Source: Desulfovibrio ferrophilus (GTDB lineage: Bacteria > Desulfobacterota > Desulfovibrionia > Desulfovibrionales > Desulfovibrionaceae). Taken from it: a DNA stretch of 64,000 nt. A program made the translations under genes and the position numbers. How positions within the stretch are numbered: the stretch's first letter is position 1; every line of letters begins with the position of its first letter. This document shows positions 1 through 64,000 of the stretch, in pieces. Below the pieces are notes generated by a model. The model did not search any database. It saw nothing but the letters and a program-made list of their open reading frames with translations, and was not told the DNA's origin. The stretch spans positions 3,244,905 to 3,308,904 of the forward strand of contig NZ_AP017378.1 in NCBI RefSeq assembly GCF_003966735.1, given 5' to 3'.

Positions 1-1808
1 CCGGTTGTTGCCCGTTGTTGATCTGCGTCATCTGGTGCACGAGCCTGAGTTGCATCAGGAATTCATACGCTTCCACTGCTTCCACGATGAGGTCCGGGGC
101 CACGTGTCCGCGTTCCTTGAGCAGCTCCAGGCGATCCAGGGTGTTGGTCTCAGTGATCTTGTGCTTCAGGGCAAAGAGTCGCCCGAAATCCACAAAGGGC
201 ACCAGCCCGCTCTTTTTCAGGTCCAGACGGTCTTTGTGTTCGCCGTTTTTCTCAACGATGAATCCTCGGAAAAAAGAGAGTGGGGTCCGGGCGGTCATGC
301 AATCCTTGGCCAGATAACGCAGGAATACACTTTCTCGTGCGGCGTGCAGAGTCACGTGCTTGCGCAGGGATTGGCCCAGGGAAAGTTGTCCGTAACCGGG
401 CCGGAAATCGAAAAAGATGGTGGCATTCAGAACTTCTGCCGGCTCGGGGCGCAGGATCATGCGTTCGAAGTAGTCGCGGCAGATGGTGAAGGGCTGCCGC
501 CATTTGGGGTTGGAGGCCATCATCTCGCCCGGGCACAGGGGATAGCCGCATTGCACCAGGTGCGCGATGGCGGCTTCGGTGAAGCGTGCGAAGTAGTCCT
601 TGGCTGCTCGTGCTTCGTCCTCGCCCACGGGATCCCGATAGACCAGCGCGTTGTCCTGATCCGTATGGAAGGTCTGTTCCTTGCGGCCTTCGGAACCCAT
701 CAGGATCCAGCAGAAGGGCACGGGCGGTGGTCCCATTTCGTCCTGAAGCATGTTCAAAAGTTTTTCCAGAATCAGATCGTTCATGACCGTGATCATGCGC
801 GTGATGTTTCCGGCCTTGGCTCCTTCCTCGATGAGGCTGCCCACGGTGACAGGCACCTTTTGTGAAAGGGGGTACAGTCCCGCGATGTCGCGTACGGTCA
901 TGATTTCGCGGAACAGGGAGACGGGTGAGCGGCCCTGGATGAGCATGATGTCGTGGGAGGTGATCATGCCCTGTACCTCGCCGTGGCGGGTGACGGCCAA
1001 GTGATGAATCTGAGCGCTCATCATCTTGAGCAAGGCATCGAAGCAGGGCTCGCGATGCGGGACCGTGGCCAAGGGGGAACTCATGATGAATTCCACAGGG
1101 GCGTCGGTGGATTCACCTTCGGCCACGGCGCGCCGAAGGTCCTTGTCCGTGACGATGCCAGTAGCTTCGCCACTGGGGTCAGTCACCAGTAGCGAGCCGA
1201 TGTTCTTGTTGTTCATGATCTGTGCTGCTTCGCGGATGCTGCGACCATTGGCGATCATCATGGGCGCACGCTTGACGATGTCTCCCACGCGTGATGCGAA
1301 CAGATACAGGGGGCTTGTGGCGCAGAGGTCCGCGTGTTGCCTTCTCAGTTCCGAGAAGGCCTTGGCAATATAGCTCTCGGAAAAACTGTGCAGATAATAT
1401 TGGGCAAGAGCCGGATGTGCGGCCACGACCTTGCGGAATAATACCGCTGGAATCTTGAAGCAGAAGGTGTCCTCGATGGTCTCGGCAGACAAACTGGCCG
1501 GTGCGTCGCGGATGGCGCCCAATGCTCCCACGGCCTGGCCTTCGCCCCGGTAGTCGATGGGTTTTTCCTCGCCTTGATCCTGAATGAGGGTCAGCTTGAT
1601 TGCGCCGCTGCGCACCACGAGGACATCCTCGATGATGGTTTCATTCTGGGTCAGCAGGCGGGTGCCCTTGGGGTAGAAGTCGATGGCGCATTCTGAGGCC
1701 AATGCGTTCAGCTCGGCTTCGGGCAGATCTGAAAAAGGAAGCGTCTTTTCCAGAAATGGAACCAGCTCTGCCGCTTGTGCGGTGAAGACGTCGCTGCTGT
1801 TGACCATG
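1..1808 (-). CDS. cNMP-binding / CBS-pair / DUF294 nucleotidyltransferase-like protein (partial)
   Basis: The reading frame starts at the ATG complementary to 1806-1808, after a GGAG-type ribosome site, and runs off the left edge without a stop, so the C-terminus is missing. In order I read a cyclic-nucleotide-binding-like domain (about residues 15-135), a CBS pair (about 150-280, with GSLLVTD and GMITSHD), and a DUF294 nucleotidyltransferase domain with GSEGRKEQ followed by TDQDNAL. The DUF294 C-terminal domain follows. Proteins of this architecture are often encoded beside acetate-type sodium:solute symporters and are thought to regulate them by an unknown nucleotide or UMP-transfer signal. 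The adjacent symporter pair on the same strand fits that. The function is inferred from domains only. Confidence 0.88.
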
Positions 1809-1831
1809 ATTCTCCGCCCGGTTTGTTGTTC

Positions 1832-1866
1832 CAGTACGGGGCGTGTCTTTCACGCCCCGTACTGGT
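1832..1866. terminator. Perfect 15-bp hairpin in the leader of the DUF294 gene
   Basis: CCAGTACGGGGCGTG at 1832-1846 is repeated as its exact reverse complement at 1852-1866 around a 5-base loop. A T-run follows only on the plus strand (1867-1871), so by the usual rule it would stop plus-strand (antisense) transcription. On the minus-strand message of the DUF294 gene it would be a stable 5' leader structure about 24 bases before the start codon. Confidence 0.6.
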
Positions 1867-1978
1867 TTTTGTTTGACTTTCAGTGGTCTCGCATCGCCAA
1901 TCTTTGGCGGATGATGATTTCTCACAAATGGTATTTAAAGCCTCTGCGAATATTACCTTTAACCGAATGTCGTTCAGA

Positions 1979-2074
1979 ATCCAGGCTGGGTCGGCGCAAG
2001 GACTGTTCAGGTCCGAAGCATATCTGCAATATGCGAAGAGTTGAACGGTTTGCAGCAACACCCCCAGCCTGGAT
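1979..2074 (-). repeat. Structured intergenic repeat, copy H
   Basis: On the minus strand this begins 14 bases after the symporter stop codon. The outer arms ATCCAGGCTGGG (1979-1990) and CCCAGCCTGGAT (2063-2074) pair perfectly. Inside are GTTGCTGC, a pairing stem, an apical GCATAT/ATATGC hairpin and CTTGCGCC, the same order of parts as in the copies at 12683, 17760, 28172, 29211 and 50526. It lies between two co-directional genes and is in sense orientation to the upstream one. Confidence 0.7.
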
Positions 2075-2088
2075 AAATGGACGACATT

Positions 2089-3864
2089 CTAGTGGTCGAC
2101 GGCCATGCCCGCCCCACGAGGGAAGCGCACGTTGTCCACCAATTCCTGAATCTCCTTGGGAGGCGCAGGAGTCACCAGCGAGACACCGATGATCATGGCG
2201 AAGTTCAGGAGCATGCCGATGAAGCCGATGCCTTCAGGGCTGATATCCATGAACCACCAGCCCACACCCAGGAACTTGGTCTGGATGATATAGAGCATGG
2301 TGAAACCAATACCTGCAACCATACCCGCGATGGCGCCTTCACGCGTGGCCCGTTTCCAGAAGATGCCAAGCACCAGGATCGGGAAGAAGCTCGACGCACC
2401 GAGGCCGAAGGCCAGGGCCACAACCTGGGCCACGAAGCCCGGCGGGTTGATGCCGAAGTAACCAGCCACACAGACAGCCACACCGATCATCACACGGCCA
2501 ACGGCCAGACGCGACTTTTCGGACGCATTGCGGTTGATGAGCCTGTAATACAGGTCATGGGAGATGGATGAGGCAATGACCAGCATCAGACCCGAAGCAG
2601 TGGACAGGGCCGCAGCCAGGCCACCAGCAGCAACCAGGGCGATGACCCAGGCGGGCAGACCGGCGATTTCGGGGTTGGCGAGCACCATGATGTCACGGTC
2701 CACATACAGTTCGTTGGTCGAGCTTGAGGGCGCATTGCTGATCGAGCGTTCGCCATGAGTACCAAGGGCGCCAGTGAATGATGGCTTGCCGACAAAAGCA
2801 GCGCCAGCGCGATACTGGATGATGCCGTCGTTGTTCTTGTCCAGCCAGGCGATGAGGCCGGTGGTTTCCCAGTTGTTGAACCAGGTCGGGGCTTCGGCAT
2901 AGGTCTTTTCATTGATGGTGTTGACCATGTTGTAGCGCGCAAAACTCGCAACAGCCGGGGCTGTGGTGTAGAGAATGGCGATGAACAGCAGGGCATACCC
3001 GGCGGACAGGCGTGCGGCGCGAACGCTGGGCACGGTGTAGAAACGGATGATGACGTGGGGCAGACCCGCAGTACCAACCATCAGGCTCATGGTCATGGCA
3101 AACACATCCAGCATGGATCTATTGCCGGGGCCAAAGGCCGAGGTGTATTCGCGGAAGCCCAGATCAGTGCCGATCTGGTTCAGCGTGTCGAGCAGATATT
3201 TGCCCGCGTCAGGACCGGAGATGATGGTGCTGCCGAAACCGATCTGGGGGATGGCAACGCCCGTGATCTTCACGGAGATAGCCACAGCCGGGATCAGGAA
3301 GGCCACGATGAGTACGCAGTACTGGGCGACCTGAGTCCAGGTGATGCCCTTCATGCCGCCGAGTCCCGCGTAGATGAACACGATGACCATGCCGATGACC
3401 ACGCCCGTGTTCACGTCCACTTCCAGGAAGCGGGAGAACACGATGCCGACGCCGCGCATCTGCCCGGCAACGTAGGTCAGGGACACGAAAATGGCGCAGA
3501 TCAGTGCCACCAGTCGTGCGATATTGGAATAATAGCGGTCACCCACGAAGTCCGGGACAGTGAATTTGCCGAACTTGCGGAGGTAGGGTGCCAGAAGCAG
3601 GGCCAACAGTACATAACCGCCGGTCCAGCCCATCAGGTACACTGCACCGGTGTATCCCTGGAAGGAAATGATGCCTGCCATGGAGATGAACGAGGCTGCG
3701 CTCATCCAGTCCGCGGCGGTGGCCATGCCATTGGCCAGCGGCGGGACACCGCCCCCGGCCACGTAAAAACCTTTGGTATCTTTGACTCGTGAGAGCCAGG
3801 CGATGGTGATGTAGACCCCGAAGGTCAATCCCACCATGACGTATGTCCAGCCTTGAATGCCCAT
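2089..3864 (-). CDS. Sodium:solute symporter large subunit (acetate/carboxylate type)
   Basis: This 591-residue membrane protein of the solute:sodium symporter (SSS) family has about 13 hydrophobic segments. It resembles the VC_2705/ActP branch: the N-terminus carries DTKGFYVAGGGVPP and NGMATAADWMSAASF, typical of acetate permeases. It would import a short carboxylate such as acetate, lactate or pyruvate with Na+ across the inner membrane. The start has a good ribosome site (CAGGAG) and lies 24 bases after the DUF4212 small-subunit gene, so the two are probably co-transcribed, followed by the cNMP/CBS/DUF294 gene. The exact substrate cannot be read from the sequence. Confidence 0.9.
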   Translation of the reverse strand: MGIQGWTYVMVGLTFGVYITIAWLSRVKDTKGFYVAGGGVPPLANGMATAADWMSAASFISMAGIISFQGYTGAVYLMGWTGGYVLLALLLAPYLRKFGKFTVPDFVGDRYYSNIARLVALICAIFVSLTYVAGQMRGVGIVFSRFLEVDVNTGVVIGMVIVFIYAGLGGMKGITWTQVAQYCVLIVAFLIPAVAISVKITGVAIPQIGFGSTIISGPDAGKYLLDTLNQIGTDLGFREYTSAFGPGNRSMLDVFAMTMSLMVGTAGLPHVIIRFYTVPSVRAARLSAGYALLFIAILYTTAPAVASFARYNMVNTINEKTYAEAPTWFNNWETTGLIAWLDKNNDGIIQYRAGAAFVGKPSFTGALGTHGERSISNAPSSSTNELYVDRDIMVLANPEIAGLPAWVIALVAAGGLAAALSTASGLMLVIASSISHDLYYRLINRNASEKSRLAVGRVMIGVAVCVAGYFGINPPGFVAQVVALAFGLGASSFFPILVLGIFWKRATREGAIAGMVAGIGFTMLYIIQTKFLGVGWWFMDISPEGIGFIGMLLNFAMIIGVSLVTPAPPKEIQELVDNVRFPRGAGMAVDH

Positions 3865-3888
3865 GACAATCTCCTGTGTGTTAGCGGC

Positions 3889-4128
3889 TTATTCGTCCAC
3901 GTCGTATTTTCGGTCCAACCGCAGCATCAGCAGGTAGTAGACATAGATCAGGATGACGAAGACATAGATGGAGCCCTGTTGGGCAAACCAGAATCCCAAG
4001 GGGAAGCCCCCCATGCGGAAGGCGTTCAGCGGCTCGACAAAAATAATGCCGCAGCCGTAGGAGACCAATGCCCAAATGGACAGCAGGATAATCATGTACC
4101 CAAGGTTCTGTTTCCAATACTCTTTCAT
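3889..4128 (-). CDS. DUF4212 symporter small subunit
   Basis: This is a 79-residue protein with two hydrophobic segments and the motif PLGFWFAQQGS, characteristic of the DUF4212 partner of VC_2705-type sodium:solute symporters. I chose the ATG complementary to 4126-4128, which begins MKEYWKQN, because a GGGGG ribosome site lies 7 bases upstream and family members start here. A longer frame reaching back to 4245 has no ribosome site. It is the first gene of the symporter group. It is probably needed for assembly or activity of the large subunit, as inferred for the family. Confidence 0.87.
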   Translation of the reverse strand: MKEYWKQNLGYMIILLSIWALVSYGCGIIFVEPLNAFRMGGFPLGFWFAQQGSIYVFVILIYVYYLLMLRLDRKYDVDE

Positions 4129-4524
4129 AATGTACCCCCAGTCCGTTGGTTTTGGCCGCTGCCACGTTGTTGCGCGCGTTGTTGCAGCAGAAGCCATTGA
4201 CTGATTGTGCTGTTGTATACGCCCATAATCCACAACGCATTTCATTTTCGGTGAGCGGTTGAAAAATGCGTTGGCAAAGCGGGTGAAAACGAGCGATTAC
4301 CGTTCCCCTTGTTTGTCGCGCCGCTTAATTTGTTAAAGTGACCGTCCGCCCCTGGCAGGGCTCCGATGACAACTGGAGTACGGTATTATGGCCGTGGTCA
4401 GGACCGGTGACGGTCTGATATTCACCTTTTGCGTTCAATCTGATACCAACGGTGGGAGTTGGTGTGACTGAAACCACCCTTGAATCGAGACCGAACCGGC
4501 CTGTGTGCCATTGAGGACCGTGCA
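4129..4524. other. Intergenic region between divergent genes, no gene seen
   Basis: This stretch separates the minus-strand symporter operon from the plus-strand cvpA-mazG pair and must hold both promoters. I looked for a sigma54 site and for clear -35/-10 pairs and found none I would defend. A tandem CGTTGTTGC direct repeat occurs near 4162-4182. Short open frames on both strands lack ribosome sites. Confidence 0.5.
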
Positions 4525-5181
4525 ATGATGATCAGTTTTCTCGACGTCGTATTCGCCGTGATCGCCTTGTTCTTTGTGGTGCGCGGCATGTTCCGCGGTT
4601 TGTTCAAGGAAATCGCGTCTACCGTGGGTGTTGTTGCCGCCTATTATGTGGCCAGCAACCACAACGAGATTTTTGTTCCGTTTTTCCAGGTTTGGTTCAA
4701 AAGTCCGGGGCTGCTGCACTTCCTGGCGTACGTGTCCATGTTCGTGGCTGTTATGTTTGGCGTGATGTTTGTGGCCTGGCTGCTGGCGCGCATGCTGCGC
4801 ATTACTCCCGTGTTCTGGGTGGACGTTCCCGGTGGCATGGCCGTGGGCTTCGTCAAGGCCTGGTTGGTCTGTGCGGTGGCACTTGTCGGTATTACCTCGT
4901 TCATGCCTGATGCCGAGTTCGTGAAGACATCCAAAGTGGTACCCTACTTGAATAATGGAGCGGATTTTCTGGCCAAGTATATGCCGGATAATATGAAGGA
5001 CTTTGACCCATCGATCCTGCGTGAGAAGATGGAAGCGGAAAAGAAGGAGGCCATGGAAAAATTCATGTCGGGCGGAAAGGGTTCCGACGACAAGGATGGA
5101 GCCATGAGCGAGAAATCACAGGAAATGCTTCAGAAGATGAGCAAGTCCATTAAAGAAATGATGTCCAAAGACAAAGAGTAG
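4525..5181 (+). CDS. CvpA family membrane protein
   Basis: This 218-residue protein has four hydrophobic segments in its first 150 residues, including FLDVVFAVIALFFVVRGMFRG, a typical start for the CvpA (colicin V production) family, and a charged Lys/Glu/Met-rich tail. The start ATG at 4525 has GAGGA about 8 bases upstream; a second in-frame ATG follows directly. CvpA proteins are inner-membrane proteins linked to envelope stress and colicin V export in enterics, but their biochemical role is unsettled. The mazG gene begins one base after this stop, so the two are co-transcribed. Confidence 0.85.
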   Translation: MMISFLDVVFAVIALFFVVRGMFRGLFKEIASTVGVVAAYYVASNHNEIFVPFFQVWFKSPGLLHFLAYVSMFVAVMFGVMFVAWLLARMLRITPVFWVDVPGGMAVGFVKAWLVCAVALVGITSFMPDAEFVKTSKVVPYLNNGADFLAKYMPDNMKDFDPSILREKMEAEKKEAMEKFMSGGKGSDDKDGAMSEKSQEMLQKMSKSIKEMMSKDKE

Positions 5182-5182
5182 T

Positions 5183-6022
5183 ATGACAGATACAAAAGAT
5201 GATGTGTCCGTAAAGGACCATGGCGAGGCGCTTTCCGAACTGATGGAAGTCATTGCCTCGCTGCTTGGCCCCGGGGGCTGTCCCTGGGATCAGAAACAGA
5301 CTCCCCAGACCATGACCGACTATGTGATCGAGGAGGCCTTTGAACTGGTGGAGGCCATTCGCGCCGACGCCCCGGAGTTTGGGACGGAGGCGACCCGCTC
5401 CGAGGTCAAGGAAGAGCTGGGGGACGTGGCCTTTCTGCTGCTGTTCCTGGCGACCCTGTACGAGCGTGAAGGATCCTTCAATCTTTCGGAATCCCTGCGC
5501 TACAGCGCGGCCAAGATGATCCGCCGCCATCCGCATGTGTTCGGTGACTTGAAGCTCAAGAATCAGGAGGAGCTGCTCTCCAACTGGGAGAAGATCAAGC
5601 GCAACGAGAACACCGAGGACGACGAAGCCCCCAAGCGGGTCTACGGCAGCCTGCCCAAGGGCCTGCCGCCCATGCTCAAGGCCTATCGCATCAACTCCAA
5701 GGCCGCACGCGCCGGATTTACTTGGGAAACCGACGACGATCAGGCCGGACAGCTGACCAGCGAATGGAAGGAATGGGAAGAGGCCAAAGCCTCGGGCGAT
5801 CAGGCGCGTATGGAAGAGGAGTTCGGCGACTATCTGTTTACCTTGATTGAATATGGCCGTCGCCACGGCATCAAGGCCAATTCCTCCCTGGACGGAGCCA
5901 ACAACAAGTTCCTGTCCCGCTTCAATCAGATGGAAGACGTCGTGCGCGACAAGGGTAAGGACATCCCCGATCTGTCGCTGGATGAACTGAATAAGATTTG
6001 GGATGCAGTGAAGAAGAAGTAA
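5183..6022 (+). CDS. mazG: Nucleoside triphosphate pyrophosphohydrolase MazG
   Basis: This 279-residue two-domain MazG protein hydrolyses nucleoside triphosphates to monophosphates and pyrophosphate, which removes abnormal nucleotides and can lower ppGpp-related signalling. The first domain shows CPWDQKQTPQTMTDYVIEEA and EVKEELGDVAFLLLF, the EExxE...ExxD metal-binding pattern. The second has EEFGDYLFTLIEYGRRHGI. Its length matches the family. It follows the CvpA-family gene with one base between stop and start, and a strong bidirectional terminator lies downstream. Confidence 0.95.
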   Translation: MTDTKDDVSVKDHGEALSELMEVIASLLGPGGCPWDQKQTPQTMTDYVIEEAFELVEAIRADAPEFGTEATRSEVKEELGDVAFLLLFLATLYEREGSFNLSESLRYSAAKMIRRHPHVFGDLKLKNQEELLSNWEKIKRNENTEDDEAPKRVYGSLPKGLPPMLKAYRINSKAARAGFTWETDDDQAGQLTSEWKEWEEAKASGDQARMEEEFGDYLFTLIEYGRRHGIKANSSLDGANNKFLSRFNQMEDVVRDKGKDIPDLSLDELNKIWDAVKKK

Positions 6023-6095
6023 AAAATACTTTTCTTGGGGCAAGGGGTGTTGTGAAAAAAGCTCCCAAATCCCATTCCCTTCAAAAAAATTCTAC

Positions 6096-6133
6096 CGCCC
6101 GTTATCGGCTTTGCCGCTAGCGGGCGATTTTTA
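6096..6133. terminator. Bidirectional rho-independent terminator
   Basis: The stem CGCCCG...CGGGCG (6096-6101 with 6121-6126), extended by CGGC/GCCG, has a T-run after it on the plus strand (6128-6132). On the minus strand a longer T-run corresponds to the A-run at 6083-6089. It separates the convergent mazG and glycosyltransferase genes. Confidence 0.85.
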
Positions 6134-6163
6134 TTGAAGTCCACATGTCGTCGAGAAAGGTTT

Positions 6164-7405
6164 CTATGCGGAGGGCGTTGTTCCGTCATGAACGGCGAGC
6201 CAGGCATTGAGAGCGTCCCGGGTTGCCTGATCCCTTGTCTTGCCGTGCAGGGTCCTGGCGTGTCTGATCAAAAAGGCTTGGTCCTTGAGTACGTCACGGA
6301 TAAGGGCGATTTTCTTTACCGTCTTGGCGGCCTGCTCGGAGTGTCCTGCTTCGGCCAGGGTCCGGGCAAGTTCATGATAGGCATCGATGCTGGGGCATAG
6401 GATTGCCCGCAGCTCGGCCGCAATAGCGGCGTTGTGCGGCTGGTGGTGCGTCCATAGGGCGTATCCCTCATCCCAGAGTGGTTCGGCCTGCAACAGCTCC
6501 GGCAGGCGGGCAGGGTCCGGTTTAGCGGACCAGTTTGCTTCAATCTCCGACTGCTTCTCTGTGGACAATTTTAGGGCTAGGTCGAGCCAGGGGGTGAAGG
6601 TCGGACGATAGCCATCCTCAGCGGCCAGACGGATATCGTCCTCCTGGGCGCCGGGCTTTCTGGTCAGCAGTAGGGTCATGTTGTGCTGTTCATGGTTGAA
6701 ACGTCCCGTGGTGCAGCTTGTCAGATGGATCAGGCAGCTTTCCGGGATGACGGAGAAATATCCCCCGCTTTTGATAGCCCTGCAGCAGAAGTCCACATCC
6801 TCCATGCCGTTGACGAAGCCTTCGAAAAAACCGCCCAGGGCGTGAAAGAGGCGGGTGGGCATTAGCATGGCTGCGCCGGTGATGACTTGAAGCTGTCGGC
6901 GCTTTCGGGTCACGGGATGTGAGTGAGGAAACATTTCGTACAAATGCCTGAATTGCGGGCCGACCGAAGCCGTGATGCCTAGGTGCTGGACTCGCCCTGA
7001 GCGTGGGCGGTCGTTTTCGGGAAAAACCAATAGCGGGCCGACCCCAATCAGCTTGGAGTCCTGTTGCAGGGCCTTGAGCAGCGGAGGCAGCCAGCCTGAA
7101 GTGAAGAAGATATCGTTGTTGAGCAGCAGCAGATAGCGGCCCGTGGCAGCTTGGGCGCCCTGGTTGCAGGCAACCGCAAAACCTCGGTTTTCCGAAAGTC
7201 GGAGATGTTTGAATGAGTCTCCAAAAAGGCTCGTGCCCAGGGTCGGAGCGCTGTGCGGCGTCTCGTCCGTGGAACCGTTGTCCACGAGAATGACTTCAAG
7301 AGTGATTCCATCTGCTGTGGCGGCAAGCCCTTTGAGGCAGGTTTGGGTCAATTCCCAGTTGTTCCAGGCCGGGATGATAACCGAAATCGTAATGCTGCTG
7401 GTCAT
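6164..7405 (-). CDS. Family 2 glycosyltransferase with C-terminal helical extension
   Basis: This 413-residue protein has a GT2 (GT-A fold) domain in its first 250 residues: SVIIPAWNNWELT, VILVDNGSTDET and the nucleotide/metal loop LLLLNNDIFF, plus GGFFEGFVNGMEDVDFCCRA in the acceptor region. It resembles the rhamnosyltransferase-like branch that transfers sugars to polysaccharide or protein. The last 150 residues look like helical, TPR-like repeats. It lies 34 bases after cmk on the same strand. Substrate and acceptor are unknown. Confidence 0.85.
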   Translation of the reverse strand: MTSSITISVIIPAWNNWELTQTCLKGLAATADGITLEVILVDNGSTDETPHSAPTLGTSLFGDSFKHLRLSENRGFAVACNQGAQAATGRYLLLLNNDIFFTSGWLPPLLKALQQDSKLIGVGPLLVFPENDRPRSGRVQHLGITASVGPQFRHLYEMFPHSHPVTRKRRQLQVITGAAMLMPTRLFHALGGFFEGFVNGMEDVDFCCRAIKSGGYFSVIPESCLIHLTSCTTGRFNHEQHNMTLLLTRKPGAQEDDIRLAAEDGYRPTFTPWLDLALKLSTEKQSEIEANWSAKPDPARLPELLQAEPLWDEGYALWTHHQPHNAAIAAELRAILCPSIDAYHELARTLAEAGHSEQAAKTVKKIALIRDVLKDQAFLIRHARTLHGKTRDQATRDALNAWLAVHDGTTPSA

Positions 7406-7439
7406 GTACTTTCCTGTTTCATCCCTGCCGTGAGGGTCG

Positions 7440-8099
7440 CTAGGTTATCGCGTTCATGATGGCGTTGAACACACCCTCAATATTCAGCGAGCCGGTATCA
7501 ATGATGTGCGCGTCTTCGGCGGGTTTCAGGGGGGCGACGGCGCGGTTGCGGTCCTGATGGTCGCGGGCTTTGATCTGCTCTGTGATCTGCGTGAGGTCGG
7601 CGGGCTTGTCCATCTCAAGGAGTTGGTCCACCCGGCGCTGGGCGCGGATTTCAGGGGCGGCGTCCAGAAAGATCTTGGCGCTGGCACCGGGGAAGACCAC
7701 AGTGCCCATGTCGCGGCCTTCGGCCACCAGCGGCGTCTCGGCGCCCACGGTCTGCTGTTGTTCCTTAAGGAACGCGCGCACGCGAGGCAGTGTGCCCACG
7801 GTGCTGGCCATCATGCCCACTTCCTCGGTGCGGATCTCGTCGCCGATGACATGGCCGTTGACGGACAGCGTGCTCGTGCTGCCCGAGCCGGACAGGCTGA
7901 AGTGGATATCCGCCAGCCGGGTTTCCAGTTCGGCCTCGGAGAGTTCGTCCGCACCGTGCCCGAGGATAAGCGCCGTGGCTCGGAACATGGCCCCGGTATC
8001 CAGATAGGCAACGCCCAAGGCATCGGCCACGCGTTTGGCAAGGGTGGTCTTACCCACGCCTGCCGGGCCGTCCAGGGTGATGATGGTCGGATTGCTCAT
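7440..8099 (-). CDS. cmk: Cytidylate kinase
   Basis: This 219-residue (d)CMP kinase converts CMP/dCMP to the diphosphates with ATP. The N-terminus has the P-loop DGPAGVGKTTLAKRVA, then YLDTGAMFRATA, the CMP-binding loop VAEGRDMGTVVFPGA, and RAQRRVDQL and RDHQDRNRAVAPL, all typical of Cmk. The start is the ATG at 8099, which overlaps the hisC stop by four bases (ATGA). A longer frame up to 8480 would only run through hisC in another frame. Confidence 0.95.
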   Translation of the reverse strand: MSNPTIITLDGPAGVGKTTLAKRVADALGVAYLDTGAMFRATALILGHGADELSEAELETRLADIHFSLSGSGSTSTLSVNGHVIGDEIRTEEVGMMASTVGTLPRVRAFLKEQQQTVGAETPLVAEGRDMGTVVFPGASAKIFLDAAPEIRAQRRVDQLLEMDKPADLTQITEQIKARDHQDRNRAVAPLKPAEDAHIIDTGSLNIEGVFNAIMNAIT

Positions 8100-9211
8100 G
8101 ATCCCAGAATCTCCTTCATGACATCCAGCAGGGCGCGGTTTTCGCTGGCGTCGCCCACGGATACACGCAGGGACTCGGGCAGGTTGTAGCTCGACAGCGG
8201 ACGGATGATGATGCCCCGTTCCAGGAGCGCCTGGAACAGGCCTTTGGCGTCGTGGCTGGCCCCTGCGGGCAGATCGATGAGCAGGAAATTGGCCATGGAC
8301 GGGTGAACCTTGCAGCCCATGGACTGGAAGCCTCGGGTCAACTGCTCGCGCCCCTCGCTCACGACCTTGCGGGTGGCCTCGATATAGACCGTGTCGGAGA
8401 GGGCGGCGATGCCCGCCATCTCGGCCAGCACATTCACGGAGAACGGCAGCTTCACGCGCAGGCAGTAGTCGGCCAGCCACTCGGGCAGGATGCCGTAGCC
8501 CAGGCGCAGGCCCGCCAATCCGTACATCTTGGAGAAGGTGCGCAGGATGGCGACATTCTCGAACTCGTTCAGGCGCGGCAGCAGGGAATACTCTTCCAGG
8601 GGTTGGGCAAAATCCATGTAGGCTTCGTCAATGACCAGCAGGCACTGTGGCGGCAAGGCGCGGGCCAGGGCCTCCAATTCGGAGGCCTTGGGCGTGAAGC
8701 CCGAAGGGTTGTCCGGAGTGGTCACGAAACAGATGGCCGTGTTCTCGTCGGCCAGGGCCAGCAGATCGTCCCACGGAAATGAGAAATCCGGTTTCAGTTT
8801 GGCCTGTCGCAGTTCCACCCCGCAGAGCTTGGCCTGTAGCTTGTACATGGAAAAGCACGGGTCAAAGGCGATGATGTTGTCCTGACCGGGGCGAGCCTTG
8901 ATGCGCACGAGCAGGTCGATGATCTCGTCGGAGCCGTTGCCGGCCACAATGCGTGACACAGGCAGGCCGAGGTGCTCGGCAATGGCGGCGTGCAGGCGCG
9001 GGGTGCCCGCCTGCGCGTAGCGAAAGGCCAGTCCGGCGTTCTGCTTGAGGACCTGTTGCACCACGGGCGAGGTGCCCAGCGGATTCTCATTGCTGGCCAG
9101 CTTGATAACCTTGCCCAGGCCATAACGTTCCTGGATTTCCTCGATGGCCATTCCGGCGTGGTATTTCTCGAAGTCCGGAATCTCGGGCCGGACCGTACGC
9201 AGATCGCTCAT
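8096..9211 (-). CDS. hisC: Histidinol-phosphate aminotransferase
   Basis: This 371-residue PLP enzyme of fold type I catalyses the transamination of imidazole acetol phosphate in histidine synthesis. Visible motifs are KLASNENPLG, AGNGSDEIIDLL, DNPSGF, VIDEAYMDF, and RTFSKMYGLAGLRLGYGI with the PLP lysine in SKM. The start at 9211 (MSDLRTVRPEI) has a CAGGAG site; a further upstream in-frame ATG at 9250 lacks one. It overlaps cmk by four bases, so translation is coupled. HisC-type enzymes can also act on aromatic 2-oxo acids, which is relevant here because no separate aromatic aminotransferase is in the aromatic cluster. Confidence 0.93.
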   Translation of the reverse strand: MSDLRTVRPEIPDFEKYHAGMAIEEIQERYGLGKVIKLASNENPLGTSPVVQQVLKQNAGLAFRYAQAGTPRLHAAIAEHLGLPVSRIVAGNGSDEIIDLLVRIKARPGQDNIIAFDPCFSMYKLQAKLCGVELRQAKLKPDFSFPWDDLLALADENTAICFVTTPDNPSGFTPKASELEALARALPPQCLLVIDEAYMDFAQPLEEYSLLPRLNEFENVAILRTFSKMYGLAGLRLGYGILPEWLADYCLRVKLPFSVNVLAEMAGIAALSDTVYIEATRKVVSEGREQLTRGFQSMGCKVHPSMANFLLIDLPAGASHDAKGLFQALLERGIIIRPLSSYNLPESLRVSVGDASENRALLDVMKEILGS

Positions 9212-9253
9212 GCTGACTCCTGAATGCTGATACTGAAAACAGGTCTCCAACGG

Positions 9254-9276
9254 CTCAAGGGAATACTCCCCTTGAG
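9254..9276. repeat. Short perfect hairpin upstream of hisC
   Basis: CTCAAGGG (9254-9261) and CCCTTGAG (9269-9276) pair perfectly, with no T-run on either strand. It lies in the 143-base gap between the holB stop and the hisC start, so it may be a 5' leader structure of hisC. Confidence 0.35.
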
Positions 9277-9354
9277 AATCCCTTCACGGGAATGAAAAAT
9301 GGGCCTCTGGTTCGGGCTTCGCCCCTCTATGGCTTCAGGCGGAAAGGCGGGGAG

Positions 9355-10188
9355 TTATTTTTCCCGGATCACGCCGTAGATGCGGGTGGCCAGCCAATCC
9401 AGTACCAGGGCCGGGTTGACCGGCGTGGGGATGGACAGGGTGTCCTGCGCATGGGCCAGGGCCAGATCGATCTTTTTCAGGGACGCGGGGCGGACCTTGG
9501 CAAACCCGTCGCTCATGTCCGAGCCGCCCTTGCCGATCAGGGTTCGGGCCACTTCGTGTTGGCAGGCCAGGACCACGCTCATGGCGATGTCCTTATCCAC
9601 GGCTCCCTTGGCGCTGGTGCGCTTGAACCAGCCCTTGCCCGTGCGCCAGAAGGCCATCAGCGCCTTTTGCCACTCGCGGATATCCTCGGGGGTGCGTGTT
9701 TCGCTGGGCCAGGCCAGGGTCAGCACCCAACTGCGCGAGACAAGCGTGGGCAGCAGCCATTCGCGTTGCGGGGTCAGAAGCAGAAAAACCGTACCCTGGC
9801 TCGGCTCCTCCAGGGATTTCAAGAGCGCGTTTGCCGCCTGCTGGGTCAGTTCCTGAGCCTCGTTGAAGATCACCACGCGCTTGCCGTCGCCGCGCGGGGG
9901 CTGACCGAACAGATGCTTCAATTCCCGGACATCGTCGATTTTTATCTTGGCCTCGCGTCCATCGCAGATGCGCAGGTCCGCATGCACACGGTCGTGGATC
10001 TGCTTGCAGACCACGCAGTCTCCACAGGCCGAGCCTTCGCAGTGGCAGTTCAGGCGCGTTGCCCAATACAGGGCCAGGGCCTCGCGTTCGTCCACGGTGC
10101 CGCCCTCGAGCAGCAACACCTGCGGCGGGTCGTCCGCCAGACGATCCATGAGATCCTTGATTCGTATTTGATTGTTCGGGATGTTCAT
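9355..10188 (-). CDS. holB: DNA polymerase III delta' subunit
   Basis: This 277-residue clamp-loader subunit is related to DnaX. It shows a zinc-type cysteine cluster (CHCEGSACGDCVVC, about residues 48-61), the segment KIKIDDVRELKHLF, and RVVIFNEAQELTQQAANALLKSLEEPSQGTVF split over two known HolB motifs. A SRSW segment replaces the usual SRC sensor/arginine-finger motif, as in other delta' proteins. With delta and DnaX it loads the sliding clamp. The start has AAGGATC upstream. It is followed 143 bases later by hisC on the same strand. Confidence 0.85.
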   Translation of the reverse strand: MNIPNNQIRIKDLMDRLADDPPQVLLLEGGTVDEREALALYWATRLNCHCEGSACGDCVVCKQIHDRVHADLRICDGREAKIKIDDVRELKHLFGQPPRGDGKRVVIFNEAQELTQQAANALLKSLEEPSQGTVFLLLTPQREWLLPTLVSRSWVLTLAWPSETRTPEDIREWQKALMAFWRTGKGWFKRTSAKGAVDKDIAMSVVLACQHEVARTLIGKGGSDMSDGFAKVRPASLKKIDLALAHAQDTLSIPTPVNPALVLDWLATRIYGVIREK

Positions 10189-10275
10189 AATGATCCTTGG
10201 AGGTTTGACCTCGCTTCAGGGCATCTACCGCAACTGGGGGTTGTATGGCAAACCCCGGGTTGATAGGTTCGCGGC

Positions 10276-10761
10276 ATGAAAGATGATCTGAAGACGAAAA
10301 TCATGGACCTGGGACGGGCGCTTGAGGCCCGCAAATTCCTGCTCTGCACGGCGGAATCCTGCACCGGCGGTCTGATCGCCAGCACCCTGACGGATGTGTC
10401 GGGCAGTTCGCAGTGGTTTTGTGGTGCAGTGGTTGCCTACGCCAACGAGGTCAAGGAATCGCTCTTGGCGGTCCCTCATGAGGTTCTGGTGGAGCATGGG
10501 GCGGTGAGTGAGCCGGTGGTTCTGGCAATGGCTCCGGGCGCTTGCACCACGCTGGGGGCGCAGTGCTCCGTGGCGGTGTCAGGCATCGCAGGCCCCACGG
10601 GTGGCACCCCGGATAAGCCGGTGGGTATGGTCTGGATGGCCTGGTGCGTGGATGGCAAGGTGGATGCGGTGTGTCAGAAGTTCGATGGTTCGCGTGACGA
10701 GGTCAAGGCGCAGACGGTGCAGGCGGCCGTGGAAGGCTTGCTGACACGACTGGAGGGCTGA
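10276..10761 (+). CDS. pncC: CinA C-terminal domain protein, nicotinamide-nucleotide amidase
   Basis: This 161-residue stand-alone CinA-C domain deamidates nicotinamide mononucleotide to nicotinic acid mononucleotide in NAD recycling. Visible family motifs are CTAESCTGGLIAS, WFCGAVVAYANEVK, GAVSEPVV and SGIAGPTGGTPDKPVG. The length is that of the single-domain form; the N-terminal MoCF-like half of CinA is absent. It is divergent from holB, and the next gene starts 5 bases after its stop, so the two form an operon. Confidence 0.92.
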   Translation: MKDDLKTKIMDLGRALEARKFLLCTAESCTGGLIASTLTDVSGSSQWFCGAVVAYANEVKESLLAVPHEVLVEHGAVSEPVVLAMAPGACTTLGAQCSVAVSGIAGPTGGTPDKPVGMVWMAWCVDGKVDAVCQKFDGSRDEVKAQTVQAAVEGLLTRLEG

Positions 10762-10766
10762 CGGCT

Positions 10767-11369
10767 GTGGTTGCGCCGGATTCGTTCAGGCTGTTTGTGG
10801 GAGTGGCATTGCCTGCCCTCTATCAGGACGGTCTGGCGAAGGTGTCGAGCACCTGGAGCCCGCGTCTGAAGTCCAAGGTCACTTGGACCAGACCGGCAAA
10901 CGCTCATCTGACCCTCAAATTTCTGGGTAACGTCGCCCCGTCCGCTTTGGACGATGTGAAGCACGCCTTGACCGGGGTGGAGTTTGCACCGTTTGTCTTG
11001 CAGGCTGGAGGCTGCGGGGCGTTTCCAGCCAAGGGAAGGCCCGCAGTGCTGTGGCTGGGGCTGGAGCGTGGGGCAGAAAAGCTGGCGAAACTGGCTGCGT
11101 CGGTGGATCAGACTCTCAAGCCGTTGGGCTTTGCGCCAGAGGGCAAACCTTTTCATCCACACCTGACGCTGTTGCGGGTCAGACTGGACAAAAAAGCCTC
11201 CCAGACCAGAGAGGCAAGATCGGACCCATGGCCCGAGATGATGGAAGGCATTGCGCGTGAGCGCTGGGAAGCGTTCGCGCTGGAGCGGTTTACGCTCTTC
11301 AGAAGCGTACTCGGCCCGGATGGGCCGAGGTACACAGCACTTGTCGATTTCGGGGCCACTTCCTTGTGA
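10767..11369 (+). CDS. thpR: RNA 2',3'-cyclic phosphodiesterase (LigT/ThpR family)
   Basis: This 200-residue 2H phosphoesterase has the two HxTx motifs that define the family, HLTLKFLG (about residue 49) and HPHLTLLRV (about 130). ThpR opens RNA 2',3'-cyclic phosphates. The frame starts with GTG at 10767, nine bases after GGAGGG, which is the best-supported start although it is not ATG. It follows pncC by 5 bases. Confidence 0.88.
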   Translation: MVAPDSFRLFVGVALPALYQDGLAKVSSTWSPRLKSKVTWTRPANAHLTLKFLGNVAPSALDDVKHALTGVEFAPFVLQAGGCGAFPAKGRPAVLWLGLERGAEKLAKLAASVDQTLKPLGFAPEGKPFHPHLTLLRVRLDKKASQTREARSDPWPEMMEGIARERWEAFALERFTLFRSVLGPDGPRYTALVDFGATSL

Positions 11370-11439
11370 TCCCCGCATCGACAGTGCCGGGCCGTGCCTT
11401 GTGCTGCGGATTCCTCAGCGGCAGGCTCGGGTTTGCGGG

Positions 11440-11931
11440 TTACGCGATGTAGTCGCCCCGGTTGAACTTGATACGCTCGGTCACTGCCATGATCTCCACT
11501 TCCTCGATCATTGCATTCAGCTCGGGGTTGGCCGTGCTGAGACCGGACGCCTTGCTCTTGAGATCAGACACCCCGTTTTCGATGCTTTCCAGCATTCCGT
11601 TGGCCTGGCGCAGGTTCTGGCCTTCGGTTGAGGCGCCCACTCGGGCGGCATAATCTTCCCAATTGCTAACAAGGTTTTCCAGACTTTCCATGACATTCTG
11701 CCCCGCATCGGTTTCGCCGGTGCCCGCCGCAGCTTGAGCCGCAAGGAGTTGTCCGGAGAGCATTCCTGCACCTGGAGGTGGAACGACCGCGCCCTGCGCC
11801 GGGGCGTTTTGTTCGGTCTTGCCGACTTCCTTGGCGAGTAAGTCTCCAAACCCCTTGTCGGTCTCTTGAGCCTGCTTGGTCTTGGCTTGTTCCTGCTCAA
11901 GGGCCTTCAATTGGTCAGGATGGATCTTCAT
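11440..11931 (-). CDS. Conserved-looking hypothetical protein
   Basis: This 163-residue acidic, Ala/Gln/Glu-rich protein has no signal peptide or membrane segment. Residues 1-35 are helical and charged (KALEQEQAKTKQAQE), the middle is Pro/Gly-rich, and the C-terminal half looks like amphipathic helices ending in EIMAVTERIKFNRGDYIA. I chose the ATG at 11931 because AGGAG lies about 8 bases upstream; the longer frame to 12087 lacks a ribosome site. I do not recognise the family. The Gln-rich N-terminus and helical C-terminus would fit a secretion- or flagellum-related accessory protein, but nothing nearby supports that. Confidence 0.75.
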   Translation of the reverse strand: MKIHPDQLKALEQEQAKTKQAQETDKGFGDLLAKEVGKTEQNAPAQGAVVPPPGAGMLSGQLLAAQAAAGTGETDAGQNVMESLENLVSNWEDYAARVGASTEGQNLRQANGMLESIENGVSDLKSKASGLSTANPELNAMIEEVEIMAVTERIKFNRGDYIA

Positions 11932-12144
11932 CTTTAAACTCCTATCCTGCTGGGTTTCCCTTTTGAGTTTGCAAAAGCCCTGCCAAATATTGCGGCACAG
12001 TAAATGCCTTAAATAACAAGGTTTGTTCGGGAAGCCCCCGGAAATTTCTGCCTGCATCCCTATGGAAAGGCAGAGGGTGCAGTGCAATTGGGTGCCCCAA
12101 ACATACTTGAGAAAAAACCCCTTGTCTAATGACTAGCGCAGAGC

Positions 12145-12160
12145 TACATTCTATAATGTA
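12145..12160 (+). promoter_or_regulatory. Consensus TATAAT inside a palindrome, upstream of the universal stress gene
   Basis: TATAAT at 12152-12157 is embedded in the perfect palindrome TACATT-CTAT-AATGTA (12145-12160). It stands about 85 bases before the universal stress protein start. No good -35 is visible at the right distance, so this may be an activator-dependent or repressor-covered promoter. Confidence 0.5.
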
Positions 12161-12241
12161 ACATACCAAGTTCTTACGGAAATCGTGTATTTATAGAGAC
12201 CTGCCCGCAGGGTGGGGATCAAACAGGAAAGAGGAGGACCC

Positions 12242-12682
12242 ATGGCAACCATCAAGAAGATTTTGTGTGCGGTGGATTTTTCCGATTCTAGTGCTCAGGT
12301 CGCGGGTTATGCTGCGGAATTGGGCAAGAGTCTGGATGCTGAAATTCTCGTGCTCTATGTGGCTCCGTCACTCAATCAGTACGTCGGATTCCACGTGCCG
12401 CCATCAAGTATCGAGAATTTCGTGGGTGGCATCGTGGACGGTGCCGAGCAAACCATGGACCAGTTCATCCAGGACAACTTTGCCGGGATGGAAACTTCAG
12501 GTCGTGTGGTCACCGGCTACGCCGCCGAGGAAATCCTTGGCGTGGCCAAGGAAGAACAGGCCCACATGATCATCATGGGGACCCATGGCCGCAAGGGCAT
12601 CGATCGCATCCTGTTCGGGTCCGTGGCGGAGAAGGTGGTCAAGGGGGCTGATATGCCGGTGCTCACTATCCGTCCCAGCTAG
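12242..12682 (+). CDS. Universal stress protein (UspA family)
   Basis: This 146-residue single Usp domain has the start ILCAVDFSDSSAQVAGYA and the nucleotide-binding signature at the end: GTHGRKGIDRILFGSVAEKV, the G-2X-G-9X-G(S/T) pattern of ATP-binding Usp proteins. The start ATG at 12242 follows AGAGGAGG. Such proteins are cytoplasmic and are induced by starvation and redox stress. It is a single-gene unit with an unusual promoter region upstream, and three structured repeats follow directly after its stop codon. Confidence 0.93.
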   Translation: MATIKKILCAVDFSDSSAQVAGYAAELGKSLDAEILVLYVAPSLNQYVGFHVPPSSIENFVGGIVDGAEQTMDQFIQDNFAGMETSGRVVTGYAAEEILGVAKEEQAHMIIMGTHGRKGIDRILFGSVAEKVVKGADMPVLTIRPS

Positions 12683-12808
12683 GCAGGTTGTTGAAAAATG
12701 GCCGTCCGCGTTATTGCTGCAATTCAATCAAATCCTCGTGTATTAGCGATACATGTCGGCCTTGATTGAATTATGCGCCTCGCGACCAACTATTTTTGAA
12801 CAACCTGC
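12683..12808 (+). repeat. Structured intergenic repeat, copy A
   Basis: It starts on the base after the usp stop codon. The outer arms GCAGGTTGTTGAAAAA (12683-12698) and TTTTTGAACAACCTGC (12793-12808) pair with one mismatch. The inner arms AATTCAATCAA (12721-12731) and TTGATTGAATT (12762-12772) pair perfectly around an apical GTGTAT/ATACAT stem, and ATGCGCCTCGC follows the inner stem. This is the best-preserved copy in the window. Confidence 0.85.
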
Positions 12809-12811
12809 GGG

Positions 12812-12939
12812 GAATCGCTGTCCATAAGCGTTCGTTTGTTAAGTTGCTGCAATGAGGGCAAACTCTCGTGTATTTGTAATATACGTCGAGCTTGTCCTCT
12901 TTTTGCGCCTGGCACCTGACCACCTCTGAATAACCTGCG
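12812..12939 (+). repeat. Structured intergenic repeat, copy B
   Basis: This is a tandem neighbour of copy A with the same order: GTCCATAAGCG, GTTAAGTTGCTGC, inner arms GAGGGCAAACTC (12854-12865) and GAGCTTGTCCTC (12888-12899), apical CGTGTATT/AATATACG (12867-12874, 12878-12885), TTTTTGCGCCTGGCACC, then CTCTGAATAACCTGCGG. The inner arms differ in sequence from copy A yet still pair. Confidence 0.82.
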
Positions 12940-12948
12940 GAAAGATTG

Positions 12949-13032
12949 TTCAGGTCAGCCATCTGCTGCGTTAGGTGAATTGTAGGCGAATCTTTGAGCC
13001 CTACGAGACCTTGCGCCTTAAGTGTGCTGCGT
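12949..13032 (+). repeat. Structured intergenic repeat, copy C (module II hairpin)
   Basis: GCTGCGTTAGGTGAATTGTAGG, CCTACGAGACCTTGCGCC and TAAGTGTGCTGC match the module II hairpin seen at 29211-29275 and 50556-50612. Only part of the stem (GTAGG/CCTAC) pairs here. It runs directly into the terminator at 13046. Confidence 0.55.
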
Positions 13033-13045
13033 AAAAGCCAAATTC

Positions 13046-13074
13046 AGGCCGCCGGGATTCCCGGTGGCCTTTTT
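13046..13074 (+). terminator. Rho-independent terminator
   Basis: The stem AGGCCGCCGGG (13046-13056) pairs with CCCGGTGGCCT (13060-13070), with one G-T pair, and five T residues follow. It ends any transcript from the usp gene that passes the three repeats. Confidence 0.85.
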
Positions 13075-13100
13075 ATTGAGGCATGGGGCGCGTAGGTGGT

Positions 13101-14432
13101 TTATTCGGCGCCGATGCAGACGCAGCCACGGATTGGTAAGGTTGTCTCCGTGGTCGCCTTGGCTGTGGGGCCAGGGCTCATGGGCGGGGCCGGAGCATAT
13201 CCCAGCTGCCCGTGCAGTCCGATATCCATGCACAGGACAAAGTCATGCCCCTTCTTGTCCTTGAATGGAGCAGAGATGGTGAGGCACAGGTTGCCGCTGG
13301 CCAGAGAGAGGTATGGGTCGGTGGTGTAGCGCGCCAGGCCGGCCTGGATGGGCAGGTAGTATTCCTTCAGTGAATGATCCGTGCCTTTGGGGGCAGGTTG
13401 ATAGATGAATCGCCGTTGCTCGGGGATGACCTCCGGGTTGCACATGGTGCTGCTGATCTGGCGCCCCTGAGCATTGAGTATGTATATGCACTCGATGTCC
13501 CCGTGACTGTCCAGGCTCTGGGCCAGGAGGGCATCAAAACGGCGTGGAATGCTCTCTGACAGGGGTTCAAGAACCTGCTCAAGGGCTTTGTCATAGGCGG
13601 CGTGGACGGCTTTGCGACGACTGATGGTTTCGATGGCCCGCTGACGAAATTTCTTGGCGCATGAACTGATCTTGCGCGGGGCGGCTGGCAGGCTTTTCTC
13701 CATGTGTCCGGGCCTGGCAAAATAGAAGCCCTGAAAGATGTCCACTCCAAGTTCCATGAGTTGCAAAACTTCCTCTTCCTGCTCCACTCCCTCGGCCACG
13801 ATCATGGCGCCAAGGCTGCGACCCAGGCGTGTCAGGGCACGGGCGATCTCGAATTTGTGATATTCCTGATGGATGTTCTGGATCAGGCCGCGATCAATCT
13901 TGATCACGTCGGGTTTGATCTGTGGAATGCGGTCGAGGTTGGAATGTCCGGCCCCGATGTCGTCCAGGGCAATGAGAAAGCCCATGGCTCTGTGGCGGTT
14001 GATGAATTCCTTGAGAACTTCCACATCCTGGATGCTGGACTCAATGATTTCGATGATGACGTTCTGGGGCTCGAGGCCTGCTGCCTGCGCGGCCAGAGCG
14101 AATTTTCCGGAACCTAGCGTTTCCCGGTCAATCAGGGACATGTCGAGATTGACGGAAAGCAGCAGGTCGCGCCGGGTCGAGTACAGGGGAGAGAAGCGGT
14201 TCATGGCGACTTCCCGACACAGGCGATCCAGTTGGAGTTGTTCAAGGGGTGTGGTGGGCAGGTTGAACAAGACGCTGGGGGGGAGGGTGATGTCTCGGTC
14301 GGGCAAATAGCCTCGGGACAAGGCTTCAACGGCTATAATTCGCTTGTTTTTGATGGAGACAAGCGGTTGAAACAGAGTTCGGATGTTTTCGGGGCGGGCG
14401 ACGGAGTCGAAACTGAGTTCAAGGGGAGACAT
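13101..14432 (-). CDS. EAL-domain cyclic-di-GMP phosphodiesterase with C-terminal sensor-like domain
   Basis: This 443-residue protein has an EAL domain in the first 250 residues with the expected positions: VEALSRGY (EAL), LSVNLDMSLI (Asn), VIIEIIESS (Glu), ALDDIGAGHS (DD), DVIKIDRGLI (Lys), VAEGVEQEEE (Glu) and FQGFYFARP (Gln), so it is probably active on cyclic di-GMP. After a helical linker (about 265-310) comes a PDC/Cache-like domain (IECIYILNAQGRQIS, YYLPIQAG, FVLCMDIG). This order, EAL before sensor, with no membrane segment, points to cytoplasmic sensing. It is a single-gene unit, about 65 bases downstream of glnK on the same strand. Confidence 0.87.
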   Translation of the reverse strand: MSPLELSFDSVARPENIRTLFQPLVSIKNKRIIAVEALSRGYLPDRDITLPPSVLFNLPTTPLEQLQLDRLCREVAMNRFSPLYSTRRDLLLSVNLDMSLIDRETLGSGKFALAAQAAGLEPQNVIIEIIESSIQDVEVLKEFINRHRAMGFLIALDDIGAGHSNLDRIPQIKPDVIKIDRGLIQNIHQEYHKFEIARALTRLGRSLGAMIVAEGVEQEEEVLQLMELGVDIFQGFYFARPGHMEKSLPAAPRKISSCAKKFRQRAIETISRRKAVHAAYDKALEQVLEPLSESIPRRFDALLAQSLDSHGDIECIYILNAQGRQISSTMCNPEVIPEQRRFIYQPAPKGTDHSLKEYYLPIQAGLARYTTDPYLSLASGNLCLTISAPFKDKKGHDFVLCMDIGLHGQLGYAPAPPMSPGPTAKATTETTLPIRGCVCIGAE

Positions 14433-14498
14433 GGGAAGACCTTTTTTTGGGAGACCCGGACCGACGGGTGGGGGTGTCGGTCCGGGTCAAGCCGGGAG

Positions 14499-14858
14499 TT
14501 ACGGAGCGGTGCGGGTTGCTGCTACGGCATCGATATCGGTGTCACCGGTACGGATGCGCAGTGACCGGGCAATGTCGAGGACGAAAACCACGCCGTCGCC
14601 TTCCTTGCCAGTCTGGGCACCGCTCTGGATGGCTTCGAGAGCGGGGTCCAGGAAGTCGTCGTTAATGCCGACTTCAATCCTGATCTTTTTCAAGAGGTTC
14701 ACTTCCATGGCCACGCCGCGGTAAGTTTCGGTGAAACCTTTCTGGCGGCCGGAGCCCAGCACGTTGGTCACGGTCATGCTGTAGATGCTTTTGGCGTAAA
14801 GGGCCTGCTTCACCGCGGTGAGGCGTTCGGGCCTGATGTATGCTACGATGAGTTTCAT
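14499..14858 (-). CDS. glnK: PII nitrogen regulatory protein linked to AmtB
   Basis: This 119-residue PII protein binds ATP/ADP and 2-oxoglutarate and would gate the AmtB channel encoded just upstream. The T-loop reads GRQKGFTETYRGVAMEV: Tyr46 is present, but position 51, the tyrosine uridylylated in enteric PII, is Met. GKEGDGVVFVLDI matches the B-loop. The start is the ATG at 14858, 17 bases after the amtB stop. It must be controlled by ligand binding alone or by another modification, because the usual uridylylation site is missing. Confidence 0.93.
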   Translation of the reverse strand: MKLIVAYIRPERLTAVKQALYAKSIYSMTVTNVLGSGRQKGFTETYRGVAMEVNLLKKIRIEVGINDDFLDPALEAIQSGAQTGKEGDGVVFVLDIARSLRIRTGDTDIDAVAATRTAP

Positions 14859-14875
14859 TGTATTCTCTCCCATCC

Positions 14876-16258
14876 TTATTCGTTGGAGAAGATCTGGAAG
14901 CCGCTGTAGGACTCCATGCCATGTTCGGTGATGTCGAGACCCTTGAGCTCTTCTTCTTCGCTGACGCGCACGCCAACCAGAGCCTTGACCAGTGAGAAGG
15001 CGATGAAGCCGGTGCCGAAGGCCCAGACAAACACTGCGCCGACGCCGATCAACTGGGTGACGAGCTGATCCATGCCGCCGCCGTAGAAGATGCCGGTGAT
15101 GCTGCCAAAGCCGGGGGCTGCAAAGAAGGCAACCATGATGGTACCGTACGCGCCGCATACGCCGTGGACGGAGATGGCACCGACCGGATCGTCAATCTTG
15201 AGGGTCTTGTCGATGAAGACGACGGACAGCACAACCAGGATACCTGCGCCGAAGCCGACAATCAATGAACCCACGGGGGACAGTTCATAACAACCGGCGG
15301 TGATGGCAACCAGGCCAGCCAGAGCGCCGTTCATGCTCATGGAAGGCTCGGGCTTGCCAAACATCAGCCAGGAGATGATCATGGCGCCGAGCATGCCTGC
15401 GGCAGCAGACAGGGAAGTGTTCACGGCGATGTAGCCGATGGTGCCGTCAGCAACGGTGGTGGAACCGGGGTTGAAACCGAACCAACCGAACCAGAGGATG
15501 AACACGCCGAGAGCTGCCATGGGGATGTTGTGACCGGGGATGGCATTGGCTTTGCCGTCAGGGGCGTATTTGCCCAGACGGGGGCCGACGACCATGGCGC
15601 CAGCCAGGGCAACCCAGGCACCCACGGAGTGGACGACGGTGGAGCCGGCGAAGTCGGCAAAGCCCATGGCTTCGAGCCAGCCGCCGGACTCGCCCCACAG
15701 CCCGCCCCAGCACCAGTGGCCGGACACGGGATAGATCAGGCCGGTGACGATGATGCTGATAATGATATAGGCAGAGAATTTGGTGCGCTCGGCCACGCCA
15801 CCAGAAACGATGGTGGCTGCCGTGGCTGCAAACACGGACTGGAAGAACCAGAAAGTCAGCGTCCACATGCCGTCAGCCGTCGTTGCATCGACGCCGCCCA
15901 GGGCAAAGCCGGAGCTGCCCACAAAGCCGCCGATGGAGTTGCCGAACATCAGGGCAAAACCGAACAGGAAGAACGCAACGCCTCCGGCGGAGAAGTCCAG
16001 GAAGTTCTTCATGATGATGTTGCCAGCGTTCTTGGCGCGGGTGAATCCGGCCTCGACCATGGAGAATCCGGCCTGCATGAACATGACCAGGATTGCTGCG
16101 ATCAGAGTCCACAGGATGTTTGCGTTGTCCTGTGCGAGCATGGCAGGAGCCTCTTCAGCCAGGGCATTGGCAGGACAGGAAAAAAGGATGGCCAGAGCCG
16201 CAGCCGCAAAAAAGAGCGACGAGAGCGGCCGTTTCCAGATGAGCCGGTGGTTTGACAT
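14876..16258 (-). CDS. amtB: Ammonium transporter AmtB
   Basis: This 460-residue Amt/Rh channel starts with a cleavable signal peptide (about 35 residues ending near NALAEEA), then 11 membrane segments. Family signatures are GAWVALAGAMVVGPRLGKY, FGWFGFNPGST and the second pore histidine near ISVHGVCGAYGT. The start ATG at 16258 has AGGAGG upstream, and the longer frame to 16363 would begin upstream of the sigma54 promoter. The promoter at 16334-16348 and the following glnK make this a standard nitrogen-limitation operon. The cytoplasmic tail contains EEEELKGLDITEHGMESY. Confidence 0.95.
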   Translation of the reverse strand: MSNHRLIWKRPLSSLFFAAAALAILFSCPANALAEEAPAMLAQDNANILWTLIAAILVMFMQAGFSMVEAGFTRAKNAGNIIMKNFLDFSAGGVAFFLFGFALMFGNSIGGFVGSSGFALGGVDATTADGMWTLTFWFFQSVFAATAATIVSGGVAERTKFSAYIIISIIVTGLIYPVSGHWCWGGLWGESGGWLEAMGFADFAGSTVVHSVGAWVALAGAMVVGPRLGKYAPDGKANAIPGHNIPMAALGVFILWFGWFGFNPGSTTVADGTIGYIAVNTSLSAAAGMLGAMIISWLMFGKPEPSMSMNGALAGLVAITAGCYELSPVGSLIVGFGAGILVVLSVVFIDKTLKIDDPVGAISVHGVCGAYGTIMVAFFAAPGFGSITGIFYGGGMDQLVTQLIGVGAVFVWAFGTGFIAFSLVKALVGVRVSEEEELKGLDITEHGMESYSGFQIFSNE

Positions 16259-16333
16259 GTGAATCCTCCTAGAGAGTGCGACAGCGTGGTTATTGAGTGT
16301 TGATAAAAAGGGCCGCAGTTCATGCACTACTAG

Positions 16334-16348
16334 GCAATATGAGTGCCA
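16334..16348 (-). promoter_or_regulatory. Sigma54 promoter of amtB-glnK
   Basis: On the minus strand TGGCAC (16348-16343), five bases, then TTGC (16337-16334) match the -24/-12 consensus exactly. The predicted start of transcription is near 16322, about 64 bases before the amtB ATG. The AT-rich DNA at 16360-16600 is where activator and IHF sites would be expected, but I could not assign any. Confidence 0.88.
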
Positions 16349-16662
16349 AATTATGCAACTCACTGATTTTATTGGGATAAGACATTTTTATGGTCTCTTA
16401 GGGCCAGGTTAAATGTTTTAAATTAACAATTTTGTACTAGCAGCAGGTGGCCTTTAAATACACAAATGTAAATTTAGCCGCTTTTGGTACAATTTGGAAG
16501 GGTGGTTTGGCACGATGTGATACAATTTTGTCAATTTAGGTAGTTTTTGGAGGTCTGAGGATCTCTGCAACTGTCCTGAACTGATGTGAGAGACGCTATT
16601 ATATATTATATTGATAAGGCTCTAGTATTCATGATTTTTTCTTGGGTAATGAAAAAAACAGC

Positions 16663-16691
16663 TTGACAGCGCACTTGCCTGCCGATATTCA
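16663..16691 (+). promoter_or_regulatory. Sigma70 promoter of the aromatic supercluster
   Basis: TTGACA at 16663-16668 is separated by 17 bases from TATTCA at 16686-16691. The leader-peptide ATG (16699) begins 8 bases after the last -10 base, which is where transcription is expected to start. Confidence 0.8.
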
Positions 16692-16698
16692 CCTCTCC

Positions 16699-16821
16699 AT
16701 GCTTAACGAGACCCTAACCACTGCCCAGCACACCTCCACCAACAACAGCGGGAACTATTCCTGGCTGTATTTTTGGTTTTGGTTTTTTATGCCGGCCTGC
16801 GGTCAGGGTGTGAGTCGTTAA
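16699..16821 (+). CDS. Aromatic leader peptide (attenuation control of shikimate entry)
   Basis: This is a 40-codon open frame between a consensus promoter and a terminator. Codons 20-30 read YSWLYFWFWFF: four Phe, three Trp and two Tyr codons in eleven, then MPACGQGVSR and a stop. That density of all three aromatic amino acids in such a short frame is what a ribosome-stalling leader for common aromatic synthesis should show. It has no Shine-Dalgarno sequence. The ATG sits at or within a base or two of the predicted transcription start, so it is probably translated from leaderless RNA. It precedes the ADH synthase gene by 128 bases. It is not homologous in sequence to pheL or trpL. Confidence 0.85.
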   Translation: MLNETLTTAQHTSTNNSGNYSWLYFWFWFFMPACGQGVSR

Positions 16822-16886
16822 CAGCAACGAGTCGATAATCGATTACACCAAGACCGCGGGCAGATACTGCTCGCGGTCTTTTTTTG
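16795..16886 (+). promoter_or_regulatory. Attenuator: antiterminator and terminator before ADH synthase
   Basis: The terminator stem AAGACCGCG (16850-16858) pairs with CGCGGTCTT (16872-16880), and TTTTT follows. The competing antiterminator is GCCTGCGGTC (16795-16804) with GACCGCGGGC (16852-16861): ten pairs, one of them G-T. A ribosome stalled at the aromatic codons (16756-16788) leaves 16795-16804 free to pair. A ribosome that reaches the stop at 16819 would mask it, so the terminator forms. Confidence 0.82.
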
Positions 16887-16949
16887 TCGATCGCGCGCAG
16901 GCTGACCAGAGGCCACGGTGAGTAAGCTGCAACTCAGGAGAGAAGAACC

Positions 16950-17753
16950 ATGATGTTAGGTAAAGCCGTTCGCTCGGAACGTATCTTCAACCGGAACACC
17001 GGGCGAACCATCATCGTGCCTCTGGACCACGGTGTGACCGTCGGCCCCATCTACGGCCTCATCGACATGCGCGACACCGTTAATCAGATCGCCGAAGGCG
17101 GAGCCAATGCCGTGCTCATGCACAAGGGCATGCCTCGTTGTTCGCACCGAGGCTCCGGCAAGGACGTCGGCCTGATCATTCACCTTTCTGCCAGCACCTC
17201 GCTGTCTCCCTTCCCCAACGCCAAGACCCTGTGTGGCACTGTGGAAGACGCCTTGCGCCTTGGCGCGGACGGTGTGTCCCTGCACGTCAACCTGGGTGAC
17301 GAGACCGAAAAGGACATGCTCAATGCCTTGGGCGAGATGACCACTCAGGCCTCGTACTGGGGCATCCCGGTGCTGGCCATGGTCTATGCCCGCGGCCCGC
17401 ACATCAAGAATGAGTATGATCCGGATGTAGTGCGTCATTGTGCACGCGTGGGTCAGGAACTGGGTGCGGATGTCGTCAAGGTGCCCTATACTGGTGATAT
17501 CGAGAGCTATTCCCGCGTGGTGGCGAGCTGTTGCATCCCCGTAGTCATCGCGGGCGGTCCCAAATTGGAATCCACCCGTGATTTGCTGCAGATGGTGCAC
17601 GACTCCGTGCAGGCTGGCGGCGCTGGCCTGTCCGTTGGACGCAACGTGTTCCAGCATCAGAATGTGACCCGCCTCCTGAAGGCCTTGAATGGTATCGTGC
17701 ATGAAGACTGGGACCTGGATCAGGCCGAAGACTTCATGGGCGAGGATATGTAG
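16950..17753 (+). CDS. 2-amino-3,7-dideoxy-D-threo-hept-6-ulosonate (ADH) synthase
   Basis: This 267-residue class I aldolase is of the archaeal ADH-synthase type (MJ0400-like). It makes the amino-sugar precursor used by dehydroquinate synthase II, replacing DAHP synthase. Visible: GRTIIVPLDHGVTVGP, VLMHKGMP, GADGVSLHVNLG, PVLAMVYARGP, and GADVVKVPYTGD with the Schiff-base lysine in VKVPY, then IAGGPK and GLSVGRNVFQH. The start ATG follows CAGGAGAGAAG. It is the first structural gene of the supercluster, behind the aromatic attenuator. A structured repeat separates it from the next gene. Confidence 0.9.
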   Translation: MMLGKAVRSERIFNRNTGRTIIVPLDHGVTVGPIYGLIDMRDTVNQIAEGGANAVLMHKGMPRCSHRGSGKDVGLIIHLSASTSLSPFPNAKTLCGTVEDALRLGADGVSLHVNLGDETEKDMLNALGEMTTQASYWGIPVLAMVYARGPHIKNEYDPDVVRHCARVGQELGADVVKVPYTGDIESYSRVVASCCIPVVIAGGPKLESTRDLLQMVHDSVQAGGAGLSVGRNVFQHQNVTRLLKALNGIVHEDWDLDQAEDFMGEDM

Positions 17754-17759
17754 CAAGCC

Positions 17760-17880
17760 GCATCTGAGCGGTTGTCTGCTTTGTTGTTGCGAATCGTTCA
17801 AACTCTTACATCTGTCGTGATATGCGGCGATCTTGAATGATTTTTGCGCCTCGCACCCGATAGCTCATAAGTGGTTTGCT
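17760..17880 (+). repeat. Structured intergenic repeat, copy D
   Basis: It starts a few bases after the ADH synthase stop. TTTGTTGTTGC is followed by inner arms AATCGTTCAA (17792-17801) and TTGAATGATT (17833-17842), paired with one G-T, then TTTTGCGCCTCGCACCCG. The apical stem is diverged. It lies inside an operon, between genes that must be expressed together, so it is unlikely to be a full terminator. Confidence 0.7.
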
Positions 17881-17902
17881 CAAGCCAAGGGATAAGTAAA
17901 AA

Positions 17903-18880
17903 GTGATGAAGAAAGTATTTGTACAAGCCATTCCCTTCGACAAGACGTTCGTGACTCTGGCCCTGGAATCCGGCGTGGATGCGATCATCGTGGAGCCCGC
18001 TGATGTGGACAAGGTCCGCGCTCTGGCCAAGGCCGAGGTCCGCACCCTGGACGATTTCGCGGTGGTTTCTCTGCAGAGTAAGGCTGATGAGGAAGTCGCG
18101 GTCAGCCAGATGCAGGCCGGACGTCAGGTTATTCTGAAGCGCGGGTGGGAGATCATCCCTGTGGAGAACATCCTGGCTCAGGGCTCGGGTCTGGGAGTTG
18201 AAGTGGCAACCTACGACGAGGCCGATCTGGCTGCCGGCATCCTGGAGCGCGGCGTGGATTTCGTGGTGGTTACAGCCGAAGGCATCGCCGACCTGAAAAG
18301 GATAGTGGCACAACTCAAGCTCAGTCAGGGAGTCGTGGGTATGGAGAAGGCGACCATCACGGCCATCGAGAATGCGGGCCTCGGGCATCGTGTCTGCGTG
18401 GACACCACCAGCATGCTCAAGACCGGCCAGGGGATGCTCATCGGCAATTCCAGTGCATTTACTTTTCTGGTTCATGCCGAGACCGAGTCCAACCCCTATG
18501 TGGCGGCTCGCCCCTTCCGGGTCAATGCCGGGGCCGTGCATGCCTACGCAGTAATGCCCGGTGACAAGACCACCTATCTGGAAGAACTTTGCGCCGGGCG
18601 CGAGGTGCTTGTTGTGGACGCTCAGGGTCATACCTCTCTGGCGGTGGTTGGTCGGGTCAAGGTTGAAGTTCGGCCCATGTTGCTGTTTACCGCCCGAACT
18701 GAATCCGGACGTGAAGGCAAGGTTTTTCTGCAGAATGCAGAGACCATTCGCCTGGTTCGGGTCGATGGTTCACCCGTGTCTGTGGTGACACTGGCTGAAG
18801 GCGATGAGATTTTGGTTCGTACCGACGAAGCGGGTAGACATTTCGGGATGCGTATTTCCGAGGACATCAAGGAAGACTAA
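17903..18880 (+). CDS. 3-dehydroquinate synthase II
   Basis: This 325-residue archaeal-type enzyme oxidatively deaminates and cyclises ADH to 3-dehydroquinate with NAD+, in place of AroB. Family features: DAIIVEPADVDKVR, EKATITAIENAGLG, VDTTSMLKTGQGMLIGNSS, SNPYVAARPFRVNAGAVHAY and GRVKVEVRPM. The frame begins GTG-ATG (17903 and 17906); either could be the start, with AAGGGA 12-15 bases upstream. Four bases separate its stop from pheA. Its pairing with ADH synthase is the archaeal route found in some sulfate reducers. Confidence 0.92.
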   Translation: MMKKVFVQAIPFDKTFVTLALESGVDAIIVEPADVDKVRALAKAEVRTLDDFAVVSLQSKADEEVAVSQMQAGRQVILKRGWEIIPVENILAQGSGLGVEVATYDEADLAAGILERGVDFVVVTAEGIADLKRIVAQLKLSQGVVGMEKATITAIENAGLGHRVCVDTTSMLKTGQGMLIGNSSAFTFLVHAETESNPYVAARPFRVNAGAVHAYAVMPGDKTTYLEELCAGREVLVVDAQGHTSLAVVGRVKVEVRPMLLFTARTESGREGKVFLQNAETIRLVRVDGSPVSVVTLAEGDEILVRTDEAGRHFGMRISEDIKED

Positions 18881-18884
18881 CTCC

Positions 18885-20015
18885 ATGACTGATGACAAGA
18901 ACACCACCGGAGCCCAGCAAATGAATGGCTTGCGCACTGAGATCGATGCCCTGGATCGTGAGATCCTAGAGCTTCTGAATCGCCGCGCGGGTTGTTCTCT
19001 GGAAGTTGGACGCGTCAAGGCCGATGCCAAGGATCTGATCTTCAAGCCCTTCCGCGAGAAGGAAGTCATGGCGAACCTGCTCGAAATGAGCCCTGGCCCC
19101 TTGCCCGAGGATCATCTGCGCGCTATCTATCGTGAAATTTTCTCCTCATCGCGCCGTTTGCAGCGCCCGCAGCAGGTGGCCTACCTGGGCCCCGAGGGCA
19201 CGTTCTCGTATTTTGCAGGAGTCGAGTTTTTGGGACATAGCGTGGACTTTCAGCCCATGCCCGGACTGCCCGATGTGTTCCAGGCCGTGTCCAGCGGCGA
19301 GACCGAGTTGGGAATCATCCCTCTGGAGAACTCCCTGCACGGCACCGTCGGTCAGAGCCTGGACCTGTTCCTGCGCCACGAGGTATTCATTCTCTCGGAG
19401 CTGTTCTGCAAGATCAGCCACAATGTTCTGTCTCAGGCCAAGCGCCTGGCAGACATCAAGACAGTGTACTCGCATCCGCAGCCCCTGGCGCAGTGCGAGC
19501 GCTGGTTGCGCAATAACCTGCCCAGCGCCAAGCTGATACCTACTGAAAGCACCGCTGCTGCCGCCGTCCGCGTGCAGGATGATCCCGAATCCGCTGCCAT
19601 CGGACACAAGAGCCTGGCTGCCATGTTCGGGTTGAATGTCCTGGCCCGTGGGGTGGAAGATTTGCCCGACAACTGGACGCGATTCGTCGTCATTGGTCGC
19701 AAGCAGGCCTCGCAGGGCAACCGCGACAAGACTTCCATGCTCTTCACCCTGCCGGACAAGCCCGGCTCCCTGGTCAACGTGCTCTCGGTCATTGCCACCC
19801 AGGGCATCAATATGAAGAAGCTGGAGTCCCGGCCCATGCGCGGGGAAAAATGGAAGTACGTGTTTTTCGTGGATGTCGAATGCGATCTTTCCCTGGAAGA
19901 GTATTCCAAGGCCATGACCGAGGTCGCGGACAATTGCCATATCATGCGCATCCTCGGCAGTTATCCGGCCGGGCCGTCCCTGGATGTCTCCGCCAATGTG
20001 GGCGATGCTGAATAA
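18885..20015 (+). CDS. pheA: Bifunctional chorismate mutase / prephenate dehydratase
   Basis: This 376-residue P-protein makes phenylpyruvate from chorismate. The N-terminal chorismate mutase (about 10-90) shows LRTEIDALDREILELLNRRA. The dehydratase (about 95-270) shows VAYLGPEGTFSYFA, GIIPLENSLHGTVG and NWTRFVVIG. A C-terminal ACT domain (about 285-360) shows KPGSLVNVLSVIATQGINMKKLESRP, the Phe-binding GALV/ESRP-type region, so feedback inhibition by phenylalanine is expected. The start ATG at 18885 is four bases after the previous stop. Confidence 0.95.
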   Translation: MTDDKNTTGAQQMNGLRTEIDALDREILELLNRRAGCSLEVGRVKADAKDLIFKPFREKEVMANLLEMSPGPLPEDHLRAIYREIFSSSRRLQRPQQVAYLGPEGTFSYFAGVEFLGHSVDFQPMPGLPDVFQAVSSGETELGIIPLENSLHGTVGQSLDLFLRHEVFILSELFCKISHNVLSQAKRLADIKTVYSHPQPLAQCERWLRNNLPSAKLIPTESTAAAAVRVQDDPESAAIGHKSLAAMFGLNVLARGVEDLPDNWTRFVVIGRKQASQGNRDKTSMLFTLPDKPGSLVNVLSVIATQGINMKKLESRPMRGEKWKYVFFVDVECDLSLEEYSKAMTEVADNCHIMRILGSYPAGPSLDVSANVGDAE

Positions 20016-20060
20016 CGAGCCAACACCGCAACCGCGGTCTTGAATAGAGAGGAACAAGCA

Positions 20061-20285
20061 ATGCAAGTCAATTACGATCCCGAGAAGGATACCCTGAAAA
20101 TTGTGCTGTCATCCACGCCTGTGAAGAAGTGTGAGTATGACAATCCCGGCATCATCCTCGGTTACGGTGGAGACGGGACCCTTGTTGATGTGGAGATTCC
20201 TGAGGCCTCGCGCCGTGTGGATGACCCCAAGTCCGTGGACTTGTGCGTCCGTGGTCGTAATGTTCAGGGTATGAAACTCCTGTAG
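20061..20285 (+). CDS. DUF2283 family small protein
   Basis: This 74-residue protein starts MQVNYDPEKDTLKIVL and has GIILGYGGDGTLVDVEIPEASRRV, matching the DUF2283 pattern (YDxxxDxLxI...DxxGxLVGIEILxAS). DUF2283 proteins are small beta-rich proteins of unknown function, often near toxin-antitoxin or metabolic genes. Here it lies between pheA and aroA, six bases before aroA, inside an operon otherwise made only of aromatic enzymes. A start at 20040 is possible, but 20061 fits family length. Confidence 0.8.
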   Translation: MQVNYDPEKDTLKIVLSSTPVKKCEYDNPGIILGYGGDGTLVDVEIPEASRRVDDPKSVDLCVRGRNVQGMKLL

Positions 20286-20291
20286 GGGATA

Positions 20292-21626
20292 ATGATGCAG
20301 ACCACCGGCACAGTTCATATCCAGGCTCCTGCCAGCAAATCTATGTCGCATCGCGCGGTCATTGCCGCTTCCCTTGCAGACGGGCGCAGCCTGCTGCACA
20401 ACGTTCTGGATAGCGACGACCTGACACGCACCATGGATTGTCTGAAGGCCTGCGGGGCCAGCTTTGAATTCAAGGGACGCGACCTGGAGGTTGTTGGCGT
20501 TGCGGGTCGTCCCCGTGGCGGTTCGGATGAGCCTGCCGATCTCTACATGCACGAATCCGGCACCACCTGCCGTTTGATGACGGGAGTGGCTGCAGCCGGG
20601 CAGGGGTTGTTCCGGGTGCGAGGCGTGCAGCGCATGCACGAGCGTCCCATCGGAGCTCTGGCCAAGGCCTTGGCTTCCCAGGGCGTTGACTTTACCTGGG
20701 AGGGCCAGGAAGGCTACCCACCGCTGGTGATGCGGACCGAAGGCCTCCCGGGTGGCGAGATCACCGTGGATGTGGGCGAGTCCAGCCAGTATCTTTCCGG
20801 TTTGCTTCTGGCCGCAGTCTGTGCCGGATCCGAGACCGTGATCAATATTGGCGGGACCAAGGTCGTTTCCTGGCCATACGTGGCACTGACCCTGCAAACA
20901 CTTGAAGATTTTGGTATTTCATTTGCCGTTGAATGCCAGGAAGCCGGGCGTTGGGTGGAGACTGCCTGGAGGGCCGTGACCACCGTGGCCCCCGGACAGA
21001 TCCGTTTCCGTGTGTCTCCCGGTGCCTACGCCGCAGGCGATCGCCGGGTGGAAGGCGACTGGAGTAATGCTTCGTATTTCCTGGCCGCTGGTGCCGTTGG
21101 CCCTCGCCCGGTGGTGGTTTCGGGACTGCGCCGTGATTCCCTGCAGGGGGATCGCGCCATGCTTTCCATTCTGGAACGCATGGGCGCCCGCATCACCTGG
21201 CAGGACGATGCCGTGACCGTGGCTCCGCCCGAATCCGGCAGGCTTGTCGGGCTCGAAGTGGATATGGCGTCCTGCCCGGACATCGTGCCCACCGTGGCCG
21301 CTGCAGCAGCCTTTGCGGATGGCCCAACGCTGATCAGCGGTGTGGCGCATCTGCGTATCAAGGAATGTGACCGTCTGGACGGCACCGCCGGGACCCTGCG
21401 CAAGGCCGGGACCACAGTGGAGGTGTTGGACGACGGGCTGAAGATCATCCCCGGTGCTCTGGCCCAAGAGGGTGATCTTCCCGTGACCACCTTTGGCGAT
21501 CATCGCATGGCCATGAGTTCGGCCTTGTTTGCCCTGGCCGGGATGTCCGTGAATTGTGACGATGCGGGTTGCGTCTGCAAATCCTTCCCCACATTCTGGG
21601 ACGAATGGAACAAGGTTGTTTCTTAA
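20292..21626 (+). CDS. aroA: 3-phosphoshikimate 1-carboxyvinyltransferase (EPSP synthase)
   Basis: This 444-residue enzyme joins shikimate 3-phosphate and PEP. Motifs: ASKSMSHRAVIAAS, ESGTTCRLMTGVAA, MHERPIGALAKAL, GESSQYLSGLLLAA, LRIKECDR and FGDHRMAMS. The LMTGVAA form, rather than LTAAV, is seen in diverse bacterial enzymes. The start ATG (20292, with a second ATG directly following) lies just after the DUF2283 gene. The intermediate genes for shikimate (aroD, aroE, aroK, aroC) are not in this window. Confidence 0.95.
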   Translation: MMQTTGTVHIQAPASKSMSHRAVIAASLADGRSLLHNVLDSDDLTRTMDCLKACGASFEFKGRDLEVVGVAGRPRGGSDEPADLYMHESGTTCRLMTGVAAAGQGLFRVRGVQRMHERPIGALAKALASQGVDFTWEGQEGYPPLVMRTEGLPGGEITVDVGESSQYLSGLLLAAVCAGSETVINIGGTKVVSWPYVALTLQTLEDFGISFAVECQEAGRWVETAWRAVTTVAPGQIRFRVSPGAYAAGDRRVEGDWSNASYFLAAGAVGPRPVVVSGLRRDSLQGDRAMLSILERMGARITWQDDAVTVAPPESGRLVGLEVDMASCPDIVPTVAAAAAFADGPTLISGVAHLRIKECDRLDGTAGTLRKAGTTVEVLDDGLKIIPGALAQEGDLPVTTFGDHRMAMSSALFALAGMSVNCDDAGCVCKSFPTFWDEWNKVVS

Positions 21627-21659
21627 CTTTTTCAATGAACTTAGAGTATTGAGTTGATT

Positions 21660-22424
21660 ATGAACATTAAGAACATCCTCATTATCGGTGCACAGGGCCA
21701 AATGGGTCGTCTGTTCGTCCGGCGTAGCGAAGAAGCCGGACTGACAGTGCGCGGTTTGGACCGACCACTGACGCCCGAGGCCATGGCCCAGGGCGTGCGC
21801 GGGGCTGATATGGTGCTGCTGGCAGTGCCTGCGGCTGCCATGGCCGATGTCTCGGGGATGTGCGCGGCTGTGATGGAACCGCACCAGATTCTGGCTGACA
21901 TCTGTTCGGTCAAGACCGGCCCCATGGCTGATATGCTGACCGCCCACACCGGGCCGGTCGTAGGCACACATCCCTTGTTCGGGCCTGCTCCCGATCCGGA
22001 GGATGTGCGCGTGGCCATGGTGCCCGGGCGTGATGATGCGGCTTTCGCGGCTGTGTCTGCCTACATGGAGCAGCTGGGCTTTACTTCCTTTACCACGGAT
22101 AGTGATGAACATGATCTGGCCATGGCCTCCATTCAGGGCCTCAATTTCGTGACCACGGTGTCCTATCTGGCGACCCTTGCCAATCGGCCCGAGTTCGAAC
22201 GGTTCATCACCCCCAGCTTCAATCGCCGTCTGGACGCGGCGCGCAAGATGCTGACCGAAGACAGCGAGCTGTTCTCCAGTCTTGTGGAAATCAATCCCTA
22301 CACACAGGAAGCCATTCGCAACTTCCGTTCCCTGCTGAACATCGCCGCTGGTGGAGACATCGAGCTTCTCTCCGCGCGCGCCAATTGGTGGTGGCGAAAT
22401 GGGCATAGTGGGGGGGGAGTGTAA
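21660..22424 (+). CDS. tyrA: Prephenate dehydrogenase, with Trp-Trp-Trp tail
   Basis: This 254-residue NAD-dependent dehydrogenase converts prephenate to 4-hydroxyphenylpyruvate. Visible: IIGAQGQMGRLFVRR (dinucleotide site), DICSVKTGPMADM, VGTHPLFGPAP and EHDLAMASIQGLNF. It lacks a chorismate mutase or ACT domain. The ATG at 21660 is preceded in frame by TTG at 21654. The C-terminus reads ANWWWRNGHSGGGV: three consecutive Trp codons (22386-22394) twelve codons before the stop, just upstream of a terminator that precedes trpE. I infer that the tail serves as the stalling peptide for trp attenuation. Confidence 0.9.
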   Translation: MNIKNILIIGAQGQMGRLFVRRSEEAGLTVRGLDRPLTPEAMAQGVRGADMVLLAVPAAAMADVSGMCAAVMEPHQILADICSVKTGPMADMLTAHTGPVVGTHPLFGPAPDPEDVRVAMVPGRDDAAFAAVSAYMEQLGFTSFTTDSDEHDLAMASIQGLNFVTTVSYLATLANRPEFERFITPSFNRRLDAARKMLTEDSELFSSLVEINPYTQEAIRNFRSLLNIAAGGDIELLSARANWWWRNGHSGGGV

Positions 22425-22489
22425 CCGGCAAGGGCCGGAAAATCGAATACAAGCCGCGCCTCCCCACAAGGAAGCGCGGCTCTTTTTTT
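22383..22489 (+). promoter_or_regulatory. Attenuator of trpE-A using the tyrA tail
   Basis: Three Trp codons (22386-22394) end the tyrA frame, whose stop is at 22422. The terminator is AGCCGCGC (22452-22459) with GCGCGGCT (22474-22481) followed by seven T. The competing pair is the G-rich 22408-22419 (GTGGGGGGGGAG) with CTCCCCAC (22460-22467). A ribosome stalled at Trp leaves the G-tract free to disrupt the terminator; one at the tyrA stop covers it. A small CCGGC/GCCGG hairpin lies between. Confidence 0.8.
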
Positions 22490-22518
22490 AGAAAAATTAG
22501 TTAGTTAAGGAGGAGCAT

Positions 22519-23934
22519 ATGGAACCAGTACGGTTGCAGCAGTACGGACAATGGCTGCCTGCGGATATTCAGACCCCCATCAGCCTTTTTCTGGGTCTGG
22601 TGGGACACAAGCAGGGTATCCTGTTGGAAAGTGCAGAGGTGGATGGCCGCTTTGGTCGCTACTCCATCATTGCCTGGAACTACGCCCTGCGTCTGTCCTG
22701 CAAGGACGGCAAACTTGAAGTCGGCGTACGTGATGGCCGTTTGGATGCGTTCAAGGAATTCAAGGGACGGCCCTTTATGGACGGTGTTCGTCAGGTCATG
22801 AAGAACCTGAACATCGAGCCTGCCGAAGGCTTCGAGGAGCTGCCGCCCATCACCCGCGGGCTGGCCGGATATTTCGGCTATGGCGTGGCCGGGATGTTCG
22901 AACCCAAGCTGGAGAATCAGCTGCATCCCGAAGATGCCGAGGCCTGTCTGGTGCTGCCCGGCAATGTGGTGATGTTCGACCATCTCTACCACCGTCTGTG
23001 TTTTCTGACCCTGAACAAGGGCGTCAAGCCGCATTCGGACCACAAGAGCGTGATGCGTGCACCCATGCCGCCGGATATCGGCGAACACAAGGTCAACCCC
23101 GGTGAAGCTGCCTACAAGAAGAGTGTGTCCGATGCCATCGAACTGATCCGCCAGGGCGAGTGTATTCAGACCGTGCTCTCCACACGCTTTTCGGCCCCCT
23201 TCGAGGGTGACTCCTTTGTGCTGTATCGCAGACTCAGGCAGATCAACCCATCGCCCTACATGTTCTACATGCGGCTGCCCAAGCTGGAGCTATTTGGCTC
23301 CTCACCGGAGATGCTGGTGCGTTGTAGAGGCGACGAACTGACCACCTGTCCCATCGCGGGCACTCGTGTGCGCGGCGAAAACGCCGCCGAGGACGAACGT
23401 CTGGCCGAGGAACTGCTGGCCGATCCCAAGGAACGCGCCGAGCACGTGATGCTGGTGGATCTGGGGCGCAATGACCTGGGACGGTTGTCCGAGCCGGGTA
23501 GCGTGAAGGTGGACAAGTTCATGCAGGTCGAGCGTTTTTCGCATGTGATGCACATCACTTCCTATGTCAGCGGCAAACTGCGCAAAGGGCTGGATGCATT
23601 GGATGTGTTGGGGGCGACCTTCCCGGCGGGAACGGTTTCGGGCGCGCCCAAGGTGCGGGCCATGGAGATTATCGCCGATTTGGAACGCGAGCCCCGTGGT
23701 CCCTATGCGGGAGCCATCGGCTGGATCGGTCTGGATGAAGGGCGCGTTGATCTGGATACCGGTATCACCATTCGCAGCATGTGGGTGCGCGATAATGTGC
23801 TCTCATGGCAGGCCGGTGCGGGCATCGTCTTTGATTCGGACCCCGCCAAGGAATGGGCCGAGTGCAACAACAAGGCCCGTGTGATTCGCGAGACACTGGC
23901 TGGCAAGGGAGGCTGCGATGTTCTTGCTGATTGA
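22519..23934 (+). CDS. trpE: Anthranilate synthase component I
   Basis: This 471-residue chorismate-binding enzyme makes anthranilate with TrpG. Motifs: LLESAEVDGRFGRYSI (the LLES feedback site near residue 36), SPEMLVRCRGDEL, TCPIAGTRVRGE, RAEHVMLVDLGRNDLGR, FPAGTVSGAPKVRAMEII and DSDPAKEWAECNNKA. The start follows AAGGAGGAG, one of the strongest ribosome sites in the window. It is the first gene of the trp block, 30 bases after the terminator T-run. The LLES element suggests tryptophan feedback inhibition. Confidence 0.96.
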   Translation: MEPVRLQQYGQWLPADIQTPISLFLGLVGHKQGILLESAEVDGRFGRYSIIAWNYALRLSCKDGKLEVGVRDGRLDAFKEFKGRPFMDGVRQVMKNLNIEPAEGFEELPPITRGLAGYFGYGVAGMFEPKLENQLHPEDAEACLVLPGNVVMFDHLYHRLCFLTLNKGVKPHSDHKSVMRAPMPPDIGEHKVNPGEAAYKKSVSDAIELIRQGECIQTVLSTRFSAPFEGDSFVLYRRLRQINPSPYMFYMRLPKLELFGSSPEMLVRCRGDELTTCPIAGTRVRGENAAEDERLAEELLADPKERAEHVMLVDLGRNDLGRLSEPGSVKVDKFMQVERFSHVMHITSYVSGKLRKGLDALDVLGATFPAGTVSGAPKVRAMEIIADLEREPRGPYAGAIGWIGLDEGRVDLDTGITIRSMWVRDNVLSWQAGAGIVFDSDPAKEWAECNNKARVIRETLAGKGGCDVLAD

Positions 23935-24499
23935 TAATTATGACTCCTTCACTTTCAATCTGGTGCAGGCTTTTCAGTTACTGGGCAAGGACCCCGTGGT
24001 CGTCAAGAATGATGACCCGCAGGTGCTGGAACTGGCCGCAAGCCCGGATTTGGAGATGGTCTGCCTGTCTCCCGGGCCGAGCCGCCCTGTGAATGCTGGC
24101 CTGTGCCTGAATTTTCTGGAGAAGCTGCCACACTCGGTGCCCGTGCTGGGCGTCTGCCTGGGGCATCAGACTCTGGGGCATTTTGCCGGAGCCGAGGTCA
24201 TCCAGGCCGGGCTGATCATGCATGGCAAGACCTCCATGATTACTCACGATGGCGAGGGGCTGTTTGCGGACATGCCCAATCCCGTGGAGATTGGTCGTTA
24301 CCACTCGCTGTTGGTGGATGTGGACAATGCGCCCGAGGACGTCCGCAAGCTGTTGACCGTCACTGCCCGTACCGAGGCTGGCGAGGTCATGGCCATGAAA
24401 TACAATGATCGTCCCTGGGTGGGCGTGCAGTTCCACCCGGAATCCGTCCTGACCCCCGAAGGTCTGAAACTGCTGGCCCGGTTCCCCGAAGGACTCTAG
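23918..24499 (+). CDS. trpG: Anthranilate synthase component II (glutamine amidotransferase)
   Basis: This 193-residue class I glutamine amidotransferase supplies ammonia to TrpE. It has IDNYDSFTFNLVQ, LSPGPSRP, the nucleophile in GVCLGHQTLGHFAG, and VQFHPESVLTPEG with the catalytic His and Glu. It overlaps the 3' end of trpE by 17 bases. It is a separate gene, not fused to trpD. The same subunit could also serve PabB. Confidence 0.96.
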   Translation: MFLLIDNYDSFTFNLVQAFQLLGKDPVVVKNDDPQVLELAASPDLEMVCLSPGPSRPVNAGLCLNFLEKLPHSVPVLGVCLGHQTLGHFAGAEVIQAGLIMHGKTSMITHDGEGLFADMPNPVEIGRYHSLLVDVDNAPEDVRKLLTVTARTEAGEVMAMKYNDRPWVGVQFHPESVLTPEGLKLLARFPEGL

Positions 24500-24561
24500 G
24501 CATGAGCAGTTTGAGGCGAAGAATCCTGTTCAACAGCATGCAACGCAAAGGAGCGATGAAT

Positions 24562-25563
24562 ATGGCTATGCATATGGCGGACATCTTGGAGCAGTTGGCC
24601 TTTCACAAGGATCTGCCCCAGGACATGGCAAACGAGAGTTTTGCCCGATTAATGGATGGCACAATGACCCCGGCTCAGGCTGGTTCCTTCCTGATGGGCC
24701 TGAAGACCAAGGGCGAAACCGCCGAGGAACTCGCCGCAGCAGTCAACGCTGCCCTGTCCCACGCACGCATGGTTCCCGGGCTTTCGGGCAAGCGCATCGA
24801 TACCTGTGGCACCGGTGGTGACGGCTCCAGCAGTTTCAACTGTTCCACTGCCGTGGCATTGACCTTGGCCGGGATGGGCTATCAGGTGGTCAAGCATGGC
24901 AACCGTTCGGTCTCCAGCACCTGTGGCAGTGCCGATGCCCTGGAGGCTCTGGGGCTGAATCTGAATCTCCAGCCGGGTGACGTGGCGGCAGAACTGGCAC
25001 GGCGCAATTTCGTGTTCCTGTTCGCCCCGGGCTATCATCCGGCCTTCAAGCACATCATGCCCGTGCGACAGGAGATCGGCTGCCGAACCCTGTTCAATCT
25101 GCTGGGCCCTCTGCTGAATCCCGCGCGACCCACTCACCAGTTGCTGGGGATCGCCATTCCCGGTTTTCTGCACCGCATGGCCAAGGTTCTGTCCCTGACA
25201 GGGGTTCAGAAAGCCTGCGTAGTCCACGGAGCCGGTGGGTTCGACGAGCTGACACCCTTTGGTGTAAATCAGGTCGTGTACGTGCGCGATGGCTGGTTGC
25301 GTGAGGATGTCCTTGACCCCGCCAGACTGGGCATGGCCGCCAGCAGCCCCGAAGACATGGCTGTGAAGGACAAGGACGAGGCTGTGGCTGTGCTGCGTGA
25401 GATTCTTGCCGGAGGCGGACCCGAGCCCATGCGCGACATGGTGGCCCTGAATGCCGGAATGTGTGTGCACCTGTTGGAGGATGATTTGTCCCTGGCCGAT
25501 GGTGTGGACAAGGCACGTGAGGCCCTGGCCTCCGGTGCCGGGGAGAAGACCCTCAATGCTTAG
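24562..25563 (+). CDS. trpD: Anthranilate phosphoribosyltransferase
   Basis: This 333-residue enzyme transfers phosphoribose from PRPP to anthranilate. Motifs: DTCGTGGDGSSSFNCST, VKHGNRSVSSTCGSADALEALG, FLFAPGYHPAFKHIMPVRQEIG and RTLFNLLGPLLNPA. Several in-frame ATGs exist (24502, 24556, 24562). I chose 24562 because GGAG stands 8 bases upstream and the length then matches the family. It overlaps trpC by eight bases. Confidence 0.94.
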   Translation: MAMHMADILEQLAFHKDLPQDMANESFARLMDGTMTPAQAGSFLMGLKTKGETAEELAAAVNAALSHARMVPGLSGKRIDTCGTGGDGSSSFNCSTAVALTLAGMGYQVVKHGNRSVSSTCGSADALEALGLNLNLQPGDVAAELARRNFVFLFAPGYHPAFKHIMPVRQEIGCRTLFNLLGPLLNPARPTHQLLGIAIPGFLHRMAKVLSLTGVQKACVVHGAGGFDELTPFGVNQVVYVRDGWLREDVLDPARLGMAASSPEDMAVKDKDEAVAVLREILAGGGPEPMRDMVALNAGMCVHLLEDDLSLADGVDKAREALASGAGEKTLNA

Positions 25564-26329
25564 GAAATTCGCCGACGCCAAGCGCTCCGAGATCATGGAG
25601 CTGCTGGGCCGGGATGCGCGGGGCGAGATGCCTGCGCCCATGACCGGTCCACGACCTTCGTTTTCCGGGGCGCTCAGAACCAAGGGGCCGGGCGCAGTCA
25701 TCGCGGAATACAAGCGGGCCTCGCCCAGCAAGGGCGTCATCAATCTGGAGTTGACGGCTGCGGATGTGGCGCGGGGCTATGCGGGAGGCGGTGCCGCCTG
25801 CATGTCCGTTTTGACGGAAGTGGATTATTTTCAAGGTGATCTGGCTTATCTGGACGAAGCACTGGTTGCAGGGATTCCGTTGCTGCGCAAGGATTTCATC
25901 CTGCATCCGTTGCAGATCCGGCGGACGGCTGCAACCCCGGCTTCCGCCGTGCTGCTCATTGCTCGCATGGTGGAGACTCGGGAGTTGTCCGAACTGCTCG
26001 AACTGTGCGATCACTATGGTCTGGAAGCAGTGACCGAGGTCTTCGACGCCAAGGATCTGGCCAAGGCCCGCGAGGCCGGGGCCAGGATCATCCAGGTCAA
26101 CAATCGCGATCTGGACAGCCTGACCATCAGCCTTGATGTGTCGCGCAGTCTGATCGGTGCCAAGACCCCGGAGGAACTCTGGATCAGTGCCAGCGGCATC
26201 GACCATGGCTCGCAGATTACCGAATTGGCTTCTTTGGGCTTTGATGCCGTGCTCATCGGCACCTTCCTGATGGAGGGAGGTGATCCCGAGGGCGCTCTGA
26301 AACGCTTGATCAAGGAAACAGACGCATGA
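25556..26329 (+). CDS. trpC: Indole-3-glycerol phosphate synthase
   Basis: This 257-residue TIM barrel closes the indole ring. Visible: VIAEYKRASPSKG (catalytic Glu and Lys), SVLTEVDYFQG, LLRKDFILHPLQI (KDF), VNNRDLDSLTI and SASGIDHGS. The start ATG at 25556 lies inside the end of trpD. The enzyme is not fused to TrpF, unlike in enterics. The trpF start overlaps its stop by four bases (ATGA). Confidence 0.95.
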   Translation: MLRKFADAKRSEIMELLGRDARGEMPAPMTGPRPSFSGALRTKGPGAVIAEYKRASPSKGVINLELTAADVARGYAGGGAACMSVLTEVDYFQGDLAYLDEALVAGIPLLRKDFILHPLQIRRTAATPASAVLLIARMVETRELSELLELCDHYGLEAVTEVFDAKDLAKAREAGARIIQVNNRDLDSLTISLDVSRSLIGAKTPEELWISASGIDHGSQITELASLGFDAVLIGTFLMEGGDPEGALKRLIKETDA

Positions 26330-26964
26330 CCGACAGCCGACAGCTCATCAAGATCTGTGGCATGACCCGCCAGCAGGACGCCACGGCTTGCGTGGACGCA
26401 GGCGTGGACATGACCGGATTCATTTTTCATGAGTCCAGCCCGCGCAACATCCAGCCCGGTGCCGCCGCTGCCATCGATACAGGCTCTGCCTTACGGGTGG
26501 GCGTGTTCGTACGCCAGTCCCAGCAGCAGGTGTTGGAGATCATGGATCGGGCCAAGCTCGATCTGGCCCAGTTGTGTGGTGATCAGGACCGGGCCTTTTG
26601 CCGGGCCGTGGGAGCCACGCGCGTGATTCGCGTCTTTTGGCCCGAGCGCCACAAGATGCGTGCTGCCCTGGAAGATGAGATGTCGGATTATGACGGGTGC
26701 ATGGCCTATGCCCTGCTTGATGCCGGGATGTCCGGCGGCGGTCATGGCCGTGCCCAGGATTTCGGGTTGCTCAGGGGACTGGATGCTCCGGTGCCCTGGA
26801 TGCTGGCCGGGGGTCTGAGTGTGGACAATCTGCCCGAGGCCATGGCCCAGTGCCAGCCGCAAGGCTTTGATTTGAATTCCGGTCTGGAATCGGCACCCGG
26901 CTTGAAGGACGCGGAGCTTGTCCGTCGAGCCGTGGCTCTGATCAGAAGCGGGAATAACGAATAA
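26326..26964 (+). CDS. trpF: Phosphoribosylanthranilate isomerase
   Basis: This 212-residue TIM barrel performs the Amadori rearrangement of phosphoribosylanthranilate. It has KICGMTRQQDA with the catalytic Cys, GFIFHESSPRNI and FDLNSGLESAPGLKD (phosphate-binding loop and C-terminal signature). YALLDA carries the general-acid Asp. It is translationally coupled to trpC by the ATGA overlap and followed 38 bases later by trpB. Confidence 0.93.
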   Translation: MTDSRQLIKICGMTRQQDATACVDAGVDMTGFIFHESSPRNIQPGAAAAIDTGSALRVGVFVRQSQQQVLEIMDRAKLDLAQLCGDQDRAFCRAVGATRVIRVFWPERHKMRAALEDEMSDYDGCMAYALLDAGMSGGGHGRAQDFGLLRGLDAPVPWMLAGGLSVDNLPEAMAQCQPQGFDLNSGLESAPGLKDAELVRRAVALIRSGNNE

Positions 26965-27002
26965 TACAGCATTGAAGGCCTGTGTACGGCCTGGAGGATA
27001 GA

Positions 27003-28169
27003 ATGAAGAAAGGGTATTTTGGAGACTTCGGCGGGCGTTTTTCGCCCGAACTGCTCATGCCTCCCCTGCTGGAGGTTGAGGACGCCTACAAGACCATTGT
27101 CAAAAGCAAGCCTTTCCTGACGGAATTCGGGCGTATTCTGACCGAGTATGTGGGGCGTTCAACGCCTCTGACCTTTTGTCCCAATCTGAGCAGGGAACTG
27201 GGCTTCAACCTGTATCTGAAGCGCGAGGACCTGGCGCACACCGGCGCGCACAAGATCAACAACACCATCGGGCAGGCCCTCTTGGCCAAGCATATGGGCA
27301 AGAAGACCCTGCTGGCTGAAACCGGTGCGGGGCAGCACGGCGTGGCCACGGCCACGGCTGCGGCCTATCTGGGTCTGAATTGTATCGTTTACATGGGCGC
27401 CACCGACGTAAAGCGTCAGGCCCACAATGTGCGGCGTATGCAGCTTCTGGGCGCCGAGGTCCGGCCCGTTGAATCCGGCACCAAGACCCTGAAGGACGCC
27501 ATCAACGCAGCCTTCCGATTCTGGATTTCCGAGCAGGCCGATACCCATTACTGCTTCGGTACTGCGGCCGGTCCGCATCCCTTCCCGGCACTGGTGCGTG
27601 ACTTCCAGTCCGTGGTGGGCCACGAGGCACGCCAACAGAGCGTGGAGCAGTTCGGCACTCTGCCGGATCTGCTTGTGGCCTGTGTGGGCGGTGGCTCCAA
27701 TGCCATTGGTCTGTTCCATGCCTTCATGGACGACCGTGACGTGCGCATGGTGGGTGTGGAAGCCGCAGGTTCCGGCGAGCCCGGCTGTTACCATTCCATG
27801 GCGATCTGCAAGGGCACACCGGGTGTTTTCCACGGTGCACGCACCCAGTTGTTGCAGACCGAAGACGGGCAGATCGAGCCTTCGCATTCCATCGCTCCCG
27901 GCCTGGATTATCCGGGCGTCGGTCCCGAGCATGCCTGGTTGGATGCCTCGGGCCGTGCCGAGTACGTCAGCGTCAACGATGCCCAGGCCTTGAATGCCTT
28001 CCAGTCCCTGTGTCGGCACGAGGGCATTATCCCGGCTTTGGAATCCTCCCACGCCGTAGCCTATGTGCTGGAATACAAGGATGACATCCCCGCAGGTTCC
28101 AAGGTCATCGTTAACCTCTCGGGGCGAGGGGACAAGGATATGGGCATCATCGAAGAATATCTGGGGTAA
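27003..28169 (+). CDS. trpB: Tryptophan synthase beta chain (operon copy)
   Basis: This 388-residue PLP enzyme of the TrpB1 type joins indole and serine. Motifs: YFGDFGGRFSPEL, LKREDLAHTGAHKINNTIGQ with the PLP lysine, [26 protein letters not shown] and [10 protein letters not shown]. The start at 27003 has GGAGG upstream; an ATG-less extension to 26982 is less likely. A structured repeat follows its stop, 255 bases before trpA, an unusually long gap for a trpBA pair that must supply a complex. Confidence 0.96.
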   Translation: MKKGYFGDFGGRFSPELLMPPLLEVEDAYKTIVKSKPFLTEFGRILTEYVGRSTPLTFCPNLSRELGFNLYLKREDLAHTGAHKINNTIGQALLAKHMGKKTLLAETGAGQHGVATATAAAYLGLNCIVYMGATDVKRQAHNVRRMQLLGAEVRPVESGTKTLKDAINAAFRFWISEQADTHYCFGTAAGPHPFPALVRDFQSVVGHEARQQSVEQFGTLPDLLVACVGGGSNAIGLFHAFMDDRDVRMVGVEAAGSGEPGCYHSMAICKGTPGVFHGARTQLLQTEDGQIEPSHSIAPGLDYPGVGPEHAWLDASGRAEYVSVNDAQALNAFQSLCRHEGIIPALESSHAVAYVLEYKDDIPAGSKVIVNLSGRGDKDMGIIEEYLG

Positions 28170-28171
28170 GG

Positions 28172-28300
28172 AAGGCCATCCATGGCGCACGGTCTGCGGC
28201 GTTGCTGCGGATTGTTCAGCCCTTCATGTATGTTGAATATACATCGGACCTGAACAATCTTTGCGCCTGACATCCCGCACACCCTGAACGGCCTTTGGCC
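28172..28300 (+). repeat. Structured intergenic repeat, copy E
   Basis: It starts two bases after the trpB stop. The outer arms AAGGCC (28172-28177) and GGCCTT (28290-28295) pair. The inner arms GATTGTTCAG (28210-28219) and CTGAACAATC (28250-28259) pair perfectly. The apical stem is ATGTAT/ATACAT, then TTTGCGCCTGACATCCCG follows. It occupies most of the trpB-trpA gap. Confidence 0.82.
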
Positions 28301-28424
28301 CGGGGGATGCACATTCCAAACGAATTTCCCGGTGGGGAGCGATTGGAATGGAAAAGTCGGAAAATTGAATCAGATCGGATAGAAAAGCATCACACTGCGG
28401 TGAAGATCGCAGAGGAGAAAATAC

Positions 28425-29186
28425 ATGTCGAATTTGAGTGAAAAAATACGAGAGGCCAATGCCAAGGGCCGCAAGGCTGTGATTCCCTATCTGCCCGCCG
28501 GGTTCCCGGGGCTCACCGAGTTCTGGGACGTGATCAAGGAACTGGACGCCGCCGGGGCGGACGTCATTGAAATCGGTGTGCCGTTCTCCGACCCTGTTGC
28601 CGATGGTCCCACCGTGGAACAGGCCTGTCTGGAAAGCCTGGAGCTGGGCGTGACACTGAAATGGATTCTGGAGGAACTGCCCAAGCATCGCGCCGGGATC
28701 AAGGCCGGAATCGTGCTCATGGGCTATTTGAATCCGTTCCTGCAATACGGGTTGGAGAAACTTGCCAAGGACGCAGCCGCAGCTGGTGTTGGCGGGCTGA
28801 TCATCCCGGACGTGCCCTATGAGGAAGCCCAGGAGATGAAGGAGATTCTTGGTGCCCAGGGCATCGATTTCATCTATCTGGTGGGCCTCAATACCCCGCC
28901 CGAGCGTTTGAAGATGTATGCGAGTAATGCCAGCGGCTACGTGTATCTGGTGTCCGTGATGGGCATTACCGGTGCGCGCACCAGCCTGCCCAAGGAGATC
29001 GGTGACAAGATCATCGAGGTCAAGGAAGCCTTTGACGTTCCTCTGGCCCTTGGGTTTGGCATCAAGACTCCAGACCAGTTGGAAGCCTTTGGCGATAAGC
29101 TGGATGGGGCGGTTATTGGCTCCGCGCTTATCGACCATATTCGGGGGGGAGGTTCGGCCAAGGAGTTTCTCTCACCTTGGGTCTAG
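28425..29186 (+). CDS. trpA: Tryptophan synthase alpha chain
   Basis: This 253-residue TIM barrel cleaves indole-3-glycerol phosphate to indole for TrpB. Visible: AVIPYLPAGFPGL, DVIEIGVPFSDPVADGPT (catalytic Glu and the Asp loop), PDVPYEEA, GYVYLVSVMGITGARTSLP and ALGFGIKTPDQ. The start follows GCAGAGGAG. It is the last gene of the trp block, separated from trpB by repeat E and followed by the double-hairpin repeat F. Confidence 0.96.
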   Translation: MSNLSEKIREANAKGRKAVIPYLPAGFPGLTEFWDVIKELDAAGADVIEIGVPFSDPVADGPTVEQACLESLELGVTLKWILEELPKHRAGIKAGIVLMGYLNPFLQYGLEKLAKDAAAAGVGGLIIPDVPYEEAQEMKEILGAQGIDFIYLVGLNTPPERLKMYASNASGYVYLVSVMGITGARTSLPKEIGDKIIEVKEAFDVPLALGFGIKTPDQLEAFGDKLDGAVIGSALIDHIRGGGSAKEFLSPWV

Positions 29187-29210
29187 GCGACTGAAAACGC
29201 ACCGTCTACT

Positions 29211-29352
29211 TTGTTAAGTGATTTGTTGGTGAGTCATCGAGCCTACAAATCACTTACTACGCCCCAAGTGTACTGCAAAAGTCCCGGACTCTTGCGTATG
29301 TTCAGATACGCGTTGAGTCCGGGACTTTTTTGTGCCTTGTATCCGGCCCTTT
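29211..29352 (+). repeat. Structured intergenic repeat, copy F (modules II and I)
   Basis: Module II: AAGTGATTTGT (29216-29226) pairs perfectly with ACAAATCACTT (29245-29255), followed by CCCCAAGTGTACTGC. Module I: AAAAGTCCCGGACTC (29277-29291) pairs perfectly with GAGTCCGGGACTTTT (29315-29329), with apical GCGTAT/ATACGC (29294-29299, 29306-29311), then TTGTGCCTTGTATCCGG. The T-run after the second stem may end the trp transcript. From 29353 to 29596 I see no gene or clear site. Confidence 0.85.
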
Positions 29353-29596
29353 TTGAGCCGCCAGGGGAAGAGGACGAGGTCACCAGGGGAGAGCAGCGGA
29401 GAGATACGAGGACAATTCAGAATTTGGGAAAGAGTATTGAGAACCTGCGGCCTCGAAAAACATGATTGAACAGATGGATATGATCAGGTGGGATTATTGG
29501 TGATGGTGTGCATGACAATAATTATCTAAGATGTGCGCGACAGCGACAGAGTGACACGGTTGTTAGAGTCCATCGAGAAGGCAAGGTGCAAAGCCC

Positions 29597-30028
29597 ATGA
29601 CCGATATTCATGAAGATTTGATCGCCTTTGTGGAAGACAGCATCCCCATGCATCGCTGGTTGGGGGTGAAGGTGGTCGAGGCCCGGCCAGGTTTCGCGCG
29701 GGTGCGTTTGCCGTTCAAGGACGAATTTCGCGGCAACGAGGAACGCGGTGCCATGCATGGCGGGGTCGTTTCGGTGCTGGTGGACGTGTGTGGGGCCGTG
29801 GCCCTGTGGACGCATTTCGGCCCCAAGGACAAGACCGCCACCGTGGATATGCGCGTGGACTACCAGCGCCCGGCGCCCTTCGAGGAACTCCTTGCCGAGG
29901 GTGAAGTTCGCATGATGGGCAACCGCATCGCCAACGTCCATGTGCGCGTGTTTACGGCCTCCATGCCCGAGACCCAGTTGGCCGAAGGTCGTTGTGTCTA
30001 CTACGTGAAGCGGGTCGATCAGGGCTGA
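29597..30028 (+). CDS. PaaI-type hotdog thioesterase
   Basis: This 143-residue single hotdog domain of the PaaI/YbgC-like thioesterase group has RVRLPFKDEFRG, GAMHGGVVSVLVDVCGAVALW (active-site helix with the HGG motif) and VDMRVDYQRPA. It would hydrolyse an acyl-CoA, possibly phenylacetyl- or another aryl-CoA; the phenylacetate-CoA ligase gene lies 1.8 kb downstream. The start ATG follows AAGGTGCAAAGCCC. It stands alone, 49 bases before the LysE-type gene. Confidence 0.85.
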   Translation: MTDIHEDLIAFVEDSIPMHRWLGVKVVEARPGFARVRLPFKDEFRGNEERGAMHGGVVSVLVDVCGAVALWTHFGPKDKTATVDMRVDYQRPAPFEELLAEGEVRMMGNRIANVHVRVFTASMPETQLAEGRCVYYVKRVDQG

Positions 30029-30077
30029 GTCCTCTCGTGCCTGCAGAAGAGTTCAATCAAATAAATCAGGAAAACAG

Positions 30078-30716
30078 ATGCTTTTTGCCTACGACCTTCA
30101 CCATTGGTTGACGTTTTTGACTGCCGCCGTGCTGCTCAATATTGCCCCCGGGCCGGACATGGGGTTTATTCTGGCCCATACCGTTCGCGGTGGCAGAGCC
30201 AGTGGATTTGCTGCCATGGCGGGTGTTTGGACCGGGGCCATGGGCCACGTTCTGTTTGCGGCCGTGGGGTTGTCGGCCATCATCGTGGCCTCGGCCACGG
30301 CGTATTCCGTGGTCAAATACGCGGGCGCTGCCTATCTCCTCTGGCTGGGAATCCAGGCCTTGCGCTCCAAGGGCGGATTGTCCCTCAATTCCTGCAGTGT
30401 GGGCACCACTTCGTTGCGACGGGTTTTTGCGCAAGGCGTGTTCATCGATCTGTTGAATCCAAAGGCTGCGATCTTCTTTTTGGCTTTTTTGCCCCAGTTC
30501 GTGGAGCCGGGGGCGGGGTCGGTCTCCAGTCAGCTCCTGCTGCATGGCGTGTTGATCATTGTGGTGGCTGCCTTTGTGGAGCCACCACTGGTGCTGATGG
30601 GTGGTTCCCTCACCAACCGCCTGCGTGATAATCAACGCTTCTGTACCTGGCTGGACAGGAGTCTTGGCGGATTTTTCACTTACCTCGGCTTGCGTCTCGC
30701 CTTTTCGGAGCGTTAG
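30078..30716 (+). CDS. LysE/RhtB family amino-acid exporter
   Basis: This 212-residue inner-membrane protein has about six hydrophobic segments and the RhtB/LysE start LNIAPGPDMGFILAHTVRGG, then YAGAAYLLWLGIQALRS and VFIDLLNPKAAIFFLAFLPQFV. The family exports amino acids such as homoserine, threonine or lysine. Proximity to the trp block, 900 bases downstream, does not by itself indicate an aromatic substrate. A strong terminator follows. Confidence 0.88.
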   Translation: MLFAYDLHHWLTFLTAAVLLNIAPGPDMGFILAHTVRGGRASGFAAMAGVWTGAMGHVLFAAVGLSAIIVASATAYSVVKYAGAAYLLWLGIQALRSKGGLSLNSCSVGTTSLRRVFAQGVFIDLLNPKAAIFFLAFLPQFVEPGAGSVSSQLLLHGVLIIVVAAFVEPPLVLMGGSLTNRLRDNQRFCTWLDRSLGGFFTYLGLRLAFSER

Positions 30717-30770
30717 GGGGCACAGAGCATTGATGCTCTCCCCATTGAAAAGTGTGGGGGGGAGAAATCA

Positions 30771-30813
30771 AAAGGGGCAGGGGGCTTTTCTGCAAAGCCT
30801 CCTGCCCCTTTTT
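30771..30813. terminator. Bidirectional rho-independent terminator
   Basis: AAAGGGGCAGG and CCTGCCCCTTT form the base of a long stem extended by GGCTTT/AAAGCC around TCTGC. It has T-runs on both strands. It separates the convergent LysE-type and prepilin peptidase genes. Confidence 0.9.
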
Positions 30814-30842
30814 AATCTGTTGTGGGCTCAATCCTTCGGGGT

Positions 30843-31679
30843 TTATAAAAGCCCGATGTACCAGCGCATGACTTCATCGCCTATGAGCACGGCGGCGATG
30901 GCTGCGGCGCATAAGAAAGGGCCGTAGGGGATGGGCGTCTGCAAGGCACCACGTTCGTCATCATCGCCTTCTGTCTGTGCCTCGGCCTCTTCTTCGTTCT
31001 GGATCGGTTCATATCCGCCGCGCAGGAAGATGATGCTGGTTGCCACCAGACCCAGCCCGCTGAAGATGATCACAAATGGCAGTTGGTCCAGCCCCACCAG
31101 CGGCCCGATGAGCAGCATCAGCCAGATGTCGCCTTCGCCCAATCCTTCGATGCCGCGCAGCATCTTGTAGGCCGCGCGGACCGCCCAGAAGCAGCCCGCT
31201 CCGGCAGCAGCAGCAAAGCTCGCATCCATGAGTGGAATGTCCAGGAAGAGAGGGGCGCAAACCAGTGCGGCACCCGCGCCAATGAGCATGGGATACAGGG
31301 GCAGGAACATGGTGGCCAGATCGATGAATCCAAGGACGATGAGCAGTCCTGAAAAGGCCATGTAGGCCGCCCACTTGGCACCGGGACCGAATTTGACGGC
31401 AAGAGCCAGGGCGATAATGGCGGACAGGGCCTCCACCACCGGGTAGCGCATGGAGATGCCTGCCTTGCAGCTATGGCAGCGGCCACGCAGGATCAGGTAT
31501 GAAAGAAGCGGGATGTTCTCCCACCAGGCCAGAAAATGGCCACAGTGCGGGCATTTGGAGCGCGGCGGATTGACTACGGATTCACCGGTGATGCCCCGGT
31601 GGATGCAGACGTTGTAGAAACTGCCCAGGATGAGTCCCAGGATGCAGGCCAGAATATTGAAGATGGCGGTCTCGATCAT
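30843..31679 (-). CDS. Prepilin peptidase / N-methyltransferase (type IV leader peptidase)
   Basis: This 278-residue membrane protein of family A24 cleaves and methylates type IV prepilin-like proteins. The N-terminal part has GSFYNVCIHR and two CxxC pairs (CPHCGHFLAW and CHSCKAGIS), the zinc-type methylase module. The catalytic aspartates are in GFIDLATMFLPLY and the GxGD motif GLGEGDIWLM. An acidic insert (EEEAEAQTEGDDDE) precedes the last membrane segment. I chose the ATG at 31679, after AGGGA, over 31721. No pilin or secretion genes are next to it. Confidence 0.9.
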   Translation of the reverse strand: MIETAIFNILACILGLILGSFYNVCIHRGITGESVVNPPRSKCPHCGHFLAWWENIPLLSYLILRGRCHSCKAGISMRYPVVEALSAIIALALAVKFGPGAKWAAYMAFSGLLIVLGFIDLATMFLPLYPMLIGAGAALVCAPLFLDIPLMDASFAAAAGAGCFWAVRAAYKMLRGIEGLGEGDIWLMLLIGPLVGLDQLPFVIIFSGLGLVATSIIFLRGGYEPIQNEEEAEAQTEGDDDERGALQTPIPYGPFLCAAAIAAVLIGDEVMRWYIGLL

Positions 31680-31828
31680 GCGCGATTGTCCCTGGTTGAA
31701 TGGAAAATCGATTTGAGGCATTGTGACGCGAACTTTTCAGCAGTCCGAGTCTGCACGGTATGGGTACTGGATTTTGCGGACTCGGACAACCCGTCCGAAG
31801 CACAGGACAAGGCAAGGAGACGGCAGAC

Positions 31829-33118
31829 ATGACTCAGCAGCACCGGTTCATCCCCCATCTGGATGAACAGCAGATACGTGATATTCAGCTCGATGGCTTG
31901 AAGTGGACGGTCAAACACGCCTTTGAGGGTAGTCTTGCCTACCGCAAGAAACTTGAGGACGTCGGACTCAAGCCGGGTGATGTGAAAAGCCTGGATGATC
32001 TTTCCCAACTGCCGTTTACCACGGTTGAGGACCTGCGCGATGGCTATCCCATGCCGCTCTTGTCCGTTCCCGAAGAGGAGTTGGTGCGCATTCATGCCTC
32101 CAGCGGCACCACGGGCAAGCGCAAGGTGTTGGTCTACACCCAGAAGGACGTGGACGACTGGAAGGGTATGATGGCCCGCTGCTATGAATTGGCAGAATTG
32201 ACGCGTTTGGACCGGGTGCAGATCTGCGTGGGCTATGGCCTCTGGACCGCTGGTGCCGGTTTCCAATTGGGTTGCGAGCATTTCGGGGCCACGGCGGTGC
32301 CGGTGGGGCCAGGCAATATGGAGATCCAGATGCAACTCATCAAGGATATGGGCACCACCTGTCTTTGCTCCACAGCCAGCATGGCGCTGCTGCTCGGTGA
32401 GGAGATCGAGAAACAGGGACTGCGTGACTCCATCAAGCTCGAGAAGTGTATCTTTGGAGCCGAGGCGCATACTCCCAAGATGCGCAAGCGGTTCGAGGAA
32501 CTCCTGGGCCTGAAGCACAGTTTTGATATTACGGGCATGACGGAACTGTACGGACCGGGTGCAGGCCTGGAATGTACTGCCCACGAAGGCATCCATTACT
32601 GGGCTGATATGTATATTCTGGAGATTCTGGACCCCGTCACTCATCAACCCGTGGCACCGGGTGAGATCGGTGAGATGGTGGTGACTTCCCTGCATAAGCA
32701 GGCCGCACCTCTGATCCGCTATCGCACCCACGACCTGACACGGCTCATCCCCGGAATCTGTTCCTGCGGGGTGACCATGCCGCGCCACGAAAAGATCCTG
32801 GGCCGCTCCGATGACATGATCATCTTCCGTGGCGTGAACATCTACCCCGGTCAGATCGCCGATGTGCTTCACAAGTTCCCGGACACAGGCAGTGAATACC
32901 AGATTCAGCTGACGCGTTCCGGTGGGCGTGATTCCATGCGCATCAAGGTCGAGCGCGCCAAAGATGTTCACTCCGGCTGCGACAGTGAACTGTCCAAGAC
33001 CGTCTCCGATGCCCTGCACAAGCAATTGATGGCGCGTGCCGGTGTGGAGATTGTGGACTTTGGGTCGCTTCCGCGTTCGTTTGGCAAGACCAAGCGGGTT
33101 ATTGACGAAAGGGGCTGA
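31829..33118 (+). CDS. paaK: Phenylacetate-CoA ligase family enzyme
   Basis: This 429-residue adenylate-forming enzyme has the AMP-binding loop HASSGTTGKRKVLVYTQ, DITGMTELYGPGAGLEC, LIRYRTHDLTRLI and GRSDDMIIFRGVNIYP, the PaaK/CapK pattern. It makes aryl-CoA from an aryl acid and ATP. In anaerobes such paralogues may act on phenylacetate, indoleacetate or other keto-acid-derived products of aromatic amino acid degradation. The start is the ATG at 31829 after AAGGAGACGG. It is divergent from the prepilin peptidase gene. The region 33119-33320 after it has short GC hairpins but no clear module-I repeat. Confidence 0.88.
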   Translation: MTQQHRFIPHLDEQQIRDIQLDGLKWTVKHAFEGSLAYRKKLEDVGLKPGDVKSLDDLSQLPFTTVEDLRDGYPMPLLSVPEEELVRIHASSGTTGKRKVLVYTQKDVDDWKGMMARCYELAELTRLDRVQICVGYGLWTAGAGFQLGCEHFGATAVPVGPGNMEIQMQLIKDMGTTCLCSTASMALLLGEEIEKQGLRDSIKLEKCIFGAEAHTPKMRKRFEELLGLKHSFDITGMTELYGPGAGLECTAHEGIHYWADMYILEILDPVTHQPVAPGEIGEMVVTSLHKQAAPLIRYRTHDLTRLIPGICSCGVTMPRHEKILGRSDDMIIFRGVNIYPGQIADVLHKFPDTGSEYQIQLTRSGGRDSMRIKVERAKDVHSGCDSELSKTVSDALHKQLMARAGVEIVDFGSLPRSFGKTKRVIDERG

Positions 33119-33325
33119 TAATTATTGGAAATTCCGCGCTGGCAGTGTCGCTGCGTCGTCTTAAACTTCTTGAATAGGTGCACGAGAGCTTTGCTCTCAG
33201 TCTCCGTACGGCGTGAAGACTTGGCAACGACTCCAGGCCATCGGGTTTGATAGCTCCTGCTCCGCTCGGTTTTTGAAAGACTTTTCGTAGCGATTCTTGT
33301 GATTCAGAAAGAGTACGGATTGACG

Positions 33326-33361
33326 TAATAAAGCCGTCGCTCCTTTAAGGGGCGGCGGCTT
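33326..33361 (-). terminator. Terminator hairpin downstream of the first EAL-HDOD gene
   Basis: A 14-pair stem runs from AAGCCG (33331-33336) to CGGCTT (33356-33361) through a GC-rich middle with two G-T pairs. On the minus strand the stem is followed by TATTACG, a weak T-run. Confidence 0.6.
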
Positions 33362-33387
33362 AGTATATTGTTTGCAATGCCTGTTGA

Positions 33388-34677
33388 TCAGGCGCAGTCA
33401 GGAGTGTTGCAATCTCCAAGGATATTCTGGGTCCAGGCCATGGCTTCGGTGTACAGGGGCGCGGCCTGGGGCTGCGTAATGCCGTGTGGTGCGATCATTC
33501 GTTCCACGGCTTCCCAATCTCCGTATTCATAGGCCTTGGTCAGATCAAGACAGAATCGGAACTCGCTCTCACCGCCCTTGAGGGCGTCCTCCATGGCCTT
33601 GTCCAAGGGGACATGCTTCAGGACTTCATCCATGGTCTGCCCGAGCATGGCATCCAGAAGCGAGAACAGACCGAGCAGGAATAACGTTTCTGGTTTTTGC
33701 CCGGAGGGGCATTGCTGGGCCAGTAGTTCCAGGAAGCGCCCCCGTTGGACGGACATGAATGCGACTTCCTGCCCCTTTTTGGTGGGCGCAAGGTCGGACA
33801 TGATGACGACTCGCAGCCACTGGGAGAGCTGTCGCTGGCCGAGCAGGGTGATGGCCCTGGTAACGGATTCAACCTTTTGCGAAACGCCCATGCCTGCGGA
33901 GTTAATATAGCGGAACAGGCGATAGGACAGGGATGGGTCCAGTTGAATGATCTTTGACAACCGGTTCACATCGAAGTCGGGCGCTCCCAGTTCCTTGAGC
34001 AGCTGAATCTTGGCAATCTCGTTGGAGGAAATCTTTTTGCCGGGAATGATCTCGGGTTTGGCGAAGAAATAGCCTTGAAACAGGGTGAAGCCCAATTCCT
34101 TGCATAGGCTGAAGACCTCAAGGTCTTCGACTTTTTCTGCCAGCAGACGGCAGTTGGTGGAACCGAGATCGGCCATGACTTTGCGCAGTTTGTCTGCGTG
34201 GGCAATGCCTTCGGGGCCGAGAATACCCAGAATGTCGACTTTCAGAATGTCGGCCATTTCCACAAAGGGCATCAGTTCGGTCTCGCCCATGAAATCGTCC
34301 ATGGCCAGAGTGTAGCCGCTGTCCTTGAGCCCTTGCAGGGCCTCGAGAACTTCGGGTTCGGGGCGTACATCTTCCAAAATCTCGATAACAGCGATATCGC
34401 TCGGCAGAGCATAAGCGAATTGATCCAGAATCAGATTCTGGGGGAAATTGACCAGAGCCCGTTGCCCCGTGCTCATGCCGTCGCTGGCCAGTACAAATCC
34501 GTCGGCGATGACCTTTGCTGTGGCTAGGTCGCCATCGGCGACATTGGCACCACCTGCTTCGGCAGAGGCGCGAAACAGCAACTCGTAGCCCCAGACATCC
34601 TGTTGGTCATCGAAGATGGGCTGGCGGGCCACAAAGATGGATTCGTATGTGTTGTCCATGGAGATATCAGGTGACAT
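33388..34677 (-). CDS. EAL-HDOD signalling protein, paralogue 1
   Basis: This 429-residue YuxH-type protein has an EAL-like domain (about 10-215) then an HDOD domain (about 220-410). The EAL signature is changed to YELLFR, but other positions are retained: VNFPQNLI, VIEILED, AMDDFMG, ILKVDIL, LAEKVED and FQGYFFAKP. HDOD shows SYRLFRYINSAGMG and FLLGLFSLLDAMLG. Such proteins usually act as scaffolds in motility, pili or c-di-GMP signalling. It is a tandem paralogue of the gene at 34811, with long identical stretches, and is separated from it by a hairpin. Confidence 0.88.
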   Translation of the reverse strand: MSPDISMDNTYESIFVARQPIFDDQQDVWGYELLFRASAEAGGANVADGDLATAKVIADGFVLASDGMSTGQRALVNFPQNLILDQFAYALPSDIAVIEILEDVRPEPEVLEALQGLKDSGYTLAMDDFMGETELMPFVEMADILKVDILGILGPEGIAHADKLRKVMADLGSTNCRLLAEKVEDLEVFSLCKELGFTLFQGYFFAKPEIIPGKKISSNEIAKIQLLKELGAPDFDVNRLSKIIQLDPSLSYRLFRYINSAGMGVSQKVESVTRAITLLGQRQLSQWLRVVIMSDLAPTKKGQEVAFMSVQRGRFLELLAQQCPSGQKPETLFLLGLFSLLDAMLGQTMDEVLKHVPLDKAMEDALKGGESEFRFCLDLTKAYEYGDWEAVERMIAPHGITQPQAAPLYTEAMAWTQNILGDCNTPDCA

Positions 34678-34713
34678 GAGGCAAGCTTTCCTTGGGTTGA
34701 ACTCTGCAACAGA

Positions 34714-34755
34714 AACTGCAAGCTGCCAAATGTGTGCATCTGGTAGCTTGCAGTT
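34714..34755. terminator. 15-bp hairpin between the two EAL-HDOD genes
   Basis: AACTGCAAGCTGCCA (34714-34728) pairs with TGGTAGCTTGCAGTT (34741-34755), with one G-T pair and a 12-base loop. T-runs on both sides are poor. It may be a processing or stability structure between the paralogues. Confidence 0.5.
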
Positions 34756-34810
34756 ATTATTAGCAGATGAACGAAGCCTTGGGTAGAACCCATTTGTACT
34801 GCGTGATCTA

Positions 34811-36109
34811 CTATTGCGGTTGCGCCGCTTCTTGTGCGCCTCCGAGAATATCCTGGGTCCAGGTCATAGCCTCCACATAATTCTTGTCGGCCTTTTCCGG
34901 CTGGAGATTGAACTGTTCCAAAATGGCCTTGGCGCTGTCCCAATCCGCGCGTTCGTATGCCCCCACCAAGCCCAGCAGTGCCCCATAGCGGCTTTCGTCG
35001 CCCATCAGGGCCTTCTTGACCTCTTCATCCAGAGGGATATTTTGCAGAATTTCGTCCATGGGCATACCCAGCAGGGCATCCAGCATGGAGAATAATCCGA
35101 GCAGGAATAGTGTTTCGTGCGGAATATTCATCTGCCCGGCCGCCGAATGCAACAGCTCCAGGAACCTGGCCCGCTGAACGGACATGAAGGCCATTTCCTC
35201 GCCCTTTTTTGAGGGAGCAAGATCAGACATGATGACCACTCGCAGCCATTGGGTGATTTGGCGTTGGCCTAGCAACGTGAGTGCACGTTGGACGCTTTCC
35301 ACCTCATGGCGTACGCCCATGCCTGCGGAGTTGATGTACCGGAAGAGGCGATAGGAAAGAGACAGATCAGCCTGGATGACCCGCGAGAGCTTGCCTACTT
35401 CAAAGTCCGGGTTGCCCAGTTCCTTGAGCAGTTGAATCTTGGTCACTTCGCCGGTGGAAATCTTTTTGCCGGGAATGATCTCGGGCTTGGCGAAGAAATA
35501 GCCCTGGAACAGGGTGAATCCCAATTCCTTGCACAGACCGAAAACATCGTTGTCCTCGACCTTTTCTGCCAGCAGGCGGCACTTGGTGGAACCCAGATCG
35601 GCCATGACTTTGCGCAACTTGTCTGCATTGGCAATGCCCTCGGGACCCAGGATGCCCAGAATATCGACCTTGAGAATGTCGGCCATTTCCACAAAAGGCA
35701 TCAATTCGGGTTCGCCCATGAAATCATCCATGGCCAGAGAGTAGCCGCTTTCTTTCAAGGTCTGGAGCGCTTCGATGACTTCGGGCTCGGGCTTCACGTC
35801 TTCAAGGATTTCGATGACCGCCACATCGCTGGGCAGGGCGAAGGCAAATTGGTCGAGAATGAGACTTTGGGGGAAGTTGATGAGGGCTCGCTGGCCTGAC
35901 TTCATGCCTCCAGCGGCCAGGATGAAACCGTCAGCAATCACCTTGGCCGTGGCCATGTCGGCGTCACTGATCTGGGCTCCACGAGCTTCTGCCGAAGCCC
36001 GGAACAGGAGTTCATAGCCCCAGATATCCTGATGATCATCAAAAACGGGCTGGCGGGCCACAAAGACAGACTCAGATGTAGAATCGCCAGTAGGCAGCTG
36101 TTGGGACAT
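34811..36109 (-). CDS. EAL-HDOD signalling protein, paralogue 2
   Basis: This 432-residue protein has the same architecture as the 33388 gene. The EAL-like domain starts with VFVARQPVFDDHQDIWGYEL, again YELLFR in place of EAL. HDOD follows from about residue 225 (SYRLFRYINSAGMGV, FLLGLFSMLDALLG). The two proteins are alike over nearly their whole length and differ mainly at the N- and C-terminal tails, so this is a local duplication. The start ATG at 36109 follows GAGGAGAAACGC. The argC gene lies just upstream on the same strand. Confidence 0.88.
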   Translation of the reverse strand: MSQQLPTGDSTSESVFVARQPVFDDHQDIWGYELLFRASAEARGAQISDADMATAKVIADGFILAAGGMKSGQRALINFPQSLILDQFAFALPSDVAVIEILEDVKPEPEVIEALQTLKESGYSLAMDDFMGEPELMPFVEMADILKVDILGILGPEGIANADKLRKVMADLGSTKCRLLAEKVEDNDVFGLCKELGFTLFQGYFFAKPEIIPGKKISTGEVTKIQLLKELGNPDFEVGKLSRVIQADLSLSYRLFRYINSAGMGVRHEVESVQRALTLLGQRQITQWLRVVIMSDLAPSKKGEEMAFMSVQRARFLELLHSAAGQMNIPHETLFLLGLFSMLDALLGMPMDEILQNIPLDEEVKKALMGDESRYGALLGLVGAYERADWDSAKAILEQFNLQPEKADKNYVEAMTWTQDILGGAQEAAQPQ

Positions 36110-36143
36110 GCGTTTCTCCTCGCATGCCCCCCTTTATCTTGGG

Positions 36144-37196
36144 CTATGGCACCAGTGGAGCGAGATTCAGGCCGGTGGAGAGTTCCAGCCCCAGCATCAG
36201 GTTGGCGTTTGCCAGTGCCTGACCGGAGGCTCCGCGACAGAGGTTATCGATGGCCGAGACCACGATCAGACGATTGGTTCTCGGGTCGACGACCAGCCCG
36301 ATGTCACAGTACATGGTGCCACGTACCCAGCGGGTTTCCGGGAGTGTTCCCCTCTTCAAGACCCGAACCCAGGGGGCAGTGCTGTACACTTCCGAATATA
36401 ACCCGAATATGTCCTCGAGTTGAAGATTTTTTTTAAGTCTGGTGTAGGACGTGCTCAGGATGCCCCGATTGATGGGCAGCAAATGGGTGTTAAAGGAGAT
36501 TTTCAGGTCTTCTCCGGAGATGGCGGAAAGCTCCTGCTCAATCTCGGGCGTGTGGCGGTGTTTGCCCAGATTGTAAGCCCGGAAGGAGTCGGAGACCTCG
36601 CAGAACAGGCTGCCCACATTGGCACCACGTCCGGCGCCTGTGGTGCCGGATTTGGAATCGATGACAATGCCATCGGTTTCCACGATGCCCGCTTTCAGTG
36701 CCGGGTACAGGCCAAGAATGGCGGAAGTCGGGTAGCAGCCGGGGTTGGCGATGAGCTTGGCGTCCTTGATCTTGTCGGCATACAGCTCGGGCAGGCCGAA
36801 GACGGCGTCCTCGATCAACTGTGGTTCGCGGTGCTCAAGACCATACCACTGGGCATAGATGTCAGCATCGCGTAGGCGGAAATCGGCGGATAGGTCCACC
36901 ACGCGGACGTTGCGGCTCAGCAGCTTGGCCGCCATGTCCATGGCCGTTCCGTGGGGCACTGCCATGAACACGATATCACAGGCCTGGGCCAGATCGTCGG
37001 GGTCGGGTTGGGTGATGACCAGTTCGGAGAGGCAGGTTCCGGTCAGGCTCGGGTAAAGTTCACACAGAGTCTTGCCCGCATCGGAGCGTGATGTGGCCCG
37101 TACCAGTTCGATCTGTTCATGTCCGGCCAACAGCCGCGCCAGTTCCATACCTGCGTAGCCAGTGACACCCACCAGACCAGCCTTGAAAGTCGCCAT
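36144..37196 (-). CDS. argC: N-acetyl-gamma-glutamyl-phosphate reductase
   Basis: This 350-residue NADPH-dependent reductase of arginine synthesis has AGLVGVTGYAGMELARLL at the N-terminus, the catalytic cysteine in NPGCYPTSAILG, and HRHTPEIEQEL with THLLPINRGILST. Its length is typical of the type I form. It starts 18 bases after the DUF1844 gene, suggesting co-transcription. Other arginine genes are not in the window. Confidence 0.95.
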   Translation of the reverse strand: MATFKAGLVGVTGYAGMELARLLAGHEQIELVRATSRSDAGKTLCELYPSLTGTCLSELVITQPDPDDLAQACDIVFMAVPHGTAMDMAAKLLSRNVRVVDLSADFRLRDADIYAQWYGLEHREPQLIEDAVFGLPELYADKIKDAKLIANPGCYPTSAILGLYPALKAGIVETDGIVIDSKSGTTGAGRGANVGSLFCEVSDSFRAYNLGKHRHTPEIEQELSAISGEDLKISFNTHLLPINRGILSTSYTRLKKNLQLEDIFGLYSEVYSTAPWVRVLKRGTLPETRWVRGTMYCDIGLVVDPRTNRLIVVSAIDNLCRGASGQALANANLMLGLELSTGLNLAPLVP

Positions 37197-37214
37197 TGTA
37201 ATCGTCCGCCTAAG

Positions 37215-37505
37215 CTATTTGTTTTTGACCACGTACTTCATGCGCAGGTCGTAGAGCAGGCCTTCCAGCAATTGGGTCTCATCGGGGTCCAAGCAGTTGC
37301 CGGTCTTTTCCTGAAGCATGGCCAGGATGTCGATGGTGTGCTTGGCCACGGGCAGGCTGGGCATCATCTGCCCGGTTTCGGGTTCGGGCACCTCGCCCAG
37401 ATGTACCAGCGCCGAAGACGCCAGAGACATCACGAAGGTGGAAAACGTCACCTGCGGCAGGGGCATCTTTTCGAGGGGCTGTTCGGCCTTGTTTTCGTCG
37501 GACAT
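37215..37505 (-). CDS. DUF1844 protein
   Basis: This 96-residue protein has QVTFSTFVMSLASSALVHLGEVPEPETG, the DUF1844 signature, and a helical C-terminus with HTIDILAMLQEKT and LLEGLLYDLRMKYV. The function is unknown. The start at 37505 follows GGAGA; the frame upstream to 37556 has no better site. It lies directly upstream of argC on the same strand. Confidence 0.85.
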   Translation of the reverse strand: MSDENKAEQPLEKMPLPQVTFSTFVMSLASSALVHLGEVPEPETGQMMPSLPVAKHTIDILAMLQEKTGNCLDPDETQLLEGLLYDLRMKYVVKNK

Positions 37506-37640
37506 ATCGTTCTCCATGTTCGGTCTTGACTGTTTCGTGCGATGCTGGGCTCTCACCAGGTGGACTCACCATTGGCCACCAGCGGATGGTCGAGCTTGCC
37601 CGCTTCCAAACTGTCCAGAGTAAAAAACTTTATCCGTTAG

Positions 37641-38810
37641 TTAGCAGAGGTCCGCAGGCGGTCCGTCGGCCAGGGACGTCTCAAAGGCCTCCATGGCTCG
37701 TTCCAGATAATCCCGGGAACCGGAGTGTCCACCTGTAAGCTTCAAGCCCTGTGCCAGAGCATAGAGCCCGGCCATGACATCCGCGAAGTCCACATGGCCC
37801 ATATGCCCCATGCGGACGATGCGGCCCTTCAAGTGTCCCTGCCCTCCGGCCATGACCACGCCATAGCGCTCGGCACAGGCCTTGAGCAGGACGGCCCCAT
37901 CCACCCCGGCAGGCAGCCGGATGGACGTCAGGCCCCATGTATAATGGTCTTTGGCCAGAAGTTCCAGCCCCAGGGCCTTGGCGCCGGCGCGTGCCATCTG
38001 CGTCAGCGCCCATTGCGTGCGGAAGACCTCTTCCATGGTCCGTTCTTGGAACAGGTCCAGGCAGGTGGAGAGTCCCATGAGCAGGTTGATGGCCGGAGTG
38101 AAGTTGGTCTGGTTGTTGACCATGATCTTGGCGCGTTCGCCCAGCAGATTGAAATAGAAATTGCGAGGCTTGATTTCTTCCACGCGTTTCCAGGCTCGCT
38201 CGGACAGAGCGATGAAGGCCAGCCCCGGAGGTAGCATTAGCCCTTTTTGTGAGCCGGTGAGTAGGCAGTCGATGCCCCATTCGTCCATGGGGCAAGGGGA
38301 GATGCCGACAGCCGAGATACCGTCCACCACGAGCATCAAGTCGCGCTCGCGGGTAAAGGCCGCCAGCTCCTTGATGGGATGCAGGACGCCTGTGGATGTC
38401 TCGGAGGCCTGGATCAGGATGCCCTTGGCGTCGGGGTAGTTTTTGAGTGCGGTTTCCACGTGCTCGACGGTCACGGCTTTGCCCCAGGGCACGGTCATCA
38501 CCGCGCAGTCCAGACCGTGGGTCCCGGCGATTTCGCCCCAGCGTTCGCCGAACTTTCCACCCTCGATGACCAGCACCTGTTCGCCGGGTTTGAAGAGATT
38601 GCCCACGGCGGCGGTCATGGCGCCGGTACCGGAGCAAGTCAGGGGTATGACGGGTTGCTCGGTGCCGAACAGCCATTTGAGTCCCTGCTGAATCTCACCC
38701 AGCAGCGCGGTGAATCCCTCTTTGCGGTGGTGGACCATATCCATGGCCAGGGTCAGGCGAACCTCTTCGGGCAGCGGCGTGGGGCCGGGCGTGAGCAGAC
38801 GTGTCTTCAT
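37641..38810 (-). CDS. Class V aminotransferase (alanine-glyoxylate / serine-pyruvate type)
   Basis: This 389-residue PLP fold type I enzyme starts MKTRLLTPGPTPLPEEVRL, the usual beginning of this family. It has TCSGTGAMTAAVGNL, DGISAVGISPCPMDEWGIDC and the PLP lysine in LTGSQKGLMLPPG. The last 100 residues form the small domain (VVMAGGQGHLKGRIVRMGHMGH). Likely substrates are alanine, serine and glyoxylate; the exact reaction is not certain. I chose the ATG at 38810 after AAGGAG, rather than a longer frame to 38948. A short reading frame between this gene and DUF1844 was considered and rejected. Confidence 0.9.
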   Translation of the reverse strand: MKTRLLTPGPTPLPEEVRLTLAMDMVHHRKEGFTALLGEIQQGLKWLFGTEQPVIPLTCSGTGAMTAAVGNLFKPGEQVLVIEGGKFGERWGEIAGTHGLDCAVMTVPWGKAVTVEHVETALKNYPDAKGILIQASETSTGVLHPIKELAAFTRERDLMLVVDGISAVGISPCPMDEWGIDCLLTGSQKGLMLPPGLAFIALSERAWKRVEEIKPRNFYFNLLGERAKIMVNNQTNFTPAINLLMGLSTCLDLFQERTMEEVFRTQWALTQMARAGAKALGLELLAKDHYTWGLTSIRLPAGVDGAVLLKACAERYGVVMAGGQGHLKGRIVRMGHMGHVDFADVMAGLYALAQGLKLTGGHSGSRDYLERAMEAFETSLADGPPADLC

Positions 38811-38968
38811 CAAGGGCTCCTTCGAGTCGGTGGAAGGGCTGTAGGTGAGTGTTGATCCGATGGACGAGGAGTGTCTTGACCGCCGGAGTTCTCCAAATTG
38901 TAAGGGCGCGCTGCCCGTGTCCATGGGGTCGCAGATGATGCGCCCCAACGCTAAACCGGAAGGGGGTG

Positions 38969-41731
38969 CTAGTGGGCCTCGGCCCAGTTCTTTCCGATGC
39001 CTTTATCCACGGCCAAGGGTACGGCCAGTTCATAAACCCCGGACATGATTTCTTCAAGTCTGGAGGCAGCCTGTTCGGCCCTGTCCGCCGGACATTCCAG
39101 AAGCAGTTCGTCATGCACTTGCAGGATGAGCCGGGCCTCGAGCCGTTTCAATTCTTCGTCATGGTCTGCAGCCAGCATGGCCAGCTTGATGATATCGGCG
39201 GCACTGCCCTGAATCAGGGTATTGATGGCCTGCCGACGGGCCTGGGACTGCAGGTTCTTGTTGCGCGAGTTGATGTCGGGCAGCAATCGGCGGCGTCCGG
39301 CCAGGGTGGTCACGAAGCCGTGTTCGCGGGCCGAGGCTTCCACGGATTCGTAGAATTCCTTGAGGCCCGAGAGGCGTTCAAAATAGCGCTCAATGAATTC
39401 CTTGGCTTCGGCCAGTTTGATGCCCAGTTCGGCGGCAAGCTTTTGCGGGCCCATGCCATAGATCAGTCCGAAGTTGATGGTCTTGGCGTTGCCGCGCTGG
39501 TCGCGGCTGACTTCTTCGGGGCTGGTGTCAAAGAGCAGGGCTGCGGTGCGCGAGTGGATATCCTGACCGTGACGGAAGGCTTCGATGAGGGTGGTTTCCC
39601 CGGAATAATGCGCCAGGACTCGTAGCTCGATCTGAGAGTAGTCCGCACCCACCAGCAGGTTGTCCGGTTCGGCGATGAAGCAGGCCCGCATGCGCAGTCC
39701 CATATCGCTGCGGATGGGGATGTTCTGCATATTCGGTCCAGAACTGGAAAGTCGCCCCGTGGCTGTGGTCAGCTGGTTGAAAGTCGTGTGGATGCGCCCG
39801 TCCGGGCCCGCGGCCTTGGGCAATGGCTCAAGATAGGTGGAACGCATCTTTTCCAGTTTGCGGAAGGCCTGAATGTCCTCGATGATGGGATGCTCGTGCT
39901 TGATCTTTTCCAGCACTGCAAAGGAGGTGGAAGGAACGCCTCCCGGGGTTTTGCCGCGCGGCTTCAGGCCCAGGTCCGTAAACAGGATTTCCGCCAGTTG
40001 CTGGCTGGAACGCATGTTGAAGGGCCGACCTGCCTGCTCATAAATCTTTTCGGTCAGGGCGTTCAATTCGGCAGTGACCTCTTTTAGAAACCCAGCCAGG
40101 GCATCCCTATCGATGCGCACCCCTGCGATTTCCATGCGCCCCAGCATGGGGATGAGCGGGGTTTCCAGATCGCGCATCAAATCAGCAAGACCTGCATTGG
40201 ACAATCTGTCGCGCATGGCCTCGGCCAGGGCTTTGGCCGTCAGGCCCTGTCCGGCCACAAGCTTGTCCAACAGTTCGGGGGCAAGGCGCTGGGTCAGGCG
40301 GTCCCAGGTGTAGTTGCGGTCTTCGGGCGAGAGCAGATAGGCGGCCAGCCCCAGGTCGAACCAGCGGTCCTCGGGGATGGTCCACCAGCAATCGTTTTCG
40401 CGGAGCAGCGCCTTGACGTCCGGGGTGGCGATGGATGCCGCGGTGCTCAGCATTGGGACCAGTTCGGAGGCGGGGATGGACGTGTGCCACTCCTCTCCAC
40501 CAATGCCCAGATAGAATCCACCGTCGTCGGGGATCAGCCCTATATGCAGGTTCGTCATGGCGGGCAGTGCTGCGGCGTTTGCGGCCTGATGCACGTCTGC
40601 CTCGGGCAGGGTGGCCACAGTGGGGGCCATGTCGAAAAGGGTCCCTTGGGTCTGGCCCGTCTGTTCGGCGTTTGGTTTGATCTGAGCCTTGGCAGAAGGC
40701 TCCTGGCTTGTTGCCGGTGCCTTCTGCGGAACCTCACCCTTGCTGGTGGTCTCGGCAATGACGTGGTCATTGTCCGGGGTGCCTGGGGATGGTTTCGCAG
40801 CCTGAGCACCTTGCTGCGAGGCCTTCGCCGTGGGGGGCACCACGCGCGGCAGTTCGCGCAGCAGGGTGCGGAATTCATATTCCTGCAGGAAGGCCAGCAT
40901 TTCGTCGTGATCGGCCTGGCCCCGGCTGAAGTCTTCCAGCTTGGTGTCGGAGCAGGCGTTCAGTTCCAGGCGGGTCAGTTTGCGGTACAGGAAGGCGTCG
41001 CCAATGTGGTCCTGCAGCTTCTTGCGCATGGCCTTGGTGAAATCGCCACCACCGTCGATCAGGGTCTGCTTCAGGTCCTCCAGGGTGGGGCTGTCGGCCA
41101 TGATCTTCTGAGCGGTCTTGGGGCCGACCTTGGGGATGCCCGGGATGTTATCCGCCGAGTCGCCGATCAGTGCCTGGAAGTCCGGCCACTGGTCCGGCTC
41201 CATGCCGGTTTCCTCGCGGAATTCGGCCAGTCCGGTCAGCTTGTCAGCCTTGGAACCCGGATCCCAAAGATAGACCCGCTCATCCAGGCATTGCTTCAGG
41301 TCCTTGTCCGCGCCCACGATGACCACGGGGCGCTCGTTCTTGAAGCGGGCCGCCAGGGAGGCGATGCAGTCGTCAGCCTCGTTGCCGTCGGAGACGATGA
41401 CCTTGAAGCCCATCAGGCGGATGGCCTGCTGGATGGGGTCGATCTGCGGTCGCAGATCCTCAGGCATGGGGGGGCGTTGAGCCTTATAAGACTCGAACAA
41501 GTCATGGCGGAAGGTTTTGCCTCGGCCATCGAAGAAGAAGCCTGCGTATTGTGGTTGTTCGGTCCTGATCAGTCCGAAGATCATGCGCAGGAACAGGAAC
41601 AGCGAGTTTGTGGGAAAGCCGTCGGCGCGGCGCATATCCTGATAGGCGTAGAAAAATCGGTACAGAAAGGCGTGACCATCCACCAGAAAAATGGGGTCTT
41701 GGTCCAGGCCTAGGCGTTGTTTGAGGGACAT
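38969..41731 (-). CDS. polA: DNA polymerase I, proofreading domain apparently inactive
   Basis: This 920-residue polymerase has a 5' nuclease domain (about 1-290: FLYRFFYAYQDMRRADG, SDGNEADDCIASLAARF, GDSADNIPGIPKVGPKTA), a Lys/Pro/Gln-rich linker (about 305-375), a 3'-5' exonuclease fold without the DxE acidic motif (about 390-540), and family A polymerase (about 560-920: GADYSQIELRVLAHYSGE, AKTINFGLIYGMGPQKLA, VHDELLLECP). The missing exonuclease residues imply no proofreading, as in Thermus and Bacillus enzymes. The nrnA gene starts three bases before its start codon on the same strand. Confidence 0.95.
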   Translation of the reverse strand: MSLKQRLGLDQDPIFLVDGHAFLYRFFYAYQDMRRADGFPTNSLFLFLRMIFGLIRTEQPQYAGFFFDGRGKTFRHDLFESYKAQRPPMPEDLRPQIDPIQQAIRLMGFKVIVSDGNEADDCIASLAARFKNERPVVIVGADKDLKQCLDERVYLWDPGSKADKLTGLAEFREETGMEPDQWPDFQALIGDSADNIPGIPKVGPKTAQKIMADSPTLEDLKQTLIDGGGDFTKAMRKKLQDHIGDAFLYRKLTRLELNACSDTKLEDFSRGQADHDEMLAFLQEYEFRTLLRELPRVVPPTAKASQQGAQAAKPSPGTPDNDHVIAETTSKGEVPQKAPATSQEPSAKAQIKPNAEQTGQTQGTLFDMAPTVATLPEADVHQAANAAALPAMTNLHIGLIPDDGGFYLGIGGEEWHTSIPASELVPMLSTAASIATPDVKALLRENDCWWTIPEDRWFDLGLAAYLLSPEDRNYTWDRLTQRLAPELLDKLVAGQGLTAKALAEAMRDRLSNAGLADLMRDLETPLIPMLGRMEIAGVRIDRDALAGFLKEVTAELNALTEKIYEQAGRPFNMRSSQQLAEILFTDLGLKPRGKTPGGVPSTSFAVLEKIKHEHPIIEDIQAFRKLEKMRSTYLEPLPKAAGPDGRIHTTFNQLTTATGRLSSSGPNMQNIPIRSDMGLRMRACFIAEPDNLLVGADYSQIELRVLAHYSGETTLIEAFRHGQDIHSRTAALLFDTSPEEVSRDQRGNAKTINFGLIYGMGPQKLAAELGIKLAEAKEFIERYFERLSGLKEFYESVEASAREHGFVTTLAGRRRLLPDINSRNKNLQSQARRQAINTLIQGSAADIIKLAMLAADHDEELKRLEARLILQVHDELLLECPADRAEQAASRLEEIMSGVYELAVPLAVDKGIGKNWAEAH

Positions 41732-41733
41732 GT

Positions 41734-42741
41734 CTATTCCTGTTTGGCTGCGCCGTTTTTCTTGGCGCGGGCCTTATTGGTGTGCAGGCGCTTCCAGAGG
41801 AAGGCTTCGGGTGAGGGCATGTCGATATCGGCGATGGCGATTTCGGCACGGGCGGCACCTTTGTGCCCACCTGCGGAGCCGATGTCCCCGAAGCAGCGGG
41901 CAGCGAATTTGCCCATGTCGCGCCTGAGGCCGTCTCCCCGGAAGATGGCAATGGCCTTGTCGTCCACAACGCCGCTGATTACGGTCCAGGATGCGCCGTG
42001 GACGCGCAGGAAGAGATCGGCCAGCAGCACCAGAATGTCCGGGCTTTCCACATGTTCGATAAAGGCGAAGATGCCCTGCCCCATGAGGCGCATCTTGAAA
42101 TAGGCCTGGCAGAAGTAACGCAGCCATTCCAGGTGGAATTCACTGCGGTAGATCTTCTTGAGCAGCAGGGGGCTTGCGAACTTGTTCAGGTACTGGAAGG
42201 CACGCAGGTCGGCCTCGGCAAAGTCGCGCTCAAAGGACGAGGTGTCGGTCTTGATGCCGTATTGCAGGGCGGTTGCCAGGAGTTTTCCGGGCCGGATGTT
42301 CATGTTGTAGAGGTATTCGGTCAGCAGACTGGAGTTGGCCCCGTAGCCCGGTTCGACGTGTGCGAATTCGGCCTCCACCGGATGCTCTTTGGATGTGGGA
42401 TGGTGGTCGATGACCACTGAGAATTTCATATCCGCAAAGCCTTCGTGGTGGTGGGGCTGCGAGTCCACCAGAGCAAATCTGTCATACTGGGCAATGACAT
42501 TGGGAGTCAGCTTGCGCGTAGGGACGCGCAGGGAATGGATCATTTCCAGGTTGTCGGGCCTGGAGACCTCGTTGACGTGGGCGATGCCCACGTCCTGCAC
42601 CCGGTGGGCCATGATGCGCTTCAAGGCCATGGCAGAGGCCATGGCGTCGGGGTCGGCGTTCATGGCGATGAGCCAGCGTTCCTGTTTGTTGAACAGGCTC
42701 AGCAGATCGGGAGTGCGGGGCAGGGAACGGAAATATGCCAT
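41734..42741 (-). CDS. nrnA: DHH-family oligoribonuclease / pAp phosphatase (NrnA-like)
   Basis: This 335-residue DHH-DHHA1 protein has NADPDAMASAMALKRI, ALVDSQPHHH, VVIDHHPTSKEH (the DHH motif), YGIKTDTSSFERDF and the C-terminal GSAGGHKGAARAEI. NrnA degrades short RNA and the sulfate-activation by-product pAp, so it may be useful in a sulfate-reducing organism. It sits between cobU and polA, and its stop is two bases before polA. Confidence 0.9.
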   Translation of the reverse strand: MAYFRSLPRTPDLLSLFNKQERWLIAMNADPDAMASAMALKRIMAHRVQDVGIAHVNEVSRPDNLEMIHSLRVPTRKLTPNVIAQYDRFALVDSQPHHHEGFADMKFSVVIDHHPTSKEHPVEAEFAHVEPGYGANSSLLTEYLYNMNIRPGKLLATALQYGIKTDTSSFERDFAEADLRAFQYLNKFASPLLLKKIYRSEFHLEWLRYFCQAYFKMRLMGQGIFAFIEHVESPDILVLLADLFLRVHGASWTVISGVVDDKAIAIFRGDGLRRDMGKFAARCFGDIGSAGGHKGAARAEIAIADIDMPSPEAFLWKRLHTNKARAKKNGAAKQE

Positions 42742-42750
42742 AAATTGAGT

Positions 42751-43269
42751 TTACTCCGAAAGCCTCAGGGGGCGACCAGCCACGACCAGAACAACTTCGG
42801 AGCAACGCTCCGCCAGCCGTCTGTTGAGCTGTCCCATCCCGCGCACGAAAGCCCGCACTTCACGGGTTGCCGCCACAGGACCAAGGCCCGTCTCGCAGGA
42901 GACGAAGATTGCGCCGGTCTCCCCCAAGGAATCCACGGCGTTCAGGAGCGCCTGCTCCCGTTCGTTGATGCAGTCGGCCTGGGCACAGGCGTAGAGCCAG
43001 TAGTCCAGGCCTTCCACCAGAATGGTGGTGTAGTGTCCTGCCGCCTGAGCCAGGGCCTCGGGCAGGTCCAACGTCACTTCGCGTACGGGAATCTCGGGGC
43101 CGCGTTCCACGCGATGGCGCATGATGCGTTCCCGGAAGCCGTGATCCAGGGTCTGGGCCGTGGCGATGAGCAAGGCGGGGCCGGGGGCCTTGTGCAACAG
43201 GGCCAGGGCGTGATCGGACTTGCCCGATTTTTCCCCCCCCAGAATGAGTCGCCTTACACCAGCTTCCAT
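42751..43269 (-). CDS. cobU: Adenosylcobinamide kinase / adenosylcobinamide-phosphate guanylyltransferase
   Basis: This 172-residue CobU activates cobinamide to GDP-cobinamide. It has the P-loop LILGGEKSGKSDHA, MRHRVERGP (the conserved His that forms the GMP adduct is in this RHR segment), VEGLDYWLYA and FVSCETGLGPV. The start overlaps the end of the upstream gene by 16 bases. It works next to the CbiR-like enzyme, whose product it can use. Confidence 0.9.
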   Translation of the reverse strand: MEAGVRRLILGGEKSGKSDHALALLHKAPGPALLIATAQTLDHGFRERIMRHRVERGPEIPVREVTLDLPEALAQAAGHYTTILVEGLDYWLYACAQADCINEREQALLNAVDSLGETGAIFVSCETGLGPVAATREVRAFVRGMGQLNRRLAERCSEVVLVVAGRPLRLSE

Positions 43270-44063
43270 TGTTCCATCCATTGGGCCAGCAATGCTGCCG
43301 AGTCGAAGAGGCCTTGCTCCCCGAAGATTTCCAGCATGACCGTGGTTTCCGGGCGTGAATGTTCAAGCAGGGCTTGTAACAGGATTTTGCCCTCGGGTCC
43401 CAGTGAGGTCAACGCTTCGTGTCGGGAACTCTTCCCGGGGGCATTGACGTGCAGCATACGTACGCGATTCCAGTCCGCCACACGGAGCAGGAACTGCTGT
43501 TCATAAGATAACATATGCCCCAAGTCCAGACACAGGGACAGGCCCAAATCGCCACTCACGCCTAGCAGCGCGTCGAGATCATTGCCTTCGATGTTCTCCA
43601 GCAGCAGGTCCCTGTTTTGTAGTCCGGCATTGTGCCACAAGGTGCAGAATCGTTCCAGTTCTCCTGTGGTTCCAGGGGGATGGAGTACGTAGAAGCGCGG
43701 GTTGAGAAAGGCGGTCTTGGTCACAAGATCCAGAGTAGCCTGAGCCGCGGCCTCTGCTCCCTGCGCCCAGGGCAGGTCCAGGGGCAGATGCACATGGTAG
43801 TCCAGATTCAATCCGGGCAGGTCCGGGGGCAGATCCTGGTCGCCGTAAGCCAGGCAGGAGTCCGTCTCGAACAGGCAGAGCCCGACCTCGGGGAACAGTC
43901 CCTCAAGAAAATGGCAGTTGGCGCCCACGGTATCCGGGATCACGAAGGAAGGGGCGGCCACGCGCCTGGGCAATCCCTTCAGCTTTGCGGCAATACGCCG
44001 ATAAGATGAGTAGGAATTGGCTGCGGAAAGTGCCGGGTTTTCGGCGCTGGAGTGATGATTCAT
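43254..44063 (-). CDS. cbiR: Cobamide-remodelling phosphodiesterase CbiR-like
   Basis: This 269-residue TIM-barrel protein of the AP-endonuclease/sugar-isomerase fold has VAAPSFVIPDTVGANCHFLE near the start, LDYHVHLPLDLPW, NPRFYVLHPPG, LLLENIEGNDLD, LCLDLGHMLSY, and MLHVNAPG. CbiR removes the lower ligand of an existing cobamide to give cobinamide phosphate, which CobU (next gene, overlapping by 16 bases) converts to GDP-cobinamide. This overlap and the fold support CbiR over a sugar isomerase. I place the start at 44063; frames to 44168 have no ribosome site and would overlap the small plus-strand gene. Confidence 0.78.
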   Translation of the reverse strand: MNHHSSAENPALSAANSYSSYRRIAAKLKGLPRRVAAPSFVIPDTVGANCHFLEGLFPEVGLCLFETDSCLAYGDQDLPPDLPGLNLDYHVHLPLDLPWAQGAEAAAQATLDLVTKTAFLNPRFYVLHPPGTTGELERFCTLWHNAGLQNRDLLLENIEGNDLDALLGVSGDLGLSLCLDLGHMLSYEQQFLLRVADWNRVRMLHVNAPGKSSRHEALTSLGPEGKILLQALLEHSRPETTVMLEIFGEQGLFDSAALLAQWMEQWKLV

Positions 44064-44167
44064 GACAGGCCTGTGACGGAACTCGCCGTCGGGTTTCAGG
44101 AAAGAGGACAGGGCATGGAATTTGCTGCCTTCCCGCAAAAGGCCGTCCTCCGGGACTGGAGGCATCA

Positions 44168-44314
44168 ATGGTTGTCGTTAAACGTTTTTTGCAACATCAC
44201 CTGAATCCCCTGCATATCTATTGCAGGCTGCGTGATGCGGGTATCAGGCCTCATCTGACCACCCGGATGTGTACGATCTACGAGCGCTGGGTGTATCGGT
44301 TTCTGGCCCTGTAG
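44168..44314 (+). CDS. Small basic hypothetical protein, 48 residues
   Basis: This short plus-strand frame begins with ATG at 44168, six bases after GGAGGCATC, a strong ribosome site. It reads MVVVKRFLQHHLNPLHIYCR and then a basic, helical stretch with RLRDAGIRPHL and YERWVYRFLAL. It is divergent from cbiR and followed by convergent DNA toward the helicase gene. It has no recognised domain. The strong ribosome site, lack of rare codons and compact basic sequence make it more likely to be real than chance. Confidence 0.6.
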   Translation: MVVVKRFLQHHLNPLHIYCRLRDAGIRPHLTTRMCTIYERWVYRFLAL

Positions 44315-44362
44315 GGGCAGTGGTCCACCACCTTTCAGGCGTCCCACTTTGTCGCGTTCGGG

Positions 44363-47300
44363 CTAGTCCCCGCCTCCCAAGAGATCCAACTGCTTTTCCT
44401 GACGCACCTTGCGTCCCACCAGTGTCGTCTTGGCGAATGTCTCATCAGGCAGTTCGAGCAGATAGCGCGTGGGCGTGGGCAGCAGCTCGCGTCCGTAGAG
44501 GTCGCGTTTGTCCGCGTGGGAGAGATAGAGCATGGATTTGGCGCGTGTCATGCCCACGTACAGCAGGCGCCGTTCCTCGGCCAGATGCTCGTCCGCCATG
44601 GGGGCAGCCTGCTTGCCGGATAGGAATTCACTGCCCGCAAAGGGCAGGATGCCATCCTCCAGGGCGGGCAGGAATACGGCCTCGAATTCAAGACCCTTGG
44701 CGGCATGGAGGGACATGATCTGGATTTTTTCGGCCTTGGCGCGGACCATGTCCAATTCGCTTTGCAGATGCACCCAGTTCAGCAACCCCGGCCAGCCGCC
44801 CAACTCCGTATACAGCTTGTCGAATTTCTTGAACTGCGGGCTTGTCCAGAACAGGTGGTCAAAGGGCGGGTTGGATTGCAGATATGCGGCCAGCCCCACG
44901 GGCCCCTTGAGCAGGACACGTTCGGGAATATCCAGGGTATCGGCATTGGCCTCGGGGGCGCCCACGATGCCCAGTGTGCGTCCGGCAGCGTCCAGAATGG
45001 CGGTCATGCGCGGCTCCACCCAGAAGGCTTCGGCTTCGGGCACCGAGCAGGGCAGGCCCAGCCTGTCGAGGGTGGTGCGCAGGGGGGGGATGAGTCCCTT
45101 GAAGCGCACCAGGACGGCAATGTCGCCGGGTGACAACGTGCCCTCTGTGGTGTTGTCGGCCAGGGAATGGCTGGTGGAGCCGATAAGCTCGCGGATACGT
45201 TCGCCGATCCAGGCGGCTTCACGCGCCCCGTCCGGGGCATTAAAGAGCCGGATGTCGGCTTTCACATCCCTGTTGGCCTTGAGCTTGGGCGAATGCGGAA
45301 CCAGAGGGGCGGTTACATCCAGCACTTCCTGAGCCGAACGGTAGTTTTCGCCCAGGGTGATGGTCGTCAGCTGCGGCCACCACTGGCGGAATTTTTCCTG
45401 CACGTCGCCAGCCGCACCCCGGAAGGAATAGATGGACTGATTGGGATCGCCGATAGCGAAGATCCCCTCGCCTCCCTTGCAGGCCAAGGCCTTGATCAGT
45501 CTGAGTTGCAGGACTGACAGATCCTGAACCTCATCCACAAGGATGTGGGTATAGGGGTTGGCCCAGATCTCAGCCTCGATCTGTTCAAGCCAGAAATTCA
45601 AGAGATCCGTGTAATCGGTCTGATTCCAGGATTCCTTGGTCTTGGTGTAGGCGTGGAAGTGGTCGGCCAGATCACCGGGTGGGTTCTGCATCCGCTCGCG
45701 GGCCAGATTGACCTGTTGCCATGCTTCTTTCAGGGGTTTGCCCAGCAGGCCGGTGGCTTCGGCAAAGACCCGGCGTGCGCCTTCCTCGGACAGGACCGTG
45801 GGGGCCTCACCGTAGGAATCCACCCAGCATTCATAGGCCATGGCGTGCATGGTGTCCGCTCGGGGCAGGGCCTTGTTCTCGCCGCGCAGATCCAGCAGCC
45901 GCTTGGACAATTCGCCTGCCGCACGGCGGGTGAAGGTCAGGGCCAGGATATGGCGCGAGGAATCGCGTTCGCCCAGCAGGCGGCCGATGCGTCCCATCAG
46001 CGTCTGGGTCTTGCCCGTGCCCGGGCCAGCCAGCACCAGCACCGGGCCGGGGCCGGCATCAATGGCGCGCTGCTGAGGGGCATTGTATGAAATGGGGGTT
46101 CCGGAGAGCAGGGACAGGGGGCGTACCTCGGGCTTGAGGCCTGTGCCGGGCAGAGGCCGGACCATGGGAGGGCGTGCCGCAGGCATCTTGATCAGTGATC
46201 CGCCATCCTTGATCTCGGATTGTTCCTGAGGGCTGAAGACCGAGATGGATCCGTACTGGCCGTCAAACCCGGGGTTTCGGTAGACCTCGCCCCGGCGCAT
46301 GCGGCCAATGCCCTCGGCCAGTGGCGTGGAGACCTTGGCAATGTCTTCCAGGGGGATGTCCTGCAATATGGCCAGTTCGGAACCGAAGCGGGCAATGAGT
46401 CGTCCATAGAAGGCTTTGACCTTCTTGCTGCCGGAGCCAAAGCCCAGAATCTCGGAAACGACCTCGGGCAGAGGGATCAGGGATGTGAATCCCGGCGCAT
46501 CGGCGGGCTGCTTGGGCTGCTCGCGGTCAGCCAGCTCCACGATCCGGTGCAGGACACCCACGGTCAGCGGCTTGCCGCAGACCGGGCACAGGCCGCCGCA
46601 GGACAGTGTCTGCTGCGGCTCCATGACCACGCCGCAGTTGCGGTGCCCGTCCAGGTGGTATTTGCCCTCTTCGGGGAAGAATTCCAGGGTGCCCAGAAAT
46701 TTGTGGCCCAGGGCTTCGCCGCGCAGTGCTCTGTATATCCCCTCGTAGGAGATTTCGCCGGAGAAGAGATTGGCCTCGCGGGCCAGTTTTTCACCGGAAT
46801 GCGCGTCGGAGTTGGAGATCATGCGGTAGCGGTCCAGGGCGGAGATCATCCAGTTCATCTCCGGGTCCGAGGAAAGTCCCGTCTCCATGGCAAAGATTTC
46901 GCCGGCCAGATCCCCATAGCATTCCTCAACGGAGTCGAAGCCGCTCTTGGAGCCGAACAGCGAGAACCACGGGGTCCAGATGTGGGCGGGAACGAGAAAG
47001 GCCTGCGGGTCGGTCTCCAGCACCATCTCCAGCAGGTCGTGCGAGTCCAGCCCCAGGATGGGCCGACCGTCGGACTTCAGGTTGCCCACCTGTTCCAGAC
47101 GCTGGTTGAAGGACTTGGCCTTGTCCAGACTGGGCATGAATACCAGATTGTGCACCTTGCGGGTCTTGTTGTGGCGCTTGTAGATGGAGCTGATTTCCGT
47201 AACCAGCATGAACCGGGTCTGCCCGGTCAGGGGGTAGCCGTCCAGGAACGGGGTTTCGCGTTCCAGGCGTCGATTGTCCTTGAGGGTGTAGAGCCCGGCA

Positions 47301-47482
47301 CCGTCCGGTTCCAGATGCTCCTCGATTTCGGCAATCCATTCAGGATGGGTGAAGTCTCCGGTGGCCAGCACGTCCAGGCCCTTGATGCGAGCCCAGGCGG
47401 CAAGCAGCCGCAGGTTCAGCTTCTTGCTTGTGGCCCGGGAGAACCGGGAGTGGATGTGCAGGTCTGCTCGAAAGATTTCCAT
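44363..47482 (-). CDS. PHP-domain / UvrD helicase fusion
   Basis: This 1039-residue protein joins two parts. Residues 1 to about 430 are a COG1379-type PHP domain (RADLHIHSRFSRAT, NSDAHSGEKLA) with a zinc-ribbon-like CGGLCPVCGKPLTVGVLH. Residues 460 to 1039 are a superfamily 1 UvrD/PcrA helicase: Walker A AGPGTGKTQ, ALTFTRRAAGELS, motif II DEVQDLSVLQ, GDPNQSIYSFRGA, LHAAKGLEFEAVFL and LYVGMTRAKSML. In many bacteria these are adjacent or separate genes. A nuclease-like PHP domain fused to a helicase suggests DNA repair processing. A promoter with TATAGT lies just upstream. GGGGD ends the protein, with no tail. Confidence 0.88.
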   Translation of the reverse strand: MEIFRADLHIHSRFSRATSKKLNLRLLAAWARIKGLDVLATGDFTHPEWIAEIEEHLEPDGAGLYTLKDNRRLERETPFLDGYPLTGQTRFMLVTEISSIYKRHNKTRKVHNLVFMPSLDKAKSFNQRLEQVGNLKSDGRPILGLDSHDLLEMVLETDPQAFLVPAHIWTPWFSLFGSKSGFDSVEECYGDLAGEIFAMETGLSSDPEMNWMISALDRYRMISNSDAHSGEKLAREANLFSGEISYEGIYRALRGEALGHKFLGTLEFFPEEGKYHLDGHRNCGVVMEPQQTLSCGGLCPVCGKPLTVGVLHRIVELADREQPKQPADAPGFTSLIPLPEVVSEILGFGSGSKKVKAFYGRLIARFGSELAILQDIPLEDIAKVSTPLAEGIGRMRRGEVYRNPGFDGQYGSISVFSPQEQSEIKDGGSLIKMPAARPPMVRPLPGTGLKPEVRPLSLLSGTPISYNAPQQRAIDAGPGPVLVLAGPGTGKTQTLMGRIGRLLGERDSSRHILALTFTRRAAGELSKRLLDLRGENKALPRADTMHAMAYECWVDSYGEAPTVLSEEGARRVFAEATGLLGKPLKEAWQQVNLARERMQNPPGDLADHFHAYTKTKESWNQTDYTDLLNFWLEQIEAEIWANPYTHILVDEVQDLSVLQLRLIKALACKGGEGIFAIGDPNQSIYSFRGAAGDVQEKFRQWWPQLTTITLGENYRSAQEVLDVTAPLVPHSPKLKANRDVKADIRLFNAPDGAREAAWIGERIRELIGSTSHSLADNTTEGTLSPGDIAVLVRFKGLIPPLRTTLDRLGLPCSVPEAEAFWVEPRMTAILDAAGRTLGIVGAPEANADTLDIPERVLLKGPVGLAAYLQSNPPFDHLFWTSPQFKKFDKLYTELGGWPGLLNWVHLQSELDMVRAKAEKIQIMSLHAAKGLEFEAVFLPALEDGILPFAGSEFLSGKQAAPMADEHLAEERRLLYVGMTRAKSMLYLSHADKRDLYGRELLPTPTRYLLELPDETFAKTTLVGRKVRQEKQLDLLGGGD

Positions 47483-47521
47483 GCTCTGGGGGTGGTTGCG
47501 GGGTTCATCAAGAACATTGGG

Positions 47522-47550
47522 ACTATAGTCGTCACAGCCATGCCCCGCAA
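47522..47550 (-). promoter_or_regulatory. Promoter of the PHP-UvrD gene
   Basis: On the minus strand TTGCGG (47550-47545), 17 bases, then TATAGT (47527-47522) give a fair -35/-10 pair, with the predicted start of transcription about 33 bases before the helicase ATG. Confidence 0.5.
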
Positions 47551-47655
47551 GTGGAAAGGGGAGTGCCCCGGGGAAGAATGGCGCCTGTTGCCAAGAAGCG
47601 TAGACGGGCTGGCGAGGTGAAGGGGAATTTATCGTACAGGGTGAGGGGCTGAAAA

Positions 47656-47692
47656 TGCCATGCGGGGTGCCTGGAGGGTACCCCGCATGGCA
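47656..47692 (-). terminator. Rho-independent terminator of the solo trpB
   Basis: TGCCATGCGGGG (47656-47667) pairs perfectly with CCCCGCATGGCA (47681-47692). On the minus strand TTTTC follows the stem. It lies nine bases after the trpB stop. Confidence 0.82.
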
Positions 47693-47700
47693 GAAGTTGT

Positions 47701-48909
47701 TTAGACCGGGGCCTGGATTTGGCCAGCACTGAGCATTTCCTCGATCTGGGCCACGTCCTTGTCGCCGCGTCCGGACAGGTTGATCAGGATGATCTTGTCC
47801 TTGTCCAGAGTGGGGGCGAGCTTCATGGCGTGGGCCAGAGCGTGGGCGGATTCCAGAGCCGGGATAATGCCCTCGGTGCGCGACAGGGCAAAGAACGCTT
47901 CCACGGCTTCGGCATCGCTGGCCGTATAGTATTCGGCGCGGCCGATGTCTTTCAGGTAGCTGTGCTCGGGGCCGACGCTGGGGTAATCCAGCCCGGCGGA
48001 GATGGAATACACAGGTGCGGCTTCGCCCTTTTCGTCCTGCAACATATAGGACGTGAAGCCGTGCAGGACGCCGGGGGTCCCCAGGGTCAGGCTCGCGGCG
48101 TGGTCACCGGGGGTCAGGCCGCGGCCCGCAGGCTCCACACCGTGGATTTTGACCTGCTCGTCACCCAGGAAGTCCGCGAACAGACCGATGGCGTTGGAGC
48201 CGCCGCCCACGCAGGCGACGAGATAGTCGGGCAGGCGGTTTTCCAGTTCCATGATCTGTTCCTTGGCCTCACGGCCGATCACGGCCTGGAAGTGTTTGAC
48301 CATGGCCGGGTAGGGATGTGGCCCCACAGCGGAACCCAGCAGGTAGAAGGTGTTCTGGGCGTCCTGAATCCACAGGCCCAGGGCCTCGTCAACGGCCTCC
48401 TTCAGGGTGCGCTGGCCGCTCATGGCCGGGACCACGTCGGCGCCCATCATGCGCATCCGGAAGACGTTCAACTTCTGGCGCTCGATGTCTTCGGCCCCCA
48501 TGACGATGGTGCATTCCATGCCCATCAGTGCGGCGGTGGCCGCAGTGGCAACGCCATGCTGACCCGCACCGGTTTCGGCGATGATCTTCTTCTTGCCCAT
48601 GCGCTTGGCCAGCAGGATCTGGCCCACGGTGTTGTTCACCTTGTGTGCGCCCAGGTGGTTCAGGTCTTCACGCTTCAGGTAGATTTTTGCTCCACCCATG
48701 GCCTTGGTCAGATTCTCGCAGAGATACAAGGGCGAGGGGCGACCGGTGTAGTGCCGCTGGTAGTATTTGTATTCCTCGATGAACTCGGGATCGTCCTTGT
48801 ATTTGTCAAAGGCAGCGTTCAGGTCGTCCATCACTGCGATGATTTCCGGGGGCAGGAACTGTCCGCCGTGGTCACCGAAAAAGCCTTTTGCGTCGGGAAG
48901 CTGGGTCAT
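47701..48909 (-). CDS. trpB: Tryptophan synthase beta chain, second free-standing copy
   Basis: This 402-residue TrpB1-type enzyme has [20 protein letters not shown] with the PLP lysine, [58 protein letters not shown] and [12 protein letters not shown]. It is not the longer TrpB2 type. I start it at 48909 ([11 protein letters not shown]) after AAAGGAGAG; the longer frame to 49005 runs through the attenuator. It has no trpA next to it. It has its own promoter and Trp-codon leader, so it is probably expressed only in tryptophan shortage, perhaps to salvage indole. Confidence 0.94.
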
Positions 48910-48954
48910 GATGATTACTCTCCTTTGGGTGGGCAACCGAACCGTGGGGCCAAA

Positions 48955-49061
48955 CAAAAAACCGCGGCTGGTTTCCCTGCCGCGGTTGGTCTGTTGCTTA
49001 GTCAAAAACTAGTTGTGTCGTTAAACGCAAGCACTACCACGCGGCCCTGTCGAGCAGGGCC
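48955..49061 (-). promoter_or_regulatory. trp-type attenuator of the solo trpB
   Basis: On the minus strand, in order: GGCCCTG/CAGGGCC hairpin (49061-49055 with 49049-49043), an antiterminator pairing of GCCGCG (within 49047-49036) with CGCGGC (within 48990-48979), and a terminator AACCGCGGC (48987-48979) with GCCGCGGTT (48968-48960) followed by a T-run (48959-48955). The three Trp codons lie just before the first hairpin, as in a classical 1:2, 2:3, 3:4 attenuator. Confidence 0.88.
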
Positions 49062-49104
49062 ACCACCAGAATAGATTGATAAGGGCGGTGTGGGCGGTAT
49101 GCAT
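49021..49104 (-). CDS. Trp leader peptide of the solo trpB
   Basis: This 27-codon frame reads MHTAHTALINLFWWW followed by PCSTGPRGSACV and a stop at 49021. The three tandem Trp codons stand directly before the 1:2 hairpin of the attenuator. No Shine-Dalgarno sequence is visible. The ATG (49104) begins 7 bases after the -10 element, at the predicted transcription start, so the peptide is probably translated from a leaderless RNA, the same arrangement as the aromatic leader at 16699. Confidence 0.82.
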   Translation of the reverse strand: MHTAHTALINLFWWWPCSTGPRGSACV

Positions 49105-49110
49105 GAGCGG

Positions 49111-49140
49111 ACCATGCCCGCAACGCGGGGGCTGTGTCAA
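49111..49140 (-). promoter_or_regulatory. Promoter of the solo trpB attenuator
   Basis: On the minus strand the perfect -35 TTGACA (49140-49135) overlaps the gntR stop codon. A spacer of 18 bases containing a CCCGC/GCGGG hairpin leads to CATGGT (49116-49111), a poor -10. The leader ATG follows seven bases later. Confidence 0.65.
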
Positions 49141-49802
49141 GTCTCGGTACCGTTGTCCATTTTCAGGGCGTTGTAGGAGAACTCCACCAGGTAATCCAGT
49201 AGTGCCTCGGATGCGGCCACGGCCAGGGTTTCGTCTCCACGGGCCACGGCCTGCATGATGTCGGCATGGCGGATGGCCCCGTCCATGATGGTGCCACTGC
49301 GCCTGATATACAGGAACCAGAATCGGCGTGAGAGACCGTGCAGCGGGCTCATGACGCGAGCGAAATAGTCGTTGGTCGTGGCTTCGGACAGGATTTCGTG
49401 GGCCTCGCGGATATACTCCAGCAGGGCGACGTGGTCTTCGTTTTCGGCAGCGGCAATCATGGCGTCGGCAAGATGCAGCATCCGGCGCTTCTGTTCCACG
49501 GTGCCACGCAGGGTGGCGTAGTGTATACAGAGAGGCTCAAGCCCCCGGCGGACCTCCAGCAGCTTCAGCTGGTTCTCCACCGTAACCTGTGGGAAACGAA
49601 CGCCGCGGCGTGGGTGGATTTCCACCATTTTGTCGTGGCAGAGGCGTTGCAGGGCTTCGCGCACAGGGGTCCGGCCCATGTTGAGCATGGTGGCCAACTG
49701 CTTTTCAGAGTACATGACCCCGGAATCCAGCTCGTTGAAAATGATCATGCGTTCCAGAATGGAACGGGCCTCTTCGGCCAGGGTGGTCGATTTCTTTTTC
49801 AT
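49137..49802 (-). CDS. GntR/FadR-type transcriptional regulator
   Basis: This 221-residue repressor has an N-terminal winged helix (YSEKQLATMLNMGRTPVREALQRL, the GntR signature) and a C-terminal FCD ligand domain from about residue 90. I chose the ATG at 49802 after GAGGGAACC; the frame to 50027 would read into the divergent SGNH-hydrolase gene. It ends where the solo trpB promoter begins, so transcription may read through to trpB, but the -35 in its stop codon argues for independent control. The effector cannot be named. Confidence 0.88.
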   Translation of the reverse strand: MKKKSTTLAEEARSILERMIIFNELDSGVMYSEKQLATMLNMGRTPVREALQRLCHDKMVEIHPRRGVRFPQVTVENQLKLLEVRRGLEPLCIHYATLRGTVEQKRRMLHLADAMIAAAENEDHVALLEYIREAHEILSEATTNDYFARVMSPLHGLSRRFWFLYIRRSGTIMDGAIRHADIMQAVARGDETLAVAASEALLDYLVEFSYNALKMDNGTET

Positions 49803-49935
49803 GGTTCCCTCGATGATTGGTGCTATCTTTCGTTGCACCAAAAGTTGGGTTTTGGCAAACCAGAGGGGTGATGGGAACGTGTTTGCATCATTACGCGGAC
49901 CCACCGCGACCATTGCATAAGACAAGGAGTCAGTC

Positions 49936-50523
49936 ATGGTGATCTGCTTTTTTGGGGATTCGCTGGTCAACGGCACCGGGGACAGCGCCTGTCTGGGCTG
50001 GGCCGGTCGGATTTGTGTTCCTCTCATGGCTTCGGGCCGGACGTTGACCTACTACAACCTCGGGGTGCGCAAGCAGGCCACGCGCGAAATACTGCCCCGT
50101 TGGGAGGGCGAGTTCGAACAGCGCAGGCTTGAAGGCTTCGAGTCCCGGCTGGTTTTTGCCTTTGGTACGGCGGATACGGCCATTCTCGATGGCAGGCGGC
50201 ATGTGCCGCTGGATGAAACCCGCGACAATGCCCATGCCATCCTGTCTCGGGCCACAGGCCTTGCTCCGGTGCTGTTTGTGGGGCCGCCGCCTGTGGCCGA
50301 TGAAAGCCATACAGCCCGAAACCGCGAGATCAACAGCGTGCTGGGAACGGTCTGCGCCGAGCTGGGTGTGCCGTATCTGGATGTGTTTTCAAGGCTGGCG
50401 GCTTCGGACGGTTATCTTCAGGATGTGCGCCGCAATGACGGGGTGCATCCTACGGGGTTTGGGTATGGCTTGATTAGCGAGATGGTTTCGGGGTGGCCGG
50501 GGTGGCAGGAGTGGTTTGTGTAG
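49936..50523 (+). CDS. SGNH/GDSL-type hydrolase
   Basis: This 195-residue lipase/esterase-like protein has the block I motif CFFGDSLVNGTGD with the nucleophile Ser, GTADTA in the block III position (where Asn is usual), and block V DGVHPTGFGYGL with Asp and His. No signal peptide is present, so it acts in the cytoplasm. The start ATG at 49936 follows AAGGAG. It is divergent from gntR across 133 bases, which may mean that GntR controls it. The substrate is unknown. Confidence 0.82.
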   Translation: MVICFFGDSLVNGTGDSACLGWAGRICVPLMASGRTLTYYNLGVRKQATREILPRWEGEFEQRRLEGFESRLVFAFGTADTAILDGRRHVPLDETRDNAHAILSRATGLAPVLFVGPPPVADESHTARNREINSVLGTVCAELGVPYLDVFSRLAASDGYLQDVRRNDGVHPTGFGYGLISEMVSGWPGWQEWFV

Positions 50524-50525
50524 TT

Positions 50526-50703
50526 GTTGGCCGTCCATAAGCAGCCGTCTGCGGTGTTAAGTGAATTGTTAGCGAGTCTTCGAGCTTACAAGACCTTATG
50601 CCCTAGGTGCGCTTCACGAAAAAACGGGTTCTCGCGTATGCCTGATACGCGTCAAGCCCGTTTTTGTTTGCTCCTGGCATCCGACCACTTCTGAACGGCC
50701 AAC
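50526..50703 (+). repeat. Structured intergenic repeat, copy G (modules II and I)
   Basis: It starts three bases after the hydrolase stop. The outer arms GTTGGCCGT (50526-50534) and ACGGCCAAC (50695-50703) pair perfectly. Module II: GTTAAGTGAATTGTTAGC with GCTTACAAGACCTT. Module I: AAAAACGGG (50620-50628) with CCCGTTTTT (50657-50665), apical CGCGTAT/ATACGCG (50633-50639, 50645-50651), then TTTGCTCCTGGCATCCGACC. It resembles copy F in its double-hairpin order. Confidence 0.85.
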
Positions 50704-50767
50704 GGGGAAGGGCGAAGTTGGTGCGCCGCTTGCCGAATAGGGAGTTAGTATGCTGTCCCCGTTGATT

Positions 50768-51679
50768 TTATAATAGATCCTCAACAGTGTCTTGAGCGGC
50801 AATAAGAAACCCTAATCCTTCATTGAGTAATAATTGTTTGCGGAAGCTATCACTCTCCAAAGCCTGCATTCCAACCCCCTGGGCAAGTTTTGCAACGTCA
50901 AGCAAAGCCTCTTGTTCGGTGCATGACATCCATTTAAAGGCGATGCTTGGAAGGCGGCCTGCAACTTTCAGAATCAATTTTCTCCAGAATGCACCCCGTT
51001 CTAACTTTAGCTTTCGGTTTAGGTCTTCAAGCTGTGGGATAATGGTGGTCTGGGCTAAATATTTTGCCTCAGCACAAACATCATCCAAAGAAGCTCCTGA
51101 ACTTATTGCAGAGCGAATACTTGGTGCTAGAGAATACATTGCTGTTCGAAACGGGCCGAGCTGATCCTTCAAAAGCTCTCTTGCTTCTAAAATATCGTAT
51201 GAGTTTAGTGTGCTAAAAGACGGAAGCGTTAAGTCCAAGGACTGAATAGCAAGTGCACTGGCCTGTAAATCTGCACAACTATTAACGTTGAATTTTGCGA
51301 GCATATATAGAGGGACAGGAGTTTCAATTTTCCATGTCGCAGGGACTGCACCTTCTTCTGAACAACATTTTAAAGCCATGCCTGCAACGTTTAGATCAAA
51401 GTATCTTTCAAACTCTTCATCCTCTAGCCCTACATAGCTTGAGGGGTATTCAGTAGCTATGATTTCATCGAGAAAAAATTCTTCTCTGAGATCAATGACT
51501 CCTTCATGAATAAGCGGGTCCTCAAACTCTCCTGTTATCCCCCACCCTCCGCCACAACCAGTATGAGCAATTGGAAAATGCAATACAACCCTGTCAAATA
51601 GGAGGCAGAAAAGAGTTTTTAAGCGTTGATCTTCCAAAATATCCAATGGATAAGAGGCCGCTACCCATTCTTGGCTCAA
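50768..51679 (-). CDS. Orphan hypothetical protein, AT-rich
   Basis: This 303-residue cytoplasmic-looking protein has no recognised domain. It has three Cys in a CCSEEGA/CGGGWG context and helical segments in the second half (SRSAISSGASLDDVCAEAKYLA-type, DLNRKLKLERGAFW). The gene is visibly richer in A and T than its neighbours and uses codons such as AAT, TTT and ATA often. It stands alone after repeat G on the opposite strand, next to two other very small genes. This points to acquisition from elsewhere; the function is unknown. Confidence 0.72.
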   Translation of the reverse strand: MSQEWVAASYPLDILEDQRLKTLFCLLFDRVVLHFPIAHTGCGGGWGITGEFEDPLIHEGVIDLREEFFLDEIIATEYPSSYVGLEDEEFERYFDLNVAGMALKCCSEEGAVPATWKIETPVPLYMLAKFNVNSCADLQASALAIQSLDLTLPSFSTLNSYDILEARELLKDQLGPFRTAMYSLAPSIRSAISSGASLDDVCAEAKYLAQTTIIPQLEDLNRKLKLERGAFWRKLILKVAGRLPSIAFKWMSCTEQEALLDVAKLAQGVGMQALESDSFRKQLLLNEGLGFLIAAQDTVEDLL

Positions 51680-51826
51680 CTTTCAGCCCTCCAATAAAAG
51701 TACTTCAACTCTATCGTGCTTCTAGTGGCATAGTTATGTATAGATAAAGATTAGTCTGTATGCAACAAGCGCAAAGCTACGGAGCTAGCAAAGCCAAAAA
51801 TAATTAGAAATTAGGGGGCACCATGC

Positions 51827-51952
51827 CTATTTCTTTTCTTCTGCTAAAGCTCGTTGCATGGGGTTAGCGGAGGAATGGTAGGATGCCCCCGTGTCCGACA
51901 GGTAACAGCCACCCAAAATCAGGCACAAAAAAAGCCCGCCTGAAAACGCCAT
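51827..51952 (-). CDS. Possible small lipoprotein
   Basis: This 41-residue frame starts MAFSGGLFLCLILGGCYLSD: a short hydrophobic stretch followed by the lipobox-like LGGC. The rest is short and polar. No convincing ribosome site precedes the ATG (CACCCTGTCCGCC). It is in the same neighbourhood as the AT-rich orphan and the small membrane protein at 52039. Confidence 0.4.
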   Translation of the reverse strand: MAFSGGLFLCLILGGCYLSDTGASYHSSANPMQRALAEEKK

Positions 51953-52007
51953 GGCGGACAGGGTGGCTGCGTGGGGGCTAGAAGTGCCCGAGGGGATGAG
52001 GCGAAGG

Positions 52008-52029
52008 GGAACCTCCTGCGGAGGCTCCC
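52008..52029. terminator. Hairpin after the small membrane protein gene
   Basis: GGGGAACCTCC and GGAGGCTCCCC pair around TGC with one mismatch. On the minus strand it lies just downstream of the gene at 52039-52128, followed only by TTC, so termination would be weak. Confidence 0.4.
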
Positions 52030-52038
52030 CGAAAGATC

Positions 52039-52128
52039 TTAGTACTCGCCGTTTTTCCAGGACTGCTTGATGTAGAACAGGCAAAGGCCAACACCAACAA
52101 TACCGAGGATGAACCAGAAGTAATCCAT
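52039..52128 (-). CDS. 29-residue single-span membrane protein
   Basis: This short minus-strand frame has an ATG at 52128 preceded by AGGGAGCGCGCT, a fair ribosome site. It reads MDYFWFILGIVGVGLCLFYI, one clear membrane segment, then KQSWKNGEY. Size and composition are like those of small cytochrome-oxidase or transporter subunits, but no partner is near. I include it because of the ribosome site and clean hydrophobic profile. Confidence 0.6.
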   Translation of the reverse strand: MDYFWFILGIVGVGLCLFYIKQSWKNGEY

Positions 52129-52178
52129 AGCGCGCTCCCTTTCGTTGAAATATTCACAAACTCCATACAGTGGAATTG

Positions 52179-53549
52179 TCACGATTTCAAGCGTTCCAGC
52201 AAAGCGACGCATTCGATGTGCGGGCTGTGCGGGAACAGGTCAAAGGGCCAGGCCTCGGTCAGGGCATAATCCCCGGACAATTGCTTGATGTCGCGGGCCA
52301 GGGTCGACGGGTTGCACGACACGTAGACGATGCGTTCGGGAGCAAGCTCCAGAAGTGCCGCCGCGGCATCGGGGTGCATGCCGGAGCGCGGAGGGTCGGT
52401 GACCACAACGTCGGGCTTCTGCTCAAGGGTTTTCAGTTTTTCCAGAACATCCCCGGCAATGAACGTGCAGTTGGTGAATTCGTTGAGCTTGGCATTGGCT
52501 TCGGCGTCGCGCACGGCAGCGGGCACGGTTTCGATCCCGGTGACCGATGCGGCCTGTTTGGCCATGGCCAGTCCCAGTCCTCCCGATCCGCAGTACAGAT
52601 CAAGAACGTGTTCGGTGCCCGTCAGTCCTGCGGCTTTGCACGCAGCGGCGTAGAGCAGTTCGGCTGCCGGGGTGTTGGTCTGGAAAAAGGAATCTGCGGA
52701 GATCCGGTAGCGGATGTCGCCCACCTGCTCCATGACGTATCCATCACCGGTGCGAAAGACCTGGCGTTCGCCGTGGGCAATGGCGGAGCGGGCCTTGCGG
52801 GTGGAGTGAACCACCGTGGTCAGGGCCGGGAACCGCTGGTGCAGATCGTCGGCCAGGGAACGGATTGCACCGCCGTCCTGAGCCTGGGACGTAATGATCT
52901 GGACCATGGTCTGCATGGTGGTCTTGGTCTCGCGAATCACCAGGAATCGCCAAAGTCCACGCCGGGTGCGGGGATCATAGCTGGGGATGCTCGTGCGGCG
53001 GCAGAATTCGCGGACGTGGCGTACGATTTCGGCGCACTGGGGCGAGGGCAGATGACATTCCTCGATGTTCACGATGCGCTCGGAGCCCTTGCGGTGCAGG
53101 CCGAGAGACAGCGGCCCTGACTCGGAACCTCCGCCGGCAAAGGCGAATTCCATCTTGTTGCGGAAGCCACGCAGTTCCGGGGATGCCTGTGCCGGGTGAA
53201 TCTTCGGGGCTTCGATGCGGGCAATGCGCGTCAATTGGTCGCCAACGTGCTCGGTCTTCCATTTGAGTTGCTCGGCGTAATCCAGGTCCTGGAATTGGCA
53301 GCCACCGCATTTGCCGAAGTGCAGGCAGAAGGGCTGGGTCCAGTGCGGGGTCTGCTCCAGGACTTCATCGACGTCGGCTTCGGCAAAGCGCTTGGCCGCC
53401 TTGGTGACTGTCGCGCGGACCTTCTGGCCGGGCAGTGCGCCATCAACGAAAACAACGAAACCTTCGGTTCGGGCAATGCCTCGTCCACCGAAAGCCATGC
53501 GTTCCACGTTCAGTTCCAGAGTCTGTCCTTTGTGAAAAAATTCGCTCAT
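52179..53549 (-). CDS. rlmD: 23S rRNA (uracil-C5)-methyltransferase, RlmD/TrmA family
   Basis: This 456-residue enzyme has an N-terminal TRAM domain (LELNVERMAFGGRGIART), the iron-sulfur cysteines in CLHFGKCGGCQFQDLDYA, and the SAM domain with LDLYCGSGGLGLAMA, VVTDPPRSGMHPDA and the nucleophile region YVSCNPSTLARD. Such enzymes make m5U in 23S rRNA using SAM. The start ATG at 53549 follows AGGGAAAAGTAC. It is transcribed away from the small plus-strand gene at 53636. Confidence 0.94.
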   Translation of the reverse strand: MSEFFHKGQTLELNVERMAFGGRGIARTEGFVVFVDGALPGQKVRATVTKAAKRFAEADVDEVLEQTPHWTQPFCLHFGKCGGCQFQDLDYAEQLKWKTEHVGDQLTRIARIEAPKIHPAQASPELRGFRNKMEFAFAGGGSESGPLSLGLHRKGSERIVNIEECHLPSPQCAEIVRHVREFCRRTSIPSYDPRTRRGLWRFLVIRETKTTMQTMVQIITSQAQDGGAIRSLADDLHQRFPALTTVVHSTRKARSAIAHGERQVFRTGDGYVMEQVGDIRYRISADSFFQTNTPAAELLYAAACKAAGLTGTEHVLDLYCGSGGLGLAMAKQAASVTGIETVPAAVRDAEANAKLNEFTNCTFIAGDVLEKLKTLEQKPDVVVTDPPRSGMHPDAAAALLELAPERIVYVSCNPSTLARDIKQLSGDYALTEAWPFDLFPHSPHIECVALLERLKS

Positions 53550-53635
53550 TGTACTTTTCCCTGGCCCAGTGGCTTGACTTTTTGGATTTTTCAGACAATT
53601 TTCTTCGGGCGAAACGCCAACGAAGGAGTAGAAAT

Positions 53636-53776
53636 ATGGGTGTTGTTCTCGAACTGGCTACCAATGCATGGCATAGCACTTCCCAGGGTATGCTGGGTGT
53701 GAGTCTCATTTTTATTTACATGGCTGTTATTGTTGGTGTTGCACTGATGCGCATCAAACAGCACGGCCACCACTAA
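53636..53776 (+). CDS. 46-residue membrane protein
   Basis: This frame begins at ATG 53636 after GAAGGAGTAG, a strong ribosome site. It reads MGVVLELATNAWHSTSQGML, then one membrane segment (GVSLIFIYMAVIVGVALM), and ends RIKQHGHH. A promoter-like TTGACT stands near 53575. A perfect terminator closes the unit at 53834-53876, so it is very probably a real one-gene transcript. The function is unknown. Confidence 0.72.
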   Translation: MGVVLELATNAWHSTSQGMLGVSLIFIYMAVIVGVALMRIKQHGHH

Positions 53777-53833
53777 GCCCGATCCGAGGCGTCGGTTTCC
53801 AATAAACCGCGCGCATCGTCAAGTTGTATTTCC

Positions 53834-53876
53834 AAGACCAATACGCGGGACTCGATCCTGGCGTATTGGTCTTTTT
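53834..53876 (+). terminator. Rho-independent terminator of the 46-residue protein gene
   Basis: AAGACCAATACGC (53834-53846) pairs perfectly with GCGTATTGGTCTT (53861-53873), followed by TTTTT. Confidence 0.9.
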
Positions 53877-53882
53877 GCGTCC

Positions 53883-54884
53883 TCAGCCCGCCTTGCCCAA
53901 CCGTGTCTCCAGTAGTGAAAATCTCGCCCGGTAGCGCCCGGGCGGTACTCCGGTCACGGCCTTGAACCGTCTGCGAAAGGCCGTGGAATCTGCATATCCA
54001 CAGGCTTCTGCCACTTCATCCACGCTGTGATTCGTGCTTTCCAGCAGCCTTTTGGCTGTCTCCATCCTCAAGCGCTGCAAATATTCGCTCGGGCTGTCAC
54101 CCGTGGCCTTGGTGAAGTGCCGGGTAAACGTCCGTAGCCCCAGGCCCGCAACCTCTGCCATGGCGGGAACGGTGATCGGGCGGGTGTGATGCTCCTCCAG
54201 CCAGTTCTGAACCGTTTCCACTTGCTTGTCACCGTGGCCTTTCTGGCCAGCGAAGATGCGATACGGTGACTGGATGTCCCGTTGGGGGTCGATGAGCAGC
54301 AGCTTGGAGCAGGTTGCCGCCAGTTCCGTGGAGCCGAATCGTCCTGCCAGATGCAGGGCCAGATCGAGGTAGGCGGTAACCCCTCCTGCACAAATCGTAT
54401 CCCCATTATCCACTAGCATGCGCTCGGGCTTGAGGTCCACGTCTGGGTATCTCGTTTGGAAGCTGTCCACCAGCGCCCAATGGGTCGTGGCCTGCCGTTT
54501 GGTCAACAGGCCGGCTTCGGCCAGCAGAAAGGCACCGGCACAGACCGAGCAGATCACGGAACCTTTGCTGTGGGAGTTGCCTATCCAGCGCAGAGCACGC
54601 TTGTTCTCCAGGGCGGCGTCCAGCCCGTTCATGATGGCCGGGACGATGATCATGTCCGGCACTGGACGCTCGCCAATGGAGGAGGATGGTGCCACGGCCT
54701 GTCCGCTGTGAGCGGTCACAGGCTTACCGTCGGTTGTGACGATGTCCACCGGGGTGAACAAGGCCCTGCTACCCATGTCGCGCCAGAGGCTATCGGCGGT
54801 CATGAGGACGTCCAAAGTGCCCACCACGCTGGAGTGGACACAATGGGGCAGGGCAAGGATGGCGACGGATGGCATAAAAGGCAT
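53883..54884 (-). CDS. GlxA-type AraC regulator (DJ-1/PfpI domain plus HTH)
   Basis: This regulator of about 333 residues has an N-terminal class I glutamine-amidotransferase-like domain (about 1-190, with SVCAGAFLLAEAGLL in the nucleophile-elbow position) and a C-terminal AraC helix-turn-helix (about 220-320: GLGLRTFTRHFTKATG, CGYADSTAFRRRFKAVTGVPPG). The exact start is uncertain; ATGs at 54884 and 54875 and a GTG at 54920 are possible. It is divergent from the isochorismatase-like gene, which it may control; such regulators often do this for adjacent amide- or quaternary-amine-metabolism genes. Confidence 0.87.
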   Translation of the reverse strand: MPFMPSVAILALPHCVHSSVVGTLDVLMTADSLWRDMGSRALFTPVDIVTTDGKPVTAHSGQAVAPSSSIGERPVPDMIIVPAIMNGLDAALENKRALRWIGNSHSKGSVICSVCAGAFLLAEAGLLTKRQATTHWALVDSFQTRYPDVDLKPERMLVDNGDTICAGGVTAYLDLALHLAGRFGSTELAATCSKLLLIDPQRDIQSPYRIFAGQKGHGDKQVETVQNWLEEHHTRPITVPAMAEVAGLGLRTFTRHFTKATGDSPSEYLQRLRMETAKRLLESTNHSVDEVAEACGYADSTAFRRRFKAVTGVPPGRYRARFSLLETRLGKAG

Positions 54885-54978
54885 TGTCCTATTCTGCAAG
54901 CAATTTGTCAAATCAGACACTTCCGGGCCCCAAAAAGAGAAGCTATTGATGGAAAAACTTCAAGCACAGGAGGCTGCC

Positions 54979-55539
54979 ATGCAGACAGAACAGAAGACAG
55001 CACTGGTTATTATTGACGTGCAAAACGACTATTTTCCTGGGGGGCGATGGGCATTGGAAGGAGCTGAGGCCGCGGGAGAGCGTGCCCGACAGGTGTTGGG
55101 CCGCTGCCGAGAGCAGGGGGTGCCGGTGTTTCATGTCCGGCACAGCGCTCCACAGGGCTCTCCACTGCTGGAAGTGGGGACCTGGGGTGCAGATATCCAT
55201 CCCTGCGTGACCCCGGACCGGGGCGAGACCGTGATCGTGAAGACCAAACCCAATTCATTTCTGGGTACGGATTTGCAAATCGGTTTGCAGGAGGCAGGGG
55301 CCACGCATCTGTTCGTCGTGGGCATGATGACGAACAATTGTGTGGACTCCACGGTGCGCGGTGCGGTGGAGATGGGATATACCTGTACCGTACTGCATGA
55401 TGCCTGTGCGGCCATGGCTTTTGAATTTCAGGGTGAATCGCTGACAGCAGCCGTGGTTCATTCGGTGTTCATGGCCGAGTTGGCCTTTGCCTATGGCGAG
55501 GTGATGAGCACGCAGCAGTGGTTGAACAGGATGAACTGA
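54979..55539 (+). CDS. Isochorismatase-like cysteine hydrolase
   Basis: This 186-residue protein has VIIDVQNDYFPGG with the catalytic Asp, a Lys in TVIVKTKPNSF, and the cysteine in GMMTNNCVDSTVR, giving the Asp-Lys-Cys triad of nicotinamidase/isochorismatase-like enzymes. The start ATG at 54979 follows GGAGG; an earlier ATG at 54949 is weaker. It is divergent from the GlxA-type regulator. The substrate is likely an amide or N-carbamoyl compound. A bidirectional terminator follows. Confidence 0.88.
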   Translation: MQTEQKTALVIIDVQNDYFPGGRWALEGAEAAGERARQVLGRCREQGVPVFHVRHSAPQGSPLLEVGTWGADIHPCVTPDRGETVIVKTKPNSFLGTDLQIGLQEAGATHLFVVGMMTNNCVDSTVRGAVEMGYTCTVLHDACAAMAFEFQGESLTAAVVHSVFMAELAFAYGEVMSTQQWLNRMN

Positions 55540-55556
55540 CAGGTTCTGCCAAAGAA

Positions 55557-55590
55557 AAAGCCGTTGCGGATGAGCTTCCACAACGGCTTT
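55557..55590. terminator. Bidirectional terminator
   Basis: AAAGCCGTTGCGGA (55557-55570) pairs with TCCACAACGGCTTT (55577-55590). The minus strand gives TTTTTCTTT after the stem. It serves the convergent hydrolase and rfbA genes. Confidence 0.85.
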
Positions 55591-55610
55591 AGAAATAGTC
55601 TAAAGAAAGT

Positions 55611-56483
55611 TTAAGATTGGTCGTCTGCCAGATCGACCAGATATTTCCCGTAGCCGGTCTTGGCTTGGGCCTCGCCCAGTTCGCGCATCTGGGCCAGAGT
55701 GATGTAGCCCATGCGCCAGGCGATCTCTTCCAGGCAGGCCACGACAACGCCCTGGCGTTCCTGCACGGCCTGGACGAAATTGGCGGCCTGAAGCAGGGAT
55801 TCATGGGTTCCGGTATCCAGCCAGGCCAGCCCGCGACCGAAGAATTCCACCTTCAGGTTGCCGCGCCTGAGATATTCGTTGTTCACGTCCGTGATTTCCA
55901 GCTCGCCACGTTTCGAGGGCTCAAGCCCCTTGGCAATCTCCACCACGCTGTTGTCGTAGTAGTACAGGCCTGTGACCGCGAATTTGCTTTTGGGCTTTTC
56001 GGGTTTTTCCTCGATGCTGATCACGTTATTCAGATCATCGAATTCCACCACGCCATAGCGCTCGGGGTCTTTGACCTTGTAGCCGAAGATGATGCCGCCT
56101 TCTTCCAGGCGGGCGCAGGTCTGCAGGGTGACGGACAGGCCCTGGCCGTAAAAGATGTTGTCGCCCAGCACCAGGCACACGGAGTCGTCGCCGATGAAAT
56201 CCTCGCCCAGGGTGAAGGCCTGGGCCAGTCCTTCGGGCTTTGGCTGTTCCTTGTAGCTGATGGACAGGCCCAGTTGCGAGCCGTCGCCGAACAGTTCTTC
56301 AAAGCGCTGCAGGTCATGCGGCGTGGAAATGATCAGGACTTCGCGGATGCCGGAAAGCATCAGCGCCGAAAGCGGATAGTAGATCATGGGCTTGTCGTAG
56401 ATGGGCAGAAGCTGCTTGCTCACCGCGCGGGTGATGGGGTGCAGCCGCGTACCCGAGCCGCCGGCAAGGATGATACCTTTCAT
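55611..56483 (-). CDS. rfbA: Glucose-1-phosphate thymidylyltransferase
   Basis: This 290-residue enzyme makes dTDP-glucose, the first step of dTDP-rhamnose synthesis. It has [16 protein letters not shown] with the nucleotide loop [54 protein letters not shown] and [14 protein letters not shown] chose the ATG at 56483 with GGAG 5 bases upstream; a GTG at 56489 is also in frame. No rfbBCD genes are nearby, but a GT2 glycosyltransferase is encoded at 6164. Confidence 0.93.
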
Positions 56484-56609
56484 GGACACTCCGGGAATCG
56501 TGCTTAGGTTTTACTTCGGCCAAGGCATTGATTACCCTGCGAAGCTCTTGGGAAATTATATCATTTTCTCCGTGAGCGAAACCCCCGGCCTCTGCCGGAT
56601 TGGCAACCT

Positions 56610-57311
56610 ATGCGACCGTATTTTTCCTTTCCCTTCGTGATTATGGCGGCTGTGGGCTTGTTCCTGCTGCTGGGTCTTATATTCATTCTCGTGCAGGTGG
56701 GGCTGGTGACCGTGGCCTTTGCCAAATTGGGCATGAGCCCCGGGCAGGCCCTGTTGTGGCTCCTGTTTACACTCATTGGCAGCGGAGTGAATCTGCCGCT
56801 GTACAAGACCAGTCGCCTGGTGCGGCGCCCCGTATTGAGAGGCCAGTTTTACCAGTTCGGCACGGGTGCCCCTTTGCGCATGGAGACCGAGACCGAACTG
56901 ACGGATCAGGTGGTGGCCGTGAATGTGGGCGGTTGTGTCATCCCCTGTCTGCTGTCGTTGTATTTTCTGTCCAACATCGGGCTGGAAGCCGGGACGCTCT
57001 TGGCCGTGGCGGCCACGGGCGCGCTTTGTTATGCTCTGGCCAGACCGATTCCGGGCAAGGGCATCGGCATTCCGGTCTTGCTGCCGCCTTTGGGAGCGGC
57101 TTTGGCTGCACTGCTGATGGCACCGCCCGAGGTCAGCCCTCAGGTGGCCTACATCGCGGGGAGTATCGGTACATTGCTGGGAGCGGACGTGTTGCATCTG
57201 GTGACCCCCAAGACCAAGGCCCTGCTCGACGCGCCCATGCTTTCCATTGGTGGAGCAGGCACTTTTGACGGAATTTTTCTGACGGGTATCATTGCCGTGC
57301 TGCTGGCCTAA
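56610..57311 (+). CDS. DUF1614 membrane protein
   Basis: This 233-residue protein has about seven hydrophobic segments. The start ATG lies about 120 bases from the divergent rfbA. Segments such as LIGSGVNLPLYKT, VAVNVGGCVIPCLLSLY and IGTLLGADVLHL fit DUF1614, an uncharacterised family of membrane proteins in archaea and bacteria. GGAGTFDGIFLTGIIAVLLA closes the protein. It lies upstream of a MogA-like gene on the same strand; no function is known. Confidence 0.82.
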   Translation: MRPYFSFPFVIMAAVGLFLLLGLIFILVQVGLVTVAFAKLGMSPGQALLWLLFTLIGSGVNLPLYKTSRLVRRPVLRGQFYQFGTGAPLRMETETELTDQVVAVNVGGCVIPCLLSLYFLSNIGLEAGTLLAVAATGALCYALARPIPGKGIGIPVLLPPLGAALAALLMAPPEVSPQVAYIAGSIGTLLGADVLHLVTPKTKALLDAPMLSIGGAGTFDGIFLTGIIAVLLA

Positions 57312-57384
57312 ACAGCGTTTTGTTTTCAGGCTGACCAACAAAGGCTGTTGTCGAACGGCCCCGCGGACAGAAGAGGATATTACT

Positions 57385-58197
57385 ATGAACGAATCCTATG
57401 CCCCTTTCACCTTGGCCGTATCTCTGGATCTCCAACTGGATGCCGGAGAAACCATCATCGCTGCCCCGGCTGGGGCGCTGGTTCCGAATCCGGGGCTCAT
57501 GGCACCGGATGGCTTGCCTGAACTGCCTGCGGGCGCGCATATCGGGCAGGAGGAATGCCCCGGCGATTTGCTGGTGGAATCCGCCCTGTGGTTGCCGCCC
57601 AGCGGTCCGGCGGACCCGGCCCGGCGTGGACTGCTGTTGCGTGCACTGACCCCCGTGGAATTTCCTGCCGGGAGCATGGACGCCATTGCCAAGCGCCAGG
57701 GCATGGCCGTGGCCGTGGTCATCCTGAGTGATAAGGGCTCGCGTGGCGAGCGCAAGGACGAATGCGCTCCGCTCATCCATTCCCTCCTGAACGGCAAGCT
57801 CGATATCTGTCATTCTCGGGACTGGATCATCCCTGACGATCCTGCGACCCTGAAGGCCCTGCTCACGGATTTGTGCCTGACCCAGCGCTATGACTTGGTG
57901 CTGACCAGCGGCGGTACGGGAGTGGCGCCCCGTGATCTGACCCCGGAGGCAACGCTGGCGGTCATCGAGAAACGTCTGCCCGGTTATGAGCGGGCCATGA
58001 CTGCCGCAAGCTTGACCAAGACCCCGCATGGGGCCATTTCCAGAGCGGTTGCAGGAACCCTGGGCGGCTCGCTGATAGTCAACCTGCCCGGCAGCCCCAA
58101 GGCTGTGGCAGAAAATCTGGAGCCGTTGGTGCCCACCCTGAACCATACCATCATGAAACTTCAGGGCGATCCCACCGACTGTGCATTGATCAAGTGA
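57385..58197 (+). CDS. MogA/MoaB-type molybdopterin protein with N-terminal extension
   Basis: This 270-residue protein has a MoaB/MogA domain from about residue 107 (AVAVVILSDKGSRGERKDECAPLI, YDLVLTSGGTGVAPRDLTPEAT, GSLIVNLPGSPKAVAENL). This domain adenylylates molybdopterin before metal insertion. The first 100 residues (LQLDAGETIIAAPAG, LLVESALWLPP) are an extra domain not found in MogA and may read a regulatory or carrier function. The start ATG at 57385 follows AGAGGATATT. Molybdenum or tungsten cofactor genes are not nearby. Confidence 0.85.
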   Translation: MNESYAPFTLAVSLDLQLDAGETIIAAPAGALVPNPGLMAPDGLPELPAGAHIGQEECPGDLLVESALWLPPSGPADPARRGLLLRALTPVEFPAGSMDAIAKRQGMAVAVVILSDKGSRGERKDECAPLIHSLLNGKLDICHSRDWIIPDDPATLKALLTDLCLTQRYDLVLTSGGTGVAPRDLTPEATLAVIEKRLPGYERAMTAASLTKTPHGAISRAVAGTLGGSLIVNLPGSPKAVAENLEPLVPTLNHTIMKLQGDPTDCALIK

Positions 58198-58241
58198 TTG
58201 ATATGGCCCGGAAGGGGCCATCAAAAGGAAGGAAAAAACGA

Positions 58242-58266
58242 GGGGCGCTGAGAAAGCGCCCCTTTT
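58242..58266. terminator. Bidirectional terminator
   Basis: GGGGCGCT (58242-58249) pairs with AGCGCCCC (58255-58262). TTTT follows on the plus strand, and a longer T-run lies on the minus strand. It lies between the MogA-like and IclR genes. Confidence 0.85.
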
Positions 58267-58290
58267 CAATGCCGTGGTCCATGCGTTGGT

Positions 58291-59064
58291 CTAGAATTGT
58301 GCCCCGATGATTCCTGCCACCTCGAGAGCCACGGGTGCCAGCTCCTGCTCCGCCCGTTCCTCGGGCCATTCCGAAAGCTTGGCGGAGATGTACACGGCGG
58401 CCAGAGGTGTGCCCTGTGCATTGATGACAGGGGCAGAGACTGCGATCTCGCCAGCCAGGAATTCCTGGCTGGAAACGCAGTAGCCCTTCTCGCGGACCCG
58501 CTCCACAAGCGTCATGTTGGCCTCGGTGCCGAGCACGGTGTGCGGGGTGATGGGATTGTGCTCCGAGCGGTCCATGATATCGAGCACATCCTTGTCGTCC
58601 ATGTGGGCAAGGATGGCGCGCGCACCGCAAAAGGCCGGGATGCGCCGGCCCGGAAGGGTACTCTCGAACAACAGGAAACGTTGTGGCAGCCGGACCAGAT
58701 AGATGAGGTCCAGGCCATCGAGAGTGCCCAGATACATGGAGTTGCCGGTGCGCTCTCGTGCTTCGAGCAGAAATGGGGTGGCGATCTCCACCAGCCGGTT
58801 GCCCCTGAGGAAATTGTAGCCCAGCGTCATGACGCGCGGGGTCAGGGTGAAGCGCTTGGTGGTCTGGTCCTTGGAGAGGTAGCCCAATTGCTCCCATGTA
58901 TGAAGGAATCGCTGGACCGCGCTGCGATTCAGGCCGGTGATTTCCGTGATCTCTGTCAGGCCGAGGCTTTTGCGGTTGCCGTGAAAGGCTTCGAGAATGC
59001 ACATCCCCCTGTCCAGTGAGGCCACAAACAGCGCGTCGTTCCGTTTCTTGATATCTTGTGCCAT
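58291..59064 (-). CDS. IclR-family transcriptional regulator
   Basis: This 257-residue regulator has an N-terminal winged helix (LDRGMCILEAFHG, GLTEITEITGLNRSAVQRFLHTWEQLGYL) and an IclR effector domain from about residue 85 (GNSMYLGTLDGLDLIYLVRLP, SSQEFLAGEIAVSAPVI). The start ATG at 59064 follows GAGAGAGGC. It is divergent from the TRAP operon, so it probably controls that operon and possibly the VanX-like gene. The inducer cannot be named; regulators of this type often respond to small organic acids. Confidence 0.9.
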   Translation of the reverse strand: MAQDIKKRNDALFVASLDRGMCILEAFHGNRKSLGLTEITEITGLNRSAVQRFLHTWEQLGYLSKDQTTKRFTLTPRVMTLGYNFLRGNRLVEIATPFLLEARERTGNSMYLGTLDGLDLIYLVRLPQRFLLFESTLPGRRIPAFCGARAILAHMDDKDVLDIMDRSEHNPITPHTVLGTEANMTLVERVREKGYCVSSQEFLAGEIAVSAPVINAQGTPLAAVYISAKLSEWPEERAEQELAPVALEVAGIIGAQF

Positions 59065-59165
59065 GCCTCTCTCTTGGGTTTCATGTCCGTGGCCCGTCCT
59101 AATCATCTTGGCAATTCTATACTGTTTTACCCAAAATTTCATCCCCATTGCGCATCATTCGTTGC

Positions 59166-59193
59166 TTGACATTTGTAGCTGAGCGGATAGATT
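59166..59193 (+). promoter_or_regulatory. Promoter of the TRAP operon
   Basis: TTGACA at 59166-59171 and TAGATT at 59188-59193 are 16 bases apart. The predicted start lies about 270 bases before dctP, leaving a long leader that contains the inverted repeat at 59304. Confidence 0.6.
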
Positions 59194-59303
59194 GCTGATA
59201 AATACAAAGTATTGTAATGCAATAAAACTTACGCAAATGTAGGTTCAGGGAGACAATTGTCTTGCAAGAGAAAGGGATGGTAAGGGAGTGCCGCCCCGAT
59301 CTC

Positions 59304-59340
59304 CATTATCCACTGCGTATACAACCCGTTGCGGATAATG
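59304..59340. promoter_or_regulatory. Inverted repeat, possible IclR operator
   Basis: CATTATCC (59304-59311) and GGATAATG (59333-59340) pair perfectly across 21 bases. The middle has CACTGCG and CGTTGCG half-sites. It lies between the IclR gene and dctP. It could bind IclR or form a leader hairpin. Confidence 0.5.
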
Positions 59341-59478
59341 ATGCATAGCAACCCCAAGCCATTGACATCGCAGGACATGGGGCCTGGCTGCCGACAGAAT
59401 GGACAGTGCAGCAACTCCATGAGATGCAATGCCGCGCGGTATACGCCTTGCTTAACCCTTAGACGAGGAGACGACTTC

Positions 59479-60486
59479 ATGAAACGCTTCGCCATGATCC
59501 TTTTGCTGGTCCTGACCCTCCCGGCCAGTGCCCTGGCCGCAACATCCATCAAGATGAGCTACAATGGGCCACCCAGCGGGGATGACAACGCAGTGCATGC
59601 CTTTGCCACCACGTTCAAATCTCTGGTGGAAAAGAGCACCAATGGCGACATCGAGATCAAGCTTTTCCCCAACAGCCAGTTGGGCAACGAAGAGCAGCGC
59701 ATGGAACAGACCATGAGCGGTCCGGTGATCAACGTCGCTTCCTACGGTGGGATGCAGACCGTGTTCCCCGAAATGTTTGCCACCAATATTCCGTTCCTGT
59801 TCGATAGCTACAAGGCCGCACACATCTTCTTTGATGGTGGCGCGTTCATGGAAAAGGCCGTCAAGACCCTGCGCGAGCGTACCGGCATCGAGCTGCTTGA
59901 AGTGGTTGAAGAGGGTGGTTTCCTGGCCTTTACCGGCAACAAGCCCATCCATTCCCCCGCGGACTTCAAGGGCCTGACCTACCGTGCCATGGATACCAGT
60001 CAGGTGGCCATGTACGAGGCTTTTGGCGCCGCTGGTACTCCCATCCCCTGGACCGAGGTTTACCTTGCCCTCAAGACCGGCGTTGCCGATGGTCAGATGA
60101 ATCCTCCTACCTACATCATCATGGGGAGCCTCTATGAGGTGCAGAAGCATCTCTGTCTGGCCAATGTGCAGTACTCCGACCAGTTCCTGCTCATGAACGG
60201 CGAGCTGCTGGATTCTCTTCCTGCCGTACAGCAGAAGGCTCTGCGTCAGGCCGCCCGCGAGGCCAATGCCAAGACCCGTGAATTTGTGGAATCTCAGGTT
60301 GATCAGCGTGTGGAATTCCTGGCTTCCAATGGCATGACTGTATACACCCCCACCGCTGCCGAATTGGCCGAGTTCAAGGCCTTGGGCAGCCCTTCCTATG
60401 TTGAATGGCTGAAGGCGCAGGTTGCGCAGGAGTGGATTGACCTGGCCCTGTCCGAGGCCAAGAAGGCTAACCACGAGGCCAAGTAA
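59479..60486 (+). CDS. dctP: TRAP transporter substrate-binding protein
   Basis: This 335-residue protein has a signal peptide (MKRFAMILLLVLTLPASALAA) and a DctP-type fold: NSQLGNEEQRMEQTMSG, MFATNIPFLF, NKPIHSPADFKGLTYRAM, GTPIPWTEVYLALKTGVADG with the usual substrate-contacting Arg replaced by Ala or Thr in this segment. It binds its solute in the periplasm. The start ATG at 59479 has GAGGAG 12 bases upstream. It is the first gene of an operon with dctQ, dctM and a VanX-like gene. Confidence 0.9.
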   Translation: MKRFAMILLLVLTLPASALAATSIKMSYNGPPSGDDNAVHAFATTFKSLVEKSTNGDIEIKLFPNSQLGNEEQRMEQTMSGPVINVASYGGMQTVFPEMFATNIPFLFDSYKAAHIFFDGGAFMEKAVKTLRERTGIELLEVVEEGGFLAFTGNKPIHSPADFKGLTYRAMDTSQVAMYEAFGAAGTPIPWTEVYLALKTGVADGQMNPPTYIIMGSLYEVQKHLCLANVQYSDQFLLMNGELLDSLPAVQQKALRQAAREANAKTREFVESQVDQRVEFLASNGMTVYTPTAAELAEFKALGSPSYVEWLKAQVAQEWIDLALSEAKKANHEAK

Positions 60487-60995
60487 TGAGTCCATTTGCC
60501 TCCTTATGTAAGAAGGCTTCTGACGTATTGGAGCGCCTCTGCCTGATCGGGGCAGGGGTGCTCCTCGTCGTCAATCTGGCCGATGTCATGCTCGGGGTCT
60601 TCGGCAGGTTCTACCGTCCGCCCATGTGGACCATGGACCTGGCCAAGATCACCCTGGTCTGGATGGTGATGCTTGCGGCTGCTCCCGCATTGAAGCGTGG
60701 CGAGCACATGGCCATCGAGATTATCGTCAACAAGCTACCTGAAAACATGCGCTGGCTGGTCATCTGGCTGCGACGCATTGTGTTTGTCTGCGTGTTGGGT
60801 GCCATGATCATTCTGGGTTTCCAGTACGCTTACAAGCTGCGCATGCTGACCATCATGACCTTGGGCATCAAGAAAGCCATTCCGCTCCTGGCCATTCCCG
60901 TGGGCATGAGTCTGATGCTTCTGGAATATACGCTGGGGCAGTTCATCCCACCCGGCGCACCTGAGAACGAAAACCTCGAGGGGGGCACGTCATGA
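60486..60995 (+). CDS. dctQ: TRAP transporter small permease (DctQ)
   Basis: This 169-residue protein has four membrane segments and the DctQ pattern (VLLVVNLADVMLGVFGRF, GEHMAIEIIV, LAIPVGMSLMLLEY). Its ATG overlaps the dctP stop by one base, and its end overlaps dctM by four bases. It anchors the transporter assembly and works with DctM. Confidence 0.9.
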   Translation: MSPFASLCKKASDVLERLCLIGAGVLLVVNLADVMLGVFGRFYRPPMWTMDLAKITLVWMVMLAAAPALKRGEHMAIEIIVNKLPENMRWLVIWLRRIVFVCVLGAMIILGFQYAYKLRMLTIMTLGIKKAIPLLAIPVGMSLMLLEYTLGQFIPPGAPENENLEGGTS

Positions 60996-62275
60996 GCATT
61001 GTTCTGATGCTAGTCTTCTTCGTCATGCTCGTGACCGGTTTGCCACTATTCGCCGCTATGCTGACCACGGCTTTTGCCGGGTTTGCCTATGTGGGTGATT
61101 TCTCGCAGTTCCGGCTCATGATTCAGCAGTTCTATGGGGGAATGGAGCCTTTTTCCCTGTTGGCCATTCCTTATTTCATTCTGGCTGGCGAACTCATGGG
61201 CTGTTCGGGGCTGACCCCCCGGCTGTTGCGTTTTGCCGAAGCCCTGGTGGGGCACCTGAAGGGTGGATTGGGGTATGTCACTGTGGTGGCCAGCATCATC
61301 TTCGCGGGTGTCAACGGTTCTGCCGCAGCCGATGCTTCGGCTGTGGGGTCCATCATGATCCCGGCCATGAAGAAAGGTGGCTATCCCGATTCCTACGCTG
61401 CGGGTCTGACCGCGGGCAGTTCACTCATTGGACCCATCATCCCGCCCAGTATCTTCATGATCCTGTTCGGCGCCATGACCAAGACCAATGTGGGCGCCCT
61501 GTTCATGGCTGGCGTGGTCCCCGGCATCCTGTTGGGCGTGGCTTTCATGATTATGCACCGCGTCAATGCGGGGCGCCTGAATCTGCCGCGCGTGAATACC
61601 CGCTTTTCCACCATGGGTCTGCTCAAGGCCAGTTGTGGTGCGATTACCGCCCTCATTGCTCCCGGTATCATTATCGGCGGCATCCTCTTTGGCTTCATGA
61701 CTCCTACCGAGTCAGGAGCCGTGGCTAGCTTGTATGTGCTGCTGGTGGGTTTCCTGTGGACCCGTGAGTTGGATATGAAGGGCGTGCTCAAGGCCCTGTC
61801 CAACACCGTGCGCCTGACCAGTGTCATCTTCGTGGTCATTGGCGCAGCGACCATTGTGGGCTGGATTCTCTCTTCGGAGCAGGTGCCTCAGGCCATGGCT
61901 CCCGTGGTTTTGAAATATGCGACAACCCCGTCCATGGTGCTGCTGCTGATCAGTGTGATCATCTTCGTGGTGGGCATGTTCATGGAGGAAATCGCGGCCC
62001 TGGTGCTGTTGACTCCGGTGTTCAGTCCTCTGGCCATGGCCGCAGGCATTGACCCGTTGCACTTCGGCATCGTCATGACCCTGAATATCACCATCGCGTT
62101 GATTACGCCGCCCATGGGCGCATGCGTCTACATCGTTTCTTCGGTGGGCAGCGTGCCTCTGGAGAAGATGTTCAAACATATATGGCCGTTCGTCCTCGTG
62201 GCGCTGGCCTGCCAACTGATGCTTATCTTCGTGCCGTCCATCTCGCTGTGGCTGCCACGCATGCTCGGTTATTAG
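60992..62275 (+). CDS. dctM: TRAP transporter large permease (DctM)
   Basis: This 427-residue sodium-coupled membrane channel has about 12 hydrophobic segments and family motifs: PYFILAGELMGCSG, GSSLIGPIIPPSIFMILFGAMTK, GFMTPTESGAVASLY and NITIALITPPMGACVYIVSS. The first codon overlaps dctQ by four bases (ATGA). The VanX-like gene begins 10 bases after its stop, so the four genes are one transcript. Confidence 0.95.
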   Translation: MSIVLMLVFFVMLVTGLPLFAAMLTTAFAGFAYVGDFSQFRLMIQQFYGGMEPFSLLAIPYFILAGELMGCSGLTPRLLRFAEALVGHLKGGLGYVTVVASIIFAGVNGSAAADASAVGSIMIPAMKKGGYPDSYAAGLTAGSSLIGPIIPPSIFMILFGAMTKTNVGALFMAGVVPGILLGVAFMIMHRVNAGRLNLPRVNTRFSTMGLLKASCGAITALIAPGIIIGGILFGFMTPTESGAVASLYVLLVGFLWTRELDMKGVLKALSNTVRLTSVIFVVIGAATIVGWILSSEQVPQAMAPVVLKYATTPSMVLLLISVIIFVVGMFMEEIAALVLLTPVFSPLAMAAGIDPLHFGIVMTLNITIALITPPMGACVYIVSSVGSVPLEKMFKHIWPFVLVALACQLMLIFVPSISLWLPRMLGY

Positions 62276-62285
62276 GGGCTGAATC

Positions 62286-63086
62286 ATGAATGAGACCATC
62301 CATACCGACGGCAACCATTGCGCCGTCCTCTCCGTACAGGATGCGCCGCCGATCAAGGCGGTAGAGAAGCCCTCCTGGGATACCGTGTTCACCACATCCG
62401 TGGCTGATTGTGGCGAGGCGCTTGTGCCGTTGTCATTGGCACCGGAGCGGTATCTCGTGCGCCCGGCCTATCACGCTGCGGGTATCCCCGGGGCATTGTC
62501 CGAGTGTTATGCCCGTGACGGTGTCCGCAAGCGGCTGCTGATCGCACAGGATCTGTTGCCTTCAAACCTGCGCCTGATCATTCTGGATACCTGGCGAAGC
62601 GTGGAGGTCCAGACGTCGCTGTTCACCCAATGCAAGGCGTCTCTCAAACGTGTGCATTCAGGGCTGGACGATGAGGCCCTGGAAAACATGACTTCTCGGT
62701 TTGTGGCCCTGCCCAGTCTGGATGAACGGCGGCCTTCGCCGCACGTCACCGGTGGGGCTGTGGATTTGGCTTTGGCCACTACCGACGGGTCTCCTCTGTG
62801 GTTCGGCGCAAGCTTTGATTATCCCGGTCCCGTGTCCTACACGCGTCATTTCGAGGAACTCCTGGAACAGGGAGAGACTCTGGATGTGCGCGAGAACGAA
62901 GCCTTGCATAATCGCAGGTTGCTGCACCATGTCATGCTTCAGGCCGGATTCGTTAACTATCACGGCGAATGGTGGCATTACGAATATGGAACCCAGCGTT
63001 GGGCCTACATCAAGGGATTGGACGAGGCCAAGTACAGCGTGAGTAAACCGAACTTGAATCCATTCGAATCGTTTGCCCAAGCCTAA
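62286..63086 (+). CDS. VanX-like D-Ala-D-Ala dipeptidase (M15D)
   Basis: This 266-residue zinc peptidase of the M15D family has the two metal/catalytic motifs SPHVTGGAVDLAL (SxHxxGxAxD) and EWWHYEYGTQRW (ExWH). Other family elements are LILDTWRSVEVQT and SFDYPGPVSYTRHFEELL. It hydrolyses D-Ala-D-Ala or related D-dipeptides in the cytoplasm; no signal peptide is present. It is the last gene of the TRAP operon, which suggests that the transporter imports a D-amino-acid dipeptide or a related cell-wall-derived compound. Confidence 0.88.
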   Translation: MNETIHTDGNHCAVLSVQDAPPIKAVEKPSWDTVFTTSVADCGEALVPLSLAPERYLVRPAYHAAGIPGALSECYARDGVRKRLLIAQDLLPSNLRLIILDTWRSVEVQTSLFTQCKASLKRVHSGLDDEALENMTSRFVALPSLDERRPSPHVTGGAVDLALATTDGSPLWFGASFDYPGPVSYTRHFEELLEQGETLDVRENEALHNRRLLHHVMLQAGFVNYHGEWWHYEYGTQRWAYIKGLDEAKYSVSKPNLNPFESFAQA

Positions 63087-63119
63087 GACCTGAGGCAGAC
63101 GGTGACAACGTCCTCTCTG

Positions 63120-63162
63120 TTCCCCCGTTCAAGGAGAAGTCTCTTTGGGCGGGGGAATTTTT
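63120..63162 (+). terminator. Terminator of the TRAP operon
   Basis: TTCCCCCG (63120-63127) pairs with CGGGGGAA (63150-63157), with an inner AAGGAGA/TCTCTTT stem, followed by TTTTT. Confidence 0.85.
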
Positions 63163-63205
63163 ATGGAAAGAGGAGCAGGTGTGGAATCTGATGTTGCCTG
63201 GCGGC

Positions 63206-63505
63206 TTACAGCACTTGGCGCAAGGCCCAGACAAGACCGATGCCCACGCCCATGGATAGGGGCAGATTTCTGGTCTTGGCTGCCACAGCCAGTGTGCCCA
63301 ATGCGGCTAGGGCCTCGGCAGGGCCCTGGGTGAAGGCGGCCGGGGCGATGATGGAGATGAGCACTGCTCCCGGGATGGCGGACAGGAAGGCCTCGGCCCG
63401 GGGGGTGATGCGTATCCTGTTGGTAATGAACAGGCCCGCCGCACGGGTCAGATAGGTGACTGCGGCCATGGCCGCGATGGTCAGCATTGGGGTGGCATCA
63501 GTCAT
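63206..63505 (-). CDS. azlD: AzlD-type branched-chain amino-acid exporter subunit
   Basis: This 99-residue membrane protein has three segments and the AzlD pattern (AMAAVTYLTRAAGLFIT, FLSAIPGAVLISIIAPA, TLAVAAKTRNLPLSMGVGIG). With AzlC (overlapping upstream gene) it forms an exporter of branched-chain amino acids or their analogues. The start overlaps the azlC end by eight bases. It is convergent with the VanX-like gene. Confidence 0.9.
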   Translation of the reverse strand: MTDATPMLTIAAMAAVTYLTRAAGLFITNRIRITPRAEAFLSAIPGAVLISIIAPAAFTQGPAEALAALGTLAVAAKTRNLPLSMGVGIGLVWALRQVL

Positions 63506-64000
63506 GGCGCAAGGCTCCTGTCAGCCCCCCAGCCAATCCGCCAGCAAGGATGTACCATTTGCCCGGCAGCAGCAGCGATCCGATAATTGCCACCACGGCC
63601 GCTGCGATCCAGATGGGCAGGTCGGATTTGCCCCGCCATAGTCCTGCCAGTAGCGCAATGAACGCGGCTGTGAAGGCGAAGTCCAAACCGTAGCGTGTCG
63701 GGTCGGGCACCATGGATCCGGCCAGCAGTCCCCCAAGCGAAGCCGAGAGCCAGGTGGCGAACAGCACCAGCCCGGAGCCGAGCATGAAGGCTCCACGGCG
63801 ATGACCATCTGCAAAATCCTTGATGGTCAATGCCCAACTCTCGTCCACCATGAAATACATGCTGCCATAGGCCTGAAGCGGCGATAGCCGCGAGAACCAT
63901 GGCTGTATGGCTGCGCCCATGAGCACATGGCGCAGATTGACAATGAAGGCCATGACGATGAGTGCCCCCACGGGCAGAGGATCGATCCACAGGTCCAGTG
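63498..64000 (-). CDS. azlC: AzlC family exporter subunit (partial at right edge)
   Basis: The C-terminal part of an AzlC-type membrane protein continues past the right edge; the first visible residues are LDLWIDPLPVGALIVMAF. Visible motifs are FIVNLRHVLMGAAIQPW, YFMVDESWALTIKD and a run of hydrophobic segments (LVLFATWLSASLGGLLAGSM). The start lies outside the window. It overlaps azlD. Confidence 0.9.
   Translation of the reverse strand, partial: LDLWIDPLPVGALIVMAFIVNLRHVLMGAAIQPWFSRLSPLQAYGSMYFMVDESWALTIKDFADGHRRGAFMLGSGLVLFATWLSASLGGLLAGSMVPDPTRYGLDFAFTAAFIALLAGLWRGKSDLPIWIAAAVVAIIGSLLLPGKWYILAGGLAGGLTGALRHD

Follow-up and report, generated by a model that had tools for sequence, protein, structure and literature searches.

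A predicted ribosome-mediated attenuator with phenylalanine, tyrosine and tryptophan control codons before the ADH synthase-headed aromatic operon of Desulfovibrio ferrophilus and its relatives

The Escherichia coli leaders pheL, trpL and pheST begin with a start codon served by a Shine-Dalgarno sequence, chiefly read one control amino acid each and share with the locus described here a ribosome-mediated type of attenuation, in which an antiterminator and a terminator lie just past the control codons. The ilvGMEDA and thr leaders of the same bacterium belong to other pathways and resemble the present one in that a single leader reads several end products of its operon; we know of no indication that their composition follows operon content or isozyme duplication. 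At the entry of the shikimate pathway itself, the AroR leader of Corynebacterium glutamicum carries the run Phe-Tyr-Phe upstream of aroF and, in the account available to us, does not respond to Tyr availability (Neshat 2014, in PMC11802643). It is like the present leader in holding more than one aromatic amino acid and in attenuating an entry enzyme; it differs, as far as that account goes, in that it serves a classical DAHP synthase, has a run for which no Trp codon is reported and shows no effect of Tyr (PMC11802643), whereas here the enzyme is an ADH synthase (ADHS), the control codons are nine and of three kinds, and the operon covers the whole pathway including trp. The uORFC-13-1 motif of Acholeplasma (24 sequences) is a candidate Phe-containing upstream ORF with a terminator before a shikimate entry gene, and differs in its classical aroF, its bacterial group and its restriction to Phe (PMC8632094). 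Closest of all is an attenuator that was predicted in 2005 before the aroA'-aroB'-pheA-aroF-tyrA-trp supraoperon of D. vulgaris (PMC1173090, Table 7), that is, before the same operon in a related organism, in a text that contains no leader peptide, codon logic or solo copies. Known already are the AroR run (PMC11802643), the predicted D. vulgaris attenuator (PMC1173090), leaders with several kinds of control residue and the use of aromatic codons for attenuation in pheL and trpL. The preliminary description of this locus, which knew of no described case with ADHS, holds for the leader peptide and has to give way for the attenuator as such; its statement that leader peptides usually carry one amino acid has a partial precedent to the contrary, with two aromatics, in AroR (PMC11802643). 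In the searchable literature, outside which most subscription papers lie, we found no description of a three-aromatic leader, of leader codons that match operon content, or of duplicated ADHS genes with Phe- or Tyr-specific leaders.

In a 64-kb stretch of D. ferrophilus DNA (the window), we find a 40-codon leader ORF (ATG at 16699, TAA at 16819-16821) with the product MLNETLTTAQHTSTNNSGNYSWLYFWFWFFMPACGQGVSR (40 aa), in which four Phe, three Trp and two Tyr codons make up nine of the 11 codons at 16756-16788 (Y16756, W16762, Y16768, F16771, W16774, F16777, W16780, F16783 and F16786; Table 1), giving the run Y-S-W-L-Y-F-W-F-W-F-F. It is the sole stretch in any frame of the whole window with at least 7 aromatic codons in 11, the runner-up having at most 6, and the best of 60 Markov simulations of the same length reaches 7/11, as against 9/11 in the leader. 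A chance T-rich tract is ruled out by this simulation together with conservation in relatives, so that the aromatic-rich frame and codon counts first reported for this DNA are confirmed. The promoter needs more qualification: it had been called a consensus promoter, but only its -35 element is perfect, the -10 element TATTCA being weak, and a promoter consensus scan of the window sequence calls none at the leader. We nevertheless take it as real, because relatives conserve both TTGACA and its distance from the ATG: TTGAC(A/G/T/C) lies 29-34 nt 5' of the leader ATG in 122/138 leaders, and the -10 element of most relatives starts with TA 12-14 nt before the ATG and ends mostly 6-8 nt before it. 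In the same fixed-spacing survey, a C directly precedes the ATG in 103 leaders, and a Shine-Dalgarno-like motif occurs in 14 of the 122 leaders with fixed spacing versus 10 of the remaining 16; the deeper-branching trp-less operons mostly have both a longer promoter-ATG spacing and such a motif. The simplest reading of this geometry is that transcription starts at the leader ATG, and since the ATG sits at a fixed promoter distance, at the predicted transcription start (122/138), the leader ORF is probably leaderless. An alternative upstream TTG start (59 aa) was dropped because the promoter spacing is kept by the ATG and not by the TTG. The trpL of Sinorhizobium meliloti, a Trp leader of trpE(G) alone, is a leaderless leader peptide, the 5' end of its RNA being the start codon of the leader ORF (PMC7298713); the start site predicted here from sequence would give a similar arrangement.

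Table 1. Positions of the predicted regulatory elements and downstream genes in the window
Feature	Position	Strand	Basis or remark
-35 element TTGACA (perfect)	16663..16668	+	sequence; conserved in relatives
-10 element TATTCA (weak)	16686..16691	+	17-nt spacer; 7 nt before ATG; sequence, relatives
Leader ORF	16699..16821	+	sequence, simulation, relatives; ATG at predicted transcription start
Possible 1:2 (protector) pairing 16759-16769/16798-16808	16759..16808	+	folding; weakly supported in relatives
Antiterminator 16795-16804/16852-16861 + 16807-16812/16844-16849	16795..16861	+	folding, shuffles, covariation
Intrinsic terminator hairpin 16850-16880 + T tract	16850..16886	+	sequence; equivalent in 129/138 relatives
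ADH synthase (aroA')	16950..17753	+	NCBIfam TIGR01949 above cut-off
3-dehydroquinate synthase II (aroB')	17903..18880	+	NCBIfam NF002628 above cut-off
Chorismate mutase/prephenate dehydratase (pheA)	18804..20015	+	true start probably internal
DUF2283 small protein within operon	20040..20285	+	Pfam PF10049
aroA, EPSP synthase	20292..21626	+	Pfam PF00275
tyrA, prephenate dehydrogenase	21654..22424	+	Pfam PF02153
trpE-G-D-C-F-B-A	22519..29186	+	trpE by Pfam, trpA by PF00290

The genes that follow form a single array of the entry enzymes and all three branches, to Phe, Tyr and Trp (ADHS-DHQS-pheA-DUF2283-aroA-tyrA-trpEGDCFBA), in which we take five genes to be trpG, D, C, F and B from family knowledge and from the gene order conserved in relatives. 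Within the array, no terminator-like site stands out from chance, and the gene order suggests a single transcript through to trpA. No classical DAHP synthase turned up at another place in the genome, whose sole PF00793 protein is KdsA, which leaves ADHS as the one entry enzyme identified; TrpR was looked for and not found, and control by it was accordingly dropped. The DUF2283 protein between pheA and aroA is seen in this genus and in one further compared locus (L049). Divergent to the leader, on the minus strand at 14499-16363, are an ammonium transporter gene and a PII-like gene, both named by sequence resemblance. The same genome has a third, more distant gene resembling ADHS and aldolases (L254, in G000), about 40% identical, which perhaps encodes an aldolase that makes the ADHS substrate.

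Between the leader ORF and the first gene lies an intrinsic terminator of 14 pairs followed by T7 (about -25 kcal/mol), which is found where the preliminary description had placed it and has a counterpart in 129/138 relatives. The ten-pair antiterminator proposed there to compete with it also has the correct coordinates (10 pairs with G-U counted), but the actual structure is longer by a second helix that stacks on the first, bringing the total to -35.8 kcal/mol (z -5.3) versus about -25 kcal/mol for the terminator. In 114/129 leaders of the relatives, pairing between the 5' arm of the terminator and the strand that follows the aromatic run is better than in 95% of shuffles, and it mostly begins 3-8 nt past the final aromatic codon. 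Because the antiterminator core is conserved, the terminator arm of another locus often pairs almost equally well (median rank 0.30). Of the cells of this helix in alignment A1, 91.8% are paired, versus 37-43% when it is slid by 1-3 columns, and one of its pairs occurs as UA, CG, UG and AU. The locus thus has the mutually exclusive antiterminator, starting just past the control codons, that characterizes trp-type attenuators. A protector-like 1:2 pairing is possible in the window (-19.7 kcal/mol, z -3.2) and exceeds shuffles in only 47/129 relatives.

On account of the leader, the terminator, the covarying antiterminator, the fixed promoter-ATG spacing and the match of codons to operon, we consider it very probable that the region is a transcription attenuator of the ribosome-mediated trp type, with control codons that are drawn from the three aromatic amino acids and matched to the operon. 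In the mechanism that we infer, transcription would begin at, or 1-2 nt from, the leader ATG, and a ribosome would load on the leaderless AUG; if Phe-, Tyr- or Trp-tRNA were short, any one of them being presumably sufficient, it would stall in the aromatic run, leaving 16795-16812 free to pair with 16844-16861 and so to sequester the 5' arm of the terminator, and polymerase would continue into ADHS-DHQS-pheA-aroA-tyrA-trpEGDCFBA. With all three tRNAs charged, the ribosome would reach the UAA at 16819 and cover about 16801-16831, which would break the antiterminator and let the terminator form. If the footprint of the E. coli ribosome is assumed, stalls at Y16756, W16762, Y16768, F16771, W16774, F16777 or W16780 leave 16795-16804 free; under the same assumption, the antiterminator strand is predicted to be free after a Phe stall in 73/73, a Tyr stall in 73/73 and a Trp stall in 67/73 full operons. 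Full operons would thereby read all three amino acids, and solo ADHS duplicates mostly Phe alone or Tyr alone.

A comparison of about 200 ADHS loci shows the leader to be real and conserved. Within the order, 160 loci from about 100 genomes were compared, with operon content called by tblastn, and leader composition there follows what lies downstream. The preliminary description had set beforehand that related genomes should carry the leader and terminator; a leader with Phe, Tyr and Trp precedes 80/80 full operons including trpE (77 found by script, and L189, L190 and L224, whose leaders lie farther upstream, by eye). Each leader of the aro operons without trp (n = 13) has Phe and Tyr, and Trp occurs in 6/13, so the match of leader codons to operon content is not absolute: these six trp-less operons keep a Trp codon. 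Four genomes without any trpA (G008, G063, G066 and G085) have a leader without Trp. Overall, Trp is present and absent in 80 and 0 leaders with trp downstream versus 7 and 47 without (Fisher p 5e-29, relatedness ignored). Where trp operons are split off elsewhere, seven have an upstream short ORF bearing a Trp run (e.g., IWWWR, FWWWR, GWWWR and LWWWL), which are candidate Trp leaders. Codons of at least two end products in one leader place the present case among the multi-amino-acid leaders. In six loci (L050, L054, L067, L074, L173 and L202), a tandem ADHS pair heads the full operon behind one leader with Phe, Tyr and Trp.

The stand-alone ADHS genes (n = 54) extend this pattern: 41 have a leader and 13 have none, the former comprising 22 Phe-only or nearly Phe-only leaders (up to ten Phe), 14 Tyr-rich ones (YYYY), four with Phe and Tyr and a single one with all three, so that Trp occurs in 1/41. 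The second ADHS copy of the window genome (L080) itself has the leader run NFFGFYYF, without Trp. On the ADHS tree, Phe-only leaders need three changes and Tyr-only leaders five (29 for all labels versus a shuffled mean of 70.8), which argues that re-specification of the leader happened several times. With codon choice tracking both operon content and the duplicated ADHS genes, the earlier interpretation of the leader as an attenuator of aromatic supply is supported. Aromatic ORFs at L092, L095 and L102 are false matches, and these loci were reclassified as having none. Five solo genes that lack the leader (L084, L089, L092, L093 and L095) have in common a conserved upstream stretch (CTTGATTTTTGGAACCACTCCTGGCTAGATCA-like), perhaps a promoter under another control. 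We lean towards a broader reading, in which a codon-programmed layer of regulation spans the phylum: one attenuator would read three products at the entry enzyme, duplicated ADHS genes would become Phe- or Tyr-specific through leader codons, not allosteric sites, and initiation would be leaderless. If true, this is a transcription-level counterpart of the division among AroF, AroG and AroH that evolved several times.

The alternative with the most weight, although we regard it as rather unlikely, is that the attenuator is real and only one or two amino acids act (Phe, or Phe with Trp), the other codons being neutral fill-ins. The composition of a leader is by itself no proof that all three amino acids act, because Tyr availability is without effect in AroR despite its Phe-Tyr-Phe run, transcription there being raised, according to the account cited, by Phe limitation only (PMC11802643); moreover, Phe and Tyr codons are one base apart and interchange between close relatives (L047 versus L048). 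Such fill-ins do not agree, however, with the presence of Trp in 80/80 operons with trp versus 7/54 without, with the Tyr-only and Phe-only solo leaders or with the absence of Trp from the leaders of the four trpA-less genomes, from which each amino acid looks individually selected. Switching by a protein or metabolite bound to the RNA (TRAP-like, a T-box or a new riboswitch), with the ORF incidental, would be within the reach of so strong a terminator and antiterminator, which could work with any signal; it is very unlikely, given that an incidental ORF would neither track operon content nor keep a 29-34 nt promoter-ATG spacing, that TrpR was not found and that an Rfam search of the window gives no match at the gathering score, including Trp_leader, Phe_leader, riboswitches and T-box. 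Weak matches to other described RNA families (SdsR, trpB-motif and Leu_leader) fall below threshold and were rejected.

Two further explanations give the peptide itself a function. It might be a TnaC-like nascent-peptide arrest switch, in which the peptide within the exit tunnel responds to a free aromatic amino acid and not to uncharged tRNA, as its shortness, its richness in aromatics and a conserved C-terminal R-x-C-G or R-x-R-G could suggest; we hold this to be extremely improbable, since Phe, Tyr and Trp interchange by position, lengths vary, the N-terminal half is not conserved, and the antiterminator RNA, which overlaps their codons, accounts for the conservation of the C-terminal residues. 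That the ORF is a functional small hydrophobic protein, with a terminator that merely ends its transcript, is hardly credible at all: the hydrophobic core is indeed rich in aromatics, but the protein sequence is conserved only in aromatic class and in antiterminator-encoded residues, the composition tracks operon content, and covariation links the antiterminator to the arm of the terminator.

Read as a three-aromatic attenuator, the leader would offer a readable code of pathway regulation, its amino acids stating the purpose of the downstream genes, and would predict functions for duplicated ADHS genes as well as aromatic control in bacteria where DAHP synthase and TrpR are not found. The full, split, duplicated and trp-less versions constitute a natural experiment on the re-specification of a sensor and raise the testable question of how three signals are combined by a single attenuator of the ribosome-mediated type. 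Beyond the order, most ADHS-DHQS operons with a readable upstream region in other families of the phylum have a leader rich in Phe and Tyr, some with Trp, and a terminator before the gene; a few have no leader, and a leader of the Phe/Tyr-rich type was not seen in the archaeal and spirochaete ADHS loci examined. In two loci from other classes of the phylum (L284 and L286), the ADHS leaders end in GLPT instead of CGxG and the terminator core is a different one, GCCGTGG, which suggests that another sequence has taken the place of the antiterminator.

Follow-up and report, generated by a model that had tools for sequence, protein, structure and literature searches.

Leader-peptide attenuation is textbook biology, and the leader is usually taken to be a disposable peptide. 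In the Escherichia coli trp leader, trpL, tandem Trp codons are combined with pairing of regions 2 and 3 when the ribosome stalls and with an intrinsic terminator, formed by regions 3 and 4, ahead of trpE. Leader RNA that carries no ribosome is expected to terminate. The kinetic scheme of E. coli trp attenuation has been described (PMC1183508). A second E. coli element, the intercistronic rph-pyrE attenuator (Bonekamp et al. 1984), which is cited in PMC6941894, responds to UTP through the coupling of translation and transcription. In that system, whether transcription terminates before the next gene depends on how the last part of a genuine preceding gene is translated. This element is not known to have control codons or a covarying antiterminator.

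For Desulfovibrio vulgaris, the excerpted text of PMC1173090 gives an aro-trp supraoperon in the order aroA'-aroB'-pheA-aroF-tyrA-trp operon, which is also the gene order of the DNA analyzed in this study. In the same excerpt its authors discuss attenuators near tyrA, taken from a database of predictions; the D. vulgaris account, as far as excerpted, mentions neither an attenuator at the tyrA-trpE junction nor a role for the TyrA tail. No earlier account of a TyrA-tail attenuator was found in the open-access literature that we searched, and an earlier prediction may exist in subscription work on trp operon evolution, in surveys of proteobacterial attenuation, or in attenuator databases.

In this study, we analyzed a stretch of 64,000 nucleotides from Desulfovibrio ferrophilus (NZ_AP017378.1, positions 3,244,905 to 3,308,904), referred to below as the window. 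We assign a probability of about 0.88 to the reading that its tyrA-trpE junction is a Trp-responsive, ribosome-mediated transcription attenuator with the C-terminus of TyrA as leader peptide. Like trpL, the junction contains in-frame tandem Trp codons and an intrinsic terminator before trpE, and its geometry agrees with a ribosome footprint model. A mutually exclusive 2:3 antiterminator that covaries with the terminator is present as well, overlapping only the upper terminator in many species. Unlike in trpL, the proposed leader is the C-terminal end of a biosynthetic enzyme encoded upstream, with region 2 inside its coding sequence. Because the open reading frame is full-length TyrA and not a dedicated short leader peptide without other function, the device is not an ordinary member of the trpL type. 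As in rph-pyrE, the upstream stop codon (ending at 22424) lies close to the start of the terminator (22452). In contrast to the UTP signal of that system, the TyrA-tail device would sense one amino acid; its Trp codons and covarying antiterminator argue for a signal other than UTP-dependent pausing.

Architecture of the tyrA-trpE junction

The following features were assigned at the junction:

21660-22424, forward strand: tyrA (prephenate dehydrogenase, 254 aa; Pfam PDH_N), whose last codons form the putative attenuator leader
22386-22394, forward strand: three tandem Trp codons TGGTGGTGG, control codons (region 1), in frame in tyrA
22408-22416, forward strand: R2, 5' strand of the antiterminator, GUGGGGGGG, located where tyrA encodes Ser-Gly-Gly-Gly
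22422-22424, forward strand: tyrA stop codon TAA; in the model, R2 is covered when the ribosome is at this codon
22425-22438, forward strand: small hairpin CCGGCAAGGGCCGG, which lies between R2 and R3 and is surrounded by the antiterminator
22452-22489, forward strand: intrinsic terminator AGCCGCGCCTCCCCACAAGGAAGCGCGGCTCTTTTTTT ahead of trpE
22459-22467, forward strand: R3, 3' strand of the antiterminator, CCUCCCCAC, comprising the terminator loop and the upper part of the 5' arm
22519-23934, forward strand: trpE (anthranilate synthase component I), the first gene under the predicted attenuator control

As read from the window, the C-terminal tail of the tyrA product is NWWWRNGHSGGGV, also written out as SARANWWWRNGHSGGGV and ARANWWWRNGHSGGGV, each followed directly by the stop codon. 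An initial annotation, made from the letters of the window, had placed three Trp codons twelve codons before this stop and a terminator between tyrA and trpE. Both were confirmed: the first Trp codon is 12 codons ahead of the tyrA stop, with nine codons separating WWW from TAA, and the terminator at 22452-22489 has a folding energy of -20.7 kcal/mol (z = -5.0 versus dinucleotide shuffles). A simple consensus terminator scan did not pick up this terminator, which is probably explained by a C.A mismatch in its stem. The pairing that the same annotation had proposed between a G-tract and the terminator proved real and slightly longer than claimed, consisting of 9 bp between GTGGGGGGG (22408-22416) and CCTCCCCAC (22459-22467). 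Its view that no start codon for a separate leader lies near the Trp codons also held, since the closest in-frame starts upstream of WWW were a GTG at -34 codons and an ATG at -46, both without a Shine-Dalgarno-like sequence.

R2 starts 13 nt past the last Trp codon in the window. The predicted fold of a transcript that ends before the 3' arm of the terminator is the 9-bp antiterminator around the small hairpin, and locus L003 has a comparable hairpin, CCGGCAACAGCCGG, at the equivalent position. No promoter-like site was found between 22100 and 22600. As a single sequence, the case is weak, because the folding energy of the whole region is ordinary (z = -0.26) and TGGTGGTGG is present three times in the window. 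At the level of sequence, it is the comparison with relatives that raises the candidate attenuator above chance.

Conservation, spacing, and covariation across the order

A single-protein search of contigs matched only one near relative (L032), and whole-genome searches guided by kinship were used instead. TyrA was found in 311 of 348 genomes of the host's order, and 113 tyrA junctions were read. Tail Trp codons together with a G-rich segment complementary to a terminator before trpE were present at 65 of these 113 loci, with representatives in all six sampled families. A run of three or four Trp codons occurred in 64 of the 65.

R2 was defined as the best complementary stretch, so that its exact ends are model dependent. 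Across 60 loci, the distance from the last Trp codon to the start of R2 was 16.1 ± 2.2 nt. In shuffled leaders, the standard deviation of this spacing was 17.0 nt versus the 2.2 nt observed. The distance from the start of R2 to the stop codon was variable (standard deviation, 7.8 nt), and in several species, e.g., at loci L011, L012, and L045, R2 was located at or past the tyrA stop codon. The complementarity of R2 to the terminator of its own species scored higher than that to the terminators of other species (mean, 23.3 versus 17.5), and none of 10,000 permutations was as good. With one locus per genus, the corresponding scores were 22.9 and 17.6 (0 of 20,000 permutations). In many species, the pairing of R2 was confined to the loop of the terminator and its upper half. 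Examples of covarying R2/terminator pairs are as follows:

L017: GAGGGAGCGCG with CGCGCTCCCTC
L023: GGGACGCGGC with GCCGCGTCCC
L037: TGGGAGGATG with CATCCTCCCA
L045: TAGGAGAATA with TATTCTCCTA

Codon usage in the tail was also distinctive. Glycine was encoded by GGG (45%) and GGA (43%) in 88% of cases, compared to 25% and 16% (41%) over the remainder of these genes (P = 3e-17 by chi-square test), a shift that points to selection acting on the RNA rather than on the protein. Outside the tail, attenuator TyrAs contained a mean of 0.14 Trp residues versus 1.00 in other TyrAs, values that are uncorrected for kinship. Such scarcity would be expected if ribosomes must not stall earlier in tyrA. At one locus (L107), the tyrA frame continues past WWW into a sequence resembling the reverse complement of a tRNA gene.

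Ribosome footprint and folding models

A ribosome with the standard footprint, which reaches 13 nt when counting starts at the first nucleotide of the codon in the A site, was modeled at 60 loci. With the ribosome positioned on the first or last Trp codon, R2 was free in all 60, and the mean probability of the antiterminator in the partial transcript was 0.93. When it was moved to the stop codon, it covered half or more of R2 in 58 of 60 loci, and the antiterminator probability fell to 0.03. In completed transcripts, the full terminator was usually the more stable structure at equilibrium; therefore, the choice of the antiterminator must be kinetic and made during transcription.

These positions suggest the following mechanism. 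When Trp-tRNA is scarce, the ribosome nearest behind RNA polymerase would stall at the Trp codons at 22386-22394. R2 (22408-22416) would then lie just past its leading edge and could pair with R3 once the latter is transcribed. This pairing would pre-empt the terminator, so that trpE and the genes beyond it are transcribed. When Trp is plentiful, the ribosome would reach the tyrA stop codon and cover R2, the terminator would fold, and transcription would stop before trpE. That the switch depends on Trp-tRNA, that the steps follow this kinetic order, and that trp expression is affected are what we infer.

One element of the E. coli system was not recovered, as folding of the window and the 60 loci revealed no 1:2 protector (pause) hairpin. 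Without a ribosome, R2 remained free, and the probability of R2:R3 pairing was 0.70 to 0.94 in the window; the antiterminator probability exceeded 0.5 in 49 to 56 of the 60 loci when 24 to 200 nt of upstream RNA was included. Owing to the lack of a protector hairpin, untranslated tyrA RNA should thus read through into trpE, in contrast to ribosome-free RNA in E. coli, which is expected to terminate. A failure of tyrA translation should, on this model, raise rather than lower trpE readthrough, unless Rho intervenes.

Free-standing Trp leaders upstream of detached trpE

All 17 genomes examined in which trpE is located away from tyrA (L130 to L146) contained a short leader open reading frame with Trp codons, an R2, and a terminator before trpE. 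Runs of Trp codons were found in 16 of these 17 leaders, L140 having a single Trp codon. R2 started 15.6 ± 2.0 nt after the Trp codons. Two examples, each running to its stop codon, are as follows:

L130: MNSFSNTISNSFKGWWWRIQLRGGDVRA, free-standing Trp leader before trpE
L132: MLNAFSLTFSAYRWWWRVVDVKGGVRPA, free-standing Trp leader before trpE

The free-standing leaders (e.g., L130, L132, and L142) share Trp codons, R2, the terminator, and the spacing of 15 to 16 nt with the TyrA-tail device. They differ in being short separate open reading frames with a start codon of their own, whereas the TyrA-tail device uses the tail of the enzyme instead. They amount to a natural experiment: where trpE moves away, a free-standing leader of the same geometry is found. 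The main group with detached trpE forms one clade of the TyrA tree, and other cases are placed elsewhere in it. Because families f2 to f6 carry the TyrA-tail form, an ancestor of this form is the simplest guess from the unrooted tree.

Tryptophan tail in TyrAs lacking the attenuator and alternative explanations

The initial annotation had expected WWW exclusively where trpE follows tyrA. In this strict form the expectation failed, since WWW was kept in 24 of 48 TyrAs without the attenuator, whereas 64 of the 65 TyrAs that have the attenuator carry it (P = 2.7e-10 by Fisher test, related genomes not being independent). The former count is slightly too high, because one locus scored as lacking the attenuator (L100) shows a terminator but ends at the end of its contig. 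A tree-based test of WWW against the attenuator offered only four well-supported independent contrasts, and it was underpowered and not significant. A few adjacent tyrA-trpE pairs (g10, g13, g22, g14, g32, and g47) had WWW but no recognizable attenuator. WWW in TyrAs that lack the attenuator does not overturn the mechanism, because trpE has a Trp leader of its own in the detached genomes examined. It does indicate that the run is kept in part at the level of the protein, above all its last two Trp residues. In an alignment of 16 TyrA sequences, W244 was invariant and W245 nearly so, with W243 being the variable one; part of the Trp run therefore has a protein-level reason, and it looks as though the last two Trp residues alone are conserved for the protein. 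The WWW tail was absent from TyrAs at 23 loci of the phylum that lie outside the order, so that it has no counterpart there for comparison. In one clade (L008, L034, L066, L080, L081, L098, L115, L122, and L123), the start of trpE overlaps the tyrA stop codon and the attenuator is gone. The first Trp of the run is substituted in this clade (AEAWWT, AAAWW, and ATWW).

It could be argued that WWW is kept for the TyrA protein only, with a plain and partial terminator before trpE, and that trpE expression is set by the leakiness of this terminator or by a promoter of its own. The near invariance of the last two Trp residues even without an attenuator, and the persistence of WWW in clades with detached trpE, would fit such a view. 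It leaves unexplained, however, the constant spacing from Trp codons to R2, the R2:R3 covariation, the shift to GGG and GGA, the position of R2 at or beyond the stop codon at L011, L012, and L045, and the Trp leaders ahead of detached trpE; the absence of a promoter-like site between 22100 and 22600 speaks against a separate promoter. We regard this explanation as very unlikely, although it survives better than the two that follow.

Alternatively, a separate short leader might be translated from an internal in-frame start near the end of tyrA, in which case translation of full-length TyrA would not be the sensor. In 37 of the 65 attenuator loci, the 60 codons preceding the Trp run did contain an in-frame ATG, GTG, or TTG with a Shine-Dalgarno-like stretch, often a GTG at -24 in a QEAV motif. 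The remaining 28 loci had no such start, and conservation of the protein accounts for the GTG in QEAV. In the window, the corresponding codon of this motif is ATT, and the starts at -34 and -46 have no Shine-Dalgarno-like sequence. An internal leader is accordingly less probable still.

Least probable is a general response to tyrA translation by polarity, as in E. coli rph-pyrE, without specificity for Trp. Such a response would suit a stop codon near the terminator and the active translation to be expected of an enzyme gene. It does not account for runs of three or four Trp codons in 64 of 65 attenuator loci with almost no Trp elsewhere in those TyrAs, for a position of R2 that is fixed relative to the Trp codons rather than to the stop, or for the finding that 16 of the 17 replacement leaders contain Trp runs.

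The attenuator elements, their covariation, the fixed spacing, and the replacement by free-standing leaders are all present in the genomes compared. Together with the recoding of glycine, they favor the original proposal that ribosomes finishing TyrA would operate a trp attenuator that differs from the usual dedicated leader. What also needs amending is its place in the operon, as attenuation at the tyrA tail is supported but would not be the sole control: a conserved Phe/Tyr/Trp leader precedes the first aro gene.

Operon context and upstream attenuator

In the window, the aromatic supraoperon consists of a gene for a DeoC/LacD-family aldolase (16950), followed by genes for 3-dehydroquinate synthase II and chorismate mutase-prephenate dehydratase, a small gene, EPSP synthase, tyrA, trpE, and further genes. 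A small open reading frame of about 74 codons is located at 20061-20285 between pheA and aroA. The upstream attenuator comprises the following features:

16699-16821, forward strand: leader open reading frame MLNETLTTAQHTSTNNSGNYSWLYFWFWFFMPACGQGVSR (ending in NYSWLYFWFWFFMPACGQGVSR and a stop codon) before the first aro gene, mixed aromatic attenuator
16795-16804, forward strand: R2 GCCTGCGGTC, in Ala-Cys-Gly codons
16850-16886, forward strand: terminator, with R3 at 16852-16861

This leader peptide is of the conventional type and rich in Phe, Tyr, and Trp. It was conserved at 65 of 68 loci, 59 of which also had the terminator, and R2 of relatives likewise lies over Ala-Cys-Gly (or Ala-Arg-Gly) codons. 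The operon thus seems to be controlled at two successive points, the first responding to Phe, Tyr, and Trp together and the second only to Trp.

Control of the host genes by TrpR or by a known RNA family such as the T-box was considered and rejected. No TrpR was found in 38 of 39 genomes searched for a Trp_repressor match, including that of the host, and positions 15000-32000 of the window gave no Rfam match, T-box included. The sole Trp_repressor family match among the 39 relatives, in G016 (L175), was partial (positions 35-77) and located within an open frame of 736 codons; it is probably not a TrpR.

Published RNA sequencing data are available for Desulfovibrio hydrothermalis (PMC4162548). 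At 26 versus 0.1 MPa, the cluster through trpF was downregulated, whereas at 10 versus 0.1 MPa only trpE, trpG, and trpD were listed as down and not the upstream aro genes or tyrA. This pattern would fit a cluster that is co-regulated as a whole but has a further regulatory step of its own between tyrA and trpE.

Implications

In the device proposed here, it is the end of a working enzyme, conserved across an order, and not a disposable peptide that carries both the sensor codons and one strand of the antiterminator. Searches that look for short leader open reading frames, whether by gene finders or by RNA families, would miss enzyme-tail devices, so others may exist at gene junctions elsewhere. 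A broader reading, to which we give slightly less than an even chance, is that the enzyme tail and the free-standing leader are interchangeable across the order, leaders having arisen from the end of tyrA, or fused with it, on more than one occasion. By the same tentative reading, the lack of a protector hairpin would make expression the default state of the trp genes, with complete translation of TyrA needed to turn them off; synthesis of the Tyr enzyme would in this way gate Trp synthesis. Both the protein sequence at the end of TyrA (WWW...GG) and its choice of codons appear to have been shaped by RNA regulation of the genes that follow.
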